From: a virus
Length of the DNA stretch: 64,000 nucleotides
IMG/VR virus record: IMGVR_UViG_3300042987_000557
Coordinates: 1 to 64,000 of that record
Reading direction: 5' to 3' (one strand)
Shown: one piece after another, positions 1 through 64,000 of the stretch
How positions within the stretch are numbered: position 1 is the stretch's first letter
Layout of the letters: every line of letters starts with the position of its first letter
Notes under the pieces: model-generated
Told to the model about the DNA's origin: nothing
Databases searched by the model: none
Seen by the model: the letters and a program-made list of their open reading frames with translations, nothing else
Translations under genes and position numbers: made by a program

Positions 1-246
1 TTCAATGTAATATTTAAGATTCGTACCAACACCAAGAAGGTTAGCACTTGATAAAGTAACCCAGTTCCATAAGGACCGGCATACGCCTAGAAATGTAGCC
101 TGTGAGATACGAACCCAGCCGCCTATCTTCTCAGGCGTACCTTGACGGAAACGAACCTTCTCTGAGGTATACCAACCACCTTCCGTGGTGTATCGTGTGT
201 TTTCACGATTACATCCGGGTCTGGCAATGATTTTTTGCAAGGGCAT
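1..246 (-). CDS. Tail/DNA-stabilisation protein, N-terminal part (runs off the left edge)
   Basis: The reading frame starts at an ATG at 246 and stays open to base 1, giving 82 residues. It begins MPLQKIIARPGCNRENTRYT and continues with a Trp/Gly-rich stretch (GGWYTSEKVRFRQGTPEKIG). This opening resembles proteins I associate with the P22 gp10-like packaged-DNA-stabilisation/tail group common in uncultured aquatic podoviruses; the assignment is from memory. The fragment at 63593-64000 looks like the C-terminal part of the same protein, which implies circularity. The upstream side is the antisense GIY-YIG gene, so transcription probably reads through from the lysis genes. Confidence 0.6.
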   Translation of the reverse strand, partial: MPLQKIIARPGCNRENTRYTTEGGWYTSEKVRFRQGTPEKIGGWVRISQATFLGVCRSLWNWVTLSSANLLGVGTNLKYYIE

Positions 247-254
247 GCTATAAT
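246..254 (+). promoter_or_regulatory. Extended -10 promoter of the GIY-YIG gene
   Basis: TGC followed by a consensus TATAAT (249-254), with no good -35 box. It lies 27 bases before the start codon at 281. TTCTCC (254-259) overlaps the -10 and is complementary to the ribosome binding site GGAGAA (271-276). A read-through transcript could therefore hide the site, while one starting at about 261 could not. Confidence 0.55.
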
Positions 255-280
255 TCTCCTACTTCAATACGGAGAACACC

Positions 281-970
281 ATGTACGTATACATCTGGAA
301 AGACCCAAGCGGCACCCCTTTCTACGTCGGTATGGGCAGCACTCTTGGCCGAACAAATCCCAAAGCAAAACGCCATCGCAATAAAGCCTGTTTGCAAAAA
401 CTTGCTGAAATCGGAGCCGATGCTGTAATTGTTGAGATACATAATGCGGCCACCGAAGACGATGCTAAGTCTATGGAGCAAATGTTCATAGCAAAATTTA
501 AGCGCATCCGTGATGGAGGCACTCTTACTAACATTTCTTCCGGAGGAGAGTTTCATAGGTCTAGCGAAGAAACCAAACAAAAACTTGTTGATCTATGGAA
601 GACCGAAAAGTACCGGACGTCCGCAGTCAATTCTAGAATAGGCATGAAACGCGATCTTCCTGAATCAACAAAAGAAGTTTTGCGTGCTAATTTATTAGCA
701 AATGAAGGCATGAAATCTTGGGCTGAACGTAACGGCAAAGATCCTGAGTTTGATGCCAAACGAATAGCAGGAATCCGAGCTGCACAAGGCAAGCGCCGAG
801 AAAAAATGTCCGACCCAGTAGCCCTTGCACAGCGCAAAGAACGCCTTAAAGCAACGATGGCTTCACCTGAGTATGCGGCTAAACGCGCTGCTTTTGATAC
901 GCCTGAATACCGAGCCAAGCTAGCTGCGGCCAGGAAATTGTATTGGGACAAACGCAAAGGACTCATTTAA
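281..970 (+). CDS. Free-standing GIY-YIG homing endonuclease, antisense in the late block
   Basis: The 229-residue protein opens with a GIY-YIG nuclease core: YVYIWKD..GTPFYVGMG at residues 2-19, followed by conserved Arg positions and a Glu in MEQMFIAKF that fits the catalytic acid. Residues ~95-229 carry NUMOD3-like DNA-binding repeats (FHRSSEETKQK, then DPEFDAKR and SPEYAAKR units). Ribosome site GGAG is 6 nt before the ATG. It is transcribed against the surrounding virion genes from its own promoter and converges with the endolysin gene two bases away, as expected for a selfish insertion between late genes. No intron is apparent. Confidence 0.85.
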   Translation: MYVYIWKDPSGTPFYVGMGSTLGRTNPKAKRHRNKACLQKLAEIGADAVIVEIHNAATEDDAKSMEQMFIAKFKRIRDGGTLTNISSGGEFHRSSEETKQKLVDLWKTEKYRTSAVNSRIGMKRDLPESTKEVLRANLLANEGMKSWAERNGKDPEFDAKRIAGIRAAQGKRREKMSDPVALAQRKERLKATMASPEYAAKRAAFDTPEYRAKLAAARKLYWDKRKGLI

Positions 971-972
971 AT

Positions 973-1491
973 TTACCCCGCGAGATACAGAGCTTTTTCA
1001 GCTTTGCGACGGCGCACCAATCCCGGTAACACTTTGCCCCCGCCCATAGTCCACATCATAAACGCTTCTGCTGCGCCTTCATAGTCGGCACGGTTGTTCT
1101 TTATTCTTATCGAAGACCGCTGGTAATTGCCGACTCCAGCGTTGAACGAAAAACTGACCACAGCGTCAAAGCTTGACTGACGGCCAGCAAGATTAGGAGA
1201 CATTCTAAGAACAGCGCGTTCAAAACGGACGAGATCATCCTCAAAAAGGCGATCAATCTCCTCCTGCGACCAAGTGCGATTATCTTGGGCTGCGAGCGGG
1301 TAGTCCTTGCGAAGGATGCCGGTATAGCCATCTTTCCTCAATACAGGTAGCTTGATCTGATCTTGGTATAAAACGTGACCGTAGCCAATTGTCCAAATAT
1401 GAGCAGGGCATAAATAAGGCTTGAGACTCTTACCCTCAAACCTGTGCATCAAATCAATGCCAGCCTGCCCTGTCTTCACTTCTTGTTGCAC
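973..1491 (-). CDS. Endolysin, GH24 (T4/lambdoid-type) lysozyme
   Basis: Muramidase that cuts peptidoglycan at lysis. The 172-residue protein has the GH24 layout: FEG with catalytic Glu19, TIGYGH at ~34-39, FDAVVSFSFNAGVGN in the middle and GLVRRRKAEKALYL at the end. There is no signal or SAR segment, so release probably depends on the adjacent holins. The likely start is a GTG at 1491, because the GIDLMHRFEG segment before the Glu is needed. It overlaps the upstream GIY-YIG gene by 16 nt and has no clear ribosome site, possibly because the endonuclease gene inserted there. Confidence 0.9.
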   Translation of the reverse strand: MQQEVKTGQAGIDLMHRFEGKSLKPYLCPAHIWTIGYGHVLYQDQIKLPVLRKDGYTGILRKDYPLAAQDNRTWSQEEIDRLFEDDLVRFERAVLRMSPNLAGRQSSFDAVVSFSFNAGVGNYQRSSIRIKNNRADYEGAAEAFMMWTMGGGKVLPGLVRRRKAEKALYLAG

Positions 1492-1958
1492 TTATCAAAA
1501 TGATAGCGACGCATATTGCCGCCTCCGCCTGAAAGGCCACAATGAGGGCAAGTTATAACTTCTCTTTTTCCTTTGCACGCTTGGCTCAAGCGCGACGTAA
1601 AATCTGGATCCGCAAGGCGTTTAGCCGCTCCTTTTTTATAAACTTCTGGGTCGCGTTTAACTCCAGAAGATCCGTTCGCGTCTGGTGATTTGTTGTATAG
1701 CTTATCTAAAAATAGTTCCAAAAAAGCCTCTTCCAACTCTCTCGCCTCTTGTATAGTTTCCGTTTCCTTCAATAATTTGAAGTCAAACGCATCAACACCG
1801 TATTTTTTTGCATCCTCTTCAAAACCTTGATAGTGAAGAAACAATCCTGTTTTTATGTATGACTTATGATGGATAAGCCTTAGCTCTACCTGTTTCGAGC
1901 TTCCAACATAAGCCTTCCCGTTGATTTTGTTAACAACTGCGTATACGCCGATAGTCAT
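1476..1958 (-). CDS. GIY-YIG homing endonuclease with C-terminal zinc finger
   Basis: This 160-residue protein has an N-terminal GIY-YIG core (GVYAVVNKINGKAYVGSS, residues 4-21), a downstream Glu-rich helix (ARELEEAFLELF) carrying the likely catalytic Glu, and a C-terminal zinc finger CPHCG...H..DKC, the usual DNA-targeting finger of T4 Seg-like enzymes. It is wedged between the holin and endolysin genes on the coding strand. ATGA overlaps the holin stop, and its own end overlaps the endolysin start. It thus uses the host operon's transcription and translation, unlike the antisense copy at 281-970. Confidence 0.85.
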   Translation of the reverse strand: MTIGVYAVVNKINGKAYVGSSKQVELRLIHHKSYIKTGLFLHYQGFEEDAKKYGVDAFDFKLLKETETIQEARELEEAFLELFLDKLYNKSPDANGSSGVKRDPEVYKKGAAKRLADPDFTSRLSQACKGKREVITCPHCGLSGGGGNMRRYHFDKCNKK

Positions 1959-2458
1959 TTTTTACCCCAACTCCTAGAGCCAAACCAAAACCCTAGTATA
2001 GTACCTATCATCGCCATCTCATCGTCCGAGAAGATAATCTCGGCAACTTTGATCAGGTCGTCCATAGATTGGACAAGGTGGGGGTGGTGCCAAACGTAAT
2101 AAGCGAGTACCGCATTAACAGCAATCAGTTCAAGGATCAGCAAGTAAGTGACGTTAGGACGTACAGTGCCGATGTAATTAACAACCCACCGGGAGCTTTT
2201 CTCCATCACCATCTTGTCATGGTCTAGCGCAGCGACTGTCATTTGAGCGTCAGTCTGCATGGCAATCTGATCTGTGCGGATCTCTTCCACCCGCTGTTGG
2301 GCTATAAAACCTTCCTTGGCTAAGGCTAGTTCGCGCTCCGATTGCATCCTTGCTAACTCAAGCTCATGGGCTTGGTCGGCTTTGTTTTGGAAGTAATCAA
2401 GCAGCTTAGGCAGGCCCGAGATCAGCAAACCGCCAAGCGTTGATAACAGTGAAAGCAT
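1955..2458 (-). CDS. Holin, three-TM type (GTA_holin_3TM-like)
   Basis: Of 167 residues, ~1-24 form an amphipathic or membrane helix (LLSTLGGLLISGLPKLLDYF). Residues ~25-85 are charged and helical. Then two clear membrane segments follow: TYLLILELIAVNAVLAYYVW and MAMIGTILGFWFGSRSW. The VRPNVTYLL...FWFGSRSWGKK pattern matches my recollection of the 3TM holin family PF11351. It sits beside the endolysin, so a lysis-timing pore is the natural role. Confidence 0.7.
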   Translation of the reverse strand: MLSLLSTLGGLLISGLPKLLDYFQNKADQAHELELARMQSERELALAKEGFIAQQRVEEIRTDQIAMQTDAQMTVAALDHDKMVMEKSSRWVVNYIGTVRPNVTYLLILELIAVNAVLAYYVWHHPHLVQSMDDLIKVAEIIFSDDEMAMIGTILGFWFGSRSWGKK

Positions 2459-2460
2459 GA

Positions 2461-2877
2461 CTACCCCTTAGCGGTTACAACATCTTGGCCCTTCTTAACT
2501 GTTACCTTAGTGCCTTCTACATCCACTTGCATGGGTTGCTCGGCACGGTCTAGTTTGTCAAGACGATGGATAAGATCCTTGATGACTTCAAACTCTGGCT
2601 TTTCTTGCTTGGGCGCGGTTCCGGCGATGCCGTTAAGCATCTGAATCAAAGCGGTCAATGACGCGCCAAGCAAACCCATGACAGCCGCGATCTTCTCGCC
2701 TTCTAAAAAGAGGGACGCACCAACACCCACAAGTACGATCAGGAAGATGTAAAGTAGCCCATCTTCGCCAATCGCTTTACCAGCAACTTCCTTGGCTGAG
2801 TCCTGAGCCTTGAGTTCCTCTAGCCTGATTCTGGCTTGCGCCTTGAGAACGGCTAACTCGTGGGTCTTGTCATCCAT
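2461..2877 (-). CDS. Membrane protein of the lysis cassette (possible second holin or antiholin)
   Basis: 138 residues: a charged helical N-terminus (~1-38), two membrane segments (LLYIFLIVLVGVGASLFL and IAAVMGLLGASLTALIQML), then a soluble C-terminal helix (VIKDLIHRLDKLDRAEQP). Topology and position directly upstream of the 3TM holin suggest a holin-like role, but I recognise no named family. The start overlaps the previous stop by one base (TAATG), indicating coupled translation. Confidence 0.6.
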   Translation of the reverse strand: MDDKTHELAVLKAQARIRLEELKAQDSAKEVAGKAIGEDGLLYIFLIVLVGVGASLFLEGEKIAAVMGLLGASLTALIQMLNGIAGTAPKQEKPEFEVIKDLIHRLDKLDRAEQPMQVDVEGTKVTVKKGQDVVTAKG

Positions 2878-3017
2878 TACGCCTCTTCCAACTGAGGCTT
2901 GGCTTGTTCACGCAGCTTGTCCACTAAAGCTGATACCTGTGCATAAGGTAAATTGCCCAGTGCCTGCATGATCAGATTAGCCTCTTCCACGGTCAGGTTA
3001 AAGTCTAGTGTTTTCAT
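2877..3017 (-). CDS. Small conserved phage protein (46 aa)
   Basis: Short reading frame MKTLDFNLTVEEANLIMQAL..., ending PQLEEA. The ATG overlaps the upstream stop as ATGA, and its own stop overlaps the next start as TAATG, so it is embedded in a translationally coupled chain. Similar short proteins with an 'LNFNLTVEETNLIL' opening recur beside lysis or tail genes of aquatic phages, as I recall. Function unknown. Confidence 0.7.
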   Translation of the reverse strand: MKTLDFNLTVEEANLIMQALGNLPYAQVSALVDKLREQAKPQLEEA

Positions 3018-3274
3018 GCTTGGGAAGCCTGATAAGCCGCACTCGCCGCAATCGCCGCATCAACAGCCGACATGTCATACCCGTCAAACCATCCCTTAGC
3101 TTTCATGATCTCAAGGTGTCTGACGTTCCTATCAAGGCAGTCAGCCTTTTCTTCTGCGGTGAAATTAACCTGACCAGCCACAATAGCGTTGATGAGATCA
3201 ACCGAGTCACCCATTGCTGAAAAGTGACGGTCAAGCTCTTCTTTTGCGGGGATTTCAATAACTTCAGACATCAT
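3014..3274 (-). CDS. Small protein downstream of the tail fibre
   Basis: 86 residues, acidic to neutral, mostly helical, ending in an Ala-rich tail (AAIAASAAYQASQA). The start overlaps the tail-fibre stop as TAATG, with GGAGC just upstream. No family recognised. Its place right after an S74-type fibre would suit a fibre assembly or accessory role, but nothing in the sequence proves this. Confidence 0.65.
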   Translation of the reverse strand: MMSEVIEIPAKEELDRHFSAMGDSVDLINAIVAGQVNFTAEEKADCLDRNVRHLEIMKAKGWFDGYDMSAVDAAIAASAAYQASQA

Positions 3275-5487
3275 TAAGCTCCTTTGAGGGTTGCAAGCTC
3301 GGCCTTCACCGAGTCGAGTTCGGTTTTCAATTGCTTGATCGCATTAACCATATGCCAAAACACGTTATCGGAATCGACTGACAATACGCCGGTGGATTCT
3401 TCCTTCACGCAGTCAGGGCAGACTTCTTGAAGTTCCTGAGCGATGACGCCAAGTTGGATGCCTTCTTTTTTTACAGCATCCGTTGGCTTGAGTTCAGCAT
3501 CAACCTCTTCCGGCAAACGGTACTCAAAGTTGCGAACCCGAATCTGGCTTACAACATCTAAACCTTCATTGTTATCAACGATGTTCTTCTTGAGCCTGCG
3601 ATCTGAGGTGGTTGACCATGAAGAGGAGTTATTGCCTTGGTACATACCCCCAGATCCCGGAACCATATACCCTGTGTTTGATCCCTTGCCTGTTGCGTTG
3701 TAATGACATATTACTATTTCGCTACCTGCTGAAGAAGCCGATGCCGTTGCTCCAGAACCTATATAAACACCATATGAACCAGTGGTTACAGTGTTGCCAG
3801 CGTTAAAACCAAGAGATACATGGTCAGTACCCGTTGTTACACTACCACCCGCATTAGCTCCAACTGCCACGTTATATCTTCCTGTGGTGTTAGCACCTAG
3901 TGAAGCAGCTCCAAATGCCGCATTGTCACTACTAGTAGCCAGATCCAACGCCTGATACCCAACAGCGGTGTTGTTTGCGCCAGTGGTGTTTTCGGTAAGT
4001 GCTTGTGTTCCAACAGCGGTGTTGTTTGCGCCAGAGGTGTTTGAGACAAGCGCTCTGTCACCGACCGCAGTATTGGCAGAAGCAGTGCTGTTCTCTAAAG
4101 AACGATAACCAACAGCGGTGTTGCCAGAGGCGGTAGTGTTGTCCAAGAGAGCCTGCCACCCAACAGCAGTGTTGAGTGAGCCTGTGCTATTCGTCGCCAA
4201 CGCACTCGCACCCACCGCAGTGTTGGTGGACACAGCACCCGCGCCACGGCCTACCCGGACTCCGTAGATCGTCGCATCACCCGTGTCTACAACCAGCTTG
4301 CTGCCTGTGACGGCAGAGGTGGTCCCAACCAGCAAGTTGCCGGAGGAGTCGATCCGCATTTGCTCGTTTTGATTACCACCATTTGCTCTAGTCTTAAAGA
4401 CTAGTGATCCCGCATAGTTTCCGTCCGTTGCGTTTTCTTTGTAACCCTCAACAGAACCAAAACTTGTGTAAGTTGAGCCGGTGTATTTACCGACAAAATT
4501 AATTGCACCGCCTACTCCAGTGGCAATTGCAGTGCTGTCAACTGCCGCAATTTGCGCCCTAGGAATACCTACTGTGTAGAATTTAGCGCCAACAACCTCA
4601 AACTTTGCATCTTCTATAACGGATGTATCGCCAACAAAAAGCCTACCGTTTGAATCAACCCTTAACCTCTCCGTCCCACCCGTACTAATCGCAGCCGTAT
4701 CCGCAGCAGGGAAGAACACGCCTGTATTGGTGTCTCCGGTGGCTGTAATGGAAGGTGCGCTAGCCGAGCCTGCACCGTGAACGACAACGCTCGTGGTTAG
4801 GGTATCCGTTGTCTTGTTGTACGTCAGGCCAGCGTCGCCGCCGAAACTGCCGCCGTCGTTGAACTGGACTTGCGTGTCGGAGCCACCGGGAGAAGTCGAA
4901 GCAGGGGCCGACGAAGTCCAAGTCGTACCATTAGAAGTCAGTACATTACCGACAGACCCCGGTGCGACAAACTGAACAGCCGAAGTACCGTTACCAAGAA
5001 CGACGTTATTTGCCGTTAGTGTCGCAACACCTGTACCACCCGAAGCAACCGCAAGCGCAGAACCTAGCGTCAGTGAACTTAGATGCGTAATCGCATCTAC
5101 CACATCCGTGCCGTTGTCATAGAGCACCATGACTTTCCCGTTGGGCACTGACACACCTGTCTGTCCACTAACCTTGACGGTTACAGCAAACCCGCCTGTG
5201 GTGTTGTTATAGACAATGTACGACTTCTGTACCGCAGGTACATTTAATGTCGCCGCACCGCCCGGAGTGCCCGTCAAATTTAAATACAAAGCGCGAGCAT
5301 TCTGGAGCGCGGTTGTATCGGTAAGTGAGATAGTGATCGAAGTACTCGACATCGTGATATCAGCTTTTCCACCAATCGCTTGTTCGATAGCGTCGCCAAT
5401 ATTTGCGTTTGTCGTTGTACCCCAGGTGCCACTTTGCTCACCCGTACCAATTAACTCAAATTTAAGGTCTGACCATGTGCTTGCCAT
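3274..5487 (-). CDS. Tail fibre with C-terminal S74 self-cleaving chaperone
   Basis: 737 residues. The N-terminus (MASTWSDLKFELIGTGEQSG) resembles virion-attachment segments of podoviral fibres. The middle is rich in Gly, Thr and Ser. Residues ~400-600 hold many NTAVGxxAL-type repeats, a beta-rich head motif also seen in trimeric autotransporter adhesins. The last 110 residues are a peptidase S74 intramolecular chaperone: SDRRLKKNI (Ser628, Lys633/634 of the Ser-Lys dyad) and QLGVIAQELQEV, then a terminal coiled coil. Such domains trimerise the fibre and cut themselves off. It probably sets host range. Confidence 0.9.
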   Translation of the reverse strand: MASTWSDLKFELIGTGEQSGTWGTTTNANIGDAIEQAIGGKADITMSSTSITISLTDTTALQNARALYLNLTGTPGGAATLNVPAVQKSYIVYNNTTGGFAVTVKVSGQTGVSVPNGKVMVLYDNGTDVVDAITHLSSLTLGSALAVASGGTGVATLTANNVVLGNGTSAVQFVAPGSVGNVLTSNGTTWTSSAPASTSPGGSDTQVQFNDGGSFGGDAGLTYNKTTDTLTTSVVVHGAGSASAPSITATGDTNTGVFFPAADTAAISTGGTERLRVDSNGRLFVGDTSVIEDAKFEVVGAKFYTVGIPRAQIAAVDSTAIATGVGGAINFVGKYTGSTYTSFGSVEGYKENATDGNYAGSLVFKTRANGGNQNEQMRIDSSGNLLVGTTSAVTGSKLVVDTGDATIYGVRVGRGAGAVSTNTAVGASALATNSTGSLNTAVGWQALLDNTTASGNTAVGYRSLENSTASANTAVGDRALVSNTSGANNTAVGTQALTENTTGANNTAVGYQALDLATSSDNAAFGAASLGANTTGRYNVAVGANAGGSVTTGTDHVSLGFNAGNTVTTGSYGVYIGSGATASASSAGSEIVICHYNATGKGSNTGYMVPGSGGMYQGNNSSSWSTTSDRRLKKNIVDNNEGLDVVSQIRVRNFEYRLPEEVDAELKPTDAVKKEGIQLGVIAQELQEVCPDCVKEESTGVLSVDSDNVFWHMVNAIKQLKTELDSVKAELATLKGA

Positions 5488-5497
5488 TTTGATGCTC

Positions 5498-6706
5498 CTA
5501 CGCAGCTACAGGCACCCAATTGGGTGTCTGGGAATCATTAACAGGTGTCCAGTTGGGATTACTAACGGTGGAAGTGTTACCCACAAAAATCGCTCCGCCC
5601 GTATCGGGATAAATTCTGAAGCCTACTTCAAAGGGTGAAACATTTCCAACAACATTTAAACTACCGGTGTCAGGTGTTACAACAAAGCCCCCTACGACGA
5701 CAACCGGAGCTGACCCTACAAGAACCGCACCACCTGTTGGGGTAATTATAGTTCCGATTGACGAAACTGGGGCATATCCTTCAGCAACTATCGCACCTGT
5801 GGTGGGGGACGAAGTAATAGCCTGTTCAGGAATCTTGCCCTCAACAGACAACGCCCCGGTATCCGGTACGACTACATTTTCTCTAACAAGACTTGGTGCA
5901 TGGCCTGCAAAGACGGCTGCACCTGTGTCAGGGATCTTATCCTGACCAATATTAAAGACAGGCGGGAAGCCTTCAATAACGGCTGCACCGGTGCTTGGCA
6001 CAATACCACGATCAACAAGCGGAGCTTGTGAAGCAATAACCGCCGACCCAGTGCCCGGACTTGAAGTAAGTGCCTGTGTAGGTACAGCACCGACAAGCGA
6101 CAGCGCCCCGGTTGATGGCGTGATAATCCCGCCCGTCTGAGCCGTAGGTGCATACCCAACAAAGAGGAGATCATTCGCCGCAGGAGTGATGCGGAAGTTG
6201 GTTAGCAGTGTCGGTACATGCCCTGCAACAGCAAGCTCGCCTGTAGCAGGCGTAACAAAGAATGACTGTTGAATAACAGGCGCAACACCGCCACCGTCCC
6301 AAGGCGTTTGCCCCCAGCCTTCAATACCCCATCCTGATAAGAACCCAATGGCCCCCGAAGATGGTGTGATCTCTCGGTTATCCGAAACAGTAATCGTGGG
6401 TGCTACACCGGCAAAAGTTGCCGCACCTGCCGAAGGCGTAGCAGAAACCTGTCCTGTTGTTTCAGGCGCATACCCAAGAAGTGCCACTGCTCCCGTATCG
6501 GGAGTTATGACCGTGCTTTGAACAACAGAAGGTGCTGAACCGGCAAGAACTGCCGCACCAACGCTTGGTGTTACCGAACTAGCAACAATGTCTGTAGGCG
6601 CTGCCCCAGCAAGCGTAAGCGAACCCACATCCGGGGTGATGAGAATCCCAACCCCCCAGCCATAGGAACCCCAACTGCCCCGACTCCAGCCGGTTTCAGT
6701 CGCCAC
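5498..6706 (-). CDS. Repeat-built virion protein (TPxxGxxxxxGxAP repeats)
   Basis: 402 residues made largely of about fifteen units of ~20-24 aa that read roughly [I/V][T/V]P[D/S]TGA-x4-G-x-AP. The N-terminus is WSRGSWGSYGWG; the C-terminus has NPNWTPV..TPNWVPV. Such beta-rich tandem repeats are typical of fibre-associated or capsid-surface proteins. One unit of the same type closes the protein at 62823-63590, so the two may share a fold or binding partner. Function unknown. Confidence 0.7.
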   Translation of the reverse strand: MATETGWSRGSWGSYGWGVGILITPDVGSLTLAGAAPTDIVASSVTPSVGAAVLAGSAPSVVQSTVITPDTGAVALLGYAPETTGQVSATPSAGAATFAGVAPTITVSDNREITPSSGAIGFLSGWGIEGWGQTPWDGGGVAPVIQQSFFVTPATGELAVAGHVPTLLTNFRITPAANDLLFVGYAPTAQTGGIITPSTGALSLVGAVPTQALTSSPGTGSAVIASQAPLVDRGIVPSTGAAVIEGFPPVFNIGQDKIPDTGAAVFAGHAPSLVRENVVVPDTGALSVEGKIPEQAITSSPTTGAIVAEGYAPVSSIGTIITPTGGAVLVGSAPVVVVGGFVVTPDTGSLNVVGNVSPFEVGFRIYPDTGGAIFVGNTSTVSNPNWTPVNDSQTPNWVPVAA

Positions 6707-6718
6707 AGCAATCCTTTA

Positions 6719-7177
6719 TTAGGTCAGCGTGAAAACGCCGGTTGCAGCAGGGAGGATCGTAAGCGTGTTAGGCGAAGAAACAGTAAACTGTGACGAAGAC
6801 AAACGGCAAAAACACAAAAGCTTGCCTGCCGTAGCGCCTGTCGAATTACGGATGACCGCGTACTTGATATTAGCCAACGCCGTACCAGAAGCGGTAAAGG
6901 TCAAACCAATAGTTGAATACGTGAACTTCATCTGTTTAGCCGACGCCCCAACCGTCCACTTACCGGTTGCCGGAGGAATGTCCCGACCGCCTGTAACATA
7001 GCCACCCTGCTGTGCAATCTCGTTAGTGATTGACGCGTAGGTACTAAGCGTGAACGTGGATGTATTACTGGCAGACGTTGCCAGGACCATTTTAAAAACA
7101 CCAGCACCTAACGTAATCGTACCGTTGCCGATATAGCGTTTGGCCGAGTTATATAATTGCCATGCGGATGCAGCCAT
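6719..7177 (-). CDS. Putative tail/virion structural protein
   Basis: 152 residues (MAASAWQLYNSAKRYIGNGT...), predominantly beta and rich in Thr, Ser and Gly. It resembles in style the 142-aa protein at 8615-9043 (both open with a short aromatic segment, describe an 'L/A-Y-T/S' beta pattern and end in short hydrophobic strands). It lies 2 nt from the methyltransferase-fusion gene. A minor structural role is inferred from position only. Confidence 0.65.
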   Translation of the reverse strand: MAASAWQLYNSAKRYIGNGTITLGAGVFKMVLATSASNTSTFTLSTYASITNEIAQQGGYVTGGRDIPPATGKWTVGASAKQMKFTYSTIGLTFTASGTALANIKYAVIRNSTGATAGKLLCFCRLSSSQFTVSSPNTLTILPAATGVFTLT

Positions 7178-7178
7178 T

Positions 7179-8606
7179 TTAAAGCTCCTTCAAATCGGCG
7201 TAGGAAGCGCCGGTTTCCAAAATATGGCGAAGCAATCCTTCACCATAAACTTCTAACTCGATCTCGTCCCCGATGGATCTGATCGTGTCGATAAATTCTT
7301 GGGCTTGAGAAACCATCCAGGGATTGCAGTAGAAGATCTTGCCACCGACTCCTACAGGGAGTACTGCTTGACCATCATTTTCTTTCTGTTCGTAGGCATG
7401 ATGGGCACCTTCTTCAAGGCAAGAGTCACATCCAAAAAGATGAAAACGCTTGAATCCTAACATTCTAAACAAGGGAATGGTTCGTAGCAATACGGTAGAG
7501 CCTCCAGGGACTGGATACCATGTTTTATATTGCTCAGCTAGCATAGGCGAAAGTAGATCCGCCATCGTATGCCAAATGTAAGTCCTGTCTTTTGGTGCTT
7601 TATCAAACACCGAAGGATGGCATTGCGAAGCTAAAAAATACTTACAATCAGGGATGATAGGTTCAATAAACCGATTATTAAACTCACGAGCATCGACCAT
7701 GACAAAAGCGGAGGGCATCACGCCCCGGTCAATACAATACTTATAAGCGTTATTCGTTGCAATCAGTTTAACGCCTTTCTCACGAAGCTCACGAATCTGG
7801 TCAAAGGTTCTTGCCAGTGAAGGTCCACCACCCACAATCATGACTTCCGTGTCGTTAGTCGGATAAGGCTGAACCTGTGTAAACCCTAGTTTGATATTGT
7901 GAGCGACGTTGGCCTTGATGACTTCGTCTTCGGTGTTAACAACACCTGCACTGACAACATCCGAACCTGAGATCCAGTTCGATACATAAAACATGCAGCT
8001 ATCGCCTGCGTCCTTAGACCAATGAATGACGCATTTACGATCAATAAACTTTTGCAACCACCAAGCAAAAGGCTGAACAGTTAAGTGCAGCTTATGCCCA
8101 ACGAGATCCCCCATCACATCATCAACCGTGGAGATCTGGAAAAACACATGCTGACAAGAAGCTAGGCAGTTATCCAATACCCGATCAACAAGATGCGGGC
8201 GAATGTGCTCAAGGACATCCGTGCAATAACCGTACACTGCTTGCACCGACAGAGGCTGTGTGAGATCGGCCTCCAGAAACCGCATACAGTGCTTTTGCGT
8301 GTCCAACATAGGGCGAATATCTTCGTCCAAACAGTTATCTGCAAAGTCCACCATCGTGACATCAAGGCCACCGAAAAAGGCCATCGCCAACGCCCCACGA
8401 CCTGTACCACACCCGAGATCAAGTACGGATGCTCCTGCTGGTGGTTGAGCTTGACGTAAAAATTCATGGACAACATGCTCCCCCGGAGCAACAACCCTGT
8501 ACTCAGGGCGGTTCCACATCATTTTGTACAGTTCTTTCTCAAGCGGTCTCGTGTTGGTAATTTTCACAACAGGCGGGTCCGATTTAACACCAGCAAAAAA
8601 GGTCAT
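7179..8606 (-). CDS. Fusion of a SAM methyltransferase and a DUF115/MptE-like domain
   Basis: 475 residues. The N-terminal half (~50-200) is a class I methyltransferase with motif I VLDLGCGTGRGALAMA and an acidic motif II position (VTMVDFAD). The C-terminal half (~250-440) matches the DUF115 (6-hydroxymethylpterin pyrophosphokinase MptE-like / Maf-like) pattern: EVMIVGGGPSLARTFDQI, KLIATNNAYKYCIDRGVMPS, FVMVDAREFN. DUF115 occurs in archaeal pterin kinases and in flagellin glycosylation (Maf) proteins. Lying among tail genes, it may modify a virion protein or a host surface sugar; substrate unknown. Confidence 0.75.
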   Translation of the reverse strand: MTFFAGVKSDPPVVKITNTRPLEKELYKMMWNRPEYRVVAPGEHVVHEFLRQAQPPAGASVLDLGCGTGRGALAMAFFGGLDVTMVDFADNCLDEDIRPMLDTQKHCMRFLEADLTQPLSVQAVYGYCTDVLEHIRPHLVDRVLDNCLASCQHVFFQISTVDDVMGDLVGHKLHLTVQPFAWWLQKFIDRKCVIHWSKDAGDSCMFYVSNWISGSDVVSAGVVNTEDEVIKANVAHNIKLGFTQVQPYPTNDTEVMIVGGGPSLARTFDQIRELREKGVKLIATNNAYKYCIDRGVMPSAFVMVDAREFNNRFIEPIIPDCKYFLASQCHPSVFDKAPKDRTYIWHTMADLLSPMLAEQYKTWYPVPGGSTVLLRTIPLFRMLGFKRFHLFGCDSCLEEGAHHAYEQKENDGQAVLPVGVGGKIFYCNPWMVSQAQEFIDTIRSIGDEIELEVYGEGLLRHILETGASYADLKEL

Positions 8607-8614
8607 TGGTTCTC

Positions 8615-9043
8615 CTATGAAAGTCTAATGAGCGCACCCGTGCTTGTATTGGGTGGAAACTCAACTACAAAAGTGGTTGTCGAAGTCTTATCTGAACCAA
8701 AATCAAGTACGCAAATTGCTGGATTACCAGTCGTAACCCGATAAATCAAAGCACCTCTAGCAGTGAAAGCACCACTCCAAGAAGCATCAGAAAAGTCAAT
8801 ATAAGCAATGCCTGTGGAACTATCAATAGCAAGTGAAGGAGTGATGGCTTCTCCACCCGCCGTGTACCCCGTAGCCACAACCTCGCCAGTAGCCGTATAA
8901 GCCGTTGTGGTTTGATCAAGGGTGGCATCGTTGGTGTACAGCGCAATTTTAAAGGTCTGTGTCGTACCCGAAGAAAAATCAAAATCTCCCTCAAACAATT
9001 GCTGCTTGAAGGAATTACATGTGTAGTTGCCAGTAAAAGCCAT
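8615..9043 (-). CDS. Putative tail/virion structural protein
   Basis: 142 residues, beta-rich, opening MAFTGNYTCNSFKQQLFEGD and ending GALIRLS. Patterns such as TFKIALYTNDATLD and ARGALIYRVTTGNP are typical of a small structural family I have seen in many aquatic podoviruses. Its ATG overlaps the adaptor stop (TAATG). No enzymatic motif. Confidence 0.7.
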   Translation of the reverse strand: MAFTGNYTCNSFKQQLFEGDFDFSSGTTQTFKIALYTNDATLDQTTTAYTATGEVVATGYTAGGEAITPSLAIDSSTGIAYIDFSDASWSGAFTARGALIYRVTTGNPAICVLDFGSDKTSTTTFVVEFPPNTSTGALIRLS

Positions 9044-9744
9044 TAGTTCACCGACATCCTGACCTGACCAGACCTGTAAGCATCACGACGCTCCATACCA
9101 TCACCAAGACGTTTAGCAAGAATCATGGCTTCTTCGTATCGCTTCATGTAATTGGCAATGACATCAGCTTCACCTTTCATATAGGTGTAGCCCTCAACCA
9201 AAGAGCCGTAGAGAAGTGCCGAATCAAAGTTATTACCAAGCCAAGTTGTATTTGCGGTGGTAATGGACTCGGGATAGTAAAAATAATGCAGTTCTACCGT
9301 GTACGCAGCGGCAGGTGTTGGGCCAAGAATCAGTGTATTTTCGTCAAACAATGCGTAATACTTGGGAACGCCCTGTGTCGAAGGGTTGGAGTACGCAGCA
9401 CGAATATAGCTTACGTCTTTATCTAGCAAGTATTCGTAATCCCCTGTTGTAGGATTAATAACGGCAAGTTCGTAAACCGCTAAAAAATCCCCATCGTTAT
9501 TAAGCCCTGGAGGTGTTGCTAGATATTTGTTACCGGCTGTAAGTGTACCAGTCTGATTTTTTCTAAAGTATGGGAACTGAACCGAATTAAAAATACGTTG
9601 TTCGGCTTGTTTAATAAACGTATCGATCTGCTGTTTGGTAGTCAACGTCGCTGTACCCGATCCAGACGAATCAGCACCTACAAACGACGGAAAGTCGTTC
9701 TCCAGATAACCTTGAATCGTTTTGAAAAGAGTAGCGTAGTTCAT
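9043..9744 (-). CDS. Head-tail adaptor-like protein
   Basis: 233 residues: a helical N-terminus (LFKTIQGYLENDFPSF; IDTFIKQAEQRIFNSVQFPY), a beta core (FLAVYELAVINP; NTLILGPTPAAAYTVELHYFYYP) and a helical end (SALLYGSLVEGYTYMKGEAD...). This helix-beta-helix plan is that of podoviral gp4/gp11/SU10-type adaptors that join portal to tail. Assigned by fold pattern and genome place; exact family uncertain. Confidence 0.65.
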   Translation of the reverse strand: MNYATLFKTIQGYLENDFPSFVGADSSGSGTATLTTKQQIDTFIKQAEQRIFNSVQFPYFRKNQTGTLTAGNKYLATPPGLNNDGDFLAVYELAVINPTTGDYEYLLDKDVSYIRAAYSNPSTQGVPKYYALFDENTLILGPTPAAAYTVELHYFYYPESITTANTTWLGNNFDSALLYGSLVEGYTYMKGEADVIANYMKRYEEAMILAKRLGDGMERRDAYRSGQVRMSVN

Positions 9745-9890
9745 TAGCCCATCTTCTTAGAAGCACCTGTGCCCTTCGTGGCGCATCCGGTTCCCCGGAT
9801 CTTTACCGTCTGGGTGTTGGGTATGTTATTTGGGTAACCGTTATTTGTGTTTTTAACGGGCACCGGTGTTGGCATTTTGCTGTGTTTCAT
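9744..9890 (-). CDS. Small basic protein (48 aa) with RGTG motif
   Basis: MKHSKMPTPVPVKNTNNGYPN..., ending IRGTGCATKGTGASKKMG. The ATG overlaps the previous stop as ATGA and its stop overlaps the adaptor start, so it sits in a tightly coupled chain. The 'RGTGAATKG...KK' ending is a recurrent signature in related aquatic phages, as I recall. Function unknown. Confidence 0.7.
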   Translation of the reverse strand: MKHSKMPTPVPVKNTNNGYPNNIPNTQTVKIRGTGCATKGTGASKKMG

Positions 9891-10096
9891 TTCGCCCCCA
9901 TCTTGTACTTAAAAGAAGGTGATTTCTGATTAGCAATCTTAGCCATGTTCCGGCCAAGAGTCTTCATTTCGGCGTTAGTCTTACCGCCCTTACGAAGCTT
10001 AGTCAGCGGCGCACCTTTGTGCTTGGCTTTCTCATGCTTGTGTACTGCACCAGCAATCATTTTCTTGTCTTGGGCTAAGTCTTTCTTGTCCATCAT
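9887..10096 (-). CDS. Small Lys-rich protein (69 aa)
   Basis: Strongly basic: MMDKKDLAQDKKMIAGAVHKHEKAKHKG... with a KTNAEMKTLGRNMAKI segment. It is one of several tiny basic proteins in this block. A DNA-binding or packaged virion role would fit the charge, but no fold is recognisable. Confidence 0.7.
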   Translation of the reverse strand: MMDKKDLAQDKKMIAGAVHKHEKAKHKGAPLTKLRKGGKTNAEMKTLGRNMAKIANQKSPSFKYKMGAK

Positions 10097-10102
10097 AGAC
10101 TC

Positions 10103-10525
10103 CTATGTAACATTTACAGTAACAGTGCCTAGCGTGATGCCCAGCACAAGATTGTTCGGCGTTAAACCTGTGTCATAAGATCTTGCCCCACCCACAGGTG
10201 CCCATCCCCACTGAATGATTCTACTACCTCCAGAGGGGTCTCCGCTACCTAGTTGCGTCGTCGTTGTATTGATCTGCAACCCGTTTAGACCGGCAACGCG
10301 ATACGTTGTATCAGGGCGAGGATTCCGCAACGCCTGTGGATCGTCCACAGGATACATACCAAGCTGCAACTGCGGTTGATCGGGTTCCCAACAATTATTA
10401 CAGACAAGAATATTGACGTTCTTAGTCTTGATGACAAGCCCACGTAGTTCCTTCAACTTGTACCGAAAGCCACACCTATCGCACTGCGATATAGCCCACT
10501 TACCTGATGCAAACCGATTAGGCAT
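10103..10525 (-). CDS. Virion-region protein with N-terminal zinc ribbon
   Basis: 140 residues. Two CxxC pairs (CDRCG at ~15-19 and CNNCW at ~42-46) form a likely zinc ribbon. Then a linker follows (YPVDDPQALRNPRPD) and a beta-rich tail (WGWAPVGGARSYDTGL, VLGITLGTVTVNVT). The combination is conserved in aquatic podovirus genomes between adaptor genes, as I recall. Role unknown. Confidence 0.7.
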   Translation of the reverse strand: MPNRFASGKWAISQCDRCGFRYKLKELRGLVIKTKNVNILVCNNCWEPDQPQLQLGMYPVDDPQALRNPRPDTTYRVAGLNGLQINTTTTQLGSGDPSGGSRIIQWGWAPVGGARSYDTGLTPNNLVLGITLGTVTVNVT

Positions 10526-10526
10526 T

Positions 10527-11240
10527 TCAGTAGAACAACTGTCGGGGTGCGAGTCGCAACGGTGCTTTCTCGCGGTCTTCGTCTAGCGCAAGCCTTAACT
10601 GCTCGTCGTACATGTCTTTCAGCATAGGTACACGCTGTGCAGCTTCGGGGATCTTCAGTGACAAGTAGTACGCCAACCCAGCAGCCAAACAATTGATGAA
10701 CCTAAACGGCACATCCTGAATATTCGCACCACTACCAGCATCCTGTATACGACGTAGTCGCCAATACACAAAGGTGTAGTAGTTGTCTTGATCTGGCGCA
10801 GGCCAAACATTAATCGTAGGTGATGCTAATCCAGTGGGTGTCAGTACCCCTGACTGCCTATTGATCCAAACCTGAATGGGCCTACCTTGAGCGTTCTTGT
10901 TTGGTATTGTGGCGTAGGTATCCACCGAGATACGCGTGATATTGATGTCCGTTTGGGGGATTCCAGTCTGCGTACGAATAACCTGTTCGATGAGATCTAC
11001 TGTGTCTACCGGAAGCGCGTACGTAATAGTACCCGTGGTCATAGCAATAGGCGTGCCTTGCTCAATCGTCCACAGATTAATGCCCCGGTTAGCCCACTCA
11101 GTAAACATCAAATTCATAGAACGACGAGCCGTACGGTGTTCGTATCCAGTACGCACCTCAATCCCGCACCGCTCAAATGCCTCTTCAATAATCTCGTTTA
11201 GATCGAGATTAAAAGCTGTCGTACCTGAAGTTGTTGTCAC
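10527..11240 (-). CDS. Head-tail connector/adaptor-like protein
   Basis: 237 residues with an N-terminal helical pair (LDLNEIIEEAFERCGIEVRTGYEHRTARRSMNLMFTEW split around residue 35), a beta middle and a C-terminal helix (MLKDMYDEQLRLALDEDREKAP). The opening 'DLNEIIEEAFERCG' is common in podoviral connector proteins comparable to P22 gp4. Together with the 233-aa protein it probably builds the portal-tail junction. Confidence 0.6.
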   Translation of the reverse strand: MTTTSGTTAFNLDLNEIIEEAFERCGIEVRTGYEHRTARRSMNLMFTEWANRGINLWTIEQGTPIAMTTGTITYALPVDTVDLIEQVIRTQTGIPQTDINITRISVDTYATIPNKNAQGRPIQVWINRQSGVLTPTGLASPTINVWPAPDQDNYYTFVYWRLRRIQDAGSGANIQDVPFRFINCLAAGLAYYLSLKIPEAAQRVPMLKDMYDEQLRLALDEDREKAPLRLAPRQLFY

Positions 11241-11497
11241 TTCATTCCTCGGAGCGTTTTAGCAAGCCTAGCTCTTTGCCCAAGTTTGCCCGGAGCCTTA
11301 GTAGCTTTATCAAGCATCTTCGCAGGAATCGGCTTTTTACCTTTAATACCAAGCTGTTCACGAAGTGCTCCCGGTTTTTTGATCGCAGCTTGAATCCATT
11401 TACCGCTTTTAAAACCTTCTACACCACGACCTTTGAGGATGTCCGCTTTGGTCACATCCCCATCGCCTGTTAAATCAGGAAACTTTTTAGTTGCCAT
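11237..11497 (-). CDS. Small basic protein with EF-hand/dockerin-like loop
   Basis: 86 residues. The N-terminus PDLTGDGDVTKADIL matches a calcium-binding EF-hand/dockerin loop (D-x-T-G-D-G-x-V-T-x-x-D). The rest is very basic (WIQAAIKKPGALREQLG; GQRARLAKTL). Similar KFPDLTGDG...KKPGALR proteins recur in aquatic phages. The Ca-loop plus basic tail suggests a structural DNA- or protein-binding role. GAGGT precedes the ATG. Confidence 0.75.
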   Translation of the reverse strand: MATKKFPDLTGDGDVTKADILKGRGVEGFKSGKWIQAAIKKPGALREQLGIKGKKPIPAKMLDKATKAPGKLGQRARLAKTLRGMK

Positions 11498-11760
11498 TAT
11501 CTATACCTCGCGGTTTTAGCAGCAATGCCTTTTGGTTGCTTGACGAATTGCTTTCCCGAGCGTTTCCCAGCGCGTTTAGCTCTTGTTGTCGCAGCGTACT
11601 CAGCAGGTGTAAGAGCATTGATTGCCGCCTCTGGGAGATACCGCTCGCCAGTTGCTTTTGAACCCTGTGTGCTAGGTTTGCCACTGCGTGTTCTCCAACG
11701 TTGGTCTCCCCAAGCTTTTAACGACTCTTGACTTTTTCGTAGTGCCATATCATAATCCAT
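11497..11760 (-). CDS. Small basic protein, DUF5872-like
   Basis: 87 residues with the pattern WGDQRWRTRSGKPSTQG..GERYLPEAAINALTPAEYAATTRAKR..GKQFVKQP..IAAKTARYR. I associate this pattern with DUF5872, also present in large eukaryotic DNA viruses; that link is from memory. The gene start region carries, on the opposite strand, the promoter of the inserted HNH gene. Confidence 0.7.
   Translation of the reverse strand: MDYDMALRKSQESLKAWGDQRWRTRSGKPSTQGSKATGERYLPEAAINALTPAEYAATTRAKRAGKRSGKQFVKQPKGIAAKTARYR
11728..11756 (+). promoter_or_regulatory. Sigma70-type promoter for the antisense HNH gene
   Basis: TTGACT (11728-11733), a 17-nt spacer and CATAAT (11751-11756). AGGAG (11765-11769) then precedes the ATG at 11776. 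The promoter lies inside the first codons of the opposite-strand 87-aa gene, so the endonuclease carries or has captured its own expression signal. Confidence 0.7.
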
Positions 11761-11775
11761 TAAAAGGAGAACGAA

Positions 11776-12288
11776 ATGGAAGAAATTTGGATGTGTATCC
11801 CGGATACTGACGAACGTTACTCAGTAAGTAATTACGGAAACGTAAGATCCAACTGGACAGATATCCCACAACGAAATTTAACCTATAGAAAACGTATAGA
11901 AAAGATGACACAAATTCAAGCTTGGGTTCATACAACCGGTTATTTACGTATTGCTCTTGGGAGGGGTAAATGTCGATACGTACACCGTTTAGTTGCCTTA
12001 GCTTTTTTACCAAACCTAGAAAATTTACCACAGGTAGACCATATAGATGGTAATAGGAAAAACAACCACGTAAACAACCTGCGATGGGTTTCCGCGAAAG
12101 AAAACGCAATTTATGGTGGGGATAGACACAAATGGACAAACCAAAAAATAGCAAGTGCAAAACGTCGTATACACGAAGCAAAAAAGAGTGAATACCAAAC
12201 CCTTGTAGATCAAGGATACAGCTTTCGTCATATCGCAAAGCTTTTTGGTACATCACACTCCGCCATTTCTAATGCACTAAAAAAATAG
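11776..12288 (+). CDS. HNH homing endonuclease (NUMOD4 - HNH - HTH), antisense
   Basis: 170 residues in three parts: a NUMOD4 motif (EIWMCIPDTDERYSVSNYG, residues 3-21); an HNH core (YVHRLVALAFLPN...QVDHIDGNRKNNHVNNLRWV, ~68-105) with the catalytic DH and NN...N positions; and a C-terminal helix-turn-helix (YSFRHIAKLFGTSHSAISNAL). It runs against the virion operon from its own consensus promoter. Its codon use is more A/T-rich than its neighbours, consistent with independent mobility. Confidence 0.88.
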   Translation: MEEIWMCIPDTDERYSVSNYGNVRSNWTDIPQRNLTYRKRIEKMTQIQAWVHTTGYLRIALGRGKCRYVHRLVALAFLPNLENLPQVDHIDGNRKNNHVNNLRWVSAKENAIYGGDRHKWTNQKIASAKRRIHEAKKSEYQTLVDQGYSFRHIAKLFGTSHSAISNALKK

Positions 12289-12293
12289 TGCTT

Positions 12294-12572
12294 TCAATCT
12301 CGATATCCACCGCCACGAGCCTTATATTTCATAGCTAATAACTGACTTTTTCGTGCTGACCATTGTCCCGGCGATCCACCTTTGCCACCAGCTTTTATGC
12401 TGTTGAACAATGCTTTACGCATCCCCGGCTTGGTGTAATTGCCAGCTTCGTTCACACGGGACTCGCCACCTTTAGAAAACGCCGTGAAATCGGTGTCATC
12501 CCGCCTAGCTTTAGTAACCGGCTTGGGCATCTTGGAGGCGCGAATCGCCCCCATCCCGCGTGAGGCCATCAT
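12294..12572 (-). CDS. Small basic conserved phage protein (VNEAGNYTKPGMR motif)
   Basis: 92 residues. The conserved part is SRVNEAGNYTKPGMRKALFN followed by IKAGGKGGSPGQWSARKSQLLA, ending GGGYRD. I have seen this arrangement in many aquatic podovirus genomes, always near other tiny basic genes. Function unknown. It directly abuts the inserted HNH gene's 3' end. Confidence 0.75.
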   Translation of the reverse strand: MMASRGMGAIRASKMPKPVTKARRDDTDFTAFSKGGESRVNEAGNYTKPGMRKALFNSIKAGGKGGSPGQWSARKSQLLAMKYKARGGGYRD

Positions 12573-12573
12573 C

Positions 12574-12978
12574 TCAGCACGCCTTACCGCCGTAGGCCAT
12601 CTTCTTGACCTTGCCGCCGTGAGCCATTTTGTTACCGGCCATCGAGATCATTTTGCCTTTGGTCTTGCCTTTCATAGCAACACCATCACGGCTAGGAGCT
12701 GCGGTCTTAACTGCGCCCATCTTGCTTGCGGCCATACCGCCTGATTTGTAACCTTTCATTTCAGCTTCCTCATGTTTAATCATGGATTTAGGAGCACCCT
12801 TGGCTTTCATAAAGCCAACTTCTTTCTTCATCATTGCTTTAGATTCTTTCACTTCACCACCTCTAGCTTTGCTAAATTCACGGCCTACGGATTGAGGGAC
12901 ATCAACTTTCTTTGCGAACTTCGGATTGTTCGCTACTGCCTGCATGAACCTTCTCTGCTTCTCGCTGACTGCTGGCAT
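12574..12978 (-). CDS. Small basic protein with DUF3008-like N-terminus
   Basis: 134 residues from the ATG at 12978 (AAGGA five bases upstream; an in-frame GTG lies one codon earlier). The start PAVSEKQRRFMQAVANNP resembles DUF3008. The rest is Lys/Met/Gly-rich with repeats such as KGKMISMAGNKMAHGGKVKKMAYGGK. The AxGGxV/MAYGG motif recurs in the big internal virion proteins at 57-62 kb. Likely virion-associated; function unknown. Confidence 0.7.
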   Translation of the reverse strand: MPAVSEKQRRFMQAVANNPKFAKKVDVPQSVGREFSKARGGEVKESKAMMKKEVGFMKAKGAPKSMIKHEEAEMKGYKSGGMAASKMGAVKTAAPSRDGVAMKGKTKGKMISMAGNKMAHGGKVKKMAYGGKAC

Positions 12979-12980
12979 CA

Positions 12981-13229
12981 CTATCCTTTCTTTGCGAGGG
13001 CATCAATCTTTGCTTCAAGCCTTTCAAAGCCTGTATCAAAGCGTTCCATAATTTTTTCAAGGTCTTGCCTAACTTCTGCACGAGTGATGTGATCACGAGC
13101 GATTTCCTCCCTCGTTTTGTTCAGTAGGATCTGGATGCGCTGCTGTTCCTCATGGGAGTTTTTTAGCATAAACATCACAAGCCCTACTAAAATAGACGTA
13201 ATGAGATTCCAGAGAATAATCGGGTCCAT
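12981..13229 (-). CDS. Small membrane protein with coiled coil
   Basis: 82 residues: one N-terminal membrane segment (ILWNLITSILVGLVMFML, ~5-22), then a long charged helix (EEQQRIQILLNKTREEI...FDTGFERLEAKIDALAKKG). It is a single-TM protein with a cytoplasmic coiled coil, reminiscent of XhlA-like or phage membrane-anchoring proteins, but no specific family can be named. Confidence 0.65.
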   Translation of the reverse strand: MDPIILWNLITSILVGLVMFMLKNSHEEQQRIQILLNKTREEIARDHITRAEVRQDLEKIMERFDTGFERLEAKIDALAKKG

Positions 13230-13236
13230 TTAGCAC

Positions 13237-13788
13237 CTAAATATATCTTCCACGAGTCTTGCCGCGTTGTGCGGCCCCATCTGCGCGTTTAGAAGCAGAA
13301 GATACTTTACCGCCTTTTTTGTATTCCTTATCCTCACCCCTTTTAACTCGACGCATGGCGTCTTCGACATCTTTGAAAGCTTGCTCTTGGTCTACACGTT
13401 CTTGTGCTTCTTTGGTTAACTTAACCCTGTCGGACGGAACAGATGCTTTGTCGATGGCTTTATCGATGTATTTACCTACGTTAGTATTTTTATCGATTAG
13501 CTCACCAATACCTCTACCCGCCATAAAAGCAGCTTCGGCAGCACCCGCACGGCCCATAGTTCGTGAAAGCGCCCTACCAGCAGCTTCTTGGGTTTTAGCG
13601 CGATCCATATAACCACGATTACCTTCGCGGTTAGTTTTTTGATCTAGCCCTTTTTTGATCCTTTCAAGATCAGCTTCATTTGAAGCAATTACGTCTTCTT
13701 TAGGGTTAGGAGTTAAATCTTTTGCATTGGTTTGGTTAGGCGACCTGTATATGTAGCCTTCTTTTTCTGGCTTATTTAAGCGTCCCAT
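13237..13788 (-). CDS. Virion-region protein with conserved SSASKRADG tail
   Basis: 183 residues from the ATG at 13788. GAGGT stands just upstream, and this start avoids overlap with the neighbouring gene. The middle contains an Ala/Gly-rich helical stretch (RALSRTMGRAGAAEAAFMAG). The C-terminus KKGGKVSSASKRADGAAQRG followed by KTRGRYI is a short tail I have seen on several proteins of related phages. Function unknown; probably structural. Confidence 0.65.
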   Translation of the reverse strand: MGRLNKPEKEGYIYRSPNQTNAKDLTPNPKEDVIASNEADLERIKKGLDQKTNREGNRGYMDRAKTQEAAGRALSRTMGRAGAAEAAFMAGRGIGELIDKNTNVGKYIDKAIDKASVPSDRVKLTKEAQERVDQEQAFKDVEDAMRRVKRGEDKEYKKGGKVSSASKRADGAAQRGKTRGRYI

Positions 13789-13795
13789 AGCTACC

Positions 13796-14050
13796 TCAAC
13801 ATTTCCAAGCACGAAGTGATTTGTTGATACGACTGTTAGGGTCGTTGGCTGTTTTGGCACTTGTCAACTTCTTCTTCATGCCCGTCATCCGGGCACAAAA
13901 TGACTTCTTACGAGCACCGCCCTCCGGTTGTGGAGGTTTAAGCCCAGGCTTACCCGGATTAGCTGCGTTATATGAAGCTCTGCCTTTAGCGTTAAGTCCG
14001 CCTTTTTCAGATTTACCTTCCTTGCGCTGCCATGCCGGAGTCTTAGCCAT
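13796..14050 (-). CDS. Small basic protein, DUF6321-like
   Basis: 84 residues. AWQRKEGKSEKGGLNAKGRA and RKKSFCARMTGMKKKLTSAK are the conserved pieces, with the end NSRINKSLRAWKC. I link this pattern to DUF6321, present in phages and bacteria; the link is from memory. Its start overlaps the upstream gene end by 8 nt. Role unknown. Confidence 0.75.
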   Translation of the reverse strand: MAKTPAWQRKEGKSEKGGLNAKGRASYNAANPGKPGLKPPQPEGGARKKSFCARMTGMKKKLTSAKTANDPNSRINKSLRAWKC

Positions 14051-14354
14051 AGAAGATCACCATTGACGTGGTATTTGTAACAGTGCCATGCAACCCAACA
14101 GAAGCCAAAATACCTTCGCCGGGGAGTGGGATGATGGTATACCCAGCATTGACTTTTGCCGCCGTATTAACTGTTAACAAAACTGGACCCGTTGCGCTTC
14201 CATCACGAATAACGACAGACCCAGCATCAGTGCCATTTACTGCATAGATCGTTTTGATCCTTGCGCGTGGAACCGCTAGGTTGTTCTGGTTTAAAAAATC
14301 CCCAGTAGACTCAAGCGGTTTGGTCGCAAAGACATCATATTGCATCGTCGCCAT
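14043..14354 (-). CDS. Small beta-rich virion protein
   Basis: 103 residues (MATMQYDVFATKPLESTGDF...). A conserved pattern of short strands follows (ARIKTIYAVNGTDAGSVVIR, GPVLLTVNTAA, TIIPLPGEGILASVGL, SMVIFYG), typical of small capsid- or tail-associated proteins of aquatic phages. The start overlaps the end of the 57-aa gene upstream by 20 nt. Confidence 0.7.
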   Translation of the reverse strand: MATMQYDVFATKPLESTGDFLNQNNLAVPRARIKTIYAVNGTDAGSVVIRDGSATGPVLLTVNTAAKVNAGYTIIPLPGEGILASVGLHGTVTNTTSMVIFYG

Positions 14355-14508
14355 TCTGCTGCTCCGGTTTTTCTTGCTCCATCTTCTGAAGCAAGTAATC
14401 GACCATATCTATTGCACCGTTAGCTTGCTGGAGCATCTCAAACAAGTTCTGCCGTTTGGCTAGGGCTTGTTGTCTGACTTCCAGCAAGGTTTCTTTGGTT
14501 AGTTCCAT
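14335..14508 (-). CDS. Small helical protein (57 aa)
   Basis: MELTKETLLEVRQQALAKRQ followed by NLFEMLQQANGAIDMVDYLL and a Gln/Glu-rich end. It is entirely helical and coiled-coil-like. Its ATG overlaps the stop of the 200-aa gene (TAATG) and its end overlaps the next gene by 20 nt. Small 'MELTKE.L..R' proteins of this kind recur beside capsid genes. Function unknown. Confidence 0.7.
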   Translation of the reverse strand: MELTKETLLEVRQQALAKRQNLFEMLQQANGAIDMVDYLLQKMEQEKPEQQNGDDAI

Positions 14509-15110
14509 TAGGTGGGCTGAGCAGCGTAGAGCGGAATCCAGTAGTTGGTAGCACCAACCCTAACGCGAAGACCGCCGTAAGCAGTGCCCAAGGTCGTACC
14601 AGCTACCAGCATTTTCCCTGCCCCAGCCGTCAAACCTTGGATGTTCATGAAGACACCGTTGGTGTCAACCGTGCCCGCGCCAGTACCGTTGACCGAAGCG
14701 TAGATAAGCGACGTTGTCGTACCAGTAGACGCACCAGAAGCGCAGTTAAGTTCAAGCTCTAAGGGTGCATATGTACCAGACGAAGTACCTGCCGAAAGAC
14801 TCAACTCAGCAACAAACGCCGAACCAAGACCGGTCGTGCGGCCCGAAGCACCGTAGGTGACTTCAGCTTTAAGTGCATTGGAGAACGATCCCAACGCCAC
14901 GTTGGTAGACATCGAAAATTTAGTACGACCACCGTCTGCGCCCGCGCCAGACATCGTGGTGTCAACGACCAAAGGCTGATACGTGCCGCTGGTTGCAGTG
15001 TTTGTGGTGGTGATGGTATTACCGGATTCAGTAATAGCAAGGGTGCCGATGAAGCTGCCCTCAAAGCCGTTATCCGACTTTACTGGCCCGGAGAAGGTTG
15101 TACGTGCCAT
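14508..15110 (-). CDS. Putative capsid decoration or major structural protein
   Basis: 200 residues, beta-rich, opening MARTTFSGPVKSDNGFEG, Ser/Thr/Gly-rich throughout and ending RVRVGATNYWIPLYAAQPT. The opening and closing segments are typical of abundant virion surface proteins in this phage type. It begins a new transcription segment after the inserted HNH gene and the capsid terminator. The leader at 15111-15204 contains strong dyads. Confidence 0.6.
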   Translation of the reverse strand: MARTTFSGPVKSDNGFEGSFIGTLAITESGNTITTTNTATSGTYQPLVVDTTMSGAGADGGRTKFSMSTNVALGSFSNALKAEVTYGASGRTTGLGSAFVAELSLSAGTSSGTYAPLELELNCASGASTGTTTSLIYASVNGTGAGTVDTNGVFMNIQGLTAGAGKMLVAGTTLGTAYGGLRVRVGATNYWIPLYAAQPT

Positions 15111-15130
15111 GTAATCCTCACATGCGATAT

Positions 15131-15177
15131 CGGTGTATTAGTCTGCATGTCGTCAGCCGGGACTGTCTAATACACCG
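15131..15177. repeat. Inverted repeat in the leader of the 200-aa virion gene
   Basis: A perfect 11-bp inverted repeat (15131-15141 and 15167-15177, CGGTGTATTAG/CTAATACACCG) encloses a 25-nt loop. A second possible stem, CCGGG (15175-15179) with CCCGG (15185-15189), shares bases with the first, so the two are mutually exclusive. It lies in the 94-nt gap between the HNH gene and the virion gene. It could be an attenuator, an RNA-stabilising stem or an operator. Confidence 0.5.
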
Positions 15178-15204
15178 GGCTAACCCCGGAATATCAGTGT
15201 TTTA

Positions 15205-15807
15205 TCAGGTTGTGAGGGGTGTGTCAACCATGCGATTGTATTTAAGCAAGTTGTCTTTTTGGGTTAAAACTTGCAAGTTCCAAGGCACATGAAGCCCGCA
15301 TACATTTTCACCATGAAGGGGGACAATATGATCCACCGCATGACGTTCTCCAGTAGCACGGCTAAGTTCAATAGCTAGCCTGTATTTCAACCTGATTTCC
15401 ATCTTGTGAGTGTCCGTCAACCATTTAGGCGTGGCATCCCTAAATCTTCGACGACGTAAGCTAGTCATCTCTTTATACATATCAGGGTTGTTGACCTTAT
15501 GAGTTTTTTTATATCGGCGTTTATCCTCGTCTGGTCTTGCCTGTGCCCGCGCAATGACGTTTTCTTTGTTTGCTTCGTAATACTTTCGCTTAGCTTGTTG
15601 CCCCGCTTCTGATTTGTTGTAGTCGCGGAAGTAATCGGCTCTGGTGGTATTGGCTTTTTCCCATTCAACTTTCAAACATTCAACGCATGAGCCTTTAGTT
15701 TTGCGCGGTGCAATGTGCCCATGCTTACAAGGCTCGCCAGTGAAGTAGTACTTGGCACCTGTGGCTTTAGCTTCTTGTCGGGTTTTGGGTAAATTTGTGG
15801 TGTCCAT
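15205..15807 (-). CDS. HNH homing endonuclease with N-terminal zinc-binding segment
   Basis: 200 residues. The N-terminus has YYFTGEPCKHGHIAPRKTKG and SCVECLK, a likely zinc site (C-x-H...C-x-x-C). A long basic helix follows. The C-terminus is an HNH core: HAVDHIVPLHGENVCGLHVP, then WNLQVLTQKDNLLKYN. It is inserted just after the major capsid gene and its terminator, on the coding strand, with its own promoter at 15835-15843. AAGGAGAT is 5-6 nt before the ATG. Confidence 0.88.
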   Translation of the reverse strand: MDTTNLPKTRQEAKATGAKYYFTGEPCKHGHIAPRKTKGSCVECLKVEWEKANTTRADYFRDYNKSEAGQQAKRKYYEANKENVIARAQARPDEDKRRYKKTHKVNNPDMYKEMTSLRRRRFRDATPKWLTDTHKMEIRLKYRLAIELSRATGERHAVDHIVPLHGENVCGLHVPWNLQVLTQKDNLLKYNRMVDTPLTT

Positions 15808-15834
15808 TCTATCTCCTTAGTTACGATACGGAGA

Positions 15835-15843
15835 ATTATATCA
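15835..15843 (-). promoter_or_regulatory. Extended -10 promoter of the HNH gene
   Basis: Reading leftward: TGA then TATAAT, followed at once by TTCTCC, the same layout as the GIY-YIG promoter at 246-254. TCTCC (15830-15834) is complementary to GGAGA of the ribosome site (15812-15816). A transcript starting from this -10 would lack the TCTCC, whereas a read-through from the capsid gene would contain it. Confidence 0.55.
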
Positions 15844-15852
15844 TATACCCCA

Positions 15853-15880
15853 CAAAAAGAAAAGCCACCCGAAGGTGGCT
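15853..15880 (-). terminator. Rho-independent terminator after the major capsid gene
   Basis: Leftward strand: AGCCACC, a UUCG tetraloop, GGTGGCT, then TTTTCTTTTTG. The 7-bp stem (15863-15869/15874-15880) lies 31 bases past the capsid stop. It would partly uncouple the capsid gene from the HNH gene and later virion genes. Confidence 0.85.
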
Positions 15881-15910
15881 CTTCCAAACCAAGCTAAATC
15901 CTTGATTTTA

Positions 15911-16819
15911 TTATGCTCCGGGCGAACCGAACATCCCAAGCGGATCAGACCAACCGAACGAATAACGCTCGCGGCTCTTGTACCGAACGTTCCCAGTGTC
16001 GAAATCGCCATCCATTCCCTGTGTCAAAGGTGCGCGGACAAAGTGTTTCATACCATTGGGCACGTCAGTCGTAAGGAACCAAGCATCCGTATCCGTCAAG
16101 AAGTGGTTAATGGCGTAACCCTCGGGGATCGAGCCATTGTTCTTCAAGGCGTTGATCGTGTTGTCTGCCGTGTCAACGCGCAGTTCCGTTTCCAGAATAC
16201 GGGTTGCAACGAACTGCAATGCAGACGGGATGATCAGCTTCTTCGGCTTAGCTGCAATCAACAGACCACGTTCGTCAGTCCAAGCTGCAATCTGAATAAC
16301 CGCTGCTTCCAACGATGTTTCAGAAAGGTCAGCCGCAACTGCGGGCGTGTTGCTGTTGGTGCCACCAGAGATCAAAGGATGTGCTGTCGAGAACAGAGCA
16401 ACTCCGTCACCACCCGTGTAGGCAGTATTGAAGCCGTTGTTCAGAACCGCAGCAGCTTTGGTCTGCTTGGTGTATGCCATAGCGCGAGCTAAGGACTTGG
16501 TGTAGCGATTAGCCAGACTGTCGTACAGGTTGTCCTCGATAGCCTCTTCGGTTAGCGAGAACCCTAAGACGATAGTCTCATGGACGTAACGAGCGGTCCA
16601 AGCTTCTTGCGCGTTATCGTAGGCCATCGCGCTGCCTTCGTTCTTGACCGGTGCGGCCGAGAATCCAGACAGTTTGGTTTCCTCTTCAAACGAACGCTCG
16701 GAAGTCTCGGTCTCGTAGATTTCCTTGTGCTCTTCGCCATAGCGAGCGTACTCCAAGCCGAACAATGCGTTCAGGCCGGGGAGAAGCTCTTTCAATAGTT
16801 GTGCGCGTGAAATAGCCAT
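15911..16819 (-). CDS. Major capsid protein
   Basis: 302 residues. The sequence (ISRAQLLKELLPGLNALFGL..., ARYVHETIVLGFSLTEEAIE, then DNLYDSLANRYTKSLARAMA, ALFSTAHPLISGG, ...SRERYSFGWSDPLGMFGSPG) is the HK97-fold capsid type related to Mu gpT-like head subunits that dominates uncultured aquatic podoviruses. It follows portal, co-chaperonin and scaffold in the normal order, has a good Shine-Dalgarno (GGGGAAA region) and its own terminator. Confidence 0.88.
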   Translation of the reverse strand: MAISRAQLLKELLPGLNALFGLEYARYGEEHKEIYETETSERSFEEETKLSGFSAAPVKNEGSAMAYDNAQEAWTARYVHETIVLGFSLTEEAIEDNLYDSLANRYTKSLARAMAYTKQTKAAAVLNNGFNTAYTGGDGVALFSTAHPLISGGTNSNTPAVAADLSETSLEAAVIQIAAWTDERGLLIAAKPKKLIIPSALQFVATRILETELRVDTADNTINALKNNGSIPEGYAINHFLTDTDAWFLTTDVPNGMKHFVRAPLTQGMDGDFDTGNVRYKSRERYSFGWSDPLGMFGSPGA

Positions 16820-16831
16820 TTAGTTTCCCCT

Positions 16832-17719
16832 TTACGCAAGCGCCGTTGCGAACTGATAGCTATGCCAGCCTTGGTTCCACTTAACGAGAACTTCAGGGAA
16901 TCCAACAAAGGAAACCTGTGAGCCACTTGCTAGAGTGATTGCCGAAGCCAACGTAACCGTAGTTCCGTTAACGTTAGTAACGTAGTTAAAACTGCCCGGA
17001 AAGTAAGCACCAGCCGAAGCGTCTGGAGCAACAACTGCCATACCTGCTTGAAGGCCAGTAATAGCTGCATCTAACGTCAAAGTGGTTGAAGAACCAGAAG
17101 TACCACCTGTACCGGTTACGGTATAAGCAGTTTCAGGAACAAGCGCAACTACGCGGAAAGGCAGATCAGACGAAGCAACACGTTTAACACCAGTACCGCT
17201 GGTAGCAGGGTAAGTACCTGATACAGCCATCTTGGAATTACCTGTGGTCGTACTACCAGCAACGCCAGTAATTGCATACACGTTAGTTCCAATAAGCGAC
17301 TGGTTAGCGTAGCCAATTGTAGACACTGTATTAGAAATCGTGTTGTACGCTTGCCCAACTACAGCAACTTTAAACACAGCAGACGGATCATCGATGACAA
17401 ATGCCAGGATGTCGTTTGCAGCAGTGCTAGCAGGATAGTACTGCGAGAACTGAAGCTGCTTAGTCGTTGGGTTCGTAAACTGACAACCAACAAACACGCC
17501 AATTGCACCAGCGATAGGTGTAGTAGGGCTGGAAGCGGCGGAGTAGGACGTTTTAATAAGAGTTCCGTCTGTCGTTAGCTGCACCAAATCCCCGTAAAAC
17601 AGGTTCGTGTTGTAGCTTCGGGCAATAGGGAACTGTCGCGTTGCTCCAGCGTACGGTAGACCGTTAAGTTCATTAACAGCTTTAAAACCGTAAGGAGCAT
17701 CAATGACAGGATAAGCCAT
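16832..17719 (-). CDS. Putative head (capsid-associated) protein
   Basis: 295 residues, beta-rich, opening MAYPVIDAPYGFKAVNELNG and ending VKWNQGWHSYQFATALA. It lies directly before the capsid gene, 12 nt away. Conserved in this position in related phages in my recollection; probably a capsid decoration or cement protein, but no named domain. Confidence 0.65.
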   Translation of the reverse strand: MAYPVIDAPYGFKAVNELNGLPYAGATRQFPIARSYNTNLFYGDLVQLTTDGTLIKTSYSAASSPTTPIAGAIGVFVGCQFTNPTTKQLQFSQYYPASTAANDILAFVIDDPSAVFKVAVVGQAYNTISNTVSTIGYANQSLIGTNVYAITGVAGSTTTGNSKMAVSGTYPATSGTGVKRVASSDLPFRVVALVPETAYTVTGTGGTSGSSTTLTLDAAITGLQAGMAVVAPDASAGAYFPGSFNYVTNVNGTTVTLASAITLASGSQVSFVGFPEVLVKWNQGWHSYQFATALA

Positions 17720-17736
17720 TTTTGACCTCGTTTAAG

Positions 17737-18186
17737 TTAAGTTCCTTTACCGAACGAAACCTTGGTACGCTTCTCTGCGAAGAGTGGCATACGGGAATCG
17801 CTCTCTTTCATAAAGTTGTTGTCTACAGCGTCCATGTTGGATTTGGCAACATTGTTGAAGTGATCGGTACGTTGTTTAACGAACTCTTCAGGCATCTTGC
17901 AGAGCAACAATCCGTCAATCTCGATGTTGTCTTTGAACCGGCTGTTCTCATCGCGCATAAACATAAGGTTTGGCTGCTCTTCAACCCTTACCGGCTCCCA
18001 ACCTTCTCTGAGTTTGGCAGAGATATTCTTGGGGTCAGCCTTACCAAGCGAGGACACACGCACCCAGCGGGGTACATATCCAGGCATTGGATCGACTTCA
18101 GGTAGGACATCCGCACGCTTCCATTGTTTAGGGCGAGCTAACTTCTCACGGTTCTCAACTTCTCTGGATAAACGATTTTCAGCCAT
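17737..18186 (-). CDS. Conserved head-region protein
   Basis: 149 residues from the ATG at 18186, which has GGAG seven bases upstream; a GTG two codons earlier is possible. The start MAENRLSREVENREKLARP is charged. The middle (PGYVPRWVRVSSLGKADPKN, then LREGWEPVRVEEQP) and end (FAEKRTKVSFGKGT) are conserved in related phages. It lies between scaffold and head genes. Function unknown. Confidence 0.65.
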   Translation of the reverse strand: MAENRLSREVENREKLARPKQWKRADVLPEVDPMPGYVPRWVRVSSLGKADPKNISAKLREGWEPVRVEEQPNLMFMRDENSRFKDNIEIDGLLLCKMPEEFVKQRTDHFNNVAKSNMDAVDNNFMKESDSRMPLFAEKRTKVSFGKGT

Positions 18187-19096
18187 TTGCACGCTCCAAT
18201 TTCATTTGTTCCCTTACATATTGCTCAGGAGTTATTCCCATCTTTTTGATGACGTTAAGCTGGGATTGATTAAGTTTGACTTTTTTGGAAGTCGTACTAC
18301 GAGAAACGGGAGCTACAACAGTAGCTGGTCTTTCTGTACGTGCTGGAGGTGATTTTGTCTCAGGCTCAGCAGGTTCATCGCCCCATTCATACTCGGGGAA
18401 TCTTTTACGCATCGTCTTATCAACGATTTCCCAGTACTCGTCAGTGCCCTCAAATGCTGCACCGCGTTCCCTAAGCAGTTTGTTGTTTAGGCCAAGTGCG
18501 GCAGCGGTCATTTCGTCATCTGATCCAAACCACGTATTTTGTCTACGCCATGAATCAGTTTTTGGGTCCAACCTCGGAGCCTGTGGCTGCGAATTTGGTA
18601 AATTTACTTCAGTTTCTTGCGGTTGTACAGGGGGTTTGTATCCTTTTAACCGCTCAAGTTTATAAGATGCTTCAGTTAATTGCTTTTGGGCTTCTAATAA
18701 TTTATCAGAATCTCCCGCTTCATAAGCTTCTTTGTAGGCTTTCTCAGCGTTTTTGAGTTCTAACTCCACAGCATTTTTAGCTGTATTTACTAGATGCCCT
18801 TCGTTTTCAGTCACTTTAGAACGTAGCGTTTTAATCTCGTTTTGCAACTGCTGCGCCATTTCAATCGCAGTTTGCTGCTCACGTAACGCACGTTCTTTCT
18901 CACGACGCTCGTCGTGCCAGACTTTCTTCATCTGCTTGAGGCGAGTTTTGACTTTCTCGGAATACTCTTCAAGCTCGTCTTCCTCAAGCTCCTTGACTAG
19001 CTCTTTGGGTAAGGGTTCCCGCCCACGATCTTCGGGAGGAGTGTCGTCTTCGATCTCGATTTCAAACTCGGTGTTGGCATTTTCTTGCTCAGCCAT
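18179..19096 (-). CDS. Scaffolding protein
   Basis: 305 residues. A very acidic N-terminus (FEIEIEDDTPPEDRG, ELEEDELEEYSEK) leads into a long coiled coil (~40-160), a Pro-rich linker and a basic C-terminal helix-turn-helix (KKVKLNQSQLNVIKKMGITP, EQYVREQMK). That charge layout and place between portal and capsid is the classic scaffold arrangement (T7 gp9-like). Confidence 0.8.
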   Translation of the reverse strand: MAEQENANTEFEIEIEDDTPPEDRGREPLPKELVKELEEDELEEYSEKVKTRLKQMKKVWHDERREKERALREQQTAIEMAQQLQNEIKTLRSKVTENEGHLVNTAKNAVELELKNAEKAYKEAYEAGDSDKLLEAQKQLTEASYKLERLKGYKPPVQPQETEVNLPNSQPQAPRLDPKTDSWRRQNTWFGSDDEMTAAALGLNNKLLRERGAAFEGTDEYWEIVDKTMRKRFPEYEWGDEPAEPETKSPPARTERPATVVAPVSRSTTSKKVKLNQSQLNVIKKMGITPEQYVREQMKLERANG

Positions 19097-19107
19097 TTTT
19101 AAACCCC

Positions 19108-19509
19108 TTATGCGCGACTAATACCGCGAGGATCTTCTACAACCCCCTCGACAGAGTCATCGTTAATGATGCGAAACTCACGACCGTGAATCTTCAGTCG
19201 TGTGCCCGCGTGCGGACGTACCAATACAAAATCACCCACTTTGCAATACGGCCCAGACGGGAATCGCTTCTCATCTTTGTACGCATCCGGCCCCATCTTG
19301 ATGACAAAAAGCACCGTCGTCAGTAATTCTTCGTGGTGCATCGTGACATCGGCTTTAATCAAGCCATTATCAAACTTATCGTCAATCTCGGGGATCGTGC
19401 ATAAGATTCGATAACCTGATGGATCAGGAAGTTGTCGCGCTTTTTCTTCGGCGGTTTCAGGCAATACCGTCGCAGAGCCGCTTGTAGACCCTACTAGGAG
19501 CTCACTCAT
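19108..19509 (-). CDS. GroES-like co-chaperonin
   Basis: 133 residues from the ATG at 19509; an in-frame GTG at 19518 is also possible. The body follows the GroES beta-barrel pattern: PDPSGYRILCTIPEIDDKFD, a mobile-loop-like stretch (KADVTMHHEELLTT), VLFVIKMGPDAYKDEKRFPS, then YCKVGDFVLVRPHAGTRLKI and REFRIINDDSVEGVVEDP. By analogy with T4 gp31 it would replace host GroES on GroEL to fold the capsid protein. Its place between portal and scaffold supports a head-assembly role. Confidence 0.75.
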   Translation of the reverse strand: MSELLVGSTSGSATVLPETAEEKARQLPDPSGYRILCTIPEIDDKFDNGLIKADVTMHHEELLTTVLFVIKMGPDAYKDEKRFPSGPYCKVGDFVLVRPHAGTRLKIHGREFRIINDDSVEGVVEDPRGISRA

Positions 19510-19702
19510 CGTCGTCACTCATCCTTTCTAACATATCGGCAAGATATCCTTGCACCACTGAAATTCCACGCATCACACCGCACTGAAAGCGATAATCCGC
19601 GTGGTCCTTTGCCAGCCCTTGCGCTAGAACTTCGGCTAAATGCCTCTGCTCATCACCGCAACGACTAATCAAATGCCGTAAAACTTTCTCGGTTTCGTTC
19701 AT
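19502..19702 (-). CDS. Small acidic-tailed protein (66 aa)
   Basis: MNETEKVLRHLISRCGDEQR..., helical, ending MLERMSDDDE. The start overlaps the portal stop as ATGA and the end overlaps the co-chaperonin start. No family recognised. It is translationally coupled between portal and co-chaperonin and may act in head assembly. Confidence 0.65.
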   Translation of the reverse strand: MNETEKVLRHLISRCGDEQRHLAEVLAQGLAKDHADYRFQCGVMRGISVVQGYLADMLERMSDDDE

Positions 19703-22215
19703 TTAGCCCCCTTCTTTGGCTCAACAGCCTTAGCGGTTACCTGTTCGCGTTGTTGCTGCATTGCAGCAATATTCCTAGCGATATCAGCACCAATTCGTGT
19801 GCCCTCTATCTCATTACGAACAGCTTCGACACCTGCTTGGAACTCCTGCTCCATCTGGTCTTTGACGATCTGAGCACCCAGTCGGGCACCGTCCATCTCC
19901 ATCTGTGACTGAATCCGCATACGCTCGGTCTCGATCTGGGCTGCTTTAAGTTGGGCATCCGTCTGATCTTTAGCTGCTTTGCGCTGCAATTCTTGAGCCT
20001 GAAGCTGAAGTTCTTGTTGCTGCATCTGCACAATCGGATCTTGTGCCTGCTGCTGTGCTTGGGCTTGTTGTACCATCGCCTGATTAGCTTGCAAGAGTTT
20101 CTGTGCTCCTGCGGCTGCAAGTCTGGAGATCTCGACCTCCATCTCTTCGGGCAGTTCTTCGTTGGGTGCAGGGTAGGGAACCCCGAGTTTGTCTTCGATG
20201 TTTTTACGATATTGAAAGGCAAAGTGTTGGGCAATGTGCGCCATAAATGCTGCTTGCATAGCCTGAGCGTTTGGACTCTGACCAAGAACTTGAGCAGTAA
20301 TTGGATCTTGCAGTGCTGACATATGCACTGTGATGTGTGCGGCGTGATCTTGATAGATAAACGCCTTGACCGGCTTGCCTTGGAACATGTCCATGTTCTC
20401 AGATACTGGGTCGGTCGGTTTCATATCGTCTTCCATTGGCACGAGCTTCTCGGCGTTTTTGATACCAAGAACCTCTAACATCTGCCTGTGAAGATAGGGT
20501 AAGTCGTATAACTGCGGCGCAGTAGCAGCCAACTGCATAACTGCTTGGTACTGCACAACCTTCTGACTCATTGTCGCTGCGTTTGGATCACTGACCGGTA
20601 TTACATCGACGTTGTCGTAGTCTGACTTCTTAGCCCTGGGACGACCATCAATCGGCTCGTAGTCATAACTCTCAGGTGTGTAATCAGCAATGATGGTCTT
20701 TAAGAGCCGGAACTCCTGCTTCATCGAATAGTGAATCCGCGCCTGAACAGCCGACATCACCTTCAGTGTGCGTTCTAGTATCGCTAGCGTAGTCCCAACC
20801 GGAGACTGAGCCGACATATCAGAGACTTTAAGATCAGCAGCAGAGGCAAACCTACGACCTTCATCAATAATTTTATCCATGAGTGCAGCCAACACCTGCG
20901 ACGGCTCCTTGTACGGAAGCGGCATGATGTTGTCTTTGAGAGCACCCGAGGCTATGTCCACATCGCGCCATTCAGCCGGAGCAAACGGGGTGTCATCACC
21001 CTTAGTCCGCATCCCCTTGGTCTTAAATCCGCCGGGAAGATTAGATAACGTACCTGCATCGACAAGCTGTCGAAGGATCGACGTTCCCGACTTAGCAAAT
21101 CCACCGATCAAGTGGATAAGCCCGAAGGCATAAAAGCCAAAGCCTGGAATATATGGGTAGTGGACAAAGTGCTGGCGTTTTCTCTTTAACTCGTCGTCAG
21201 GGTTCCAATTACGTCTAATCGCTAAGATCTTACTGTTTGATTTCTCAATGGTAATAACGTACGGAACAGCCAGCCCAGTCTCTTTACCATCTTCATCTTT
21301 GTCAGGAAAACCTGGGAGATCTAAGGTGACGTGCATTTCTAAGAGCTTGTACCGGTTATCGGTAGTTGCCCTGAACCCCATCTTTTCTGCAATCTTTTTC
21401 TCTACTTCATCAAGCGAATCGCTAGGATCTTCAAGCTCTACATCAACGTAGAACCCACTGTCCATTAACCGCTCCAGCTCGTTTTTAGTCTTACGCATAA
21501 CATGCGTAACACGCTCGGCTGTCTCAATATTCGCAGCCCCATAAGGAACTACAAGATCATCAGCGGAGACATACATCGCCGTCTGTCTATCAAGCCCTGG
21601 GTCAAAGTAGATTTTCTTAAACGCATTACCCGCCAGCCCCAGCCCCCACAGCATCTTCTCGTGCTCAGGTCTGTACTCGATCATCACATCAGTGAGCTGG
21701 TGGTTCATATCTGCCTGCACACGCATAGCAGACTCTTTCTTCTCTTTAGTTTCTTCGCCAATAATCTTGGTACGCACCGGACCTTGCGCTGGAAATGTCT
21801 CCATGATGGTCTCGGCCTGAAACTTCACAACAGCCTCTGTCAGCAAGGGGTGGTACACACCACAAGCCCCCGGCCAAGGCTCCGTGCGGTCCTCAACTTT
21901 TAGTCCTAATAGATCCAGCCCATCAACGTAAGTCTGCATCCAGTCTTTGCGGGACGAGATGTCGTCTTCAAAATCACTACACAGATCTTCGGCAAGGGTG
22001 GCTAACTCCTTGGGGTCCATGTCTTCGGCAAGGTTGTCGTTAAACCCTTCCTCTTCTTTTTCTTTGCCGATCACAATCTCTAGACCACCAAGACCCACTG
22101 ATACTGACTCAGGATCTTCAATCTCAATCTCGATGTCTGGCTCCATGACCAGACCTTCGTTCTGCAACCCAAGGGGTGCTTGATTTAGTGCTTTGTCAAA
22201 AAAGCTTGTAGCCAT
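19699..22215 (-). CDS. Portal protein
   Basis: 838 residues. The body resembles the portals of aquatic podoviruses: EDLCSDFEDDISSRKDWMQT, TEPWPGACGVYHPLLTEAVV, a barrel-type stretch KRQHFVHYPYIPGFGFYAFG, LIHLIGGFAKSGTSILRQLV. The last ~150 residues are a Gln/Ala-rich coiled coil, typical of a long C-terminal barrel reaching into the capsid. It follows the large terminase in order and ring-forming dodecamers are expected. Confidence 0.88.
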   Translation of the reverse strand: MATSFFDKALNQAPLGLQNEGLVMEPDIEIEIEDPESVSVGLGGLEIVIGKEKEEEGFNDNLAEDMDPKELATLAEDLCSDFEDDISSRKDWMQTYVDGLDLLGLKVEDRTEPWPGACGVYHPLLTEAVVKFQAETIMETFPAQGPVRTKIIGEETKEKKESAMRVQADMNHQLTDVMIEYRPEHEKMLWGLGLAGNAFKKIYFDPGLDRQTAMYVSADDLVVPYGAANIETAERVTHVMRKTKNELERLMDSGFYVDVELEDPSDSLDEVEKKIAEKMGFRATTDNRYKLLEMHVTLDLPGFPDKDEDGKETGLAVPYVITIEKSNSKILAIRRNWNPDDELKRKRQHFVHYPYIPGFGFYAFGLIHLIGGFAKSGTSILRQLVDAGTLSNLPGGFKTKGMRTKGDDTPFAPAEWRDVDIASGALKDNIMPLPYKEPSQVLAALMDKIIDEGRRFASAADLKVSDMSAQSPVGTTLAILERTLKVMSAVQARIHYSMKQEFRLLKTIIADYTPESYDYEPIDGRPRAKKSDYDNVDVIPVSDPNAATMSQKVVQYQAVMQLAATAPQLYDLPYLHRQMLEVLGIKNAEKLVPMEDDMKPTDPVSENMDMFQGKPVKAFIYQDHAAHITVHMSALQDPITAQVLGQSPNAQAMQAAFMAHIAQHFAFQYRKNIEDKLGVPYPAPNEELPEEMEVEISRLAAAGAQKLLQANQAMVQQAQAQQQAQDPIVQMQQQELQLQAQELQRKAAKDQTDAQLKAAQIETERMRIQSQMEMDGARLGAQIVKDQMEQEFQAGVEAVRNEIEGTRIGADIARNIAAMQQQREQVTAKAVEPKKGAK

Positions 22216-22224
22216 GATCTATCC

Positions 22225-23751
22225 TTAATAGTAGGCGTACTGCTGACGCCCCTTGAAGTAAACAACAGGATCTGCTTCGTCGGAAGGCAAACGCAAAAAC
22301 CCGCCATTTCTAAATCGCATTAACGCAAGTGTCGTAGCATCCACCAAATCGTCATGCTCGCCCGACGGAAAACTGGCTATTTCATCGACAAGTTCATCAG
22401 CCCATCGAGTATTTGGCACCCATACTTTCCCAGATGCAATAATGTCAGACACTGCGTTCAGCCGTGTGATCTTATCGTTACCCTTACTTGGCGTAAACTC
22501 TTGAACCGGCACGCCCATTCTACGTAATTCTTGATACAACGATATACCAGAAGCTTTTTTCTCGACAATTAACGAGTCTGGCTCCCATTCGTTGTACTCT
22601 TCAAGCACCTTTTTCTTAAGCTGGTGAAACTCCATCCGGTCTTTAATGACATTCAACAATATGATGTTGTTTATGGCGTTGTCTTCTTCGTTAACCCACA
22701 CACCCCACGTTGTACATGCAGAAAAGTCTGCGCGGGTGGTCGTTTCAAACGCAGTATCCCAAGATTGGATGATGTAATCGCACCTTGGCGGCTCATCTTT
22801 ATCCCAACGCTTCCACCATTCGCGTTTAACAATAGCGCCTTCTTCAGCCGTTGGGTTTTGCTGGTACTGAGCCTGCCATTTACTATTAGGCAGTTCTTCC
22901 CGAAGCGCAGAAAGCTCGTCCAACGACCAAAATTCAGGCCAAAGCGGGTTCCCAGAGGGCAAAATCGCTGGAAATTCGATGACTTCCCAGTCATCTCCAC
23001 CCCTTTGAGTGCTTGATTTGACAACTTGACCGGTTAAGTCACGCAAACCCCATCGAGTCATCACTACAATAATAGAACCACCCGGTTGTAGACGCTGTCG
23101 CGGGCCTGACGTGTACCACTCGTACACCTTATCGTATATTTCTGGCGAAGATGCAGCTAGTGCTGCCTCTTGTTCTGAGTGCGGGTCGTCAATAATCAGC
23201 AAATCGGCACCCTTACCGGTCACCGCACCCCCTACACCAATAGCAAAATACTCACCCGCCTTGTTTGTGTTCCATCTACCGGCAGCTTTTGAGTCTGCTT
23301 GCAGTGAAACACCGGGGAAAATGTCTGAATAAACGTCGGAATCGACAAGATTTCGCACTTTTCGACCAAATCCGACCGCTAATTCAGCCGTATGGGCCGT
23401 TTGGATCACTTTTTTGTTGGGGTATTTACCTAAAAACCAAGCTGGCAGCAGATAAGAAGCGAACTCTGACTTGGTATGCCGAGGTGGCATGTTAATAATA
23501 AGGCGTTTGATCTCACCTTTTGCTACTTTTTCAAACGCTCTAGCCATCCTCTTGTGGTGCTGACCCTCAATAAATGTAGGCCATACCCGCTTTACGAAGG
23601 TCATAAAGTTGGATGAAGCAACTTCCCTAGCCTTTAACCTTTCGTGCTGAGTCAGATCCGCAAGCAGCGAACGTAACTGTGCTTCAGGTAAGTTCGGTAA
23701 GTTCTTTAACAATAGCTGTAGCTTCTGAACTTCTTGTGGGTTCGTCTGCAT
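22225..23751 (-). CDS. terL: Terminase large subunit
   Basis: 508 residues from the ATG at 23751. Reading from an upstream ATG at 23805 would add 18 residues and a longer overlap with the small subunit. The ATPase part has INMPPRHTKSEFASYLLPAW (Walker A region) and ADLLIIDDPHSE (Walker B). The RNase H-like nuclease part has IIQSWDTAFETTTRADFSA, DSLIVEKKASGISLYQELRR and FPSGEHDDLVDATTLALMRF, with the expected Asp residues. This is the TIGR01630-type (psiM2 ORF9-like) nuclease end. It packages DNA through the portal. Confidence 0.92.
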   Translation of the reverse strand: MQTNPQEVQKLQLLLKNLPNLPEAQLRSLLADLTQHERLKAREVASSNFMTFVKRVWPTFIEGQHHKRMARAFEKVAKGEIKRLIINMPPRHTKSEFASYLLPAWFLGKYPNKKVIQTAHTAELAVGFGRKVRNLVDSDVYSDIFPGVSLQADSKAAGRWNTNKAGEYFAIGVGGAVTGKGADLLIIDDPHSEQEAALAASSPEIYDKVYEWYTSGPRQRLQPGGSIIVVMTRWGLRDLTGQVVKSSTQRGGDDWEVIEFPAILPSGNPLWPEFWSLDELSALREELPNSKWQAQYQQNPTAEEGAIVKREWWKRWDKDEPPRCDYIIQSWDTAFETTTRADFSACTTWGVWVNEEDNAINNIILLNVIKDRMEFHQLKKKVLEEYNEWEPDSLIVEKKASGISLYQELRRMGVPVQEFTPSKGNDKITRLNAVSDIIASGKVWVPNTRWADELVDEIASFPSGEHDDLVDATTLALMRFRNGGFLRLPSDEADPVVYFKGRQQYAYY

Positions 23752-24328
23752 TAACTGATTCCAGTAGACCAAGCTCTTCGGTGATGCTAACCGGCTGTAC
23801 GTCAATCACGTCGTTACCGAGCATTCTGTGAATTTTGTCCTCGATAGCTTTACGCAAATCATCGGACGTACGGTGGGTAATCGTAATTTCTGATTTTTCA
23901 GTGAATGCACCGACATCAGACATTTTGCCAAGCAGCTCTAAGGCACGCAGCTCATCTTTAGCTACGCCGCAACTAGAAAGCTCTAGAAGACGATTAGTTA
24001 TAAACGTACGGACTTGAACTGCATCAGTTACTACTTGCTTATCATAAGCATCAAGTAACGCTGCTAATTTAATAGACACCGCCCCGTCGTATAGAGCAGG
24101 TGGGTTATGCCCGTCCTTTTCTTCGCCTTTCTTTTTGTCAAACTCTTGAAAAAGCTTTCTAGCTTCCTCTTCGTCGCTCTCAGTCATTTCAAAGGGCATA
24201 CCCAGCTCAACCATCAAAGACGCTGAATTTGCAGCCGCCCTTGCGTTTTCACGCAACGTATCTGCATTCTGATCCTTAAATGATTTAGGTACGGGGTGCT
24301 CTTTGTTTGGCGTAATAGTAATAGGCAT
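23684..24328 (-). CDS. terS: Terminase small subunit
   Basis: 214 residues. KLAALLDAYDKQVVTDAVQV, RALELLGKMSDVGAFTEKSE and RKAIEDKIHRML are the pattern I know from small terminase subunits of aquatic podoviruses. It is the first gene of the late block, starting ~50 nt after a good promoter, and overlaps terL by 68 nt. It would recognise the packaging site and recruit TerL. Confidence 0.75.
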   Translation of the reverse strand: MPITITPNKEHPVPKSFKDQNADTLRENARAAANSASLMVELGMPFEMTESDEEEARKLFQEFDKKKGEEKDGHNPPALYDGAVSIKLAALLDAYDKQVVTDAVQVRTFITNRLLELSSCGVAKDELRALELLGKMSDVGAFTEKSEITITHRTSDDLRKAIEDKIHRMLGNDVIDVQPVSITEELGLLESVNADEPTRSSEATAIVKELTELT

Positions 24329-24362
24329 GGAGGAAACGGGACTCCAAAAATATATAGGGGGT

Positions 24363-24376
24363 GCGTTTCTAAACGC
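24363..24376. promoter_or_regulatory. Perfect 14-bp palindrome at the late promoter start point
   Basis: GCGTTT-CT-AAACGC begins two bases downstream of the late -10 box, so it covers the expected start of transcription. This is a good place for a repressor or activator binding site. It is unrelated in sequence to the 27-bp dyads of the early region. Confidence 0.5.
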
Positions 24377-24378
24377 GG

Positions 24379-24407
24379 ATCATATAAGCAAGTATATAAA
24401 AAGACAA
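24379..24407 (-). promoter_or_regulatory. Promoter of the late (virion) block
   Basis: Leftward: TTGTCT (24402-24407), 17-nt spacer, TATGAT (24379-24384). It is the only good sigma70-like promoter found between the terS start and the upstream terminator, so it probably drives terS, terL and the head genes. Confidence 0.6.
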
Positions 24408-24529
24408 GGGGGTGGGGGGTATTTTGAAAAATGTGGATTGACTGTGCAAAACAGTGTGCGTAGTGCGAGGCAGCTTGTATGGTCGATTTTGGGGGGTGTG
24501 GGGGTGGTGGGCCCAGTCATCCGGGCAAT

Positions 24530-24556
24530 AAAAAACCCCAGAGGGTTAGTCTGGGG
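24530..24556 (-). terminator. Rho-independent terminator of the leftward early unit
   Basis: Leftward: CCCCAG, 9-nt loop, CTGGGG, then six T. The 6-bp G/C stem (24536-24541/24551-24556) is 21 bases past the stop of the 80-aa gene and isolates the early unit from the late block. Confidence 0.85.
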
Positions 24557-24576
24557 CTGATCGGATTAAGACTGGG

Positions 24577-24819
24577 TTAGTCTAGCGGAATATGATCCGG
24601 TTGAAAGTAAGCATGAAAGTGTGGAAGCTTATCTAGCTTTGGGTTAGCTGCAATAAACTCCCTGAAAGCTTCCAATGCGGAACCATACGATAAACCCCTA
24701 ACCGATAACAGCGTTACTTTCTTAGAGTACCGTTCACGGCCATGTTCATCGAACATCCCGCACACTATTGTTTTAATAATTAGCGTACCGTAAATCTCTT
24801 CATCGTTTAGTTTTAACAT
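24577..24819 (-). CDS. Small protein, last gene of leftward early unit (80 aa)
   Basis: The ATG at 24819 is chosen because GGAG lies just upstream and it follows the previous stop by 4 nt; an ATG 30 nt earlier would overlap the previous gene. The sequence (MLKLNDEEIYGTLIIKTIVC...) looks like a small mixed alpha/beta protein ending FHAYFQPDHIPLD. No family recognised. It is co-transcribed with the 220-aa paralog gene. Confidence 0.65.
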   Translation of the reverse strand: MLKLNDEEIYGTLIIKTIVCGMFDEHGRERYSKKVTLLSVRGLSYGSALEAFREFIAANPKLDKLPHFHAYFQPDHIPLD

Positions 24820-24823
24820 GATC

Positions 24824-25486
24824 TTACTCCTCACTATCGGTATCAACATACTGGCTCAGGCAGTCATGTACTTCACGTAACACTTCCACGTTACGCTGGG
24901 CAGATAACATGCTCCTTATCTCCTCCTTCAATTGCTTTATCTCCTCTGCAAGCTCAGCCTTTTCTCCACTGGCTTTAACTCTTGCTATTTTCTTAAGCTC
25001 CTTGATTTTCTTTTCAGCAGCCTTATCACTGGGGGCTTTTGCGAGCTTCTCATATTGCCTTTCGATCTGCTGCATGATCTGGGGCAGATCCTGATCCTGA
25101 TACTTCTCCTCCAGTTTAGCTAACTGAGCTTTTCTCTCCTCAGCCTTCTTCACTGCTGCTGCACTAGTACTCTTGGGTTTATCGATACCGTAAAGCTCAC
25201 TGAGATACTTAGCAAAACTGTTAAAAGCTTTATCTCCCGCATTGGCCGTGGTATCGGGCTTAATCGAGTGATACCCTTCAACCCATTTCACTCGCATGCT
25301 TTCCCACTGGATGAAAGTAGGATTAGTGCCAAGCGCTTTTGCGTAACTCTCAGCACTGCTAAGTCTATCAAGACTAGTGCGAGCTTCTTTTGCTCCCGCA
25401 TCAAAAGCGGCAGCATTCTGATCCTCTGAGAGGATCAGGGCGGGGGCTGCAACCACTGGGGCTGCTACAACAGGCTTTTTACCCAT
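24824..25486 (-). CDS. Early protein of unknown function, paralog A (220 aa)
   Basis: N-terminus Ala/Pro/Val-rich (VVAAPVVAAPALILSEDQNA). Residues ~55-130 (MRVKWVEGYHSIKPDTTANA, FAKYLSELYGIDKPK, AAAVKKAEERKAQLAKLEEK) align with the 188-aa protein at 25691-26257. The C-terminus is a long coiled coil ending in acidic TDSEE. Driven by its own promoter with a 27-bp dyad over the start point, so probably autoregulated or regulated together with paralog B. I do not recognise the family. Confidence 0.7.
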   Translation of the reverse strand: MGKKPVVAAPVVAAPALILSEDQNAAAFDAGAKEARTSLDRLSSAESYAKALGTNPTFIQWESMRVKWVEGYHSIKPDTTANAGDKAFNSFAKYLSELYGIDKPKSTSAAAVKKAEERKAQLAKLEEKYQDQDLPQIMQQIERQYEKLAKAPSDKAAEKKIKELKKIARVKASGEKAELAEEIKQLKEEIRSMLSAQRNVEVLREVHDCLSQYVDTDSEE

Positions 25487-25517
25487 GTGATAACTCCTAT
25501 AAAGTTATGGGACTAAC

Positions 25518-25544
25518 GACAATCTGAGCCGATCTCAGAAAGTC
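25518..25544. promoter_or_regulatory. 27-bp dyad element 1 (over promoter start of paralog A)
   Basis: Arms GACAATCTGAG (25518-25528) and CTCAGAAAGTC (25534-25544) with spacer CCGAT. This is the most divergent copy, but the change at the inner edge is symmetric (C to G and G to C). Its right edge lies 6 nt from the leftward -10 box, so it covers the expected +1. Confidence 0.6.
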
Positions 25545-25550
25545 AAAGCA

Positions 25551-25559
25551 ATTATAGCA
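25551..25559 (-). promoter_or_regulatory. Extended -10 promoter of paralog A gene
   Basis: Leftward: TGC then TATAAT, 65-70 nt before the start codon at 25486. No clear -35 box. Same design as the paralog B promoter. Confidence 0.6.
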
Positions 25560-25623
25560 AATGGGATTTTTCTATCAGCGTAGAGAGTCTACTAATGACT
25601 GGGAAAAAACCAGGAAATCCAGA

Positions 25624-25651
25624 GGGAACGGTCATGTCAACGAGGTAGCCT
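25624..25651. repeat. 28-bp direct repeat, left copy
   Basis: Starts GGGAACGGTCATG and ends GAGGTAGCCT. It is identical over 28 bp to 26372-26399, and the two flank the paralog B gene with its promoter and terminator (unit spacing 748 bp). Confidence 0.9.
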
Positions 25652-25673
25652 AAAAAACCCGCTTTCGCGGGTT
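25652..25673 (-). terminator. Rho-independent terminator of paralog B gene
   Basis: Leftward: AACCCGC, GAAA loop, GCGGGTT, then a T run (stem 25656-25662/25667-25673). It is 17 bases past the stop codon at 25691 and abuts the 28-bp repeat. Confidence 0.85.
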
Positions 25674-25690
25674 CGCTGGGTTTCGCTTGG

Positions 25691-26257
25691 CTACTTGAGC
25701 AGACTGATCGCCTTGCGAAGTTTCGCTGGGTCGTCGCATGCCTTGACCAACTTTGATACGTCGGCACGAAGCGACTTGAGCAAAGTCGCCTGCTCTGCTT
25801 GTTCGTCCTTGGTTTTCGCCTTGAGCACTGCTTTGAGTTCGTTGATCTTGCGATCATCAAGCGCAGGGTTTTTTGCTTGCGCCTCGTACTGCTTGCGAAG
25901 CATGTCCGTCAGTTCGGCTGGCGTCGCATGCTCGTACTGCTTGAGCAGTGCTTCGTGCTTTGCTGTCCTTTGCTCACGTTTCTTGGTCGCGGCTTTGCTT
26001 GGTGCTTGTGGCACTGTGATTGCATACTTGGCGACCAGTCGGTCCTTGAATCGTTTCCATGCTTGGTCGCTCGCGTCGCCTTTGGTGTTCGGCTTGCGGC
26101 TGACGTACGCATCAACGAACACAGTCCGGCATTCAACGAAATGCTCGTACGTCGGCTTGTCGCCAATATGACGTGCGCCGATTTCGAGTGCTTCGTCGGC
26201 ACTGGTTTCGCTGTCAGCGAACAGTTTACCTGCTTGAATCATCGCTTCGTTTTTCAT
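25691..26257 (-). CDS. Early protein of unknown function, paralog B (188 aa)
   Basis: Start at the ATG 26257, where AAGGGAAAC lies upstream; an ATG 39 nt earlier would start inside the dyad-proximal leader. The N-terminal half (ADSETSADEALEIGARHIGD, FVECRTVFVDAYVSRKPNTK, FKDRLVAKYAITVPQAPSKA) matches paralog A. The C-terminal half is coiled coil (MLRKQYEAQAKNPALDDRKI...). It forms a self-contained cassette: own promoter, operator and terminator, bounded by direct repeats. Family not recognised. The related layout in other phages would suit an early host-takeover or regulatory protein, but that is a guess. Confidence 0.7.
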   Translation of the reverse strand: MKNEAMIQAGKLFADSETSADEALEIGARHIGDKPTYEHFVECRTVFVDAYVSRKPNTKGDASDQAWKRFKDRLVAKYAITVPQAPSKAATKKREQRTAKHEALLKQYEHATPAELTDMLRKQYEAQAKNPALDDRKINELKAVLKAKTKDEQAEQATLLKSLRADVSKLVKACDDPAKLRKAISLLK

Positions 26258-26275
26258 GCTGTTTCCCTTTAGTAG

Positions 26276-26302
26276 GACACTATGACCCCATGTCATAATG
26301 TC
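26276..26302. promoter_or_regulatory. 27-bp dyad element 2 (over promoter start of paralog B)
   Basis: Arms GACACTATGAC (26276-26286) and GTCATAATGTC (26292-26302), spacer CCCAT. It ends 5 nt from the leftward -10 box and so covers the transcription start, the same geometry as element 1. Confidence 0.75.
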
Positions 26303-26307
26303 CTTAA

Positions 26308-26316
26308 ATTATACCA
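26308..26316 (-). promoter_or_regulatory. Extended -10 promoter of paralog B gene
   Basis: Leftward: TGG then TATAAT. The GTATGGTAT context is shared with the rightward promoter (TATGGTATCAT). No convincing -35. It is followed at once by dyad element 2. Confidence 0.65.
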
Positions 26317-26371
26317 TACGCTGGTATCAAGAAAAAACAACAAAAAACGGAAAAACGAAGAATTCTCTGGG

Positions 26372-26399
26372 GGGAACGGTCATGTCAACGAGGTAGCCT
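26372..26399. repeat. 28-bp direct repeat, right copy
   Basis: Identical to 25624-25651. It stands upstream of the paralog B promoter, closing the 748-bp cassette. Confidence 0.9.
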
Positions 26400-26413
26400 T
26401 TGTCGCCCAGTTT

Positions 26414-26450
26414 GTTCGGCGTTAAGCTGCGTGGCAGCTTAACGCTTTTT
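26414..26450 (+). terminator. Hairpin with T run, left copy
   Basis: A perfect 12-bp stem, GCGTTAAGCTGC / GCAGCTTAACGC (26419-26430/26434-26445), with GTG loop followed by five T. It is a strong rightward intrinsic terminator, but no rightward gene precedes it. A ~53-bp imperfect direct repeat containing it recurs at 26816-26868, on the other side of the putative origin. Confidence 0.75.
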
Positions 26451-26468
26451 CGCTCGCGTGTCAAGCAC

Positions 26469-26495
26469 GACAAACTGACGCGCCGTCAGGTTGTC
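26469..26495. promoter_or_regulatory. 27-bp dyad element 3 (edge of origin region)
   Basis: Arms GACAAACTGAC (26469-26479) and GTCAGGTTGTC (26485-26495), spacer GCGCC. It lies between the left hairpin and the left arm of the large nested dyad. Confidence 0.8.
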
Positions 26496-26501
26496 CCGAC
26501 C

Positions 26502-26787
26502 TATTGTATGAATGTAGTGAAAAAATAGATAATGTAGTACGTAATTGTAGTGTCGTAAGTACTTGATTTTAAATAATGTATGTTTTGTAGTGCGTTTTTG
26601 GCCGAAAAAAGTCGTTTAGGCAAATTATTTGAGAAGACGAGCAAGCTCGGCACAATCAAAGCAAAAATCGGTTTTACCCCCGTAGGTCGTTAAAACGCAC
26701 TACATCGTCTACATTCTCTACAAAGCCCGTAGATCAAGGGGTCCAGCTATATACTTTATAATAAATATTTACTACATTCATACAATA
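26502..26787. other. Putative replication origin: three concentric inverted repeats with TGTAGT iterons
   Basis: Outer pair, 17 bp perfect: 26502-26518 / 26771-26787. Middle pair, 13 bp perfect: 26586-26598 / 26692-26704. Inner palindrome: CGAGC-AA-GCTCG at 26638-26649. All share a centre at 26643.5-26645. TGTAGT occurs repeatedly in the left half (26513, 26533, 26545, 26586) and as ACTACA in the right half. The stretch is A/T-rich, holds no convincing gene and lies between divergent early operons. It could be a replication origin or a complex operator; no functional proof in sequence. Confidence 0.55.
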
Positions 26788-26799
26788 CAAAAAATAAAA

Positions 26800-26851
26800 A
26801 ACGCCGGACTCGGAAGTTCGGCGTTAAGCTGCGAGCAGCTTAACGTTTTTT
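26800..26851 (+). terminator. Overlapping hairpins with T run, right copy
   Basis: A stem at 26821-26832/26835-26846 (11 bp plus a wobble pair) is followed by six T, copying the left hairpin. A second stem, AACGCCG...CGGCGTT (26800-26826), shares bases with it, giving mutually exclusive folds as in an attenuator. No rightward gene lies upstream, so a short untranslated RNA from the origin region is possible. Confidence 0.6.
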
Positions 26852-26922
26852 CGTTCGTCTGTCAAGCGTCTTTTCGCCCCTTTTTTCAAGGCTTTTTGTA
26901 TTGTATGAAATTGGACACTAAC

Positions 26923-26951
26923 TTGACTTTGTTAAGAAAGTATGGTATCAT
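26923..26951 (+). promoter_or_regulatory. Rightward early promoter
   Basis: TTGACT (26923-26928), 17-nt spacer, TATCAT (26946-26951) preceded by TGG (extended -10). A GATGC-GTA-GCATC palindrome (26953-26965) covers the expected start point. The third copy of TATTGTATGAA (26899-26909) lies just upstream. It should drive the rightward early operon. Confidence 0.75.
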
Positions 26952-27053
26952 TGATGCGTAGCATCGATGAACAGAACACAACAACTCCAACTTACAACAT
27001 CCCCGAAAGGGGGTGAGTCGGTGCTCGTCCACACGTCATCAACCGGAGTTCAT

Positions 27054-27323
27054 ATGCAACAAGACACCAAGCAAGACAAACTGACGGTCAGTCAGAATGT
27101 CGCCAAGAACGGCTACTGCCGTATCTGCCGAGTCAACGGCATCGGTAAGAAGCGAGCCAAGTACGGACACCTCATCTGCAAACCATGCGGTGAGCGCAAA
27201 TCCCAAACCGACCGCAAGTCGTGGTGCGTAGTCCAGCCCTACGGCAAAGGTGGCTACCAGTTTGTCACTGCAACCTCAGCTTTTGAGGTCGTGCGACAAA
27301 CCAACCAGAAGCACATCAGATGA
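27054..27323 (+). CDS. Small zinc-ribbon protein, first rightward early gene
   Basis: 89 residues from the ATG at 27054, chosen over an ATG at 26967 because GGAG is 5 nt upstream. GYCRICRVNGIGKKRAKYGH followed by LICKPCGE forms a treble-clef or ribbon with two CxxC pairs. The rest is basic (KSQTDRKSWCVVQPYGKGGY). The leader holds a CCCC-GAAA-GGGG hairpin (27001-27012). It could bind DNA or RNA polymerase, but no family is recognised. Dyad element 4 lies in its first codons. Confidence 0.7.
   Translation: MQQDTKQDKLTVSQNVAKNGYCRICRVNGIGKKRAKYGHLICKPCGERKSQTDRKSWCVVQPYGKGGYQFVTATSAFEVVRQTNQKHIR
27075..27101. promoter_or_regulatory. 27-bp dyad element 4 (in coding sequence)
   Basis: Arms GACAAACTGAC (27075-27085) and GTCAGAATGTC (27091-27101), spacer GGTCA. 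The central arm bases are A-A opposite A-A, so RNA pairing would be interrupted. Confidence 0.8.
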
Positions 27324-27370
27324 AGTGGAGTTTTTGTCTTTTTTAATGTTGTTTAACTAGGAGCGTATCA

Positions 27371-27424
27371 ATGAAGATCAAAACGAGTGAGTTACTAGTG
27401 GTGAAGAAGGGGGTGAAAGAATGA
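27371..27424 (+). CDS. 17-residue mini-gene, possible remnant of a DUF2591-type gene
   Basis: MKIKTSELLVVKKGVKE with AGGAG seven bases upstream and an ATGA overlap with the next start. The first eight residues are the typical opening of DUF2591 phage proteins (MKIKTSELTG...), after which similarity ends. It may be a truncated remnant retained for coupled translation of the next gene. Weak evidence. Confidence 0.4.
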   Translation: MKIKTSELLVVKKGVKE

Positions 27425-27645
27425 GAATCAAAAAGACGTTCTACAAAGCTAGGCGCAGAACAGTGCGCCAAATATTCGCGTGGGCGTTAGCCAAACCCAA
27501 GCGCGAGTACCCAAAGAATAGGCGCGACAAAGAGTGGCTGAAGTTATTGCCCAAACCTACACGCCGACAGACAGTGGGTTACGTGCGAGCGTTCGTCGGT
27601 CCGCATTTCTTTGCGGGGTGCTACGACGGTGCAGAGTTTGATTGA
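27421..27645 (+). CDS. Small, very basic early protein (74 aa)
   Basis: MRIKKTFYKARRRTVRQIFA... rich in Arg and Lys, with Trp-containing helices and the end FVGPHFFAGCYDGAEFD. Start overlaps the mini-gene stop (ATGA). Nucleic acid binding would fit its charge; family unknown. Confidence 0.65.
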   Translation: MRIKKTFYKARRRTVRQIFAWALAKPKREYPKNRRDKEWLKLLPKPTRRQTVGYVRAFVGPHFFAGCYDGAEFD

Positions 27646-27656
27646 GGAGAACGACG

Positions 27657-27842
27657 ATGAAGAAGTACAGAGCAGTTGTCGAACTGCGAACCAAGGACAA
27701 CAAGACTACGGTTTTGAGGTTCCACAGCCTCAGCTTTTCTGAAGCTAAGGCATTCCAGAAGTTGTTTGATAAGTTTGACCACATCTACAGCGATGCAGAT
27801 CTGGTCATGCACATGTGGGAGCAAGTCGGTGAAGATAACTGA
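27657..27842 (+). CDS. Small early protein (61 aa)
   Basis: ATG at 27657 with GAGGAG eight bases upstream. MKKYRAVVELRTKDNKTTVL starts with a beta hairpin, followed by FSEAKAFQKLFDKFDHIYSD and a charged end. Compact alpha/beta protein of unknown family. Confidence 0.65.
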   Translation: MKKYRAVVELRTKDNKTTVLRFHSLSFSEAKAFQKLFDKFDHIYSDADLVMHMWEQVGEDN

Positions 27843-28098
27843 CGTGCCGAACGATGCGTTCAACGCTGAACCTACACCAGTACCGACAAGGGTGGTGCCT
27901 GACTGGGACGCGTTGTTAAAAGTGCTTGAGGTCAAAGGCTTTGTGGTGCTTGAGTCCGACGATCTACGCATCACAGCTACGGGCGAGGAAGCACCGCCAG
28001 TAAAAAACTTCAACAACTTTGTGCGTACGACTCGGCGTAAGAAGTTGTTTACCAAACGAATAACCCGCACACGTTGGGTGTGCGTACTAGGAGAGTGA
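27829..28098 (+). CDS. Small early protein, GTG start (89 aa)
   Basis: A GTG at 27829 with GGGAG seven bases upstream gives MKITDVPNDAFNAEPTPVPT.... A short alpha/beta segment follows (WDALLKVLEVKGFVVLESDD) and then a very basic tail (RTTRRKKLFTKRITRTRW). It overlaps the previous gene by 14 nt. Unknown function; the basic tail suggests nucleic acid contact. Confidence 0.6.
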   Translation: MKITDVPNDAFNAEPTPVPTRVVPDWDALLKVLEVKGFVVLESDDLRITATGEEAPPVKNFNNFVRTTRRKKLFTKRITRTRWVCVLGE

Positions 28099-28099
28099 A

Positions 28100-28330
28100 A
28101 TGGAACTGAGAGATCACTTTGCAGGACTTGCCATGCAAGCCATGATGGAAATGTACCGAGAGATGTACGAGGAACACAACATCTTTGAAGGTTGGGTCGA
28201 GGATGCTATGCCTTCACTTGCCATGCAAGCCTACGAAATGGCTGACTTCATGCTGATTGCACGAGGGAAACGACGAACCTTTGCAAGTAACCGTGGAACA
28301 GAAATAATTTTTGGGGAGGGCGAAGAATGA
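28100..28330 (+). CDS. Small conserved phage protein (76 aa)
   Basis: MELRDHFAGLAMQAMMEMYR... PSLAMQAYEMADFMLIARGK. This 'LRD.FAG.AMQ...AY..AD.ML.AR' pattern is widespread in small phage and prophage proteins from Gram-negative hosts. Function not known. GGAGAG precedes the start. Confidence 0.7.
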   Translation: MELRDHFAGLAMQAMMEMYREMYEEHNIFEGWVEDAMPSLAMQAYEMADFMLIARGKRRTFASNRGTEIIFGEGEE

Positions 28331-28407
28331 ACGACGAGCATGTGTTTGTAGCAATCGTGGCTTGCGCCTGTGCGCTTGCCGTACTCATTGGACTAGGAAT
28401 TATTTAA
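28327..28407 (+). CDS. Mini membrane protein (26 aa)
   Basis: MNDEHVFVAIVACACALAVL followed by IGLGII: a single hydrophobic segment almost filling the protein. Its ATG overlaps the preceding stop (ATGA) with GGGAGGG upstream, and it ends directly before the next ATG, so it is properly placed for translation. A membrane micro-protein; role unknown. Confidence 0.55.
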   Translation: MNDEHVFVAIVACACALAVLIGLGII

Positions 28408-28662
28408 ATGAACAAGATAGATATGCTTCGTAAGTACAAAGCCATCATCAAGCAGATGGCAGATTTCGAAGAAAACATGAAGAAAGTGCTCGCGCATCCA
28501 GACGCGACCGAGCAGCAAGTAATGCAAGTTGTACATCAATGGCGCGACATTATGACAAAGCGTCAGATTGTCGAGAACATGATCAATAAAAAATGGGGCA
28601 ACACAGTGAAGGACGGAAAGATTGTTTCTGTCCACTCATCATACTTATCGTTTCTAAACTAG
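28408..28662 (+). CDS. Small helical early protein (84 aa)
   Basis: MNKIDMLRKYKAIIKQMADF..., helical through ~65 residues (EENMKKVLAHPDATEQQVMQ), then a short beta end (TVKDGKIVSVHSSYLSFLN). Starts immediately after the mini membrane gene. Dyad element 5 is embedded in the codons for RDIMTKRQIVE. Unknown function. Confidence 0.65.
   Translation: MNKIDMLRKYKAIIKQMADFEENMKKVLAHPDATEQQVMQVVHQWRDIMTKRQIVENMINKKWGNTVKDGKIVSVHSSYLSFLN
28546..28572. promoter_or_regulatory. 27-bp dyad element 5 (in coding sequence)
   Basis: Arms GACATTATGAC (28546-28556) and GTCAGATTGTC (28562-28572), spacer AAAGC. Its left arm shares the C-to-A change seen in element 2. Confidence 0.75.
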
Positions 28663-28671
28663 GAGATAGTC

Positions 28672-29652
28672 ATGCAATTAGGTGGTGCTAATTTACCAAC
28701 GCTCACGTCATACGACCAAGCCGAGCGTTGGTTTGAGAAGATCAAGCCGTTCACTAATGCCAGTAAGTTGTACGCTGGCATGCGTCCACTCGGTGCTCGC
28801 AGTTACACACAGTGTTTGATCCGCAAAGATGCAGTGACAAATGCCATTGTGCTAACGCTGTATGGATACCCTGTCGTTACATTCAGGACCGATGGAACTA
28901 TCGTGATGAACGCACACGCCTATCACACGGCGACTACGGTGTCGTTCTTTCAACGGGTACTGCAAGGCCGACAACTGCGTGGTTTTGCGAAAGTCAGGAG
29001 TGTCATCCATGTGCTTGTGAGTGCCGGAAGCGAAGGCACACATTGGTTCCCTCTACCCACGTCGGGGGATCTGGTGTTTGATACGGGAACCGAAAGGATT
29101 CTTGATGTTAAGCCGATACACAAGTATCGAGCGAACGTAAAAGAAACGAAAAGGATGCTCGGTAACTACGAAGCGTTTCTGTCGTACTGCAAGACAGCAC
29201 TGGCACTCTTGGCTGACCACAAAGGAAGGTGTGATCAAGTAGAGGCTCACGTCAAGCTATCTAAAGCTATGCTTGATACGAGCTGTGACTACACAGATAC
29301 AGACGAGTTCTGTAGGTTCTATTCGTTTGATATCAAACGAGATCCACAGAACGCAAGAGTCCGTCGAACACGTTTCTTCAATACGCTAGACAAAGCACTG
29401 GTTACCGACAACCACGAGATGATCTATCTATTGTTCATTCGGCTATGTGCCTCGATGGAGATGCGGTACTTTAGATACGACGATTTGAAGCAGTTGTTTA
29501 TAAACCTACTGAAGTTTCAGTATCCCCATTTACTTTTCAGACTAGAGGAGGTTCAACCAACAACACACGTAGTACACAACCACAACGCCGTATTCGTACG
29601 CTACTGCGGTGATAACGCTCTTATCGAACAGATCAACAATGGGACAAACTGA
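28672..29652 (+). CDS. Conserved early protein of unknown function (326 aa)
   Basis: The N-terminal third contains a beta-rich region reading 'Y..CLIRKDAVTNAIVLTLYG..VVTFRTDGTIVMNA', the rest is helical with several Cys and His. It resembles phage proteins that 'format' local variables near MoxR modules, but I cannot name it. AGGAG precedes the start. Its stop codon lies inside the left arm of dyad element 6. Confidence 0.65.
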   Translation: MQLGGANLPTLTSYDQAERWFEKIKPFTNASKLYAGMRPLGARSYTQCLIRKDAVTNAIVLTLYGYPVVTFRTDGTIVMNAHAYHTATTVSFFQRVLQGRQLRGFAKVRSVIHVLVSAGSEGTHWFPLPTSGDLVFDTGTERILDVKPIHKYRANVKETKRMLGNYEAFLSYCKTALALLADHKGRCDQVEAHVKLSKAMLDTSCDYTDTDEFCRFYSFDIKRDPQNARVRRTRFFNTLDKALVTDNHEMIYLLFIRLCASMEMRYFRYDDLKQLFINLLKFQYPHLLFRLEEVQPTTHVVHNHNAVFVRYCGDNALIEQINNGTN

Positions 29653-29669
29653 CTCATCGTCAGAATGTC
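29643..29669. promoter_or_regulatory. 27-bp dyad element 6 (at gene end)
   Basis: Arms GACAAACTGAC (29643-29653) and GTCAGAATGTC (29659-29669), spacer TCATC. Both arms are identical to those of element 4. It overlaps the stop codon of the 326-aa gene. Confidence 0.8.
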
Positions 29670-29707
29670 TACAACAATTACACATCAACTAGGAACTAGG
29701 AAACAAA

Positions 29708-30769
29708 ATGGAAATCAGACTCAACACCGAAGTATCCCTTCAACAAGCCGAGGAGTTGATCCTCGCTATCGGCAACACAAACGCTGTCCACTTAGTTGGT
29801 CAGCCAGGCATCGGCAAAACAGCTATGGCTTCTCGCCTAGCAAAACGCACAGGGTTTCGCTTGGTCTACATCGATACGCCGACAACAGATCTAGGCGATC
29901 TGGGTGTGCCGATGCCTGACCGCGAAACGCAGACTACCATGCTGTACCCCAACCAACACTGGGGATTCCACACAGGCGAGCCGCTTGTGATATTCATCGA
30001 CGAGTTTTCCAAGCCGTCGTCCCAAGCTGTGCAAAACATGTTGCATCCGCTCCTTCATGAGCGGCGGATCGCTGGCTTTAAACAGCACAAGGATACCATC
30101 GTAGTCACAGCAGGTAACAACTCCACCGACGGGGTTGGTGACATGATGAAGTCACACAGCATCAACCGCATGACGGTGGTGCCCATCGCTAACCCGACAG
30201 CCGAGAGCTACATCGAGTACGGGGCTGAAAAGGACTTTGCACCTGAGCTTCTTGCATGGGTCAAGGCATATCCACACTGCTTGGCATCGTACAAAGATCC
30301 GACGCAAGCGGAGAACCACATGATCTTTAATCCGAAGTACCCGCAACGGTCATACTTCTCCCCGCGCTCGGGCGAGAAGGCAAGCAACATCATCAAAGCG
30401 CGGGCCATGTTTTCGCGCGATACGCTGATATCCGCGCTGTGCGGGACCATCGGTGATAACGCAGGGCGTGACTTGGTTGCTTACGTCGAGGTTGCTGACT
30501 CGCTCCCAAGTTGGGAGTCGATACTGCATGATCCTGCGACAGCAAAGATCCCCACATCCCCTGCGGCTCTGTGCATCATGGCTTACGGTGCAGTGCAGAA
30601 AATTGATCGGGGCAATATCAACAAGTGGTTTACGTATCTGAAGCGCACACCGAAAGAGTTGCAGTCGGTGTTCAGTATCACAGCAGCAAAGAACAAGGAC
30701 AAGCGCGACATCCTGTTCACAAGCGGCGCATTCGTCCAGTGGATGCGTGAGAACCAGTACCTTTTCTAG
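29708..30769 (+). CDS. MoxR-type AAA+ ATPase
   Basis: 353 residues with Walker A GQPGIGKTA (31-39), Walker B LVIFIDEF, and sensor 1 TIVVTAGNNSTD. The fold is that of MoxR/RavA-group AAA+ ATPases, which work as chaperones with von Willebrand A partners. The next large gene encodes such a partner. The phage target (metal insertion, complex remodelling, host protein disassembly) is unknown. AGGAACTAGGAAACAAA precedes the start. Confidence 0.85.
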   Translation: MEIRLNTEVSLQQAEELILAIGNTNAVHLVGQPGIGKTAMASRLAKRTGFRLVYIDTPTTDLGDLGVPMPDRETQTTMLYPNQHWGFHTGEPLVIFIDEFSKPSSQAVQNMLHPLLHERRIAGFKQHKDTIVVTAGNNSTDGVGDMMKSHSINRMTVVPIANPTAESYIEYGAEKDFAPELLAWVKAYPHCLASYKDPTQAENHMIFNPKYPQRSYFSPRSGEKASNIIKARAMFSRDTLISALCGTIGDNAGRDLVAYVEVADSLPSWESILHDPATAKIPTSPAALCIMAYGAVQKIDRGNINKWFTYLKRTPKELQSVFSITAAKNKDKRDILFTSGAFVQWMRENQYLF

Positions 30770-30778
30770 GAGGAAAAC

Positions 30779-30985
30779 ATGGAGAAGGAAAGGCGAGTAC
30801 TCAGCGAGATATACGACATCTTGGATTCAAACGGCATAGAGCTAGATATGCAAGTACACATACTTGCATCAATCATATGCGCTAACGCTCAGGCTGATGG
30901 CGTGCCTCTCAATGACTTGATTAGCTTCTTTAGTACCAAGGCAACATTACTTTATTCAAACGAGGGTAGTAAACATGCAAAATAA
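30779..30985 (+). CDS. Small protein between MoxR and VWA genes (68 aa)
   Basis: MEKERRVLSEIYDILDSNGI..., helical with a Ser/Phe-rich middle. AGGAGG is optimally placed, and the end overlaps the VWA gene start by 11 nt. Possibly an accessory of the module; no family recognised. Confidence 0.65.
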   Translation: MEKERRVLSEIYDILDSNGIELDMQVHILASIICANAQADGVPLNDLISFFSTKATLLYSNEGSKHAK

Positions 30986-32276
30986 ACTAACCGTCGAGCA
31001 ACGCATCGAGCGTTGCCATGTCCAGTTGATGAAAGACAAGAACTACTGTCTTTTCTCTGGCATCTTTATGATCGGCAAAGTATCCGTGACGGATGATCCG
31101 TTCATGACTGCGGGGACCAACGGACGCGATGTTGTCTACGGTCGCCAGTTCATGGAGCGGCTCAACGATAAGCAGATCAACTTCGTGGTTATACACGAGG
31201 CTATGCACAAAGCATATCGTCATATGACAACGTGGAAAGCGTTATCTGATGAGAATCATGCACTTGCAAATGCGGCGATGGACTACGTGATCAATCTACA
31301 GATCGCTGATGCCGACACCGAGAGCAACATGGTGGAGTTCCCGACAGATGAGGACGGTAACAAGATCGGTCTTATCGACGAGAAGTATCGTGGTATGGAC
31401 ACCAAACAAGTGTATGAGCTTTTGAAGAAAGAGTTCAAAGAGATCGATGGTGACAAGCCGCGACGTGGAGAAGGCGGGTCGGGGGGTAGTGGACAACCTG
31501 ACAATCCGTCAGATCGTCGCCGCAGTAAGCCTTCGTCGGGTGATGGTGGCGGCAAAGAAGAGATGGAGCGCAGACAGCACGACAAGCATGACTGGGAGAA
31601 TGCTGAGAAGCTCGACGAGGAGGAGAAGAAAGAGCTTGAGCGTGACATCGACCATGCCTTGCGTGAAGGTGCTATCTTGGCAGGGAAGCTCAAAGGCAAC
31701 GTGCCACGCGGCATCGATGAGCTTCTGCATCCCAAAGTAGACTGGCGTGCGGCACTGCGTGAGTTCCTCAAGTCTGCGATGCTAGGCCGAGACCAGACTT
31801 CTTGGCGTAGGCCGAACCGTCGCTTCATCGGTATGGATATCGTCATGCCCATGCTCATCAGCGAGAAGGCGCACACCTTCGTCAACGGCATCGACACATC
31901 AGGTTCTATCGGTGGCGAGCCACTGAACCAGTTCGCCTCTGAGGTGAAGTCGATCTGTGATGAGCTGATGCCTGAAGCAATGGAAGTTCTGTACTGGGAT
32001 ACGGCAGTCGCACAGCATGAGACTTATCGCGGTGCAGAGATCGCTAACTTCTGGACTGATACTAAGCCCAAGGGTGGTGGCGGGACTGATCCTGATTGCG
32101 TACCAAAGCACATCAAGGAGAAAGATCTTAAACCACAAGCGATCATCATGCTGACCGACGGTTACTTCTACAAGCATGACGCGCAAGCGTGGGAAGGATC
32201 TGCACCTGTGCTGTGGTGCGTGATCGGTAACAAGAACTTCCAGCCCAAAGTAGGCTCGGTTGTTTACGTCGAATAA
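30975..32276 (+). CDS. VWA-domain protein with N-terminal metallopeptidase-like region
   Basis: 433 residues. N-terminal part has a zincin motif HEAMHKAYRH (~75-84), as in the metallopeptidase-like domain paired with DUF2201. A Gly/Ser/Glu-rich charged linker follows (~155-225). The C-terminal VWA-like domain has the metal-binding DTSGSIG motif (~309-315), a conserved Thr (GGGGTDPD) and MLTDGYF. This is the classic partner of MoxR ATPases; here the pair forms a phage chaperone/protease module. Dyad element 7 is in the linker codons. Confidence 0.85.
   Translation: MQNKLTVEQRIERCHVQLMKDKNYCLFSGIFMIGKVSVTDDPFMTAGTNGRDVVYGRQFMERLNDKQINFVVIHEAMHKAYRHMTTWKALSDENHALANAAMDYVINLQIADADTESNMVEFPTDEDGNKIGLIDEKYRGMDTKQVYELLKKEFKEIDGDKPRRGEGGSGGSGQPDNPSDRRRSKPSSGDGGGKEEMERRQHDKHDWENAEKLDEEEKKELERDIDHALREGAILAGKLKGNVPRGIDELLHPKVDWRAALREFLKSAMLGRDQTSWRRPNRRFIGMDIVMPMLISEKAHTFVNGIDTSGSIGGEPLNQFASEVKSICDELMPEAMEVLYWDTAVAQHETYRGAEIANFWTDTKPKGGGGTDPDCVPKHIKEKDLKPQAIIMLTDGYFYKHDAQAWEGSAPVLWCVIGNKNFQPKVGSVVYVE
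31492..31518. promoter_or_regulatory. 27-bp dyad element 7 (in coding sequence)
   Basis: Arms GACAACCTGAC (31492-31502) and GTCAGATCGTC (31508-31518), spacer AATCC. It lies in codons of the low-complexity linker of the VWA protein. Confidence 0.75.
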
Positions 32277-32292
32277 GAAAGTTTTTAACCAC

Positions 32293-32319
32293 GACAATCT
32301 GACATCCCGTCAGATTGTC
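32293..32319. promoter_or_regulatory. 27-bp dyad element 8 (intergenic, perfect)
   Basis: Arms GACAATCTGAC (32293-32303) and GTCAGATTGTC (32309-32319), spacer ATCCC: the only copy with fully complementary arms. It lies in the gap between the VWA gene and the 287-aa gene. Confidence 0.85.
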
Positions 32320-32339
32320 TCAACTAGGAGTAGTACATC

Positions 32340-33203
32340 ATGGAACACATAGGTATTGAAACAAGCGCGATGCTCATCGAGTTGAACATCTCCACTTGGA
32401 CGGCTCGTAAGCTGGATAAGAAAGTATCACAAGAAGTTGATCAACAGAACGAAACGAAGATCAACGCTGGCAACTACCACAAGAACTTGCTTGCTGGTCA
32501 GAACGCACTCGATGCGTGGAACAAGTACTCGGCTCGCATCCGGCTTTGGTATAACCAGCAGACACTTCCTTGGGCCGACAAGGGTCCACGGCTTCTTACA
32601 TCTCAAGTATTCATGGACGGCTTCAAGGTTAGACTCGACGAGCATCATCAGAACTGGCTTCGCCTGCGAGACAACTTCGAAGTTAGCTACGAGGATATGG
32701 TCTCTGCGGCGGCGTTCTCGCTCGGCAAGTTATTCAACCGTGAGGACTACCCACCGCTAGAGGATGTGATGCAGAAGTTTTCGTTCCGCTACGCCTTCTC
32801 GCCTGTGCCGACATCGGGGGACTTTCGCATCGACATAGGCCATCAAGCTCGCAAAGAGTTGGAAGCCATGTACGCGCAGACTACTACTAACCGTGTCAAC
32901 ACCGCGATGCGTGAAGTATGGGATCGGCTTCACGAGTGCCTGACACACATGTCCGAGCGGCTTGCTGATGATGAGGACGGCAACCGCAAAGGCTTTCACT
33001 CTACGTTGATAACAAACGCAGTAGAGCTTGTGGATATGTTGGACAAACTAAACGTCACACGAGATCCGCAGTTGACCCATGCTCGCAAGGAGTTGGAGCG
33101 GTCGCTGTACAACATCAACGCCGACACGGTTAAAGAAAGCGATCAAGTGCGTGAAGGACTCAAGAAGAAAGTCGATGACATTCTGTCACGCTTTGACTGG
33201 TAA
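32340..33203 (+). CDS. MoxR/VWA-module protein, DUF3150-like (287 aa)
   Basis: The N-terminus (SAMLIELNISTWTARKLDKK) and the long helical body resemble DUF3150 proteins that accompany phage MoxR/VWA pairs, a link drawn from memory. The end is coiled coil (HARKELERSLYNINADTVKE, GLKKKVDDILSRFDW). No catalytic motif; probably a substrate adaptor or assembly partner of the module. Confidence 0.55.
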   Translation: MEHIGIETSAMLIELNISTWTARKLDKKVSQEVDQQNETKINAGNYHKNLLAGQNALDAWNKYSARIRLWYNQQTLPWADKGPRLLTSQVFMDGFKVRLDEHHQNWLRLRDNFEVSYEDMVSAAAFSLGKLFNREDYPPLEDVMQKFSFRYAFSPVPTSGDFRIDIGHQARKELEAMYAQTTTNRVNTAMREVWDRLHECLTHMSERLADDEDGNRKGFHSTLITNAVELVDMLDKLNVTRDPQLTHARKELERSLYNINADTVKESDQVREGLKKKVDDILSRFDW

Positions 33204-33213
33204 GGAGATAAAT

Positions 33214-34110
33214 ATGTTTAAGATCAAGATCGATACGAAAGTAGGGGCAGCTCAAATGGAAGTGGCGCCCCCGCTTATAAATGTGCTGTTACGCGCATAC
33301 AACCAGATCCCTTCGCTACAGTTTGAGGTGTTGCGTGAGAACACTGATGAGCTAGTGGAGGTAGATGGCGATAAGTACTACCGCACAGTAACTGTTATCC
33401 AAGGCTTTCAACAGCTTGGCACAGTGTCGTACAAACGCCGACACCACCGTGGCGAGGATAAGCTGACGTTTGCTGTTTCTTGCGACAACATCAAGAAGAA
33501 GCGCGGCAACAGAAACGCAGTGGTAACTGAGCATGCTAGCACTGCTACCAAAAAGATCATCGAGTTCTTCAAGCCTAAGCAAGTTGATCTGCTTGGTAAG
33601 GAGGTATACGACGACGTGCGTGCCGCTATCCATGATATTCACTGGAGAGCACAACGCGACATGCTCTATTCGTACAACCGACAAGATGAAGTAACCCCGC
33701 TAGCCGTTGGCTTCATCATCGATGTTATGGATAGCAACGGTTCAGAGTTACCAAAAATTCCTGAGCTATTCAAGAGTATCGTCACTGACAAACTACGCGA
33801 GTCATGGCATACCTACGAGATCGTCTACGATCTGTTCGAATCGTTTGCGAAGTGCCATGCAGTAGCTATCAAGCACATGCGCGACGGTTCGTATCTGCTA
33901 GTAGACAAGATGGTTCACGGTAACTCGAAGCAGTACATCACAAGTCACTTTCCTAGTAGGGAAGATATTGTACAGCCGTACATGGACAAGGTATCTATGC
34001 TTCAGTTCACTGAGGTGAATCAAGCAGTACGCAATGTAGGCATCCGCATGAAATGTGGCGACGGAGATCTTTACGTCATCGTAAACGGTGATATAATCAC
34101 AGACTCCTAG
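33214..34110 (+). CDS. Early-operon protein of unknown function (298 aa)
   Basis: Start at the ATG 33214 with AAGGAGAT seven bases upstream; longer frames upstream overlap the previous gene. MFKIKIDTKVGAAQMEVAPP begins a mixed alpha/beta protein with a basic patch (GTVSYKRRHHRGEDK; NIKKKRGNRNA). It is the last gene before a terminator, so it closes the early operon. Not recognised. Confidence 0.65.
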   Translation: MFKIKIDTKVGAAQMEVAPPLINVLLRAYNQIPSLQFEVLRENTDELVEVDGDKYYRTVTVIQGFQQLGTVSYKRRHHRGEDKLTFAVSCDNIKKKRGNRNAVVTEHASTATKKIIEFFKPKQVDLLGKEVYDDVRAAIHDIHWRAQRDMLYSYNRQDEVTPLAVGFIIDVMDSNGSELPKIPELFKSIVTDKLRESWHTYEIVYDLFESFAKCHAVAIKHMRDGSYLLVDKMVHGNSKQYITSHFPSREDIVQPYMDKVSMLQFTEVNQAVRNVGIRMKCGDGDLYVIVNGDIITDS

Positions 34111-34155
34111 TTGAGACAAGTGAGCAGAGCACTCTAACTCTGCGTTTCCTTTCGG

Positions 34156-34192
34156 GGGACATTCTGACCATTCGTCAGTTTGTCCCTTTTTT
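34156..34192 (+). terminator. Terminator of early operon built on 27-bp dyad element 9
   Basis: Dyad arms GACATTCTGAC (34158-34168) and GTCAGTTTGTC (34174-34184), spacer CATTC. The arms are extended outwards by GG/CC and followed by six T (34187-34192), making an intrinsic terminator (with a two-base internal mismatch) 46 bases past the last stop codon. It ends the dyad-bearing segment of the genome. Confidence 0.75.
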
Positions 34193-34205
34193 ATTGGGGT
34201 TCTAC

Positions 34206-34234
34206 TTGCGTTCCTCCAAACATTAGACTATACT
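34206..34234 (+). promoter_or_regulatory. Promoter of the replication operon
   Basis: TTGCGT (34206-34211), 17-nt spacer, TATACT (34229-34234), directly after the early terminator and 23 nt before the VRR-NUC start. It would let replication genes be read independently of the early operon. Confidence 0.6.
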
Positions 34235-34256
34235 AAGTCAACTTTTGGAGAGATAC

Positions 34257-34643
34257 ATGACCCCTGAAGGCAAAGTAAAATCGAAGGTAACCGATCTACT
34301 GCTCAAGTACTGCGCTTACTACTTCAAGCCCACTACCGGTGGTTACGGTAGAAGCGGCGTTCCTGATATCGTCGGGTGCGTGAACGGCAAGTTCTTCGCT
34401 ATAGAATGCAAAGCGGGAAACAATCAGCCGACACTGCTACAAACAACCGAGATGGAAAATATAAGGTTACACAAAGGGGTAGCCTTTGTTATCAACGAAA
34501 ATAACCTTCAGCTTCTTGAGGACTGGCTTTTAGAACAGTCCAAGGATAATTCACAATATGTGCCGACCGAAAAAATGACCGTTCCCGCGATAGGAAAGCT
34601 CCATTCCAAGCGCATAAAGGTTTACTATGATCCTAACGATTGA
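34257..34643 (+). CDS. VRR-NUC domain nuclease
   Basis: 128 residues from the ATG at 34257 (GGAG eight bases upstream). The core GGYGRSGVPDIVGCVNGKFF and AIECKAG holds the PD-(D/E)xK signature of VRR-NUC nucleases (D in VPD, E-C-K). Phage members are short, stand-alone structure-specific nucleases (flap or junction type). It overlaps the polymerase gene by 17 nt, suggesting a joint role in replication or recombination. Confidence 0.85.
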   Translation: MTPEGKVKSKVTDLLLKYCAYYFKPTTGGYGRSGVPDIVGCVNGKFFAIECKAGNNQPTLLQTTEMENIRLHKGVAFVINENNLQLLEDWLLEQSKDNSQYVPTEKMTVPAIGKLHSKRIKVYYDPND

Positions 34644-36495
34644 TTTTGAAACGTTCTATGATAAAGAATATTCTTTATCTAAGATCACAACCGAAGAGTA
34701 CGTGCGCGATCCACGCTTTGAAACCATCGGCGTTTGCGTAAAGGTGGACGACGAGCCGACTGAATGGTTTAGTGGTACGCACGAGCAGACAGCAAAGTGG
34801 TTGGCACAGTTCCCGTGGGAGGATGCGTTCGTGTTAGCCCACAACATGTTGTTCGACGGTGCGATACTTAGCTGGCGCTACAACATCAAACCCTTTGTGT
34901 ACTTGGATACGCTGTGCATGGCGCGAGCAGTGGACGGCATCGAGGCAGGTAACAGTCTGTCAAAACTGGCCGAACGTTACAACCTTGGTCAGAAAGGCAA
35001 CGAGGTAGTCCTAGCACTTGGCAAACGGCGCAAAGATTTCACATCGTACGAGCTAAGTAACTACGCTCGGTACTGTGCTAACGACGTGGACATTACCTAC
35101 AAGTTGTTCGACGTGTTCAAGGAGTCGTTCAACAAGAACGAACTAAAGGTAATCGACCTTACGTTACGCATGTTCACCATGCCAGTGCTGACCTTGGACT
35201 CTGCCTTCTTACAGAAGCACCTCGACGAAGTGATAGCGCAGAAGGAAACGCTTCTTGAAGAAGCAGGTGTCACCAAAGAAGTTCTGATGTCTAACCCAAA
35301 GTTTGCCGCGATGCTTGAGTCTTGGGGCGTTGATGTGCCGATGAAGATGAGTCCTACAACGAAGAAGATTACGTTTGCACTAGCAAAGAATGACGATGGG
35401 TTCAAAGCCTTAGCTGAGCATCCTGATCCTCGCGTCCAGTGCGCTGTTGCTGCTCGCTTAGGCACAAAATCAACTTTGGAAGAGACAAGGACGCAGAGGC
35501 TACTTGACATATCGTTTCGGGGTAGCCTCCCCGTTCCCCTTCGCTATTACGCCGCGCACACTGGTCGTTGGGGTGGCGACGACAAGGTGAACCTCCAGAA
35601 CATCCCTCGCAAATCAAAGATCAAGCAAGCCATTTGCGCCCCTCATGGGCATGTGCTTGTCGAAGCCGACTCCTCTCAAATCGAGGCGCGGATACTTGCA
35701 TGGCTAGCTGGCGAAAAATATTTGGTTAATGCGTTTGAGAAAGGTGAAGACGTATACAAGATCATGGCCGCTGCGATGTATCACTGCGATGTGTCGGAGG
35801 TGACTGAAGCCCAACGCTTCATAGGCAAAACGGTTGTGCTCGGATGTGGTTACGGCCTAGGGGCTGAGAAGTTCATGAAGCATATGAACTCGGTCGGCGT
35901 ACATATGGGCATCGATAATGCTCGGTACATCATCGGTACATACAGGGGCAGAAACGGATTCATTACTAACCTATGGGAAGAAGGACAGCGGTGCTTGGAA
36001 GCTCTTGCATCAGAAGAATTAAAAACCACTGAGTTTGGCTTTCAACCACAGGCAGTAAAGCTTATGCCGGGAGTTGGGTTTGACATGCCGAGCGGCATAC
36101 CCTTGAAATACCCCAAGATCGAAATCGATACTGAGGCTTCGTTGCGAAGGGCAGCAAAACTAGGGAGGCCGTTACAAGACACTATTCAGTACCGTTACGC
36201 AACCAAGCGTGGATACGTGAATATCTACGGCGGTAAGGTTGTGGAGAACGTCTGCCAAGCATTGGCTCGCTGTGTAATAGCACAGCAGATGCTAAAGGTT
36301 GCAGCAGTGTATCCGGTGGTCCTCACAGTTCATGACTCGATTGTTTGCATAGCACCAGAGCGTGGATGGGAAGCGGCTTGTGACTACGTGCAAGAGTGCA
36401 TGAGATGGCGACCCTCATGGGCAAGTACGCTTCCTTTGAATTGCGAAGTCAAATACGGAAAGACATATGGAACAACAGTCAAATACATCGGATAA
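34627..36495 (+). CDS. polA: Family A DNA polymerase with 3'-5' exonuclease domain
   Basis: 622 residues. Exonuclease motifs: TIDFETF (Asp6, Glu8), HNMLFDG (~72-78) and YCANDVDIT (~149-157). Polymerase motifs: A, VEADSSQIEARILAW (~345-359); B, RFIGKTVVLGCGYG (~397-410); C, LTVHDSIVCI. In motif B the position equal to E. coli Phe762 is Leu405. No 5'-3' exonuclease domain. It replicates the phage genome; adjacent VRR-NUC and Cas4-like nucleases may process ends. Confidence 0.93.
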   Translation: MILTIDFETFYDKEYSLSKITTEEYVRDPRFETIGVCVKVDDEPTEWFSGTHEQTAKWLAQFPWEDAFVLAHNMLFDGAILSWRYNIKPFVYLDTLCMARAVDGIEAGNSLSKLAERYNLGQKGNEVVLALGKRRKDFTSYELSNYARYCANDVDITYKLFDVFKESFNKNELKVIDLTLRMFTMPVLTLDSAFLQKHLDEVIAQKETLLEEAGVTKEVLMSNPKFAAMLESWGVDVPMKMSPTTKKITFALAKNDDGFKALAEHPDPRVQCAVAARLGTKSTLEETRTQRLLDISFRGSLPVPLRYYAAHTGRWGGDDKVNLQNIPRKSKIKQAICAPHGHVLVEADSSQIEARILAWLAGEKYLVNAFEKGEDVYKIMAAAMYHCDVSEVTEAQRFIGKTVVLGCGYGLGAEKFMKHMNSVGVHMGIDNARYIIGTYRGRNGFITNLWEEGQRCLEALASEELKTTEFGFQPQAVKLMPGVGFDMPSGIPLKYPKIEIDTEASLRRAAKLGRPLQDTIQYRYATKRGYVNIYGGKVVENVCQALARCVIAQQMLKVAAVYPVVLTVHDSIVCIAPERGWEAACDYVQECMRWRPSWASTLPLNCEVKYGKTYGTTVKYIG

Positions 36496-37150
36496 GTACA
36501 CATGGTCGTACAGCAGCATGTCACTGTTTCAGCAGTGCCCGCGCAAGTACTACCGGTTACGTGTCACCAAAGATATTGTTGAACCCCCGCAAGAACATTT
36601 GCTTTACGGTACGGCGGTACACAAAGCTGCTGAGGACTACATCAGTCTTGATAAGCCGCTTCATCCTGACTACGAATTTATGCGCCCACAGTTAGATGTA
36701 CTCAAGAAGCTGCCGGGGACTAAGTATTGTGAATATGAGATGGGCCTAACGAAAGAGTTTGAGCCTTGTAAATTTAACGCTCCTAACGTGTGGTTAAGAG
36801 GGATTGCTGATTTGCTCGTAGTAAACGATAACAGAGCACGTATCGTGGACTACAAAACGGGCAAGAGTCGGTTTGCCGACACTAAGCAACTTGAGCTTTT
36901 GTCGTTGCTGGTGTTCAAGCATTTCCCTTACGTCACCCACGTAAAAGCGGGGTTGGTTTTCGTGGTAGCCCACGATCTGGTAACGGCTGACTATGCACAA
37001 GAAAAGTCAGACGAATACTGGATGCGGTGGTTGCCCGAGATCGACCGATTAGAGCAGTGTTTTGCTTCCAACACATGGAACCCGAAGCAGAACTTTACCT
37101 GCAAGAAGTTTTGTCCTGTAACTGATTGTGAACATAACGGAAGGAGTTAA
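36467..37150 (+). CDS. Cas4/RecB-like PD-(D/E)XK nuclease with probable Fe-S cluster
   Basis: 227 residues. His52 (GTAVHKAAE), Asp115 (RGIADLLVV), Asp128-x-Lys130 (RIVDYKTGK) and Gln141 form the RecB-family active site. Cys24 together with Cys212, Cys216 and Cys221 (CKKFCPVTDC) match the four-cysteine Fe-S cluster of Cas4 and AddB. No CRISPR system is nearby, so a role in replication or recombination end-processing is more likely. Its start overlaps the polymerase end by 29 nt. Confidence 0.85.
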   Translation: MEQQSNTSDKYTWSYSSMSLFQQCPRKYYRLRVTKDIVEPPQEHLLYGTAVHKAAEDYISLDKPLHPDYEFMRPQLDVLKKLPGTKYCEYEMGLTKEFEPCKFNAPNVWLRGIADLLVVNDNRARIVDYKTGKSRFADTKQLELLSLLVFKHFPYVTHVKAGLVFVVAHDLVTADYAQEKSDEYWMRWLPEIDRLEQCFASNTWNPKQNFTCKKFCPVTDCEHNGRS

Positions 37151-37154
37151 TCAC

Positions 37155-37559
37155 ATGCGTAAGTCTATGTATGACGATAAAGTTGTAAAGATGCTAGAGA
37201 AGTCTGGCGGTATGAAAGCCTCGGCGGTTGCTAAGCAATTGGATACCAGAGCATCCACTATTTATAAGGTGCTAACACGTTTGGTCGAGCAAGGCCGCAT
37301 CATAAAAGACGGGCAATTTTTTAAAGCCCATCAGGATTTTGTTACGAAGATGGTTTCAGCAGCCTCGTCTATTGCTTCATTGCCAGTAATCGAAAAGAAA
37401 AGAGAAATGTATGAGTCTTTGGAAAGGGACGCAATTAAGTCTACGATTAAACACGAAATTGAGGAAGTTGGTAAAGAGATAGGTCAGCTCACTCGTGAGA
37501 TGCACGTCTTACGCCAGATCCAAGATCGTTTGGTTTCAATCCTTGAGCGCACTAAGTGA
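37155..37559 (+). CDS. Winged-helix DNA-binding protein with coiled coil (134 aa)
   Basis: ATG at 37155 with AAGGAG upstream. Residues ~8-60 form a winged helix (KMLEKSGGMKASAVAKQLDT, TIYKVLTRLVEQGRIIKDGQ). Residues ~75-134 are a coiled coil, suggesting a dimer. Similar to the 143-aa protein at 37722, so the pair may act together. DNA target unknown; candidate regulator. Confidence 0.7.
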   Translation: MRKSMYDDKVVKMLEKSGGMKASAVAKQLDTRASTIYKVLTRLVEQGRIIKDGQFFKAHQDFVTKMVSAASSIASLPVIEKKREMYESLERDAIKSTIKHEIEEVGKEIGQLTREMHVLRQIQDRLVSILERTK

Positions 37560-37564
37560 GCAAT

Positions 37565-37747
37565 ATGGAAGACATAAGCAAACATCTCATGCACGCACAC
37601 ACTGCACTCAAATCTGTGTACGAGTGTGTTAACGAGCAGCGTTATGAGCATGCACTGCACCACGCAGAGGAAGCCTTGTTTCACTCACGCTGCTGCATCT
37701 TGTGGTTGAAGGAGAGAACCGATGACCCCACAGCCCCTGACCGATAA
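37565..37747 (+). CDS. Small helical protein (60 aa)
   Basis: MEDISKHLMHAHTALKSVYE..., helical, His- and Cys-containing (LFHSRCCILWLKER). The ATG at 37565 is chosen over the GTG at 37556; neither has a good ribosome site. It overlaps the next gene by 26 nt. Unknown function. Confidence 0.5.
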   Translation: MEDISKHLMHAHTALKSVYECVNEQRYEHALHHAEEALFHSRCCILWLKERTDDPTAPDR

Positions 37748-38153
37748 GCAGATCAAAGTTCTCAAGTACGTGAAGAAGCGGGTGACGCCGCCCACTGTCA
37801 GGGACATAGCCTTGCAGACGAAGCTCGATAAGAGCACTGTTTACGCTGTTATGACCAGACTTGTGAGGTGGGGTTGTGTTGAAAGCTTTTTGAAGAAAGA
37901 CCCTAACAGGCCGTACATCACGGCAGAGCGGCATTACAAATTCATAACGATGGAACCTACAAAACAGGAGAAGCTATTCCAGAAACAAGAAGATCGTTTG
38001 TATTCCAGAAAGTTTGCCAAGGCAAGGGTGACCATACCCGAGCCTTTTTTCAGTGATCCATTCAACATAACAGGAGAAAGAGATGCAAATAAAGACAACA
38101 AGCGAAAGCACAAACGTACTCGAAACGTTCAAACGGCAGTGGCGGCTTCTTAA
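37722..38153 (+). CDS. Winged-helix DNA-binding protein (143 aa)
   Basis: GGAG lies six to eight bases before the ATG. Residues ~5-60 are a winged helix (LTDKQIKVLKYVKKRVTPPT, STVYAVMTRLVRWGCVESFL) similar to the neighbour at 37155. The C-terminus is basic (KDNKRKHKRTRN). Candidate transcriptional regulator. Confidence 0.7.
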   Translation: MTPQPLTDKQIKVLKYVKKRVTPPTVRDIALQTKLDKSTVYAVMTRLVRWGCVESFLKKDPNRPYITAERHYKFITMEPTKQEKLFQKQEDRLYSRKFAKARVTIPEPFFSDPFNITGERDANKDNKRKHKRTRNVQTAVAAS

Positions 38154-38283
38154 ACAACCTTATCCGTGGAAAGACCCCAAGGTGATTGCCGAGCGTCGGA
38201 GAATAGCCGCCCTTGATCGGGCAAGGATTGATCTTAGGTTCGGATACCCAAACAATGTAAGTTCTAAAACTATTGAGGATTAA
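38083..38283 (+). CDS. Small basic protein (66 aa)
   Basis: AGGAG is placed seven bases before the ATG, although the frame overlaps the previous gene by 71 nt. The sequence (MQIKTTSESTNVLETFKRQW..., RRRIAALDRARIDLRFGYP) is charged and helical. It sits right before the 255-aa gene. Function unknown. Confidence 0.55.
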   Translation: MQIKTTSESTNVLETFKRQWRLLKQPYPWKDPKVIAERRRIAALDRARIDLRFGYPNNVSSKTIED

Positions 38284-38288
38284 AAATC

Positions 38289-39056
38289 ATGGCTACAAAG
38301 AAAGTAACAGAAGATACGATTCAAATCGTTGAGATGGAAACCCAAACGGTTACGTTCCATGTACTAGGAACTACACCGATGATCTGCAATCGTATGCCTG
38401 AGAAGGCATGGCAGCAACTGCTTCTTCCTTCCGGTCGCAAGACTGCTGCTGAGAAAGCAGGATCAATGAAGCACGATCCTTTGACTGAGTATCGCTCATC
38501 GCCATACCGTATGCCGCAAGGTGATCATGCAACTGAGTTGTCTGTGTTAGCTACGCAGTTTAAAGGTGCGCTACGCAATGCTGCACTGGATATGCCTGGA
38601 GCTAAGAAGTCACAGATTGGTCGCCTGACAACGGTTGAGAATGAACGTCTTGAGTTGTTCGGTGTTCCTAAGATCTTCTCAAGTATCACTCGGTCAGCAG
38701 ACATCAACAAGACCCCTGATGTACGCACTCGCGCCATCGTACCGAAGTGGGCATGTAAGGTTGACATCACTTATGTGCGTCCGGTTTTGAACCATACAGT
38801 TATCTCTAACCTTTTCGCTACAGCAGGTATAACGATGGGCGTAGGTGATTGGAGACCTGAGAAAGGTTCAGGTAACTACGGTCGTTGGAAGATTGTCGAT
38901 GCTGATGATTCTGACTTCTTAGAAATAATTAAGACAGGTGGCAAGGCAGCGCAACTTGAAGCACTGGAGAACCCAGAGGCTTATGACGATGACACTGAAG
39001 AGTTGCTATCGTGGTTCAACACAGAGACCAAACGTCGTGGTTTGAAAGTAGCTTAA
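38289..39056 (+). CDS. Conserved phage protein, possibly RAMP/Cas7-like fold (255 aa)
   Basis: Key segments: VTFHVLGTTPMICNRMPEKA, LSVLATQFKGALRNAALDMP, ITYVRPVLNHTVISNLFATA, then GITMGVGDWRPEKGSGNYGR. I know this pattern ('...GF+xALxxAA...IGVGEWRPEKGGxFGRFEV') from many phages and mobile elements without an assigned function. The Gly-rich end and overall strand order faintly recall RAMP/Cas7-type folds; this is speculation. It is next to a 154-aa gene that commonly accompanies it and just upstream of the pentamer-repeat tract. Confidence 0.6.
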   Translation: MATKKVTEDTIQIVEMETQTVTFHVLGTTPMICNRMPEKAWQQLLLPSGRKTAAEKAGSMKHDPLTEYRSSPYRMPQGDHATELSVLATQFKGALRNAALDMPGAKKSQIGRLTTVENERLELFGVPKIFSSITRSADINKTPDVRTRAIVPKWACKVDITYVRPVLNHTVISNLFATAGITMGVGDWRPEKGSGNYGRWKIVDADDSDFLEIIKTGGKAAQLEALENPEAYDDDTEELLSWFNTETKRRGLKVA

Positions 39057-39066
39057 GGAGATAAAC

Positions 39067-39531
39067 ATGGATAGAGCCGCAATAGCTAAAAGATTAGAGG
39101 AGATTGCGGCCCTCCACGGAGGGTCGCTTACACCAGACATCGTAGTGGCAGATGCTAAGAACCCATCAAGTCCTTTACATAGCTACTTTGACTGGAGTGT
39201 TGAGAGCGCAGCACATAAGCACTGGATTGATACCGCACGTAATCTAATTGCTTCTGTGCGCGTGATTGTAACCACAGAGAAAGTTGTTATTAAAGCACCT
39301 TTCTATCTACGTGATCCAAGCAAAAAAGGTAACGAGCAAGGCTACACCACACTTACCAAAGTACGTAGTAATAAAGATCTTTCAAGGGAAGTTATCAATA
39401 ATGAAGTTGCACTCATTGTTGGTGCGCTAAGAAGAGCAAAGAACGTAGCACAAGCCCTTGATATGGTGGATGAGATGGAAGCACTGCTTGAACAAGTCTT
39501 AGTCCTACGCAACAAGCTAGAGAAGGTTTAG
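39067..39531 (+). CDS. Conserved phage protein (154 aa)
   Basis: The N-terminus carries LHGGSLTPDIVVADAKNPSS and PLHSYFDWSVESAAHKHWID. This 'LTP..VV..A..P.SPLHS.FEW....AA..' pattern is common in phages and usually sits beside the 255-aa type above. The rest is helical (LIVGALRRAKNVAQALDMVD). Function unknown. AAGGAGA precedes the start; its stop TAG shares its last G with the repeat tract. Confidence 0.7.
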   Translation: MDRAAIAKRLEEIAALHGGSLTPDIVVADAKNPSSPLHSYFDWSVESAAHKHWIDTARNLIASVRVIVTTEKVVIKAPFYLRDPSKKGNEQGYTTLTKVRSNKDLSREVINNEVALIVGALRRAKNVAQALDMVDEMEALLEQVLVLRNKLEKV

Positions 39532-39948
39532 GCAGGCCGGGTACGGTAAGGTCAGGCTTGGTGCGGTGGGGTTCGGCAGGCAAGGCGCGGCTAGATTAAG
39601 CAAGGTGGGGTATGGCGACGTGAGGTAGGGCAGGCTCGGTTCGGTAGGTTGCCTTTGGGTATGGTTCGGCGCGGTTCGTTTTGGCAGGCAAGGATTGATC
39701 CGGCATGGACAGGCGCGGCAACGCGGGGTGCGGTGAGGTATGGTATGGCAGGCGTGGTGAGGTCGGGTGAGGTGAGGTCGGGTCGGGTTTGTTGTGGCAG
39801 GCTAGGTGAGGTCGGGTTAGTTGTTATATGTAAGGTCTTATCAGGCAGGCTAGGTAAGGTTCGGTTCGGTTTTATTCAGTGCGGTTTGTTAGGGCAGGCA
39901 CGGTGGCGTTAGGTAATACAAGGTGTGATGGGTTTTGATGAGGCAGGT
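39531..39948 (+). repeat. Punctuated pentamer tract: eight blocks of GGCA + (GGYNN)n
   Basis: The whole 418-bp gap is periodic. GGCA tetramers lie at 39531, 39575, 39629, 39683, 39747, 39796, 39844, 39893 and 39942. Between them are 8, 10, 10, 12, 9, 8 (plus 4 nt), 9 and 9 pentamers. About 52 of 75 pentamers read GGYNN, and the first after each GGCA is GGC in all eight blocks. Block 1 is perfect; order decays rightward. The + strand is G/T-rich. No convincing gene inside. Function unknown. Confidence 0.9.
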
Positions 39949-39971
39949 AATTTAATTAAGAAAGGAAAACT

Positions 39972-40211
39972 ATGAGTATGATGAATTTAAACAAACCAGC
40001 AGAAACGGAAACACAACCTGTGTTCATTCTGCGCGGTGTGCCGTATCTGCCCCATTACAGTTTTAAACATACATGGATAAGTCCCGGCAGAGAACATGAG
40101 TGTAAGAAGTACAGCACCACTGAAATGGTTGAAGTAGGCGCACGTCTTACGACGATGCAGTTATGGAAAAGATTTTGGACAAATGAGGTGAAGGGATGGA
40201 AGATACTTTGA
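39972..40211 (+). CDS. Small protein (79 aa)
   Basis: AAAGGAAAAC precedes the ATG. MSMMNLNKPAETETQPVFIL followed by RGVPYLPHYSFKHTWISPGR and a Trp-rich end (LWKRFWTNEVKGWKIL). First gene after the pentamer tract. Unknown family. Confidence 0.65.
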   Translation: MSMMNLNKPAETETQPVFILRGVPYLPHYSFKHTWISPGREHECKKYSTTEMVEVGARLTTMQLWKRFWTNEVKGWKIL

Positions 40212-40339
40212 TATGGGGATTTGGGTTCTTGGTTGGCTTCATGCTCGGTGTGATCAGAGGTAGACGAAGCATCGTGCGTGAGGCCCAAGCGTTAGTGGCT
40301 GAAGCTATTATGAGAATACGAGAGGGGCACAAGGTATGA
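40196..40339 (+). CDS. Small membrane protein (47 aa)
   Basis: MEDTLIWGFGFLVGFMLGVI followed by a basic helix (RGRRSIVREAQALVAEAIMR). AAGGG is just upstream of the ATG. One N-terminal membrane segment. The end overlaps the next start (ATGA). Unknown role. Confidence 0.6.
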   Translation: MEDTLIWGFGFLVGFMLGVIRGRRSIVREAQALVAEAIMRIREGHKV

Positions 40340-40578
40340 ATGACAACGTCAACCACCCAAAACATTATACGAACCACCCCTCGGGGGTGGAGTGTATAGA
40401 GATTACCGAGCACATGAATTTCTGTATAGGCAATGCTGTTAAATATCTTTGGAGAGCTGGACTCAAAGGTGAGCAGGTTGAAGATCTGAGAAAGGCACGT
40501 TGGTATATCGACCGTGAGATCGCTCGCATACTGAACAACCAAAAAGATCCACCGTTTATGAGGAAGGCAGATGAGTAG
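40336..40578 (+). CDS. DUF3310 protein (phage nucleotide-kinase-like family)
   Basis: 80 residues: NHPKHYTNHPSGVECIEITE, FCIGNAVKYLWRAGLKGEQV, EDLRKARWYIDREI is the standard DUF3310 signature (NPKHY, GxxCIEV, GNAxKYxWR, EDLxKAxWYLxR). Widespread in phages near replication genes; biochemical role not established. Confidence 0.9.
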   Translation: MNDNVNHPKHYTNHPSGVECIEITEHMNFCIGNAVKYLWRAGLKGEQVEDLRKARWYIDREIARILNNQKDPPFMRKADE

Positions 40579-40759
40579 CCAACTGTGGAAGTTCGCCATG
40601 CTAGCCGCATGGCTTGAAGGCTACGCCGAGGGTTTGCCTGACTATTGCACAGCAGAGAAGTTCAAGATCAAAGAAGCTGCTGAGTTGTTAATGGAAGTTT
40701 ACGAAGAACGTATGAAGGAGAGTGAAACATGGAAGATGAACACAAGCGATCAGGCATAA
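40571..40759 (+). CDS. Small helical protein (62 aa)
   Basis: MSSQLWKFAMLAAWLEGYAE..., helical, Ala/Glu-rich. The start overlaps the DUF3310 end by 8 nt and the end overlaps the next gene by 31 nt. No family recognised. Confidence 0.6.
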   Translation: MSSQLWKFAMLAAWLEGYAEGLPDYCTAEKFKIKEAAELLMEVYEERMKESETWKMNTSDQA

Positions 40760-41211
40760 GGTGTAGTGAACATCCCGACGCACCGCACGGATTCATGCGT
40801 GACGCATCTCATAGCGCAGGGCGATATGTGTGTGAGTGTGAGAGTTGGGAACCGCCGAAAAACAAACCGATGACAAGAGATGAATGGAAGGAATGGCTTG
40901 CAGAGTCTTGGGACGAAGCACAAGCGCGAGCCCACACACCAGACGACATAAAAAAGATTAAAAGTAGATGGGAGCCTGTGGCGTACACAACGGGCTTTTA
41001 TAACGGGCATTGCGTCATTGAACCGATTGATCGGGTTACCGTATTGCCCGTTGATACGGCCTTGTACCGCGCACCGACAGAGTGGGTTGGGCTGACGGAT
41101 GAGGAGGTGTCAGAAATTATTGATCGGGAGATTGGGTTTAACAGTTGTTGGGGTCCGGAAGAAAAGTTTGCCCGAGCAATTGAGCAAGCCTTGAAGGAGA
41201 AGAACACATGA
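40729..41211 (+). CDS. Accessory protein of betaproteobacterial phage style (160 aa)
   Basis: The Cys/His-containing N-terminus (CSEHPDAPHGF...YVCECESWEP) looks metal-binding. The C-terminal part EPVAYTTGFYNGHCVIEPID and WVGLTDEEVSEIIDREIGF has the style of accessory proteins I know mainly from Burkholderiales phages. GGAGAG precedes the ATG. Function unknown. Confidence 0.6.
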   Translation: MEDEHKRSGIRCSEHPDAPHGFMRDASHSAGRYVCECESWEPPKNKPMTRDEWKEWLAESWDEAQARAHTPDDIKKIKSRWEPVAYTTGFYNGHCVIEPIDRVTVLPVDTALYRAPTEWVGLTDEEVSEIIDREIGFNSCWGPEEKFARAIEQALKEKNT

Positions 41212-41450
41212 GCGAAAACAAAAACGCAAAGACACCAGCAGACGGAGAGCCTTTGCCCATAGCAACAAGCGCCATGACGCTAGAGCAAACACGACAGTGG
41301 ATTGCCGACACATGGAAAAGGTGTCAGGACGAAGTTTGGCGGGAGCCAACCACGCCATCCGTGGTGGTGTACCTAACCGCTGGTAGCTACAGTCTTGAAA
41401 CGCTTGAAAATCTGGTTAAGTTACTTAGAAAGGTGGCTAACGATGACTAG
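41208..41450 (+). CDS. Small protein (80 aa)
   Basis: Start overlaps the preceding stop (ATGA). MSENKNAKTPADGEPLPIAT is disordered; residues ~23-80 form two helices (LEQTRQWIADTWKRCQDEVW; LENLVKLLRKVANDD) around a strand. Unknown. Confidence 0.6.
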   Translation: MSENKNAKTPADGEPLPIATSAMTLEQTRQWIADTWKRCQDEVWREPTTPSVVVYLTAGSYSLETLENLVKLLRKVANDD

Positions 41451-41694
41451 AGAAGACATTATCAAGATGGCGCGGGAGGCCGGGTTAGCTTACGGGTCTG
41501 ACGAAAAACCATTGAATTCTGTAACACGCTTCGCTGCCCTTGTTGCCGAGCATGAGCGAGAGGCGTGTGCAAAGGTGTGTGACGTGCTTGGGGTGCATCC
41601 GGCATTGAATGTATTTAATGGTGGTCCTGAGTGGTACAAGCATGGAAAAGACTGCGCCGCTGCCATACGAGCAAGGGGTAACCATGCAGCCTGA
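41443..41694 (+). CDS. Small accessory protein (83 aa)
   Basis: ATG at 41443 overlapping the preceding stop. MTREDIIKMAREAGLAYGSD, RFAALVAEHEREACAKVC, CAAAIRARGN: a pattern very common in small accessory proteins of Burkholderiales and Pseudomonas phages, with conserved cysteines. Function unknown. Confidence 0.7.
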   Translation: MTREDIIKMAREAGLAYGSDEKPLNSVTRFAALVAEHEREACAKVCDVLGVHPALNVFNGGPEWYKHGKDCAAAIRARGNHAA

Positions 41695-41893
41695 TACTAG
41701 AGTACGAGTGAAATCCACGGGTGAAATCGGCTACGTGGTGAATGAGGATGAGGACGGTATGCTGTGCATACGTATCCCATCGGATAACAACTGGCCTTTC
41801 CCGCACTACGCTTTTATTTCTAAGCGGGATGTGGTAATGGTAAGGGTTGCTAAATCCGCTGTTCCTCTGGACATAGAGGAAGCCCCCTTCTAG
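41684..41893 (+). CDS. Small beta-barrel-like protein (69 aa)
   Basis: ATG at 41684 with GGGG seven bases upstream. MQPDTRVRVKSTGEIGYVVN followed by DEDGMLCIRIPSDNNWPFPH and a hydrophobic end: an SH3/KOW-like five-strand pattern of the type found in small phage regulatory proteins. Fold inferred from pattern only. Confidence 0.6.
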   Translation: MQPDTRVRVKSTGEIGYVVNEDEDGMLCIRIPSDNNWPFPHYAFISKRDVVMVRVAKSAVPLDIEEAPF

Positions 41894-41902
41894 GAGCCTA
41901 CC

Positions 41903-42208
41903 ATGCCCTACGTCAACAAGCCCCGCCCATACAAGAAAGAATACGAGCAGTACGACGGTACTGAGAAGGTCAAAAAGAAACGCGCCGAACGTAACAGAGC
42001 GCGAGCGATCATGATGAAGAAGGGTCTGGCACACAAAGGCGACGGCAAGGATGTACACCACAAGAAGGCACTATCAAACGGCGGTTCATACAAAGACGGG
42101 TTGGCTGTAGTCAGTGCAGCTAACAACAGATCTTTTGACCGCGATGGCAAACATAAGCTGATCTCTGAGGTCAGTCCACGAGAACGGAAAAGCCGTGCAA
42201 ATCGTTAA
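41903..42208 (+). CDS. Small HNH-like protein (101 aa)
   Basis: PYVNKPRPYKKEYEQYDG, KKKRAERNRARAIMMKKGLA, then KGDGKDVHHKKALSNGGSYK and NNRSFDRDG. The DVHHKKALSNGG...N pattern is an HNH-like core in a short protein common beside phage helicase and polymerase genes. Catalysis is uncertain because the usual second Asn/His layout is reduced. AGGAG precedes the start. Confidence 0.7.
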   Translation: MPYVNKPRPYKKEYEQYDGTEKVKKKRAERNRARAIMMKKGLAHKGDGKDVHHKKALSNGGSYKDGLAVVSAANNRSFDRDGKHKLISEVSPRERKSRANR

Positions 42209-43745
42209 CAATGAATTACTACTCATAAAAACGCAGTTCCCTAGCAGGATAAAAGAAACCATCAAAGGCAGTCAGGTTGTAGCGCAGCAAGGCGACGTGT
42301 ATGAGGTAGCGGTCAACTGGGGTTTAGCTGAGGCTCAGACGCTTCGCCAACTGAATATCAAGAACGTGCCTTCGCCCATTGTCAGGGACTATGACTGGCC
42401 GGGGATATATAAGCCGATGGATCATCAAAAGACCACGGCTTCTTTCCTAACGCTGCACCGACGGAGCTTCTGCTTCAATGAGCAGGGTACTGGCAAGACA
42501 GCTTCTGCAATCTGGGCTTCCGACTACTTAATGAAGCTGGGCGTCATCAAACGTGTGCTTGTGGTATGCCCGCTATCGATTATGCAGTCGGCGTGGCAAG
42601 CAGATCTTTTTAAGTTCGCCATACACCGCACGGTGAGTGTCGCGCATGGCACAGCCAGCAAACGCAGGGACATTATCAACAACGCTGCCGAGTACGTCAT
42701 CATTAACTACGATGGCGTGAATGTGGTGAAGGACGAGATCAAAGGTAAGTTCGACCTCATCATCATCGACGAAGCAAACGCGTACAAGAACAGTCGCACC
42801 CAACGGTTCAAGACTATGCGGGGACTGCTTAACGAGCATACGTACCTGTGGATGATGACAGGCACACCCGCCGCGCAATCGCCGCTTGATGCTTTCGGGT
42901 TAGCGAAGCTTTGCGTGCCAGGACGTACCCCACTGTTATACACTGAGTATCGTGATAGCGTGATGTTCCAGATATCCAGGTTCAAGTGGATACCCAAACC
43001 ATCCGCTATCGACGTAGTACACAAGTTACTGCAACCAGCCATCAGGTTCTCCAAGGCCGAGTGCCTTGATTTGCCAGAAGTCACAAACGTTTCGCGGTAC
43101 GCTCCGATGACTTCGCAGCAGTTGAGCTACTACAAGCAGATGAAGAAGGACTTCATCATGCAAGCGGTGGGCGAGGATGTTAGTGCAGTTAATGCTGCTT
43201 CTAACCTGACGAAGCTGCTACAGATAGCTTGTGGTGCTGTCTATACCGACGCAGGAAACGTTATTGAGTTTGATGTATCCGACCGGATGAATGCAGTACA
43301 GGAAGTGATCGACGAAGCGACTAACAAAGTTCTTATTTTTGCACCGTTCACGCACACACTAGCACTCATCAAAGATCACCTTACCAAGAACGGCGTGACA
43401 TCAGAGATCATCGACGGAAGTGTGCCCGTTAACAAACGCACTGCCATCTTCCAGCGGTTTCAGGAAACCGACAACCCCAGAGTTCTCATTATCCAACCGC
43501 AAGCAGCAGCACATGGCGTGACGCTCACTGCGGCTAACGTAGTCATATGGTACGCACCTGTGACTTCTATCGAGTCTTACCTACAAGCTAACGCTCGTGT
43601 ACACCGACAAGGGCAGCGCAATCCTGTGACGGTTGTGCATATCGAAGGTAGTCCTGTAGAGGCTAAGCTCTACTCCATGCTGATGAGCAAGCTCGACTTT
43701 CATTCGAGAATAATCGATCTCTACAAACAAGAAATAAATACTTGA
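42195..43745 (+). CDS. SNF2-family DEAD/H helicase
   Basis: 516 residues. GTGKT (98-102) is Walker A, DEAN (192-195) stands in place of DEAH, MMTGTPAAQSP is motif III, and QANARVHRQGQ with NPVTVVHI is motif VI. It is the compact phage SNF2-type translocase, thought to act on DNA or displace proteins during replication or recombination. Overlaps the HNH-like gene end by 14 nt. Confidence 0.9.
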   Translation: MQIVNNELLLIKTQFPSRIKETIKGSQVVAQQGDVYEVAVNWGLAEAQTLRQLNIKNVPSPIVRDYDWPGIYKPMDHQKTTASFLTLHRRSFCFNEQGTGKTASAIWASDYLMKLGVIKRVLVVCPLSIMQSAWQADLFKFAIHRTVSVAHGTASKRRDIINNAAEYVIINYDGVNVVKDEIKGKFDLIIIDEANAYKNSRTQRFKTMRGLLNEHTYLWMMTGTPAAQSPLDAFGLAKLCVPGRTPLLYTEYRDSVMFQISRFKWIPKPSAIDVVHKLLQPAIRFSKAECLDLPEVTNVSRYAPMTSQQLSYYKQMKKDFIMQAVGEDVSAVNAASNLTKLLQIACGAVYTDAGNVIEFDVSDRMNAVQEVIDEATNKVLIFAPFTHTLALIKDHLTKNGVTSEIIDGSVPVNKRTAIFQRFQETDNPRVLIIQPQAAAHGVTLTAANVVIWYAPVTSIESYLQANARVHRQGQRNPVTVVHIEGSPVEAKLYSMLMSKLDFHSRIIDLYKQEINT

Positions 43746-43770
43746 CACACTTTAGTTTGTTAGGTATATT
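43742..43770 (+). promoter_or_regulatory. Consensus sigma70 promoter for the SSB/primase segment
   Basis: TTGACA (43742-43747), 17-nt spacer, TATATT (43765-43770), overlapping the last codons of the helicase gene. It is the best-matching promoter seen in the window and stands 20 nt before the next start codon. Confidence 0.8.
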
Positions 43771-43789
43771 TAAAACTCGGAGGTGAAAC

Positions 43790-44179
43790 ATGGATATACA
43801 AGTCGAGAAAATTATCAGTACGTTCTTAAAAATTCGCAGCACTAAAGAAGAACTCACAAGAGAATACGATGCTAAGGTCAGTGATCTTGATAGACAGATG
43901 ACCGTTCTCAAGCATAAGCTGCTTGAGGTATGCAAAGAGTCTGGCGTGACTTCTCTCGGCACAGGTAATGCGATTGCGTATCGTACAGTCAAAAGCCGCT
44001 ACTGGACGAACGATTGGTCAAACTTCTATGACTTCTTGAAGGAACAAGGGAAGCTAGAGTTGCTGGAGAAGCGGATTCATCAAAGTAACATGAAGGAGTT
44101 TTTGGAAGAGAACCCTGACACACGCCCGCCCGGATTGAACATAGATTCAGAGTACGACATCACCATTAAACGCAGATAG
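43790..44179 (+). CDS. Conserved phage replication-region protein (129 aa)
   Basis: An N-terminal coiled coil (EELTREYDAKVSDLDRQMTV) is followed by a conserved domain (AIAYRTVKSRYWTNDWSNFY, LLEKRIHQSNMKEFLEENPD, PPGLNIDSEYDITIKRR). I have seen this ending in many aquatic phages, always near SSB-like and primase genes. Function unknown. GGAGGTG precedes the start. Confidence 0.7.
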   Translation: MDIQVEKIISTFLKIRSTKEELTREYDAKVSDLDRQMTVLKHKLLEVCKESGVTSLGTGNAIAYRTVKSRYWTNDWSNFYDFLKEQGKLELLEKRIHQSNMKEFLEENPDTRPPGLNIDSEYDITIKRR

Positions 44180-44188
44180 GAAATAGCC

Positions 44189-45046
44189 ATGTCTAATGTA
44201 ACGCTTTTTGAACAATCAGTACCCGACTACCTCAAAGAAGTTGAGATGGACGAGATGACTCGTAAGTACGCCGGAGGTAACGGCGGCAAGAGGATATCGA
44301 TTCGTGGTCGTGTATTCCGTCTTGTCGTAGGCGGCAAAGAAGTATCTAAAAACGAGAACAACGCAATGAACGTTGTGATTGTTGCAGGTGGTAAAGATAT
44401 CACACGGTACTACCATGCTAAGTCTTATAACCCCGGTGACACGTCAGCACCGGACTGCTTCTCTAACGACGGTGTTACACCTGACGCATCTGCTTCTTCG
44501 CCACAAAGCGATAAGTGCGAGTCATGCCCCATGAACGTCAAGGGTTCGGGTGTTGGTGAGTCTCGCGCTTGCCGGTTCCAGCAGCGTCTGGCTGTAGTGC
44601 TAGCTGAGTATATTGATGGTGATGTGTATGAGCTGGCTTTGCCATCTAAGTCTTTGTTTGGTCGCGGTGATACCGACAAGATGCCATTCCAGCAGTACAT
44701 GAAATATCTTGGATCACAAGGGCGCAACGTCAATACGCTTGTAACCGAGATGCGGTTTGATACCGACAGTGACACACCGAAACTTGTGTTCAGACCTGTG
44801 CGGTATTTGAGCCGCGAAGAGTGGCTTGAAGCTAAGAAGCAGGGCGAAACTCCAGAGGCACGTAACGCACTGCGTATCTCAGTCGGCGCTCCAGTTGCCA
44901 AGCAGATTGCGCCGCCTTCTGCCGAAGTGCATACTGTGGTTGAGCCGGAACCCACCAAGCGTACGGCCAAGAAGAACGCCGAGCCGCCCCCTGCCAAGAA
45001 GGGCTTCTCTGACATCATGAGTGATTGGTCTACGGACGATGAATAA
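44189..45046 (+). CDS. Possible single-stranded DNA-binding protein (285 aa)
   Basis: Features that suggest an SSB: a beta-rich core (KRISIRGRVFRLVVGGKEVS, MNVVIVAGGKDITRYYHA), a Cys-rich metal-binding loop (PDCFS...CESCPMNV...ACRF), a Lys/Pro-rich linker and a short acidic, Trp-containing tail (SDIMSDWSTDDE), as in T7 gp2.5 and bacterial SSB. It lies directly before the primase-helicase gene. No sequence family confirmed. Confidence 0.5.
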   Translation: MSNVTLFEQSVPDYLKEVEMDEMTRKYAGGNGGKRISIRGRVFRLVVGGKEVSKNENNAMNVVIVAGGKDITRYYHAKSYNPGDTSAPDCFSNDGVTPDASASSPQSDKCESCPMNVKGSGVGESRACRFQQRLAVVLAEYIDGDVYELALPSKSLFGRGDTDKMPFQQYMKYLGSQGRNVNTLVTEMRFDTDSDTPKLVFRPVRYLSREEWLEAKKQGETPEARNALRISVGAPVAKQIAPPSAEVHTVVEPEPTKRTAKKNAEPPPAKKGFSDIMSDWSTDDE

Positions 45047-45282
45047 TGGATGCCCGTGGATACTCATTGAAGTTAGTTGAAGCTATCCGAGGGGGAGACC
45101 CCTCAGACCCTGTTATCAGGTTAGGAAAGTACTGCATCGACAACCAAGTGCCCGTCAGTGATCTTGCAAAGTATTTTGGTGTAAGTAGGCTTACCGTATA
45201 CAACTGGATGTTCGGTAGGATGAAACCAAGAAAAAGCCGACTTCAGCAATTGCAAGACACTTTGGAGCGACTTGGGGTTTAG
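45046..45282 (+). CDS. Small helix-turn-helix DNA-binding protein (78 aa)
   Basis: Residues ~34-58 (QVPVSDLAKYFGVSRLTVYN, WMFGRMKPR) are a Cro/XRE-type helix-turn-helix. Its ATG overlaps the preceding stop (TAATG). It is one candidate to bind the 27-bp dyads, but nothing in the sequence links them. Confidence 0.75.
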   Translation: MDARGYSLKLVEAIRGGDPSDPVIRLGKYCIDNQVPVSDLAKYFGVSRLTVYNWMFGRMKPRKSRLQQLQDTLERLGV

Positions 45283-45290
45283 CAAGCTAC

Positions 45291-45344
45291 GGGGCGTCTA
45301 GCTCGACGGAGTGAAAGGAGGTACGCCGCACCTCTTGACGCCCC
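45291..45344 (+). promoter_or_regulatory. Structured leader before the primase-helicase gene
   Basis: GGGGCGTC (45291-45298) pairs with GACGCCCC (45337-45344). Stacked on it, AGGAGGT (45316-45322) pairs with ACCTCTT (45330-45336), with a 17-nt bulge. An ideal Shine-Dalgarno (AGGAGGT) is thus buried in the stem without a start codon at the right distance. There is no T run. It may control the primase gene or a small RNA. Confidence 0.5.
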
Positions 45345-45375
45345 TATTTACACTGCGGCTGGTTGAGGAGCGGCT

Positions 45376-48201
45376 ATGACCATCAAAGCATTGCTTACCG
45401 CACTGCTACCCACAACAGGGTACTACTGCGTGGTAGGCTTAAAACCCGAAACAATTGCAATACAAAAGTTTGTAACAACAATCGAAGAAGTTGAGCAGGA
45501 AGCTGCTGATTTAGTTAGCAACGAATACAACGCTTATTTTGGTTGTGCTAAGTACACAACCGACAAGAACCGTAAAGCGAATAACGTTGAGTCGGCACAA
45601 TCATTTTGGCTTGATATCGACTGCTACGCTGATAAGCCTTATGCAGATCAGCACGAAGGCATAGAAGCACTCAAAGAGTTTTGCCACACATTGAAGTTAC
45701 CAAGGCCGACTATCGTAGATTCAGGGCGTGGGCTCCATGTTTACTGGCAATTGCAAGATCCTATAACGCCTGATCAGTGGCGTCACACTGCTACAAAACT
45801 TAAAAAGCTTTGCCACGAACACAATCTAAAAGCAGACCCATCTCGCACTGCTGACATCGCATCTATCTTACGATTGCCAGATACCAAGAACTTTAAGACA
45901 GACCCAGCGCTTGACGTAAAACTCATAACAACTGGCAAGCCCATAGCCTACGATGACTTTAACAACCTACTCGGCGTAGACATCCAATCGCCTACGCCGA
46001 CACCGACCTACGACACAGGCGGGTTGAATGAGTTGACTAAGTCATTGATGGGTAATAAGCAGAATAAGTTTTCATTGATACTAGAGAAGTGCGATAAAGG
46101 GGAAGGGTGCGCTCACATTAAGCATGCGGTTGATCATCAGGATCAGATCGAAGAACCGCTGTGGAGGGCCGTCTTGTCAGTTGCGACACGTTGCATAGAC
46201 GGCGCGACAGCTATCCATGATATCTCCCGCAAGCACCCGGATTACGACGCTCATAAAACTGAAGAGAAGGCTGCACTTACTAAAGGCCCGTTTTTTTGCA
46301 GTACCTTTGAAGAGATAGATGCCACTCGATGCCAGAACTGCCCGAACAAAGGGAAGATCAGCAGTCCCATTGTTCTCGGTCAAGTAGTCGTGGAAGCCGA
46401 TGAAGGCAAGGTGCTTGGGTTCATCGAGAACAAACCAGATACCATATCTGAGTACACCATACCCCCGCTACCGTTCCCATACTTTGCAGGTAAAAAAGGC
46501 GGGATCTACCGCAAATCGTCAGATGACGATGAAGATCCTTCGCTTGTATATGAGCACTATCTGTATGTCGTGAAGCGGCTGCGAGATCCTAAGAGAGGCG
46601 AAGTGATATGGCTTCGACTACATACCCCCAAAGATGGTGTTAGAGAGTTCGCGCTGCCCGCTGACGAACTTCTGGTTATAGAAAAACTTAGAGCGAGGTT
46701 AGCGTGGTTCGGTGTTGTCGGCTTGAAAAAGCAGATGGACAGCATCATGCAATACATCGTGTATTTCGTTAAGGAATTGCAATGCTCAACGGAGGCAGAA
46801 CTTATGAGAAATCAGTTTGGTTGGACCGAGAACAATAAGTCGTTCATCATAGGCGACACAGAAGTACGAGCGGACGGGGACAAGTATTCACCACCATCGA
46901 GTTATACCAAGCAGTACTGCCATGCGTTTGAACCTGTGGGTACGCTAGAGAATTGGAAGCAAGTCATCAGCGTCTATGAGCGCCAAGGGTTTGAGCCCCA
47001 CTCCTTCGGTTTTTTCACTGCTTTCGGCGCACCGTTGATGAAGTTCCTGAACCAACCGGGGGCTATCATCAACATGGTCAACAGTGCATCCGGCACTGGC
47101 AAAACAACATCGTTGAAGTGCATGCACAGCGTGTACGGGCACCCTGAAGAGATGATGCTTGTTGAGCGTGATACAGCAAACACACGGCATCACCGCCTTG
47201 GCGTTATGAATAATCTTGGCCTCGGTTGCGACGAGATTACCAAGATGACCAACAATGACTTCTCTGATTTTGCTTACAGCGTATCGCAAGGTCGGGGCCG
47301 TGGTCGCATGCAGATGAACGATAACGCCGAGCGGTTTAACTTCGCTAAGTGGGCAACCATCCTGCTATGCAGCTCTAACGCATCAGTGGTAGACAAGCTA
47401 AAGAGTATGACAAGCTCCGATGCTGAGCTTATGCGGGTCTTGGAATTTTCAGTACCTGAGTCCAAGCTACTGCAAAAAGAAGAAGCCGACGAAATCTACA
47501 GCAAGCTGTACACGAACTATGGACACGCCGGAAAGGTCTACATCCGAGATCTGGTTGCCAACATAGAAGAGCGTGTGGGCGAGGTCAAAGAACTTCAAAA
47601 ATTCATTGATAAGAAAGCAAAATTTACCAACCGCGAACGGTTCTGGTCGGCAGTTATTGCATGCAACATCGCAGGTGCCCAGTTTGCTAAGCGGTTAGGA
47701 CTGCACAACATCGACGTGGGTCGTGTGTTGCGTTGGGTTATCGGTGAGATGTCTCAGATGCGCGAGGACATAAAACCTCCTGCAACCGACCACGCTGGTG
47801 TCATCGCAGACTTCTGGAACCACTACGCTCGGCATACGCTAGTCATCAATGGTCAAGCAGACCGACGCACAAACGTCGAGTCATTACCGATACGCGAGCC
47901 GTTTGGTGAGCTGATAGTACGCATGGAACCGGACACGCAGAAGCTTTTTATCGACTGCAAGTTCTTCCGTAAGTTCTGTCAGGATGCACGTATCACGATG
48001 AAGGATGTTATCAACGATCTTACTGCCGACGGCATATGCCAAGGCATCGTGCAAAAGCGTATGCACAAAGGCACAAAACTTAGCAGTGTGCCGCCTGTCA
48101 TGGCTTATGTGTTTGATTGCAGCAAGGGTGGGTTCATCGACACTGAGCAGTACTACGATCCCGGCATGGACTTAGAGGAAGCCAAGCAGGATGCGGATTG
48201 A
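45376..48201 (+). CDS. Primase-helicase (prim-pol-like N-terminus, DUF927-type helicase)
   Basis: 941 residues. The N-terminal ~200 hold WLDIDCY (~78-84), SGRGLHVYWQLQDP and ADPSRTADIASILRLPDTKN, matching archaeo-eukaryotic primase-like (prim-pol) motifs. The middle has a small Cys cluster (CSTFEEIDATRCQNCPN). The helicase half is DUF927-like with Walker A SASGTGKTT (~571-579), then LGCDEITKM and WATILLCSSNAS. It should prime and unwind DNA for the family A polymerase. Confidence 0.85.
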   Translation: MTIKALLTALLPTTGYYCVVGLKPETIAIQKFVTTIEEVEQEAADLVSNEYNAYFGCAKYTTDKNRKANNVESAQSFWLDIDCYADKPYADQHEGIEALKEFCHTLKLPRPTIVDSGRGLHVYWQLQDPITPDQWRHTATKLKKLCHEHNLKADPSRTADIASILRLPDTKNFKTDPALDVKLITTGKPIAYDDFNNLLGVDIQSPTPTPTYDTGGLNELTKSLMGNKQNKFSLILEKCDKGEGCAHIKHAVDHQDQIEEPLWRAVLSVATRCIDGATAIHDISRKHPDYDAHKTEEKAALTKGPFFCSTFEEIDATRCQNCPNKGKISSPIVLGQVVVEADEGKVLGFIENKPDTISEYTIPPLPFPYFAGKKGGIYRKSSDDDEDPSLVYEHYLYVVKRLRDPKRGEVIWLRLHTPKDGVREFALPADELLVIEKLRARLAWFGVVGLKKQMDSIMQYIVYFVKELQCSTEAELMRNQFGWTENNKSFIIGDTEVRADGDKYSPPSSYTKQYCHAFEPVGTLENWKQVISVYERQGFEPHSFGFFTAFGAPLMKFLNQPGAIINMVNSASGTGKTTSLKCMHSVYGHPEEMMLVERDTANTRHHRLGVMNNLGLGCDEITKMTNNDFSDFAYSVSQGRGRGRMQMNDNAERFNFAKWATILLCSSNASVVDKLKSMTSSDAELMRVLEFSVPESKLLQKEEADEIYSKLYTNYGHAGKVYIRDLVANIEERVGEVKELQKFIDKKAKFTNRERFWSAVIACNIAGAQFAKRLGLHNIDVGRVLRWVIGEMSQMREDIKPPATDHAGVIADFWNHYARHTLVINGQADRRTNVESLPIREPFGELIVRMEPDTQKLFIDCKFFRKFCQDARITMKDVINDLTADGICQGIVQKRMHKGTKLSSVPPVMAYVFDCSKGGFIDTEQYYDPGMDLEEAKQDAD

Positions 48202-48388
48202 TGGGATCGACTACAACATAGACTTCACCAAGTTCAGAGTAGGCAGTTCGTTTTTTGTGCCGTGCATTCACCCAAAGATAGCCAAGGACGACGTGAAAAA
48301 ACGAGCTAAACGGCTTGGGTTTGAGGTTAAATCGAAGTCTGTGATTGAAAATGGGTTCAGGGGCTTGCGTGTTTGGCGAATAGCGTAG
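48191..48388 (+). CDS. Small protein after the primase-helicase (65 aa)
   Basis: MRIDGIDYNIDFTKFRVGSS followed by FFVPCIHPKIAKDDVKKRAK and RGLRVWRIA. It overlaps the primase end by 11 nt. Small proteins with this 'GSSFFVP......K..A...G' layout are common at phage operon ends. Function unknown. Confidence 0.7.
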   Translation: MRIDGIDYNIDFTKFRVGSSFFVPCIHPKIAKDDVKKRAKRLGFEVKSKSVIENGFRGLRVWRIA

Positions 48389-48442
48389 TATGATTCGCTC
48401 AGTTTGATGGTGTTCTCCTCCTGTTGATTCATGACGACTTTA

Positions 48443-48468
48443 CCCCCGCCTGTGTGCGGGGGTTTTTT
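48443..48468 (+). terminator. Terminator of the rightward replication operon
   Basis: CCCCCGC, 6-nt loop, GCGGGGG (48443-48449/48456-48462), then six T. It stops rightward transcription at the junction with the convergent 2851-aa gene, whose stop codon overlaps its T run. Confidence 0.9.
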
Positions 48469-51400
48469 ATTTCAGGGGGACAAATCGATATTCTGGTTCT
48501 TTAGATTTTGGTTGCCCGTACTCAAGCATAGGAGCTAAGCGTTCACGCAACCGTTTATCAATCCTTGCTCCGTAGGCTTCAGCTTCAGCGATTTGCTCTG
48601 CTCTTACCTCAAACGATGTCATAAGTTTTTCTGAGAAGTCCCCATCCTCTGGCAACATGTCAGGGTACTTTTCGTAAAACTGGAGTGCTCTGTCTAGGGC
48701 CGCATCAAAACCCTTATCGTTATTACGCTCAAGCCACAAACGATTAAGAAGCCCAGTCTCTTTGGCAAGGACTTTTTGTTCATACTCTTTAGCTTGAATA
48801 ACAGACTTTTGTTTTAGAGCTAGCTCTTCAGGCTGCAAACCTACGGCTTGCATAACTAGCATCCACTCGGAAAACTTCTCCGCTGCCAGTTGCTCTTCAC
48901 CGGATCTGGTGGTGGCACCCTCAGTACCATAGCGGTATGCTTGCAAAGGTTTAGCAAACAAAGCAGGCAGTATCTTTTCCCAAGCTCGGCTGTACTGACC
49001 TTCACCAAACAACTTAGCAGCCTCGGCCCAGTTCATAGCAAGACCCACCACAGGACCAGCATTTGCTATAACGTCTTGGATTAGCCCTTCGACAACATCA
49101 GGGGAGTAGCGTCCATCTCGATAGAACATGCTTAATGGGTCAAGGCTGACACGTTCAGATAGTGAACCACCAATGAGTTGGCTTACTGGCCCACGAGCAA
49201 ACGACATGCCACCTAACCGTTCATCAGCCCAGTTGCGGAACCAGTTCAAATAGCTAAGCTCTTCATCCTCTTTATCGTCATCAGAAGCCAACATCAAAAA
49301 CATAGCGGGCAGCAGAATCCAGAAAAACGGCATCGCTTCCACACCACCAAATAAGAACGTAACGCCTAAGATACCTAAAAGCTCTTTCCCAGATTGTTTA
49401 GCTATATCGCGTCTGAACTGCTTGATGTCCTTCATCCTCTGATCTATCTCGGCTTGAGGGATTTTTTCTTGAACTAACCTATCCCGTATATCGTCTAATT
49501 CTTTTTTATCGAACAGAGGGCTGACCGAAAGCTGCAATGCACGCAGGTAGTTATACGTTGCCATAAAAGCGTACTGTTTGAACTTTAAGAGCACGCTCAG
49601 TGGAACATTAGAAAACAACCGAGACTTCATCTGTCGGCTAAAGTCACCAAGCGTTAGTCCAGCAATTTGTTTAGCCTCTTGGATAGCTTCTTCAAATGCT
49701 TCATCAGGAGTGTAAGTTACTGGATTTCCATTGGCATCACGCTCTATAGCGCCAAGGGTATCCCGCTTAGGAGAGTTAAGAAGACGATTATACTCAAGCT
49801 CAAAAGCCGACATCAGTGCAACTTCACGGTTAGCACGTTCGGACTGATGGAAGAGACCACCTAAAATTTTCTTAAGGATGTTGTACCGCGTGGTGTATAG
49901 CTCAGACGGTCTTTCGGTCAAATCAAAAATATCGTTTGTCAGGCTTACGTTGATCTGACCTTCCGCAATAAACCGGTCAGCAGCACGCTGCAACAGAGGA
50001 GAAAGCTTGCCCCCTTCAACAATTGAGGGGAACTGCATTTGGAACATCAAACCTTTTGCAGCAGGCTTGAGCATACGCCCAGGTGCTGTTTGCCAGTACC
50101 TTCCCATGTTTTTAAGCATGACTTCACTGGCTTCGGTGTAGCCATACTTACCACCGAGTTTAGAGCCAGTAAACACAGCAAAACCTAGTGTGTTTAACAG
50201 AGCAGTAAAAGGCGAAGACAGCATCGAGAAGAATACAAACGTACCCGCAGTTCCAGCAGCTTTTGCTAGGAACGACTTATCCTCTGCGCTTAGAACCGTC
50301 TTAGTGCGTGCCTCTAATTCTTTAATAAAATCGTCGTATACAGCGGCTGTATCAGACTTAAACGCACCTGCAACATACTCACGAGCCCTGTTGATGTTGT
50401 TGATAAAAGTTTCACCGTACTTAAACCGAGCCATCTGATACGCACTGTGTACAGCCACGTCGGTGAAGACCCGCAGCATATCGCCGCTTGCACCCTGAAC
50501 AGCATTACGATTGATGAACATCTTCCGCATGCTTTGCTGCGGCAGCATGATGTAAATCAGTTGATTCAAACTATCCTGCAATTCTTTACGAACTTCCTGA
50601 GCAGTCTTAGTTGACGTAGCACCGGTAGGAGGCACAATAGAGTCGATAAGGTCTTGTACATCTTGCAGTATTTGCGTAGATGCTAAATTTTTAGAATAAA
50701 GCTCTGATATACCTGCGCCATGACGAACAGTTTCGGCCAAAGCTCTTTGTTGCGCGTTGCCCTTTTTCAACTCATCGATACGCGCCAACCGTGAAAGCTC
50801 CCGAGTAACTTCGCTTTCAAACTCATAGAACTCTTTGAAATTACCTTTACCGACTTGAAACCAATATTCACCAAAGCGGCGTAATGGGAAATACGGGTAT
50901 ATCAGTTTATCGGGGCCAAACTGCTCATTAATTTTACGAAGAGCAGCCTGACGTTCGGCTTTGGGGAGATGTATAACCCGCTTCTTCATCTCGCGGATCA
51001 TTTCTTTCAAATTATTATGAAAATAGTCCCTGACCCTGCGGTATATATCTTGGAACTCTGGGTCAAGGCTAGCCCACGCAGCATCAAGTTTAGCTAGCCC
51101 TGTTGGGCCTTTGTCTGGATCTTTGCCGTTGATGGTGGCATCCAACATAATTTTGCCAGTCAACGTAGACTGCTCTGGCTTTTTGTTCTGCGCGTCAAGC
51201 CAGTCCTTCGCAATTATCTGAGCTTCACCGAGTTTGCTCAAACGGAAAGAAGTCATATTGTCTACGATGTTAATCGCAGCTAGCAATTGAGGGAATTTAT
51301 AACGTGTGACATCTGCAAGCTGGCGCAGCGTTGCAGAGAACAAAAACGCCCTACGTAGTTTATTGTTTGCAGAGTTCCAAAGCGAAGGTACTAGATTACC

Positions 51401-54400
51401 AACTCCTTTGCCCCAAGGCATGCGCGTCTTTAACGCATTGTTTAGCGTACCAACCAACGTGTTCTTTACGTCTTCAGCAGTTCTCCAAGGCGACTTACCA
51501 CTGATAGGACCGCGAGCAGCACGAGGTCTTTTCTTACCCGCCACTATCGGTGGTTGACCGCCGGGAGGTGTTGGGGGTGGCTGGTTAAACGGCACACCTG
51601 TAGTTGGCGATACGCCCGGAGGCGAAGGCTTGGGGAACTGCGGTTGTTGCGGTTGTTGCGGTTGTTGTCCTGATGGCGGTCCAGCTAATGCTAAAGACTC
51701 GCCTTTAATACGTGCTACATTTTTTAGTTCTTTAATATCAGCGTTAAACAACTCATCAGAAACCTGCAAAATTTCAGAAAGCGCTGTATCAGCAGTATCA
51801 GGCAAATTTAGCAATTTGCGTATAGCAACTACAAACGCACCCCATAGAGACCTTTTCGTATTTTTATACGGTATGCTGTCTAAATACTTTTGCATTTCGG
51901 GCCATGTTAACGCCCAAGATATTATTTCATCGGGATCATCAAACGCATTGTTCCCGTTTTTTATAGCTTCTTGTTCTATCTCAGTTAACTGATCGAACGG
52001 TACTGTCTTTTTTCTGTTGTTTATGTGGGTTATTATCGCCCCATATACATCATAAAGAGCTTTTACTGACCTATGCAAATCTGTATTTTGCAGATCAACG
52101 TTATTGATTGATTTTAGTCGGCCTAATCTAATAGTGGACATCATAGCGGCATGAATGAGTTCATGCAGGGCTACATAAAAAGCCACACCAGATCTGCCTG
52201 TTACATCAGAGCCATTTATATATACGTTAGTAGTACCTTTGTTTACACCACCAAACATGGTGTGTGTATAACCTCTACCTGAATAAGCAAACCCTGGCGG
52301 AACCATATCCCCGAGATGCACAATTTTAAAACCAAAAGTTACACCAGCTCTTTGCATTTGGCGTAGCTTGCGTGTAGCTGCTCTGGCTATCATCCTATAA
52401 GCAGCGTTAGGTCCGTTATTGGTTAACCAGTCCCCGACTTGAATTAGCGTTTTGTTCTCAAGATTACTTTCTATAAGCGCCGCTTCAGCAGGATCAGGTT
52501 CATACTTAGACGATGCGGCTTGTGCGGCTTGTGCGGCTTGTGCGGACTTTACTCCTACAGCAGACTTAACCGGAGTTCCCCTACCGAGAGCATAAATATC
52601 ACTAGGGTAAGAAAATAGTTTTTCTGGGTCTACCGTATATGCCTCAGAAGCCATAGGCCCGACATCCACAACCTGCCTAGCCACAAGAACTTCACCCGGA
52701 CCAAGAAATCTAGCGCGACGATCAAACTCTACTTTGTCGAATGTGCGCGAGCCGTTGCTATTTACAGTTACGGGGAACTCAATTAATTTATCTGCTTTGA
52801 CGTAGATCGGAACAATTGATCCAGGTATACCGTGAAATTCATCAGGCATACCGTAGGTAGCAGAAACATTTGGGCTATCTGATGCAAATACGTTATACCC
52901 TTCTCGGGGTTCGGCATTAAGTGCGCCTTCTGCATTGCCACGAATTCCCCGATATAAAACTAACGGGTTACCGTCCTTGTCAACTATTTTGCTATCACCA
53001 AACCATTGTCTAAGCGTTTCTGGGGATTCAACCGCAGTAATAGGAGCAAAATCTGATTCGTTAGCATCGTTAGCACCGCTAACAATTGACTGATAACTTT
53101 CTAAATTTTTAGCTAGTAGGTGCTCACTCTTATAAGAACCGTCGGCTTTGGCTAGGCTATCTAAAGCGCGTATAAGTGGAGCGTTAGAAGGCAGCGCAAA
53201 CAACTCCTTAGCTTTTTCTACAAGTTCGCTAAGCCATTGCTTGATCCGAGCTATTACAGAGAATGTGCCACCGTATCTGCCCTTTACGATTTCGGTAGCA
53301 TTAACCGCCCAAAACTCAGAGGGGTTTATGTACTGGTACATTTGATACGGTATTTGCCCCTTGCTGACCATCTCCATAGCTTGTTTTAAGGCTTGGGCAT
53401 CTCCCCCGCCCATCTCATGCTTATGGATCAATGCTAAATATCTGCGTTCAGCATCAGGGATATTGCGTTTTAACCTATCAACCAATGACGTTAGCCACAT
53501 CTTTCTTATTGCGGATTGAGCTTCTTCTGGCATCAACCGCTCAAGATGGTGCAATATTTCGTGAATAATAGTCGTGTCTTTTACACTACCGACAAACAAA
53601 CGCACGATTCGTGGTAGCGGTAAATAGACTCCAGCCGCGCCAGCAAACGGGCCTTCTTTTTTAGCCTGCTGTATGGATATAGCAAGATCGTTTATTAGGC
53701 TTGGGTTTTGGCTTATAAACCATTCAGCAAGTTCTACGCCTACTCGTGGCAGTTCTCCAAGACGTAAAGCACGCAGCATACGTTCACGGAAGTTGTACTG
53801 CCCACGTACAAGATCAGTAGCCTCTTTGTCTTGTTTGGTTTCTTCGTATATGCGATTTACTTCTTCAGCATATTGCTCAGCGGTAATCTTACCGGCCTTT
53901 AACTGTTTATAATATTTTGCTACGGCTCTACGCAACGAAGGGTTAGTAACGAGCACGTTACCTATATACTCACCTTGGGAGTTATATGCCCCACCAACAT
54001 TATCGATGTAGGCTCGTTTCTTAGACGTACCTGATTGAAACTCATCGCCGCCGAGCAATATCTCTACGATATCTAGCAAACCTTCTTCACGCTGTGCTTC
54101 GATTTTTTCGCGCAAATCAAGTTGTGCGTTTTTAAGATCTTTTTCTAAAGCATCAAGTTTATTCTCTAGCGCCTCAATGCTGCCATCTTCAGTTGCCGCA
54201 GCTAATTCAGCTTCGGTTTCAGCTATGCTTTCTTTTATAGCAGCTACACGGTCTTGAAGGTCTTTCGTTGTAACCTCTTCAACCTTTATAGGCTCTTTAG
54301 GGGTTAGCCTAAGTTCTTCATCATAAAGCTGGTTAATGCGTTCCGTTAAGGCATCGTATTTTCTACGGGCAGGTGAACGCACAGCAGGGGGTTTACCTGT

Positions 54401-57022
54401 GGATGTACGTAGCGTTTGTTGCTCAGCTAGTAGTGCATCCCTTTCTTGTTTAACCTGTTCAATAGTACGTTTGCCTGTGGCTAACTCTTGTAGTTTTGCT
54501 TGGGCTAACGCTATATCGTTCTGTAGGCTATCAATAGACTTTTGAAGTTTATCTTGAGAGAAAGTTTTATATTGCCTGTCCTGTGCTAGACGTTGCGCTA
54601 CTACGTTATACCCACCAGCATAAAGTTTGGTAAGCAGATCGTTTAAATCAACCACATTTTGAGGCGCACCCGATTTACGACCGGCATTGTCAGGCGAAAA
54701 ACCTGCCGCACGTATACGCTCAAACAATTGCCCAATCAGATCGTTTACTGTATTAAGCACCCCCGACGCAGGGCCACTGTTTTTAATTTCGTTACTATAC
54801 TGCCGCAGTAATGCAGCTTCCTTTGCTGAAGTAGTACGGAACGTATCAGCCAGCGTACCTTTTAACTTTGACTCAGTAGTTGCTGGAGCTTCAAAAGCTT
54901 GCAGTTTTTGAGTAATAAAATCGACAGACTTTTGATCGCTTTTAACCTTACCCCGCAGTGGACCTTGCAGTCTGTTTAATATACCTTCACCAAAAGCTAC
55001 AGCCTGTGGGTTTGGTAGGGCTATAAGGCGTTGCGCTAAGTCATACTCTTGCTGTTCAAACTCATTAAAAGGTTGCGCGACTTCAGTAGGAGGAGCTTCA
55101 GCAGGTTTTTTAGCGGCTCTTTCAGTGCGGTCGGCTTTAGCCCACTGCCCCATAAGCGTATCAATCTGTTCGCCAAGTGCGTCGTATTTAGCACGGGCTT
55201 TACTTTTGACAGCAGGGACTCTGCCGTTCTTCGTTAGCAAAGCTAGTCTTTGCTGCTCAAGGTCTCTTATTTCGTCTTGTAGTTGATCGGCAGTTTTGGC
55301 GGCAGGGGTAGGGGCACCTGCCACTTCTGTTCCTTCAGCAGGCGCTGCTGCTCCCTCTTCTTTTGCTTGCTGGGCTTCGGTGGCTTCAGTGGCACTGGGG
55401 GTTTCCTCTTCCTTTAATCTACGTGCGTCGTTAACAATTTCACGCACAATATCAACATCATCTTGGGTGTATGTTGCGTTGGGGTCTACGAATAATGTAC
55501 GGAACTCACCCGCAGCTACAGGATCAATCGTTGCGTATTCGTCGAGTAGAGTATCGATTTCCTTGCGTACATCTAATGCAGGAGGCGGTGCTCCCTCTCC
55601 CTGTACAGGCTCCACAGCAGGAACCGAAGGCACTCCCACTGAAGGTGGCTCAGCTCCTGCAACTCCTTCGGGGGCAAGTGTTCGTTCGGGTCTTCCAGAA
55701 ATTGGAATGCCCTCTCCACTAATCGTAGGGGAAGGTCGTTGACTAGGTGGTATGGTGACATCGCGTTCTCCTGCACCAATCTTTGGTATGGCTTTCCGTG
55801 CTTCACTAGCAACAAATGAAGCACCCCCAAGAGTGCCCGTTTGAAGTATTGTTTGTATAACAGTATCCGCTAACTGCTTAACAAGATCAGTCGCGGTAGC
55901 ATCGGGGGTAAGACCTATACCGGGGGTTGTTTCAACACCAAACTGTGCTGTCGTAGTCGCCATTTCTGCGGGGACTTCTTTGGCTATAGCTTTACCAAAA
56001 TATTCCGCTAGCTTGCTAGTAGGCACACCTTTAGCAGCGGCACGTATACCTGCTAAAGTTTCCCCTAGACCATACCGTTCAAACACAACTTCTGCTGCGG
56101 CCATTAGCCCAGCGCGAGCAGCAGCCTCTTGAGGACTAAGTTCTGCACGCTTACCTGCGGAATATTCTTGTCCAAATACAAGATTACCCATGTACATTAA
56201 TGCAGGTGCTGAACCCCCCAATACCCCAAGCACTAACCCCGGTGCTTGTTGGACAATTGAGTTAACCGCACCTTCAAACCCAGCCGCTAACGTAGAACCT
56301 TTAGGGTCGCCTAGCTGTTTTAAAAAGGTGTCGGATTGACGCCCTATACGTTCATAGTATTTAGAAGCTTCTGTATCTCCAGTTAAATCAGTTACTGCCT
56401 CCGCAGCCCCCGCAAATCCTTGCTTGATGCCAGTAACGCCACGAACGCCAGCCCTAGCAAGAAGTCCTTCTGTAGCTAATAGCTTGCGTGTCTCTATAGC
56501 TTCAGTTGTTTCAGGTGGGGTCTCTTGAGCAACCGCTAAAGGCGTAGGTGGTAGCCCTAGCTCCATCTCCTGTTGCGCTCTGAGCTGTGCAACTTGGTAA
56601 TCGGCACCTCGCCGTATAAGTTCTTCAGCTCTTGCTTCTCGTCTAGGGTCTAATGATTTAGTTGAAGGTGCAGCAGGCTTAAACCGACGGTACTCTTCAT
56701 CAATAGCGCGAGCTACGCTACCAACATAGTCGTCACGCCCCATTAGTTCAAGCCGAGCTTCTGGCGTAGAAATGTCGTACAGACTACGAATTTTGTCGTA
56801 TTCACCTCGGCTAACAGGAGCGCCCATCGCTTGAATCAACGGTGTCGGCTCAGCTTTGTAACCCTCCATTACCGAACGTTTTCGCTTCGGGCCTTCTGTC
56901 GGTGCAGTCGGTGCAAACGCCGACTCCATGCCAGTGATAGGTTCAGGTTGAGCAAAAGACTCCAAAGGTACAAACGTGTACTTTTGCTCTTCTTCCTCTA
57001 AAGGTACGAACCTATATTTCAT
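48467..57022 (-). CDS. Giant polyvalent internal virion protein (2851 aa, PLxRFG type)
   Basis: Likely ejected with the DNA. Regions by rough residue: N-terminal disordered with YRFVPLE/YTFVPLE; ~250-400 small hydrophobic helices; coiled coil ~570-1020; zincin IIHEILHHLERL ~1150; ADP-ribosyltransferase-like (ART-PolyVal) VDKDGNPLVLYRGI...VFASDSPNVSATYG ~1340-1365; second zincin ALHELIHAAMM ~1620; Pro/Gln linker ~1790; PLRRFG ~2044; membrane-like segment (LLGILGVTFLFGG..) ~2545-2575; C-terminus ends YRFVPLK. These polyvalent proteins carry several effector domains that act on the host at entry. Confidence 0.8.
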   Translation of the reverse strand: MKYRFVPLEEEEQKYTFVPLESFAQPEPITGMESAFAPTAPTEGPKRKRSVMEGYKAEPTPLIQAMGAPVSRGEYDKIRSLYDISTPEARLELMGRDDYVGSVARAIDEEYRRFKPAAPSTKSLDPRREARAEELIRRGADYQVAQLRAQQEMELGLPPTPLAVAQETPPETTEAIETRKLLATEGLLARAGVRGVTGIKQGFAGAAEAVTDLTGDTEASKYYERIGRQSDTFLKQLGDPKGSTLAAGFEGAVNSIVQQAPGLVLGVLGGSAPALMYMGNLVFGQEYSAGKRAELSPQEAAARAGLMAAAEVVFERYGLGETLAGIRAAAKGVPTSKLAEYFGKAIAKEVPAEMATTTAQFGVETTPGIGLTPDATATDLVKQLADTVIQTILQTGTLGGASFVASEARKAIPKIGAGERDVTIPPSQRPSPTISGEGIPISGRPERTLAPEGVAGAEPPSVGVPSVPAVEPVQGEGAPPPALDVRKEIDTLLDEYATIDPVAAGEFRTLFVDPNATYTQDDVDIVREIVNDARRLKEEETPSATEATEAQQAKEEGAAAPAEGTEVAGAPTPAAKTADQLQDEIRDLEQQRLALLTKNGRVPAVKSKARAKYDALGEQIDTLMGQWAKADRTERAAKKPAEAPPTEVAQPFNEFEQQEYDLAQRLIALPNPQAVAFGEGILNRLQGPLRGKVKSDQKSVDFITQKLQAFEAPATTESKLKGTLADTFRTTSAKEAALLRQYSNEIKNSGPASGVLNTVNDLIGQLFERIRAAGFSPDNAGRKSGAPQNVVDLNDLLTKLYAGGYNVVAQRLAQDRQYKTFSQDKLQKSIDSLQNDIALAQAKLQELATGKRTIEQVKQERDALLAEQQTLRTSTGKPPAVRSPARRKYDALTERINQLYDEELRLTPKEPIKVEEVTTKDLQDRVAAIKESIAETEAELAAATEDGSIEALENKLDALEKDLKNAQLDLREKIEAQREEGLLDIVEILLGGDEFQSGTSKKRAYIDNVGGAYNSQGEYIGNVLVTNPSLRRAVAKYYKQLKAGKITAEQYAEEVNRIYEETKQDKEATDLVRGQYNFRERMLRALRLGELPRVGVELAEWFISQNPSLINDLAISIQQAKKEGPFAGAAGVYLPLPRIVRLFVGSVKDTTIIHEILHHLERLMPEEAQSAIRKMWLTSLVDRLKRNIPDAERRYLALIHKHEMGGGDAQALKQAMEMVSKGQIPYQMYQYINPSEFWAVNATEIVKGRYGGTFSVIARIKQWLSELVEKAKELFALPSNAPLIRALDSLAKADGSYKSEHLLAKNLESYQSIVSGANDANESDFAPITAVESPETLRQWFGDSKIVDKDGNPLVLYRGIRGNAEGALNAEPREGYNVFASDSPNVSATYGMPDEFHGIPGSIVPIYVKADKLIEFPVTVNSNGSRTFDKVEFDRRARFLGPGEVLVARQVVDVGPMASEAYTVDPEKLFSYPSDIYALGRGTPVKSAVGVKSAQAAQAAQAASSKYEPDPAEAALIESNLENKTLIQVGDWLTNNGPNAAYRMIARAATRKLRQMQRAGVTFGFKIVHLGDMVPPGFAYSGRGYTHTMFGGVNKGTTNVYINGSDVTGRSGVAFYVALHELIHAAMMSTIRLGRLKSINNVDLQNTDLHRSVKALYDVYGAIITHINNRKKTVPFDQLTEIEQEAIKNGNNAFDDPDEIISWALTWPEMQKYLDSIPYKNTKRSLWGAFVVAIRKLLNLPDTADTALSEILQVSDELFNADIKELKNVARIKGESLALAGPPSGQQPQQPQQPQFPKPSPPGVSPTTGVPFNQPPPTPPGGQPPIVAGKKRPRAARGPISGKSPWRTAEDVKNTLVGTLNNALKTRMPWGKGVGNLVPSLWNSANNKLRRAFLFSATLRQLADVTRYKFPQLLAAINIVDNMTSFRLSKLGEAQIIAKDWLDAQNKKPEQSTLTGKIMLDATINGKDPDKGPTGLAKLDAAWASLDPEFQDIYRRVRDYFHNNLKEMIREMKKRVIHLPKAERQAALRKINEQFGPDKLIYPYFPLRRFGEYWFQVGKGNFKEFYEFESEVTRELSRLARIDELKKGNAQQRALAETVRHGAGISELYSKNLASTQILQDVQDLIDSIVPPTGATSTKTAQEVRKELQDSLNQLIYIMLPQQSMRKMFINRNAVQGASGDMLRVFTDVAVHSAYQMARFKYGETFINNINRAREYVAGAFKSDTAAVYDDFIKELEARTKTVLSAEDKSFLAKAAGTAGTFVFFSMLSSPFTALLNTLGFAVFTGSKLGGKYGYTEASEVMLKNMGRYWQTAPGRMLKPAAKGLMFQMQFPSIVEGGKLSPLLQRAADRFIAEGQINVSLTNDIFDLTERPSELYTTRYNILKKILGGLFHQSERANREVALMSAFELEYNRLLNSPKRDTLGAIERDANGNPVTYTPDEAFEEAIQEAKQIAGLTLGDFSRQMKSRLFSNVPLSVLLKFKQYAFMATYNYLRALQLSVSPLFDKKELDDIRDRLVQEKIPQAEIDQRMKDIKQFRRDIAKQSGKELLGILGVTFLFGGVEAMPFFWILLPAMFLMLASDDDKEDEELSYLNWFRNWADERLGGMSFARGPVSQLIGGSLSERVSLDPLSMFYRDGRYSPDVVEGLIQDVIANAGPVVGLAMNWAEAAKLFGEGQYSRAWEKILPALFAKPLQAYRYGTEGATTRSGEEQLAAEKFSEWMLVMQAVGLQPEELALKQKSVIQAKEYEQKVLAKETGLLNRLWLERNNDKGFDAALDRALQFYEKYPDMLPEDGDFSEKLMTSFEVRAEQIAEAEAYGARIDKRLRERLAPMLEYGQPKSKEPEYRFVPLK

Positions 57023-58854
57023 CGCTGCATATAACCTTTTAAAGCCCCATCAGCGCCATAAACTTCCCACCCTTTATCTGGAACATATGCACCTAATTTA
57101 GTATTGGCAGGTAGGTTAGTAGGTTTGGGAGGCGTAACGGCAGGTTTCTCTGATGACGCAGAAGCTAAAATTTTAGGTAAATCTTTATCAACTTTTTGTG
57201 TAAGATACTGTTCAGCCTCGGCAGTTTTCCCCTGCTTTATAAGATCCTTATACTTTCTATCCATCAGGCGTATTCTATTTTCAAGCTTACTTCTTTTGTC
57301 TTCCCTTTCAGTATCAGCACGAGAAGCAGCAGCCCCAGCGATCATCTCTCTCGGCGCTGCTTGACGCATCTGCCTCTGCGTCTTATCACTAGCCATAACC
57401 ATAAGCTCAGTGTCGGACTTGTCAGCGTACTCAGGATCACCTGCATCTCTTAGCCGTTTAAATTCAGCATAATTTGTATCGGTAGCACGCGCATACTCAG
57501 AACGACGGTCGCCGCCATACGCCGCAGTTGTACGCTCAACTTGCTCAAGACTTCCCAATGTAGAAGCAATCTGTCGTAGGTTCTGTCCAGCTTGTTGCGC
57601 CTTTTCACGTAAGCTACCGTACTCGCCGTTTACAAGCGAGTTAAACGTAGAGGCACGACGATCAAGCACTTTCTGCTCAGCAGCTTCTTTGCGAGCCAAG
57701 GCATCGCGGTACGCAGCTTCGGTCTTGTCAGATCTCTGCAAAGCATCCTGATTAGCTGCACGCTCAAGCGCCTGCTGCTCTTTCTTAAGCTGCATGCTTA
57801 GTTTCTGGATCTCGCGGATATCTTTACCAAACTCTTGTGCCGCTTCGCTACCACCTTTACCTATGTTGACGAAGGCATAAGGTGACGTACCACCAAGGAT
57901 GTTAAGACCTGCTTTGAGTATCGCCATATCAGCAGCTTCTTTACGCTGCGTTTTTAGCCCTTCACGTTCAGTCTCATACTCTGCCTTTTGCGTAGCTGTC
58001 AGGTTCGGGTCATAACCAAACTTTTTAGCAGCTTCTAACTGTTCAGTAGCAATCTTATCCCTATCAGGCGCTTCTATATTAACATCTGGATACATCTCTT
58101 TAGCTTGAGTTCGCAAAGCTGCGTAGTCTGGCTTTGAAATATCTATCGGTTGGTTTAGTTGCTGTAATGCGTTTTGGAGGCTTATACCCGGTCCGCGCAC
58201 ACCTTCTCCCGTAGCGGGAGGCGTCGCTGTCGGCGTAGCGGCAGGTAAAGCGGCGGGTGCAGCCGTCTTACCACTAGCAGCGTTTAATGCAGCTTGAATT
58301 TCCGCAATCTTTTCTGGACGTTCGCCATTAGCTATCGCAGACTGCAACAACCTTTGCAGTAAAAATACTTCTGTGGGTGCTTGTACGGGGTTACCTGTCT
58401 GAAACCGCTGCACATCACCGCCACCAGCAAATGCAATCATGCCGCCATCAGCATAGTCAAACATGTTGTCAGGCACGGGTAGGCCGGAGATGCCACGCTC
58501 CATCGCAGGTGACGGCACTTGGTTATTACTAATAGCAACTTGACCGCCGTAGGCCATACGTGTTGGGGGTTGTTGCGGCGCGGCTTGGGGGGCCATAGCA
58601 GACATGCCCATCGGTTGTGGAGGCGGTGCCATCCCAACATCCTGAGCTACGGTAGAACCGGACGGTGGTTGAGTGTTTGCAGCAACAATCCGTTGGATCG
58701 TCATCATTGCCATAAGCGCCGTCGTGGGGTCAATCTTTCCCGCAGCAGCGTCCATCTTTAGGCGTTGCACGTTAGATCCATAGGTAGCAACAATATCGCC
58801 AACCGTACGATCTGCGGTCCTATTAACGGCTTTTTCTAGTGTCCGAAGGCTCAT
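57019..58854 (-). CDS. Internal virion protein with MAYGG/FAGGG motifs (611 aa)
   Basis: The N-terminal helical segment is followed by Pro/Gln/Met-rich disorder, short motifs TRMAYGGQVAIS and YADGGMIAFAGGG (~98-150), then a long helical/coiled-coil body. Such proteins fill the place of T7/P22 ejection proteins in aquatic podoviruses. It overlaps the giant gene's start by 4 nt (ATGA), so the two are produced together. Confidence 0.65.
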   Translation of the reverse strand: MSLRTLEKAVNRTADRTVGDIVATYGSNVQRLKMDAAAGKIDPTTALMAMMTIQRIVAANTQPPSGSTVAQDVGMAPPPQPMGMSAMAPQAAPQQPPTRMAYGGQVAISNNQVPSPAMERGISGLPVPDNMFDYADGGMIAFAGGGDVQRFQTGNPVQAPTEVFLLQRLLQSAIANGERPEKIAEIQAALNAASGKTAAPAALPAATPTATPPATGEGVRGPGISLQNALQQLNQPIDISKPDYAALRTQAKEMYPDVNIEAPDRDKIATEQLEAAKKFGYDPNLTATQKAEYETEREGLKTQRKEAADMAILKAGLNILGGTSPYAFVNIGKGGSEAAQEFGKDIREIQKLSMQLKKEQQALERAANQDALQRSDKTEAAYRDALARKEAAEQKVLDRRASTFNSLVNGEYGSLREKAQQAGQNLRQIASTLGSLEQVERTTAAYGGDRRSEYARATDTNYAEFKRLRDAGDPEYADKSDTELMVMASDKTQRQMRQAAPREMIAGAAASRADTEREDKRSKLENRIRLMDRKYKDLIKQGKTAEAEQYLTQKVDKDLPKILASASSEKPAVTPPKPTNLPANTKLGAYVPDKGWEVYGADGALKGYMQR

Positions 58855-59978
58855 TTAGCACCCCCGCCAAGCATGTTATACAGCCCAATCCCTGTCAAGC
58901 CCAAGCCAGTCAATTGACTAGCAAAGCTCGGTGGGGGCGTTGTCGTTGTCTGCGTTGCCGCACTCAGTGGTATACCACGCAGTAGGTTAGAAAGTTGACC
59001 AACTTGTGTCTGCCCGTACTGTGCTTGGTCGATAAGTGACTGTCTCTGGGCATCCATCTGCTGCTGTTGAAGCGCACGCTGTAAGTCACCAAAGGCACCC
59101 TGCGTTTTAAGTACGTCAAGCTGACCTGCAAGTTGTTGTGTGCCAAGCTGACCAAACGTACCTGCCAACCCACCAAGTCCTTGAGCTGCACCCATCCTAG
59201 TCTGTGCGGCCTGCTGCTGCGCTGCCTGATTAGCAAGTTGCGCCTGTAGAGACTGACCAGCACCAAGTTGTTGAACACCAAGTGCAGCTTGTAAGTTCTG
59301 TCCACCAACACCCATCTGTGCCGCACGATCTCGCTCAAACTGGGCTTGAGCGTTTTCAAACGCAGACTGTAGACCTCTAGCCTGAATATCCCCAAGTTGT
59401 GATTGCAGTCCAGACTCACGTTGGCCTTGGAGTAATGTTTGTCGCGCACCCCCATAAGTGCCTTGACGCGCCGCAGCAAGATTTTGTCCTAACTGTGCTT
59501 CTTTAGCTGCTTTGATTGCTGCCGCTTGCTGTCGATCAACCACCGACTGCATGTAAGGTGACATGTACTGTTTGGCAATATCGCTCGAAAACGTTTGCGG
59601 CCCAGCCATCTGATACGTTGTTAGGTCAGGCGCGGCAACACCTTGTGCTTGAAACCCTTGCAGCCCTTGCAGACCAGCAGCGGCAGCTTGCCCCGCCTGT
59701 ACTCCCAACCCGTACTGGTCAGGTATACCCATCTGGCTAACAGTCTGTCCGACTTGCTTTTGGAGTGGAGAAAGCCCCGCAACAGAGCCAGCACCCATTA
59801 ACCCCGCTTCAAATACAGGAGCGTACTGTGCAAGGTAGGCTTCTTGTCCTGAATACCCACCAGGATAAATAGCACCAATGCCCCTTGCAATTAACCCCGT
59901 GTCTGGCGTTGTGTAAAACGGCTCAAGGACTTTGGGAATATCTGGGGATATATTTTGGACTGTAGATGTAGTAGACAT
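58851..59978 (-). CDS. Putative DNA-ejection (internal virion) protein (375 aa)
   Basis: Gln/Ala/Gly-rich with a long helical core (YMSPYMQSVVDRQQAAAIKA, FENAQAQFERDRAAQ, ANQAAQQQAAQTRMGAAQGL) and a hydrophobic C-terminal helix (LTGLGLTGIGLYNMLGGG). This pattern is typical of proteins at the podoviral 'ejectosome' position. Overlaps the next gene (ATGA). Confidence 0.65.
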   Translation of the reverse strand: MSTTSTVQNISPDIPKVLEPFYTTPDTGLIARGIGAIYPGGYSGQEAYLAQYAPVFEAGLMGAGSVAGLSPLQKQVGQTVSQMGIPDQYGLGVQAGQAAAAGLQGLQGFQAQGVAAPDLTTYQMAGPQTFSSDIAKQYMSPYMQSVVDRQQAAAIKAAKEAQLGQNLAAARQGTYGGARQTLLQGQRESGLQSQLGDIQARGLQSAFENAQAQFERDRAAQMGVGGQNLQAALGVQQLGAGQSLQAQLANQAAQQQAAQTRMGAAQGLGGLAGTFGQLGTQQLAGQLDVLKTQGAFGDLQRALQQQQMDAQRQSLIDQAQYGQTQVGQLSNLLRGIPLSAATQTTTTPPPSFASQLTGLGLTGIGLYNMLGGGAK

Positions 59979-59988
59979 AATGCGTTCC

Positions 59989-62814
59989 TCAAGCAGGCAT
60001 CATACGGCCCATATTGATTTCGGGCGGTTGTCTTGTTGTGCCATGTCGTGCTTTTCTAACTCGATCCATCATGGCGTAAAGTTTCTTAGACCCAGCGTTA
60101 CTGGAGCCGTTACCTAGATCTGCAACAACATCGGCAGGGATCACAAACTCTCCATCGGCAAGACGAGCCTCTTGAACACCCTCGATGGTAGCAGGCACAC
60201 TATCACTCATGCCATCCCCTGCGCCATTTATTGTGCGAGGTTCGTTAGCAGGCCCAGTGGCACCTCCAGCAACCATAGCGGCAATCTCACCGCCCCCAGC
60301 GACATTGACACTACCTAATGTACTAGCGAATAGTTGACGGTACTGTTCCTCACGTTTCTTTCTTTCATCTTCTTCAGCTTGAATCTGCATCTGTTGACGT
60401 GTAGCTTCATCCATACCACTGATAGACATCGTTGGTAAAAACGTAGTGGCTGCTGCTTGGAATGGAGTCATACCGGCTGCGGCTTTAAATGCTTCTCCTG
60501 CACCGGGGGCATTGGTGGCTAGGTTTTTAGCACCTTCAAATAAAGTCGTTCCTCTATCTGCTATGGCACTCATACCCCTTGATACTATATTTTCGGCAGC
60601 AGGTACTGCTGTTTGCGCGGCAGTTTGCCCTGCGTTTTGAAACATAATAGATTTAGCAGCGTCCCCAGCGATAGCTGGTGCAGTTTGTGTAGGAATATTT
60701 TTAGCAACTTCTCCTGCTATATCAGTAGTAAGTCCCTTAGCAACCTCGCCAGGAACAGTGCTAGTAGCCGCTGCACCTGCATCAGCAGCACCCGTTAAAC
60801 CTTTGCCTAACTGTCCTAACCCGTAGGAAGCAATACCCGTTAACAGCCCACGCTTCCAGTTAAATTTTTCGCCTGGACCCCCCATACCACCAGAGATTCC
60901 ACCGACAAGCGCACCGGCTAACGGCCCACCAAGTAACGATGCAGCAATACCCAAAATAGGGCCAGCTTTCTTAAATAACTTTCTCCAACTGAAGTACTCA
61001 GGCAAGCCAGTCTGTGGATTTATAGTCCCCGCACCACCCATCGCTTGTAGCATCTGAGCTTCTTCGGGACTGATGTGGGCTAGCATCGTGTCGCCAAACC
61101 GACCTTTCTGCGCCATTTCTTCTGCGTAGCCCTTCATGGCAATACTACCTAGCCCACGACCGACACCACCACCTTCGGCGTATTGGTATAGAGGACGAAT
61201 TCTATTACCGCGCTCATCAAACATTGTTGCCGGAGCTGTACTCTCAAACATAGAAGCTGGGAAATACTCAGCACCTGTACGACCCTGTCGCACCATCAGC
61301 ATACGTTCTGCTAACGCATCAATACCTTTATCCCTAGCCTCACGTTCAGCAGTTTCTAGTAGCGGATTGAATACGACATTTCGTGGTAATGATTCTCTGT
61401 AGCCAGCTAATACTTTTTGTACGGCTGGTGTGAACATATAGTTTTCGTCAACGTATTCTGGCAATCCAAAATCGCTCAACGAATACTTAGCCATTTCTTT
61501 AGGTGCAGTAACTTCTTTCCCTTCTGCAAATGCAATTGGCCCACCCATGTTTTTTGTTACAGGAGCGATAACTGAATTACCCGCAGCTAACTGACCAAGA
61601 TTTCCAAGATCCCGTGGAGCTTGTATCACATCAAGCGTATCAAAAGTAGTCTTTAAAGTAGGCGCAGTAGCGGTTGATACATACGACGGCAAAGTTGTAG
61701 ATGCTCCTGCAAGCATCGTAGAGCCTGGAGGTTTGTAGCCTATACTTTGTAGATAGTTAAGGTTTGCGTCTGTTAGCCCAATCGAAGCTAGCTGTGTTGG
61801 AGTTACACGGTTAGCATTTGCCCAAGCAACTTTTTGAGCATCACTAAAGTTTGCAAAATTAGGGGGGAGTGCCGTATTAATACCTACATCCAAAGCAGCC
61901 TGTAGCCCAGACTTTGTAAACGGCTGCGCCGCAATTGCGGCTCTTGCAGCAGCAAGTCCTCTTTCAGCAGCAGGTCGTGCAAGCAGTTGAGGTTGGTTAG
62001 CTTGGAAAACAGCGTTGGCTTGCGCCCTTGCCGCAAAATCTTCCATTGATATTTGAGGAACAATACGCCCTTCGTTCTTACCGATATTGTTGTAATGCCA
62101 TTGAGCATACGATTCGACGGTAGGGAAACGCGGGTCTTGAAACTGATTCTTTAACTTCTCCCACTCAGCCTGCAACCCAGGCACCATCTTCCCGTACGCC
62201 GTCCAATCAGGGACAGTGTTTGTTGTGGCCGTAGTGGTTGTAGTACCCCCTGTACCCCCTGTAGTGGTTGTAGTACCCCCTGTACCCCCTGTAGTGGTTG
62301 TAGTACCCCCTGTAGTACCCCCTGTAGTACCACCTGTAGTACCACCTGTAGTACCACCTGTAGTATCACCTGTAGTACCCCCTGTAGTACCCCCTGTAGT
62401 ACCCCCTGTAGTGGTTGTAGTACCCCCTGTAGTACCCCCTGTAGTGGTTGTAGTACCCCCTGTAGTACCCCCTGTATCCGCAGGCTCAATATACCCAGGT
62501 ATACCCTCTTGTTGAACTTGTGCGCGGACTTCAGGGGGAGAGAAATCCCTACCCGCTAATGCTGCTTGGATTGTATTAGCAGATAATTGCCCACCAAAAG
62601 CTTGTGAAATTGTTTCAGCAAGCTCAGTATTTGTTAGAAGCGGATTTCCAAGGATAGCTCTAAGTCCCGCAGCTTCTTGTAGCGTCACACCAGAACCAGA
62701 CCAATAGGCTTGTGCTGCGGCATCGGCTAACTGTTTGAGTTGCGACTGAGTATATAAAGGAGCGTCTATTGGATCACCTTCAATAGCACGTCTGTCTGTA
62801 GAAGTTATAGCCAT
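59989..62814 (-). CDS. Internal virion protein with Thr/Gly repeat linker (941 aa)
   Basis: N-terminal helical domain (~1-110), then an ~85-residue Thr-Gly-only linker (~113-197), a helical segment, the motif NMGGPIAFAEGKEV, YAEGGGVGRGLGSIAMKGYA, a hydrophobic Gly/Ala-rich region (GPILGIAASLLGGPLAGALV) and a conserved C-terminus (GMSDSVPATIEGVQEARLAD, GEFVIPADVVADLGNGSSNA, KLYAMMDRVRKARHG). I associate this end with internal or tail proteins of aquatic podoviruses. The linker DNA is a tandem repeat prone to length change. Confidence 0.65.
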   Translation of the reverse strand: MAITSTDRRAIEGDPIDAPLYTQSQLKQLADAAAQAYWSGSGVTLQEAAGLRAILGNPLLTNTELAETISQAFGGQLSANTIQAALAGRDFSPPEVRAQVQQEGIPGYIEPADTGGTTGGTTTTTGGTTGGTTTTTGGTTGGTTGGTTGDTTGGTTGGTTGGTTGGTTGGTTTTTGGTGGTTTTTGGTGGTTTTTATTNTVPDWTAYGKMVPGLQAEWEKLKNQFQDPRFPTVESYAQWHYNNIGKNEGRIVPQISMEDFAARAQANAVFQANQPQLLARPAAERGLAAARAAIAAQPFTKSGLQAALDVGINTALPPNFANFSDAQKVAWANANRVTPTQLASIGLTDANLNYLQSIGYKPPGSTMLAGASTTLPSYVSTATAPTLKTTFDTLDVIQAPRDLGNLGQLAAGNSVIAPVTKNMGGPIAFAEGKEVTAPKEMAKYSLSDFGLPEYVDENYMFTPAVQKVLAGYRESLPRNVVFNPLLETAEREARDKGIDALAERMLMVRQGRTGAEYFPASMFESTAPATMFDERGNRIRPLYQYAEGGGVGRGLGSIAMKGYAEEMAQKGRFGDTMLAHISPEEAQMLQAMGGAGTINPQTGLPEYFSWRKLFKKAGPILGIAASLLGGPLAGALVGGISGGMGGPGEKFNWKRGLLTGIASYGLGQLGKGLTGAADAGAAATSTVPGEVAKGLTTDIAGEVAKNIPTQTAPAIAGDAAKSIMFQNAGQTAAQTAVPAAENIVSRGMSAIADRGTTLFEGAKNLATNAPGAGEAFKAAAGMTPFQAAATTFLPTMSISGMDEATRQQMQIQAEEDERKKREEQYRQLFASTLGSVNVAGGGEIAAMVAGGATGPANEPRTINGAGDGMSDSVPATIEGVQEARLADGEFVIPADVVADLGNGSSNAGSKKLYAMMDRVRKARHGTTRQPPEINMGRMMPA
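62225..62477. repeat. Coding tandem repeat (GTAGTACCCCCT-type units)
   Basis: About 250 bp of 9- and 12-bp units such as GTAGTACCCCCT and GTAGTGGTT, all multiples of three, encoding Thr-Gly repeats in the leftward frame. Slippage would change linker length without frameshift. Other frames stay open only because the units lack stops. Confidence 0.9.
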
Positions 62815-62822
62815 GATTTACC

Positions 62823-63590
62823 TCAAGCAATAGTCACAGTTGGCGCATAGCCAGCTAGTGTAAGAGACTTTGTTGGATTAATTACGAAGCGATTAGGAAT
62901 AGCAGAAACCCATGACAGCGTTGCAATTACAGAAGGAATGGCGGGCCTGCTTGGACTAGACGAAGTAGGTAACGCTTGGATACTAACAGCGACATCGTCA
63001 GTTTTCCACATGATTTCTATGTAGTCTCTAGCGTTTAACTCTGTAAAAAAATTAAGCGCGGCAATTAGATGCCCATCTATACCACCATGACTGTTTGGCA
63101 CGGAGTACCTAGAATTTGAGTTCGCTATGTTTGTACCGTTTTTTCTAAACCAAATATCTATGTCATGAATTTGTGAATCAGTATTAACTAATTGAATACT
63201 AAATTGAAGATTATATAAACCGCTTATATAAGGAGTAATTCTTGAACTACTCTCAACAAAAACTCCATTTGAATAATCAGTCGTGTTGTACGTTACTGGA
63301 TAAGCAGTTGTTGTATTCGCAGCAATTTGATCAGTGCTATCTTGAAACGCGCCGTATGGCACAACCAGTCCAGATCCAAACCCCGAAAGCGTGCTTGCGG
63401 TTACACTGACCCCATTAAATGACCCACCAATAAATTGATTCGCACGATAAGACTGTGCCTCGTTAGGAGACAACGAATCCAGTCGGTTAAAGTACAAACG
63501 CAATGCACGATTAAGCTCGTTTTGCTGACGTACGTCGTACTGCGGAGGCGGTAGCGGTAGCGCAGGTGCCCTGAACCCAACAAGCGCCAT
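62823..63590 (-). CDS. Putative tail/virion protein (255 aa)
   Basis: N-terminal helical segment (NELNRALRLYFNRLDSLSPN), a beta-rich jelly-roll-like middle (ITPYISGLYNLQFSIQLVNT, ARDYIEIMWKTDDVAVSIQA), and the end SLTLAGYAPTVTIA, a unit of the repeat type in the 402-aa protein (5498-6706). A TNF/C1q-like carbohydrate-binding fold is suggested by 'F.SGLYNLQFSIQ...RDYIEIMW' but is not certain. Confidence 0.6.
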   Translation of the reverse strand: MALVGFRAPALPLPPPQYDVRQQNELNRALRLYFNRLDSLSPNEAQSYRANQFIGGSFNGVSVTASTLSGFGSGLVVPYGAFQDSTDQIAANTTTAYPVTYNTTDYSNGVFVESSSRITPYISGLYNLQFSIQLVNTDSQIHDIDIWFRKNGTNIANSNSRYSVPNSHGGIDGHLIAALNFFTELNARDYIEIMWKTDDVAVSIQALPTSSSPSRPAIPSVIATLSWVSAIPNRFVINPTKSLTLAGYAPTVTIA

Positions 63591-63592
63591 GA

Positions 63593-64000
63593 CTATCTCT
63601 TACCATCCGGGCGTACGTCAAGACGAAGCGAACCTAGCTGCCATTGCACTCCTAACTCAGTAGACTCAACCTTAAGCGCCATCTGCCTACCACGGGCACG
63701 TATAAACACCTGCTCTGTATACTGGTCAATCGTTGCGCTGCTAGACGTTACACTCTGAGTATCTGACGCTGTGTTTGCGTAAGCGCTTCCTGAGAACCTC
63801 TTAGGACGCATAGTCATCGTTACGGTCGGTGAAGCGGCTGTTGACTCCGTGAAGTTAAAGTCAGGCAACAACCGACGGGTAAGCATGAACTGCTCACCAT
63901 CACCCAAGTCAAAGTCCGAAGATTGGATATATGAGGTCATTGGAGCGCCGTCATCATTGACTCCATCTTCGTGCGCGTAGACATAACCTACATCTTCATC
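63593..64000 (-). CDS. Tail/DNA-stabilisation protein, C-terminal part (runs off the right edge)
   Basis: The frame is open to the window edge and includes DEDVGYVYAHEDGVNDDGAP before an internal ATG at 63940, so the real gene starts outside. The end reads SYIQSSDFDLGDGEQFMLTR, TEQVFIRARGRQMALKVEST, GVQWQLGSLRLDVRPDGKR, which I recall as the usual C-terminus of the protein whose N-terminus lies at 1-246. Confidence 0.7.
   Translation of the reverse strand, partial: DEDVGYVYAHEDGVNDDGAPMTSYIQSSDFDLGDGEQFMLTRRLLPDFNFTESTAASPTVTMTMRPKRFSGSAYANTASDTQSVTSSSATIDQYTEQVFIRARGRQMALKVESTELGVQWQLGSLRLDVRPDGKR

Follow-up and report, generated by a model that had tools for sequence, protein, structure and literature searches.

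Operators dispersed over a phage genome are known from several systems. The L5-type (cluster A) mycobacteriophages are described as carrying many copies of one site in promoters and short intergenic spaces, where they are proposed to stop both initiation and elongation (PMC9283540). In SPbeta, dispersed intergenic repeats termed SPBRE were later shown to be the sites of one master repressor, MrpR (PMC10516654). Phage P1 has 22 operators for the C1 repressor, dispersed over its genome (PMC8546580).

Here we describe a conserved, clade-specific array of dyads at fixed places in a ~9-kb gene block, including predicted leftward start points. As in the cited account of L5, multiple copies lie in promoters and between genes, and as with SPBRE the repeats are dispersed. 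The form of the site differs. The L5 sites are given in that account as 13-bp, asymmetric, and oriented with transcription, SPBRE is described as a 15-bp motif in promoter regions, and the C1 operator is reported as 17-bp, asymmetric, and widely spread; the site described here is a 27-bp dyad with two-fold symmetry, confined to a 9-kb block.

Nine Dyads in One Gene Block

The window analyzed is a 64-kb stretch of a linear virus record of 70,501 bases (70.5 kb), which may be incomplete. It contains nine copies of a two-fold symmetric 27-bp dyad with the consensus GACAwwCTGAC-N5-GTCAGwwTGTC. Together they span 8,667 bp (25518–34184). In a first scan the weakest of the nine scored 28.6 and the next best position 14.4. 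With a weight matrix built from relatives, the nine score 20.6–34.4 of 35, and no other position in the window reaches 12; applied to a background of 0.95 Mb of reversed relatives, the same matrix gave zero matches at a score of ≥14. The remainder of the 70.5-kb record has no further dyad at up to 3 mismatches, and the reversed pattern, searched over the record at the same tolerance, does not match at all.

Gene labels used below (g1, g2, r7, r8, r10–r13, and r16) are working labels, and ORF starts were set mechanically. Leftward genes include those for a phage portal-like protein of 838 aa (19699–22215), the large terminase (22225–23805), and two paralogs, g1 (24824–25486, minus strand, 220 aa), to which no family was assigned, and g2 (25691–26257, minus strand, 188 aa), predicted to be all-helical (pLDDT 92.5). 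The predicted paralog structure has a long C-terminal helix. Foldseek returned nothing from PDB or BFVD at E ≤ 0.001, and VIA-align, used as a follow-up, reached no more than intermediate Z values, for helices. On these grounds we rejected a known DNA-binding fold for the paralogs, which is no proof of a new one.

The rightward block runs in the order zinc-finger gene, r7, r8, r10, r11, and r12. Its first gene (27054–27323, plus strand) encodes an 89-aa zinc-finger protein (C-x2-C ... C-x2-C) that is conserved together with the dyad array. A DksA-like zinc-finger PHROG is matched by 3 of 23 members of its family, and the structure model is poor (mean pLDDT 67.5). Gene r7 (28672–29652) is followed by r8, an AAA ATPase (29708–30769; PF07728), and r10, a DUF2201 metallopeptidase/VWA protein (30975–32276; PF13203, PF09967) with distant relatives in 595 named phage records, including LUZ7 ("N4 gp25-like protein"). 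The products of r11 and r12 could not be aligned with those of Pag-Yong1 genes at a like place. Beyond r12 lie a nuclease-like protein (r13), a family A DNA polymerase, and other replication genes. Elsewhere in the window we noted degenerate G-rich direct repeats (GGCAGGCTAGGTGAGGTCGGGT) at 39747–39875, after an ORF ending at 39531; a leftward gene of 2851 aa (48467–57022) with a C-terminal match to a DarB-like antirestriction PHROG; and TGTAGTACCCCC tandem repeats (62231–62484) inside a leftward gene of 941 aa.

The dyads take up distinct positions with respect to these genes. The first (25518–25544, minus strand), the most deviant of the nine (3 of 16 fixed bases differ), and the second (26276–26302, minus strand) lie at the predicted +1 of g1 and g2, respectively. 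The third (26469–26495) is intergenic, with divergent genes on either side, and the fourth (27075–27101) is separated by 21 nt from the zinc-finger ATG. Farther along, the fifth (28546–28572) falls within an ORF (28408–28662), the sixth (29643–29669) covers the r7 stop codon ahead of the r8 ATG (29708), and the seventh (31492–31518) is within r10, in a glycine-rich linker. The eighth (32293–32319), with perfect 11-bp arms, is directly ahead of the r11 ATG (32340), and the ninth (34158–34184, plus strand) forms a rightward intrinsic terminator stem at the end of the block.

Dyads at the Predicted Leftward Start Points

The original prediction held that both paralog genes have an extended −10 box followed after 5–6 nt by a dyad, and the minus-strand coordinates bear this out. 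The boxes are of the TGnTATAAT type. That of g1, TGCTATAAT (25551–25559, minus strand), matches 10/12 with CTGATA at a spacer of 16 and ends 6 nt before the dyad; that of g2, TGGTATAAT (26308–26316, minus strand), has no good −35 and ends 5 nt before it. Location of the dyad at the predicted +1 of both promoters is likewise supported, and the placement is conserved in relatives.

A −10 box ending 5–8 nt before the dyad occurs at 11 of 19 nonredundant dyads beside paralog-family starts, versus 3 of 129 rightward sites (Fisher p 2e-9), where "beside" means at most 45 nt from the paralog start, a cut chosen after viewing the list, and where the set of 19, like the set of 22, includes the window's own sites and the relatives are not independent. 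Another 14 nonredundant relatives carry the dyad farther upstream, at more than 45 nt from the paralog start, and none of these 14 has such a box. The "identical geometry" that had been claimed is therefore common but not universal, and the upstream dyads count against the operator reading. There are thus two classes of paralog dyad, one with a conserved +1 geometry and a second with the dyad upstream. Among 53 paralog genes (51 from loci and 2 from the window), a dyad was found in the search range in 42 and none in 11. When loci were collected through the paralog protein, 12 of 14 showed a −10 box (≥4.5 bits) 4–9 nt before the gene-side dyad, several of these being contigs already in the earlier set and many not independent. 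The −10 matrix and the Shine-Dalgarno patterns were entered by hand. Taken singly, promoter predictions in the region (10, against 11.1 expected) do no better than chance, so the significance of the boxes rests on their conservation. That these leftward promoters are early is something we infer.

Upstream of both paralog promoters lies a 28-bp identical direct repeat (GGGAACGGTCATGTCAACGAGGTAGCCT; 25624–25651 and 26372–26399), close versions of which (GGCTACCGCGTTGGAATGACCGTTC, leftward strand) are found upstream of the paralogs in many relatives. Two near-identical rightward terminator-like hairpins (26418–26446 and 26820–26847) are intergenic, ahead of the zinc-finger gene, and may end small RNAs.

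The other seven dyads had been placed inside or at the ends of rightward transcripts, and this needs amendment at two of them. The best rightward promoter, TTGACT-17-TATCAT (26923–26951), lies ~430 bp downstream of the dyad at 26469, which is therefore probably outside any rightward transcript, and the dyad at 34158 is part of a terminator stem.

Conservation of the Array in Related Viruses

The exact dyad pattern occurs in at least 119 IMG/VR contig stretches, at least 49 of which have two or more copies. When 22 chosen longer records were searched whole, 17 had three or more sites (≤2 mismatches) and 5 a single site, with zero matches to the reversed pattern in all 22. In the 11 multi-site records whose sites were all listed (G001, G002, G004–G007, G009, G013, G015, G021, and G022), the sites span 2.8–8.6 kb. 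Across the 17 multi-site records, the array co-occurs with a Cro-like helix-turn-helix (HTH) protein in 16, the zinc-finger protein in 14, and the paralogs in 11; the misses are contigs with the array near the contig end, and those without paralogs appear to end before them. The five single-site records have neither paralogs nor the zinc-finger protein and yielded one weak HTH match; their dyads are probably due to chance. DSL-LC04 and Pag-Yong1, named relatives by portal similarity, have no site scoring above 11.5 in 50 kb each. We found no description of the dyad in searches of open-access papers on stoperators, roadblocks, repeated palindromes, and lytic-phage operators.

It is very improbable that a host regulator, borrowed by the phages, is what binds the dyads. 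The phages do have the site in common; across 257 Gb of genome sequence from 84,980 prokaryote species, however, a stricter form of the pattern matched just 3 times, with one site per stretch. The three copies, from Shimia (L128:2159-2185), Rhodococcus triatomae (L129:3375-3401), and a Rhodospirillales bin (L130:5975-6001), are isolated and near-perfect.

Relatives repeat the same arrangement (sites scoring ≥16). The recurrent places are beside the paralogs, in the gap between paralogs and zinc-finger gene, around the zinc-finger gene, before r7, at the r7/r8 junction (21 site rows), inside r10, before r11, and between r12 and r13. Beyond the two classes of paralog dyad, the remaining sites form a single conserved set of one kind. 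The r10 dyad, the most informative of them, always lies in the same reading frame, in the glycine-rich linker. In 26 distinct sequences, its third-codon consensus bases A, T, C, G, A, and T are present in 26, 26, 25, 24, 26, and 26, respectively, and position 24, a first-codon base, varies. Among full-length r10 loci fetched by protein, those at ≥54% identity have the site in 22 of 23 cases and those under this value in 0 of 20, a count that leaves out 6 partial loci of 49, 3 of which have the site. These third-codon bases, invariant or nearly so, and the empty background refute, for the multi-site records, an origin of the dyads as chance repeats or coding by-products, the occurrence of single-site contigs (5 of 22 records) notwithstanding.

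At some loci, both half-sites carry matched changes, such as TGAG...CTCA. Two in-gene dyads (L213:1024-1050 and L194:1027-1053) have the inner half-sites CTTCC/GAAAG in place of CTGAC/GTCAG and perhaps reflect a regulator of changed specificity.

DNA Sites and Possible RNA Hairpins

A palindrome may be read in DNA or folded in RNA, and we compared base pairing in 151 distinct exact sites from multi-site stretches with that in shuffles. Watson–Crick pairs are fewer than in shuffles at positions 5–23 (51 vs 60.2, z −1.6) and 6–22 (25 vs 45.2, z −3.9) and more numerous at 7–21 (84 vs 71.5). Because 5–23 and 6–22 pair less than shuffles, an RNA stem does not appear to be kept at most sites, and we therefore read the dyads as DNA operators. 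On these statistics an RNA hairpin was rejected as the general function and retained for two places, the leftward starts and the terminator.

On the transcribed strand at the leftward start points, G–U is favored over C–A among the deviations (20 vs 3, p 5e-4; 16 vs 2 in 16 nonredundant sites), and there is a tendency toward ATNGG in the 5-base spacer; a pure DNA operator predicts neither. Rightward nonterminator sites give a G–U:C–A ratio of 50:70 (Fisher vs start-point sites, p 6e-5), and eight further start-point sites give 6 vs 2, not significant alone; shared ancestry can inflate all of these counts. Since the deviations keep G–U pairing, the dyad may also act as an RNA hairpin at leftward starts. 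Strong folding is seen for dyads 2 (z −4.8), 8 (z −4.3), and 9 (z −6.2), and the one wobble in the dyad 2 hairpin is U–G on the transcribed strand.

At the end of the block, dyads between r12 and r13 run into a T-tract in 21 of 34 distinct sites, with pairing raised there, and the window's own dyad at 34158 folds as an intrinsic terminator stem. These observations, together with the many intergenic dyads directly ahead of a ribosome-binding site, would also suit an array made up mainly of mRNA hairpins, serving as 5′ stabilizers, translational operators, or processing sites, the terminator being one example among them. We consider that account unlikely. There is no general pairing excess outside start points and terminator; in r10 the bias is reversed (C–A 13 vs G–U 2), the site folds no better than shuffles, and the loop is not conserved. 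The identity of the arm bases is kept although compensatory pairs would suffice, and a search of Rfam gave no match.

Given the start-point pairing bias and loop and the terminator stem at 34158, not all dyad function need be at the DNA level. One palindrome might have two uses, as a DNA operator throughout the block and as a selected RNA hairpin at +1 or before a T-tract, a combination that we hold to be rather improbable. If it were true, a single regulator could act on initiation, elongation, the transcript 5′ end, or termination.

Past the terminal dyad is a promoter-like sequence, TTGCGT-17-TATACT (34206–34234, plus strand), ahead of the nuclease/DNA polymerase block. In many relatives the dyad-terminator is followed by a TATACT box that has a TTGC-type −35, and whole-promoter scores there reach 9 or more in 20 of 44, only somewhat higher than the 24% of shuffled controls. 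The replication genes seem to have their own promoter beyond the dyad-terminator.

This layout bears on whether the dyads are centromere-like, replication, or DNA-organizing sites of a phage protein such as the helical paralogs, promoter overlap then being autoregulation. Dispersal of the sites, one of them within a gene, would suit such a role, as would predicted helical proteins with a long C-terminal helix that have the dyad at their own promoters. We nevertheless judge this role unlikely, given that the sites follow gene boundaries and the terminator and end where the next promoter begins; in addition, no ParB_N domain was detected in the possibly incomplete record (control positive in 10 of 14).

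Candidate Regulator

The best candidate for a regulator that binds the dyads is the Cro-like HTH protein of 78 aa encoded at 45046–45282 (plus strand). It is favored because, of two HTH families compared, it alone is present in nearly all multi-site records and because no named phage matches it at E ≤ 1e-3; its family was also absent from the three related named phages searched. The second family, a winged-HTH protein (r16, 37152–37559), was rejected, being present in only 5 of the 17 multi-site records. The assignment of the Cro-like protein is weak, because co-occurrence with the array is comparable for the zinc-finger protein and the paralogs. No dyad lies at the HTH gene, and thus there is no sign of autoregulation. 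HTH sequences showed no relation to the base at operator position 7.

Proposed Mechanism

We regard it as an even proposition that the dyads are operators in DNA for one sequence-specific, phage-encoded regulator that shuts the block down. As it accumulated, such a regulator would occupy all dyads. Bound over +1 to +27, it would block initiation of leftward g1 and g2 transcription, and at the dyads in the rightward operon it would hinder polymerase, as a roadblock or "stoperator". The block would then be shut down, and the replication genes would stay on from the promoter past the terminal dyad-terminator. Seen in this way, the array resembles a phage switch that would damp the entire block in one step. 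Control of initiation and elongation by one regulator, as in the original prediction, is a plausible proposal. Those in the rightward operon would fit roadblocks and could have other DNA-bound roles too.

Comparison with Known Dispersed Operators

Beyond the form of the site, the array can be compared further with the systems introduced above. Unlike in the account of L5, one dyad is kept within the linker of a coding region and another forms part of a terminator stem. An L5-type repressor has an HTH and a stoperator domain; the candidate HTH protein here has just 78 aa. L5-type phages are temperate, and MrpR is reported to have a tyrosine-recombinase-like fold; searches of the linear and possibly incomplete record for the integrase and resolvase domains PF00589 and PF00239 gave no match, although a diverged PF00589 domain could be missed. 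We do not file the array with L5, SPbeta, or P1, because its site is symmetric and 27 bp long and because searches of the record for integrase, resolvase, and ParB domains gave no match.

If our reading is right, a clade of phages known from metagenomes alone would share a compact regulatory array whose symmetric site persists even within a protein linker and a terminator. The dyad offers a marker for recognizing relatives and finding their regulator, and the array lets one ask whether phages without recognizable lysogeny genes silence a gene block in stoperator-like fashion. By analogy, the array would work like the dispersed operators of L5, SPbeta, and P1.

What the first reader, a model, noticed from the sequence alone, without database searches (positions are those of the whole stretch)
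39531..39948. 418-bp 'punctuated pentamer' tract: eight blocks of GGCA plus 8-12 GGYNN units
The stretch starts on the last base of a stop codon and holds no convincing gene. Distances between GGCA marks are 44, 54, 54, 64, 49, 48, 49 and 49, that is 5n+4 in seven of eight cases. Roughly 52 of 75 pentamers are GGYNN, and the first is always GGC. The period of 5 is incompatible with codons. Possible meanings: (a) an array of two-tetrad G-quadruplexes (GG-N3 repeated); (b) an RNA wrapped by a ring protein with 5-nt register, as TRAP does with spaced NAG triplets; (c) an ssDNA tract for an annealing protein. All three are inference.
Basis: partly seen in the sequence, partly recalled or inferred. 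Interest (0 to 1): 0.9.

Follow-up and report, generated by a model that had tools for sequence, protein, structure and literature searches.

The report
Phage VIPR guide-RNA array
The odd 5-letter repeat is an array of eight guide-RNA modules of a VIPR system, a recently described phage-encoded RNA-guided DNA-silencing machinery related to the ancestors of CRISPR, and one module, kept by every relative, reads as a guide against a recombination gene of rival phages.

Summary
It is not a G-quadruplex or ssDNA tract. It is the vrRNA array of a VIPR (Viral Interference Programmable Repeat) system, described in a 2026 preprint. The vipr gene is 38289-39056: its family profile hits the solved SUSP1 Vipr at E=1e-37, and its predicted fold matches Csm3/Cas7. 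A second gene, 39067-39531, is a co-conserved, fold-orphan candidate accessory protein (vap). A blind search for (GGYNN)8 returned 120 viral stretches, and 91 of them encode Vipr. Results beyond what I could read of the preprint: (1) GGCA punctuation marks one 100/100-supported Vipr clade, the one carrying this accessory gene; (2) modules are re-assorted as units among relatives, with NN conserved and GGY drifting; (3) module 6, read with the 1-nt skip rule, spells YDRYVIKL(Q/H) and matches at least 120 viral stretches at all 18 specified bases, in frame, in Sak4-like ssDNA-annealing genes (reversed control: 1 hit). That guide occurs in all 15 relatives. New member of a known kind.

The parts
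38289..39056 (+). vipr gene, 255 aa: RAMP (Cas7/Csm3-like) RNA-binding protein
   Evidence: Profile A5 of 94 homologues (no Felixounavirus in it) hits PDB 36pp_D 'SUSP1 Vipr protein' E=9.6e-38; an HMM built without the window finds it at E=1.9e-20; AF2 pLDDT 92; the 50 Foldseek PDB matches shown are all Csm/Cmr/Cas7-type RAMP complexes, best E=2.8e-6; motif AGxxxGxGDxRPxxGRFxV; phrog_4652 of unknown function
39067..39531 (+). family B gene, 154 aa: candidate VIPR accessory protein (vap), no known fold
   Evidence: phrog_15946 of unknown function; found in 49 loci, all of which also encode Vipr; AF2 pLDDT 94, no significant PDB match by fold or sequence
39531..39945 (+). vrRNA (guide) array: eight GGCA-delimited modules of GGYNN pentamers, closed by a ninth GGCA at 39942-39945
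   Evidence: same position and pattern in 15 relatives
39531..39574 (+). module 1, NN = CG AC AA CA TT GC GG TC
39575..39628 (+). module 2, NN = AA GC TA TA AA GG AT GA GA AG
39629..39682 (+). module 3, NN = TC TC AG GC TG AT TC GC TC TT; homologue in other relatives has 11 units
   Evidence: no exact target in IMG/VR for the 11-unit form
39683..39746 (+). module 4, NN = AA TT CC AT CA GC AA GG GC GA AT AT
39747..39795 (+). module 5, NN = GT GA CG GA GA CG CG TT GT
39796..39843 (+). module 6, NN = TA GA CG TA GT AT AA CT CA (one 4-nt unit, GTAA); predicted guide against Sak4-like ssDNA-annealing genes of other phages
   Evidence: control
39844..39892 (+). module 7, NN = TA AA TC TC TT TC GC TT AG
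   Evidence: no exact target in IMG/VR
39893..39941 (+). module 8, NN = AC GG TA AA AA GT GG TT GA
   Evidence: two IMG/VR matches, both out of the wobble frame, taken as chance

Best explanation
The stretch is the guide-RNA array of a phage VIPR system. The + strand is transcribed with the vipr and accessory genes just upstream. The RNA is bound, one Vipr RAMP subunit per pentamer, with GGY held by protein and the two NN bases exposed. The NN pairs of one module read a double-stranded DNA target as NNxNNx..., skipping one target base per unit, usually the codon wobble base. Each module between two GGCA marks is one guide (about 8-12 units). Binding represses target genes of competing phages or prophages. 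Shown here: the array, the Vipr identity, the co-conserved accessory gene, module re-assortment, NN conservation, and one strong in-frame target (Sak4-like annealase). From the preprint (PMC13142463): RNA expression, complex formation, the 1-nt skip code, repression. Inferred: that this phage's array is expressed and processed, that GGCA is the boundary or processing mark, one subunit per pentamer, and that targeting Sak4 harms rivals.
For: Vipr homology to the solved SUSP1 Vipr and RAMP fold. A blind DNA-pattern scan gave 120 viral stretches; 91 encode Vipr, and every stretch with family B also has Vipr. Arrays mostly lie just downstream of same-strand ORFs, often within 20 nt. In 21 groups of homologous modules, variable states per column are 0.104/0.119/0.085 at GGY and 0.035/0.055 at NN (Fisher p=8e-4), as expected if NN carries the information. 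Module 6 read as NNxNNx has at least 120 exact IMG/VR matches, 119 of 120 spelling YDRYVIKL(Q/H) in frame with the skip base at wobble and 37 different skip strings; the protein is AAA_24 / 'Sak4-like ssDNA annealing protein'. Reversed-order control: 1 match; about 750 bacterial genomes: 0; own genome: 0 at up to 3 mismatches. The same code recurs in relatives despite different scaffold lengths.
Against: Only one of six guide codes scanned gave a convincing target (and none for the rest of the array, which was not scanned in IMG/VR). GGY is looser here (G 86% and 77% at the first two positions) than in SUSP1-type vrRNAs as described. No 3' tail like that of type II is visible. No transcript data for this phage. 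The VIPR description is a preprint, and its supplement could not be read, so the type number is unknown. The match count for module 6 is inflated by relatedness of the target genes.
Confidence: 0.95

Rival explanations
1. A tandem array of two-tetrad G-quadruplexes (GG-N3 repeated) acting on transcription or replication.
For: The strand is 44% G with GG every 5 nt.
Against: G-quadruplexes tolerate variable loops and do not need a pyrimidine after GG (general knowledge); GGY drifts while NN is kept within homologous modules; the arrays track one RAMP gene family.
Confidence: 0.02
2. A protein-decoy or attenuator RNA wrapped by a ring protein in 5-nt register, as TRAP does, with NN as meaningless spacer.
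For: Period 5, about 8-12 units per module; a RAMP oligomer is a periodic RNA-binding protein.
Against: NN is the most conserved part within homologous modules; module 6's NN string matches one protein motif in frame at least 120 times against 1 for its reversed control; the linked protein is Vipr, not TRAP.
Confidence: 0.02
3. Neutral or selfish tandem repeats made by replication slippage.
For: Repetitive, intergenic, variable in copy number between relatives.
Against: Units differ at NN from copy to copy, register is kept over divergent phages, modules are inherited as discrete units, and the arrays accompany a specific gene family.
Confidence: 0.01

Closest known systems
VIPR systems, type II (Escherichia phage SUSP1 and Pseudomonas fulva prophage; PMC13142463, PDB 36pp)
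   Same: Vipr RAMP gene, intergenic GGY/NN vrRNAs of about 9-16 units, small accessory gene, phage-borne, NN readable with a 1-nt skip at codon wobble.
   Different: Guides here stand head-to-tail separated only by a 4-nt GGCA with no visible structured 3' tail; Vipr lies in a different, strongly supported clade from the Felixounavirus Viprs; accessory protein is family B; GGY is looser.
Felixounavirus loci (SME50, ekra)
   Same: Vipr homologue next to three GGTNN tracts in an intergenic region.
   Different: Tracts are separated by longer conserved segments; no family B and no GGCA punctuation; Vipr in the other clade.
Mycobacterium phage Mattes (Cheoctovirus) gp52-gp53 and Gordonia phage ODay gp19-gp20
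   Same: Vipr plus family B plus GGCA-punctuated arrays.
   Different: GC-rich GGCNN; the array lies upstream of vipr (Mattes) or between the two genes (ODay).
Class 1 CRISPR-Cas (Csm3/Cas7 RAMPs)
   Same: Cas7-like fold; short conserved marks between variable guides resemble repeats between spacers.
   Different: No CRISPR repeats or cas effector operon found here; guide pairing is non-contiguous and stored inside pentamers.

Membership tests
VIPR system | Vipr protein (single-RRM RAMP with G-loop) encoded at the locus | tested here: met
   38289-39056; profile vs 36pp_D E=9.6e-38, RAMP fold, glycine-rich GxGDxRPxxGRF motif
VIPR system | vrRNAs made of alternating GGY/NN motifs, about 9-16 units, in intergenic DNA by vipr | tested here: met
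   Eight modules of 8-12 units, 52 of 76 units GGYNN; slightly looser and shorter than type II
VIPR system | small accessory gene (vap) | tested here: inconclusive
   Family B is co-conserved but whether it is one of vap1-6 could not be checked (supplement not readable)
VIPR system | NN code recognises DNA by the 1-nt skip rule, skip at codon wobble | tested here: met
   Module 6: at least 120 matches, 119 of 120 in wobble frame, control 1. Sequence evidence only, for one module
VIPR system | vrRNA expressed and bound by Vipr; target repression | not testable with these tools
   needs infection or expression experiments
VIPR type II | invariant structured 3' tail after each repeat tract | tested here: not met
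   Modules abut through GGCA only; no credible Rfam match; fold no better than shuffles. Vipr outside the side of the tree that holds the Felixounavirus Viprs
Class 1 CRISPR-Cas | CRISPR repeats plus multi-subunit cas operon | tested here: not met
   No CRISPR-type repeat in the tandem-repeat scan; none of the ten neighbouring proteins scanned matched a cas effector, only an exonuclease/Cas4-like PD-(D/E)XK nuclease at 36467-37150
TRAP-type attenuator | NAG triplets bound by TRAP | tested here: not met
   Unit is GGYNN and the linked protein is a RAMP

The most novel reading that the evidence does not exclude
The family-B clade is a VIPR type with CRISPR-like arrays: GGCA acts as a minimal 'repeat' that delimits and perhaps processes guides, and phages trade whole guide modules at these marks, building changing anti-rival libraries around one universally kept guide against the Sak4-like recombinase of competing phages.
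Probability: 0.45. Interest if true: 0.78.

Novelty: new member of a known kind. Interest (0 to 1): 0.6.

Why it matters
VIPR was described only in 2026 as a possible ancestor of CRISPR effectors, with a guide code unlike any other. This locus extends it to another phage lineage and gives a natural series of 15 related arrays in which guides can be followed as they are gained, lost and re-ordered, which bears on how guide libraries evolved before CRISPR. It also names a specific, testable natural target, and points to cultured mycobacteriophages and Gordonia phages with the same array type for experiments.

Tried and rejected
G-quadruplex, TRAP-like and ssDNA-tract readings (see rivals). Rfam search, including for the hammerhead ribozymes reported in some VIPR arrays: nothing credible at the window. 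RNA folding: no excess structure. Foldseek and sequence search for family B: no credible match. Target search of 89 modules against the loci in hand: matches at the shuffle level once the trivial 3-skip self-match is set aside. Exact IMG/VR scans for module 3 (11-unit form), module 7 and one relatives' module: none; module 8: two matches judged chance because they are not in the wobble frame. Attempt to find the host through module 6 target sites in 385 genomes of one bacterial class and 369 of another: no match. Megablast of the first 25 kb against named phages: no match, so the host is unknown. The bacterial-genome pattern scan is mostly high-GC background: only 4 of its 120 stretches encode Vipr.

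Full report
OBSERVATION. The tract is exactly as described. Eight GGCA-led modules of 44, 54, 54, 64, 49, 48, 49 and 49 nt run from the last base of a stop codon (39531) to a ninth GGCA at 39942, just before the ribosome-binding site of the next gene. 52 of 76 units are GGYNN and the first unit is always GGC. The lag-5 GG signal (44) exceeds 2000 dinucleotide shuffles (mean 16.1, maximum 28). Nothing like it occurs elsewhere in the window.

RELATIVES. Fourteen viral contigs encode a close homologue (81-100% identical) of the upstream 154-aa protein along its whole length or nearly so, and one more carries its end. All of them bear a GGCA-punctuated tract at the same place; one of them (L002) is identical to the window there. 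The tracts differ in order and number of modules (about 8 to 21), yet individual modules recur nearly unchanged: 77 module families, 38 of them in two or more distinct arrays, in varying order. So modules are inherited and exchanged as units.

A WIDESPREAD CLASS. Most arrays lie just 3' of a same-strand ORF, so G is on the sense strand. The flanking ORFs fall mainly into two families. Family A is the window's 38289-39056; family B is 39067-39531. Family A occurs in 91 of the 120 stretches, and every locus with B also has A. No protein sequence was used to choose these stretches, so the link between array and family A is not circular.

WHAT FAMILY A IS. No informative Pfam match. A profile of 94 members without any Felixounavirus sequence hits 'SUSP1 Vipr protein' in the PDB at E=9.6e-38. 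The AlphaFold2 model (pLDDT 92) matches Csm3/Cas7-type RAMPs (best E=2.8e-6; the 50 matches shown are all CRISPR RAMP complexes). The preprint PMC13142463 (bioRxiv 2026.04.26.720920) describes Vipr with vrRNAs of alternating GGY/NN, in which NN pairs with DNA with one skipped target base per unit, mostly the codon wobble base, and which repress competing phages and satellites. The window is therefore a VIPR locus.

INDEPENDENT SUPPORT FOR THE CODE. Across unrelated modules NN is variable and GGY constant. Within groups of homologous modules the reverse holds: NN columns vary least (0.035 and 0.055 states per column) and GGY columns most (0.104, 0.119, 0.085; Fisher p=8e-4). That is expected if NN is the message and GGY a tolerant scaffold.

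A TARGET. Module 6 (39796-39843), read as NNxNNx with its single 4-nt unit allowed for, is TAxGAxCGxTAxGTxATxAAxCTxCA. In 119 of 120 the site reads YDRYVIKL(Q/H) in frame, with 37 distinct strings of skipped bases. The protein is AAA_24 (E=1.7e-53) and PHROG 'Sak4-like ssDNA annealing protein'. The same dinucleotides in reverse order give 1 match; the other four codes scanned gave 0, 2, 0 and 0; about 750 bacterial genomes and the phage's own record gave none. The window encodes no Sak4 homologue. All the arrays compared carry this code, either as the same module family or, in L010 and L013-L015, with a different scaffold length but the same NN list; L003 differs in one terminal base. No other guide is so universal. 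The match covers exactly the units between the GGCA marks: the flanking target codons start with CC before and mostly GC or AC after, not CA. Caution: the target genes are related, so 120 is not 120 independent events, and reading module 6 requires one 4-nt unit, whose place was chosen from the homologous module in L010. The strength lies in the control, the reading frame and the universality of the guide.

GGCA AND THE TYPE. Four-nt junctions inside arrays are GGCA 149 times and anything else 11 times. They occur in 22 of 28 pattern-found loci with family B against 8 of 63 with Vipr alone (p=1.5e-9). The Vipr tree puts all 38 rows with family B, plus six without it, on one side of a 100/100 branch; Felixounavirus and the remaining rows are on the other. 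Mycobacterium phage Mattes and Gordonia phage ODay have the same combination. GGCA-punctuated arrays plus family B thus mark one VIPR lineage. It is probably one of the preprint's seven types, but its supplement could not be read here, so its number, and whether these are its 'staggered' arrays, stay open.

MECHANISM. Shown here: array, gene pair, homology, modular inheritance, NN conservation, one in-frame target. Known from the preprint for other members: expression, Vipr binding, 1-nt skip code, repression, enhancement by an accessory protein. Inferred: co-transcription from upstream genes, GGCA as guide boundary, one guide per module, repression of Sak4-like annealase genes in rival phages.

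VERDICT. A real and striking feature, already explained in kind by the VIPR preprint: a new member with useful additions on array architecture, guide turnover and a natural target.

Noticed in passing
L262 2605-2856 (Mycobacterium phage Mattes, NC_051681) with gp52-gp53: A cultured mycobacteriophage genus (Cheoctovirus) carries vipr, family B and a GGCA-punctuated array, all annotated as hypothetical or left unannotated; tractable in M. smegmatis.
   Followed up: partly
L263 3629-3771 (Gordonia phage ODay): GGCA-punctuated GGYNN array between gp19 (vipr) and gp20 (family B), inside the tail-gene region.
   Followed up: partly
L041 1995-2378: Array punctuated by a 9-nt GGCGTTCAN unit instead of GGCA, within the GGCA clade of Vipr; another spacer style.
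   Followed up: no
L023 640-1197, L022 3968-4636: Arrays whose guides are separated by longer conserved, partly palindromic segments (for example GGGCCTTATTGCGAGGAATA), like the structured tails reported for type II.
   Followed up: no
L003-L016, following the family B stop codon: Doubled marks (GGCAGGCAGGG...) and extra-long or very short modules occur at some junctions, perhaps traces of module exchange.
   Followed up: no
window 62231-62476: Period-12 and period-30 tandem repeat; it is coding, a Gly-Thr-rich stretch in a 941-aa minus-strand ORF (59989-62814).
   Followed up: yes
L169 (Aureimonas ureilytica), L183 (Fibrobacteres MAG), L198 (Patescibacteria MAG), L208 (Selenomonadales MAG): The only 4 of 120 pattern hits in bacterial genome contigs that encode Vipr; the rest look like GC-rich background.
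   Followed up: partly
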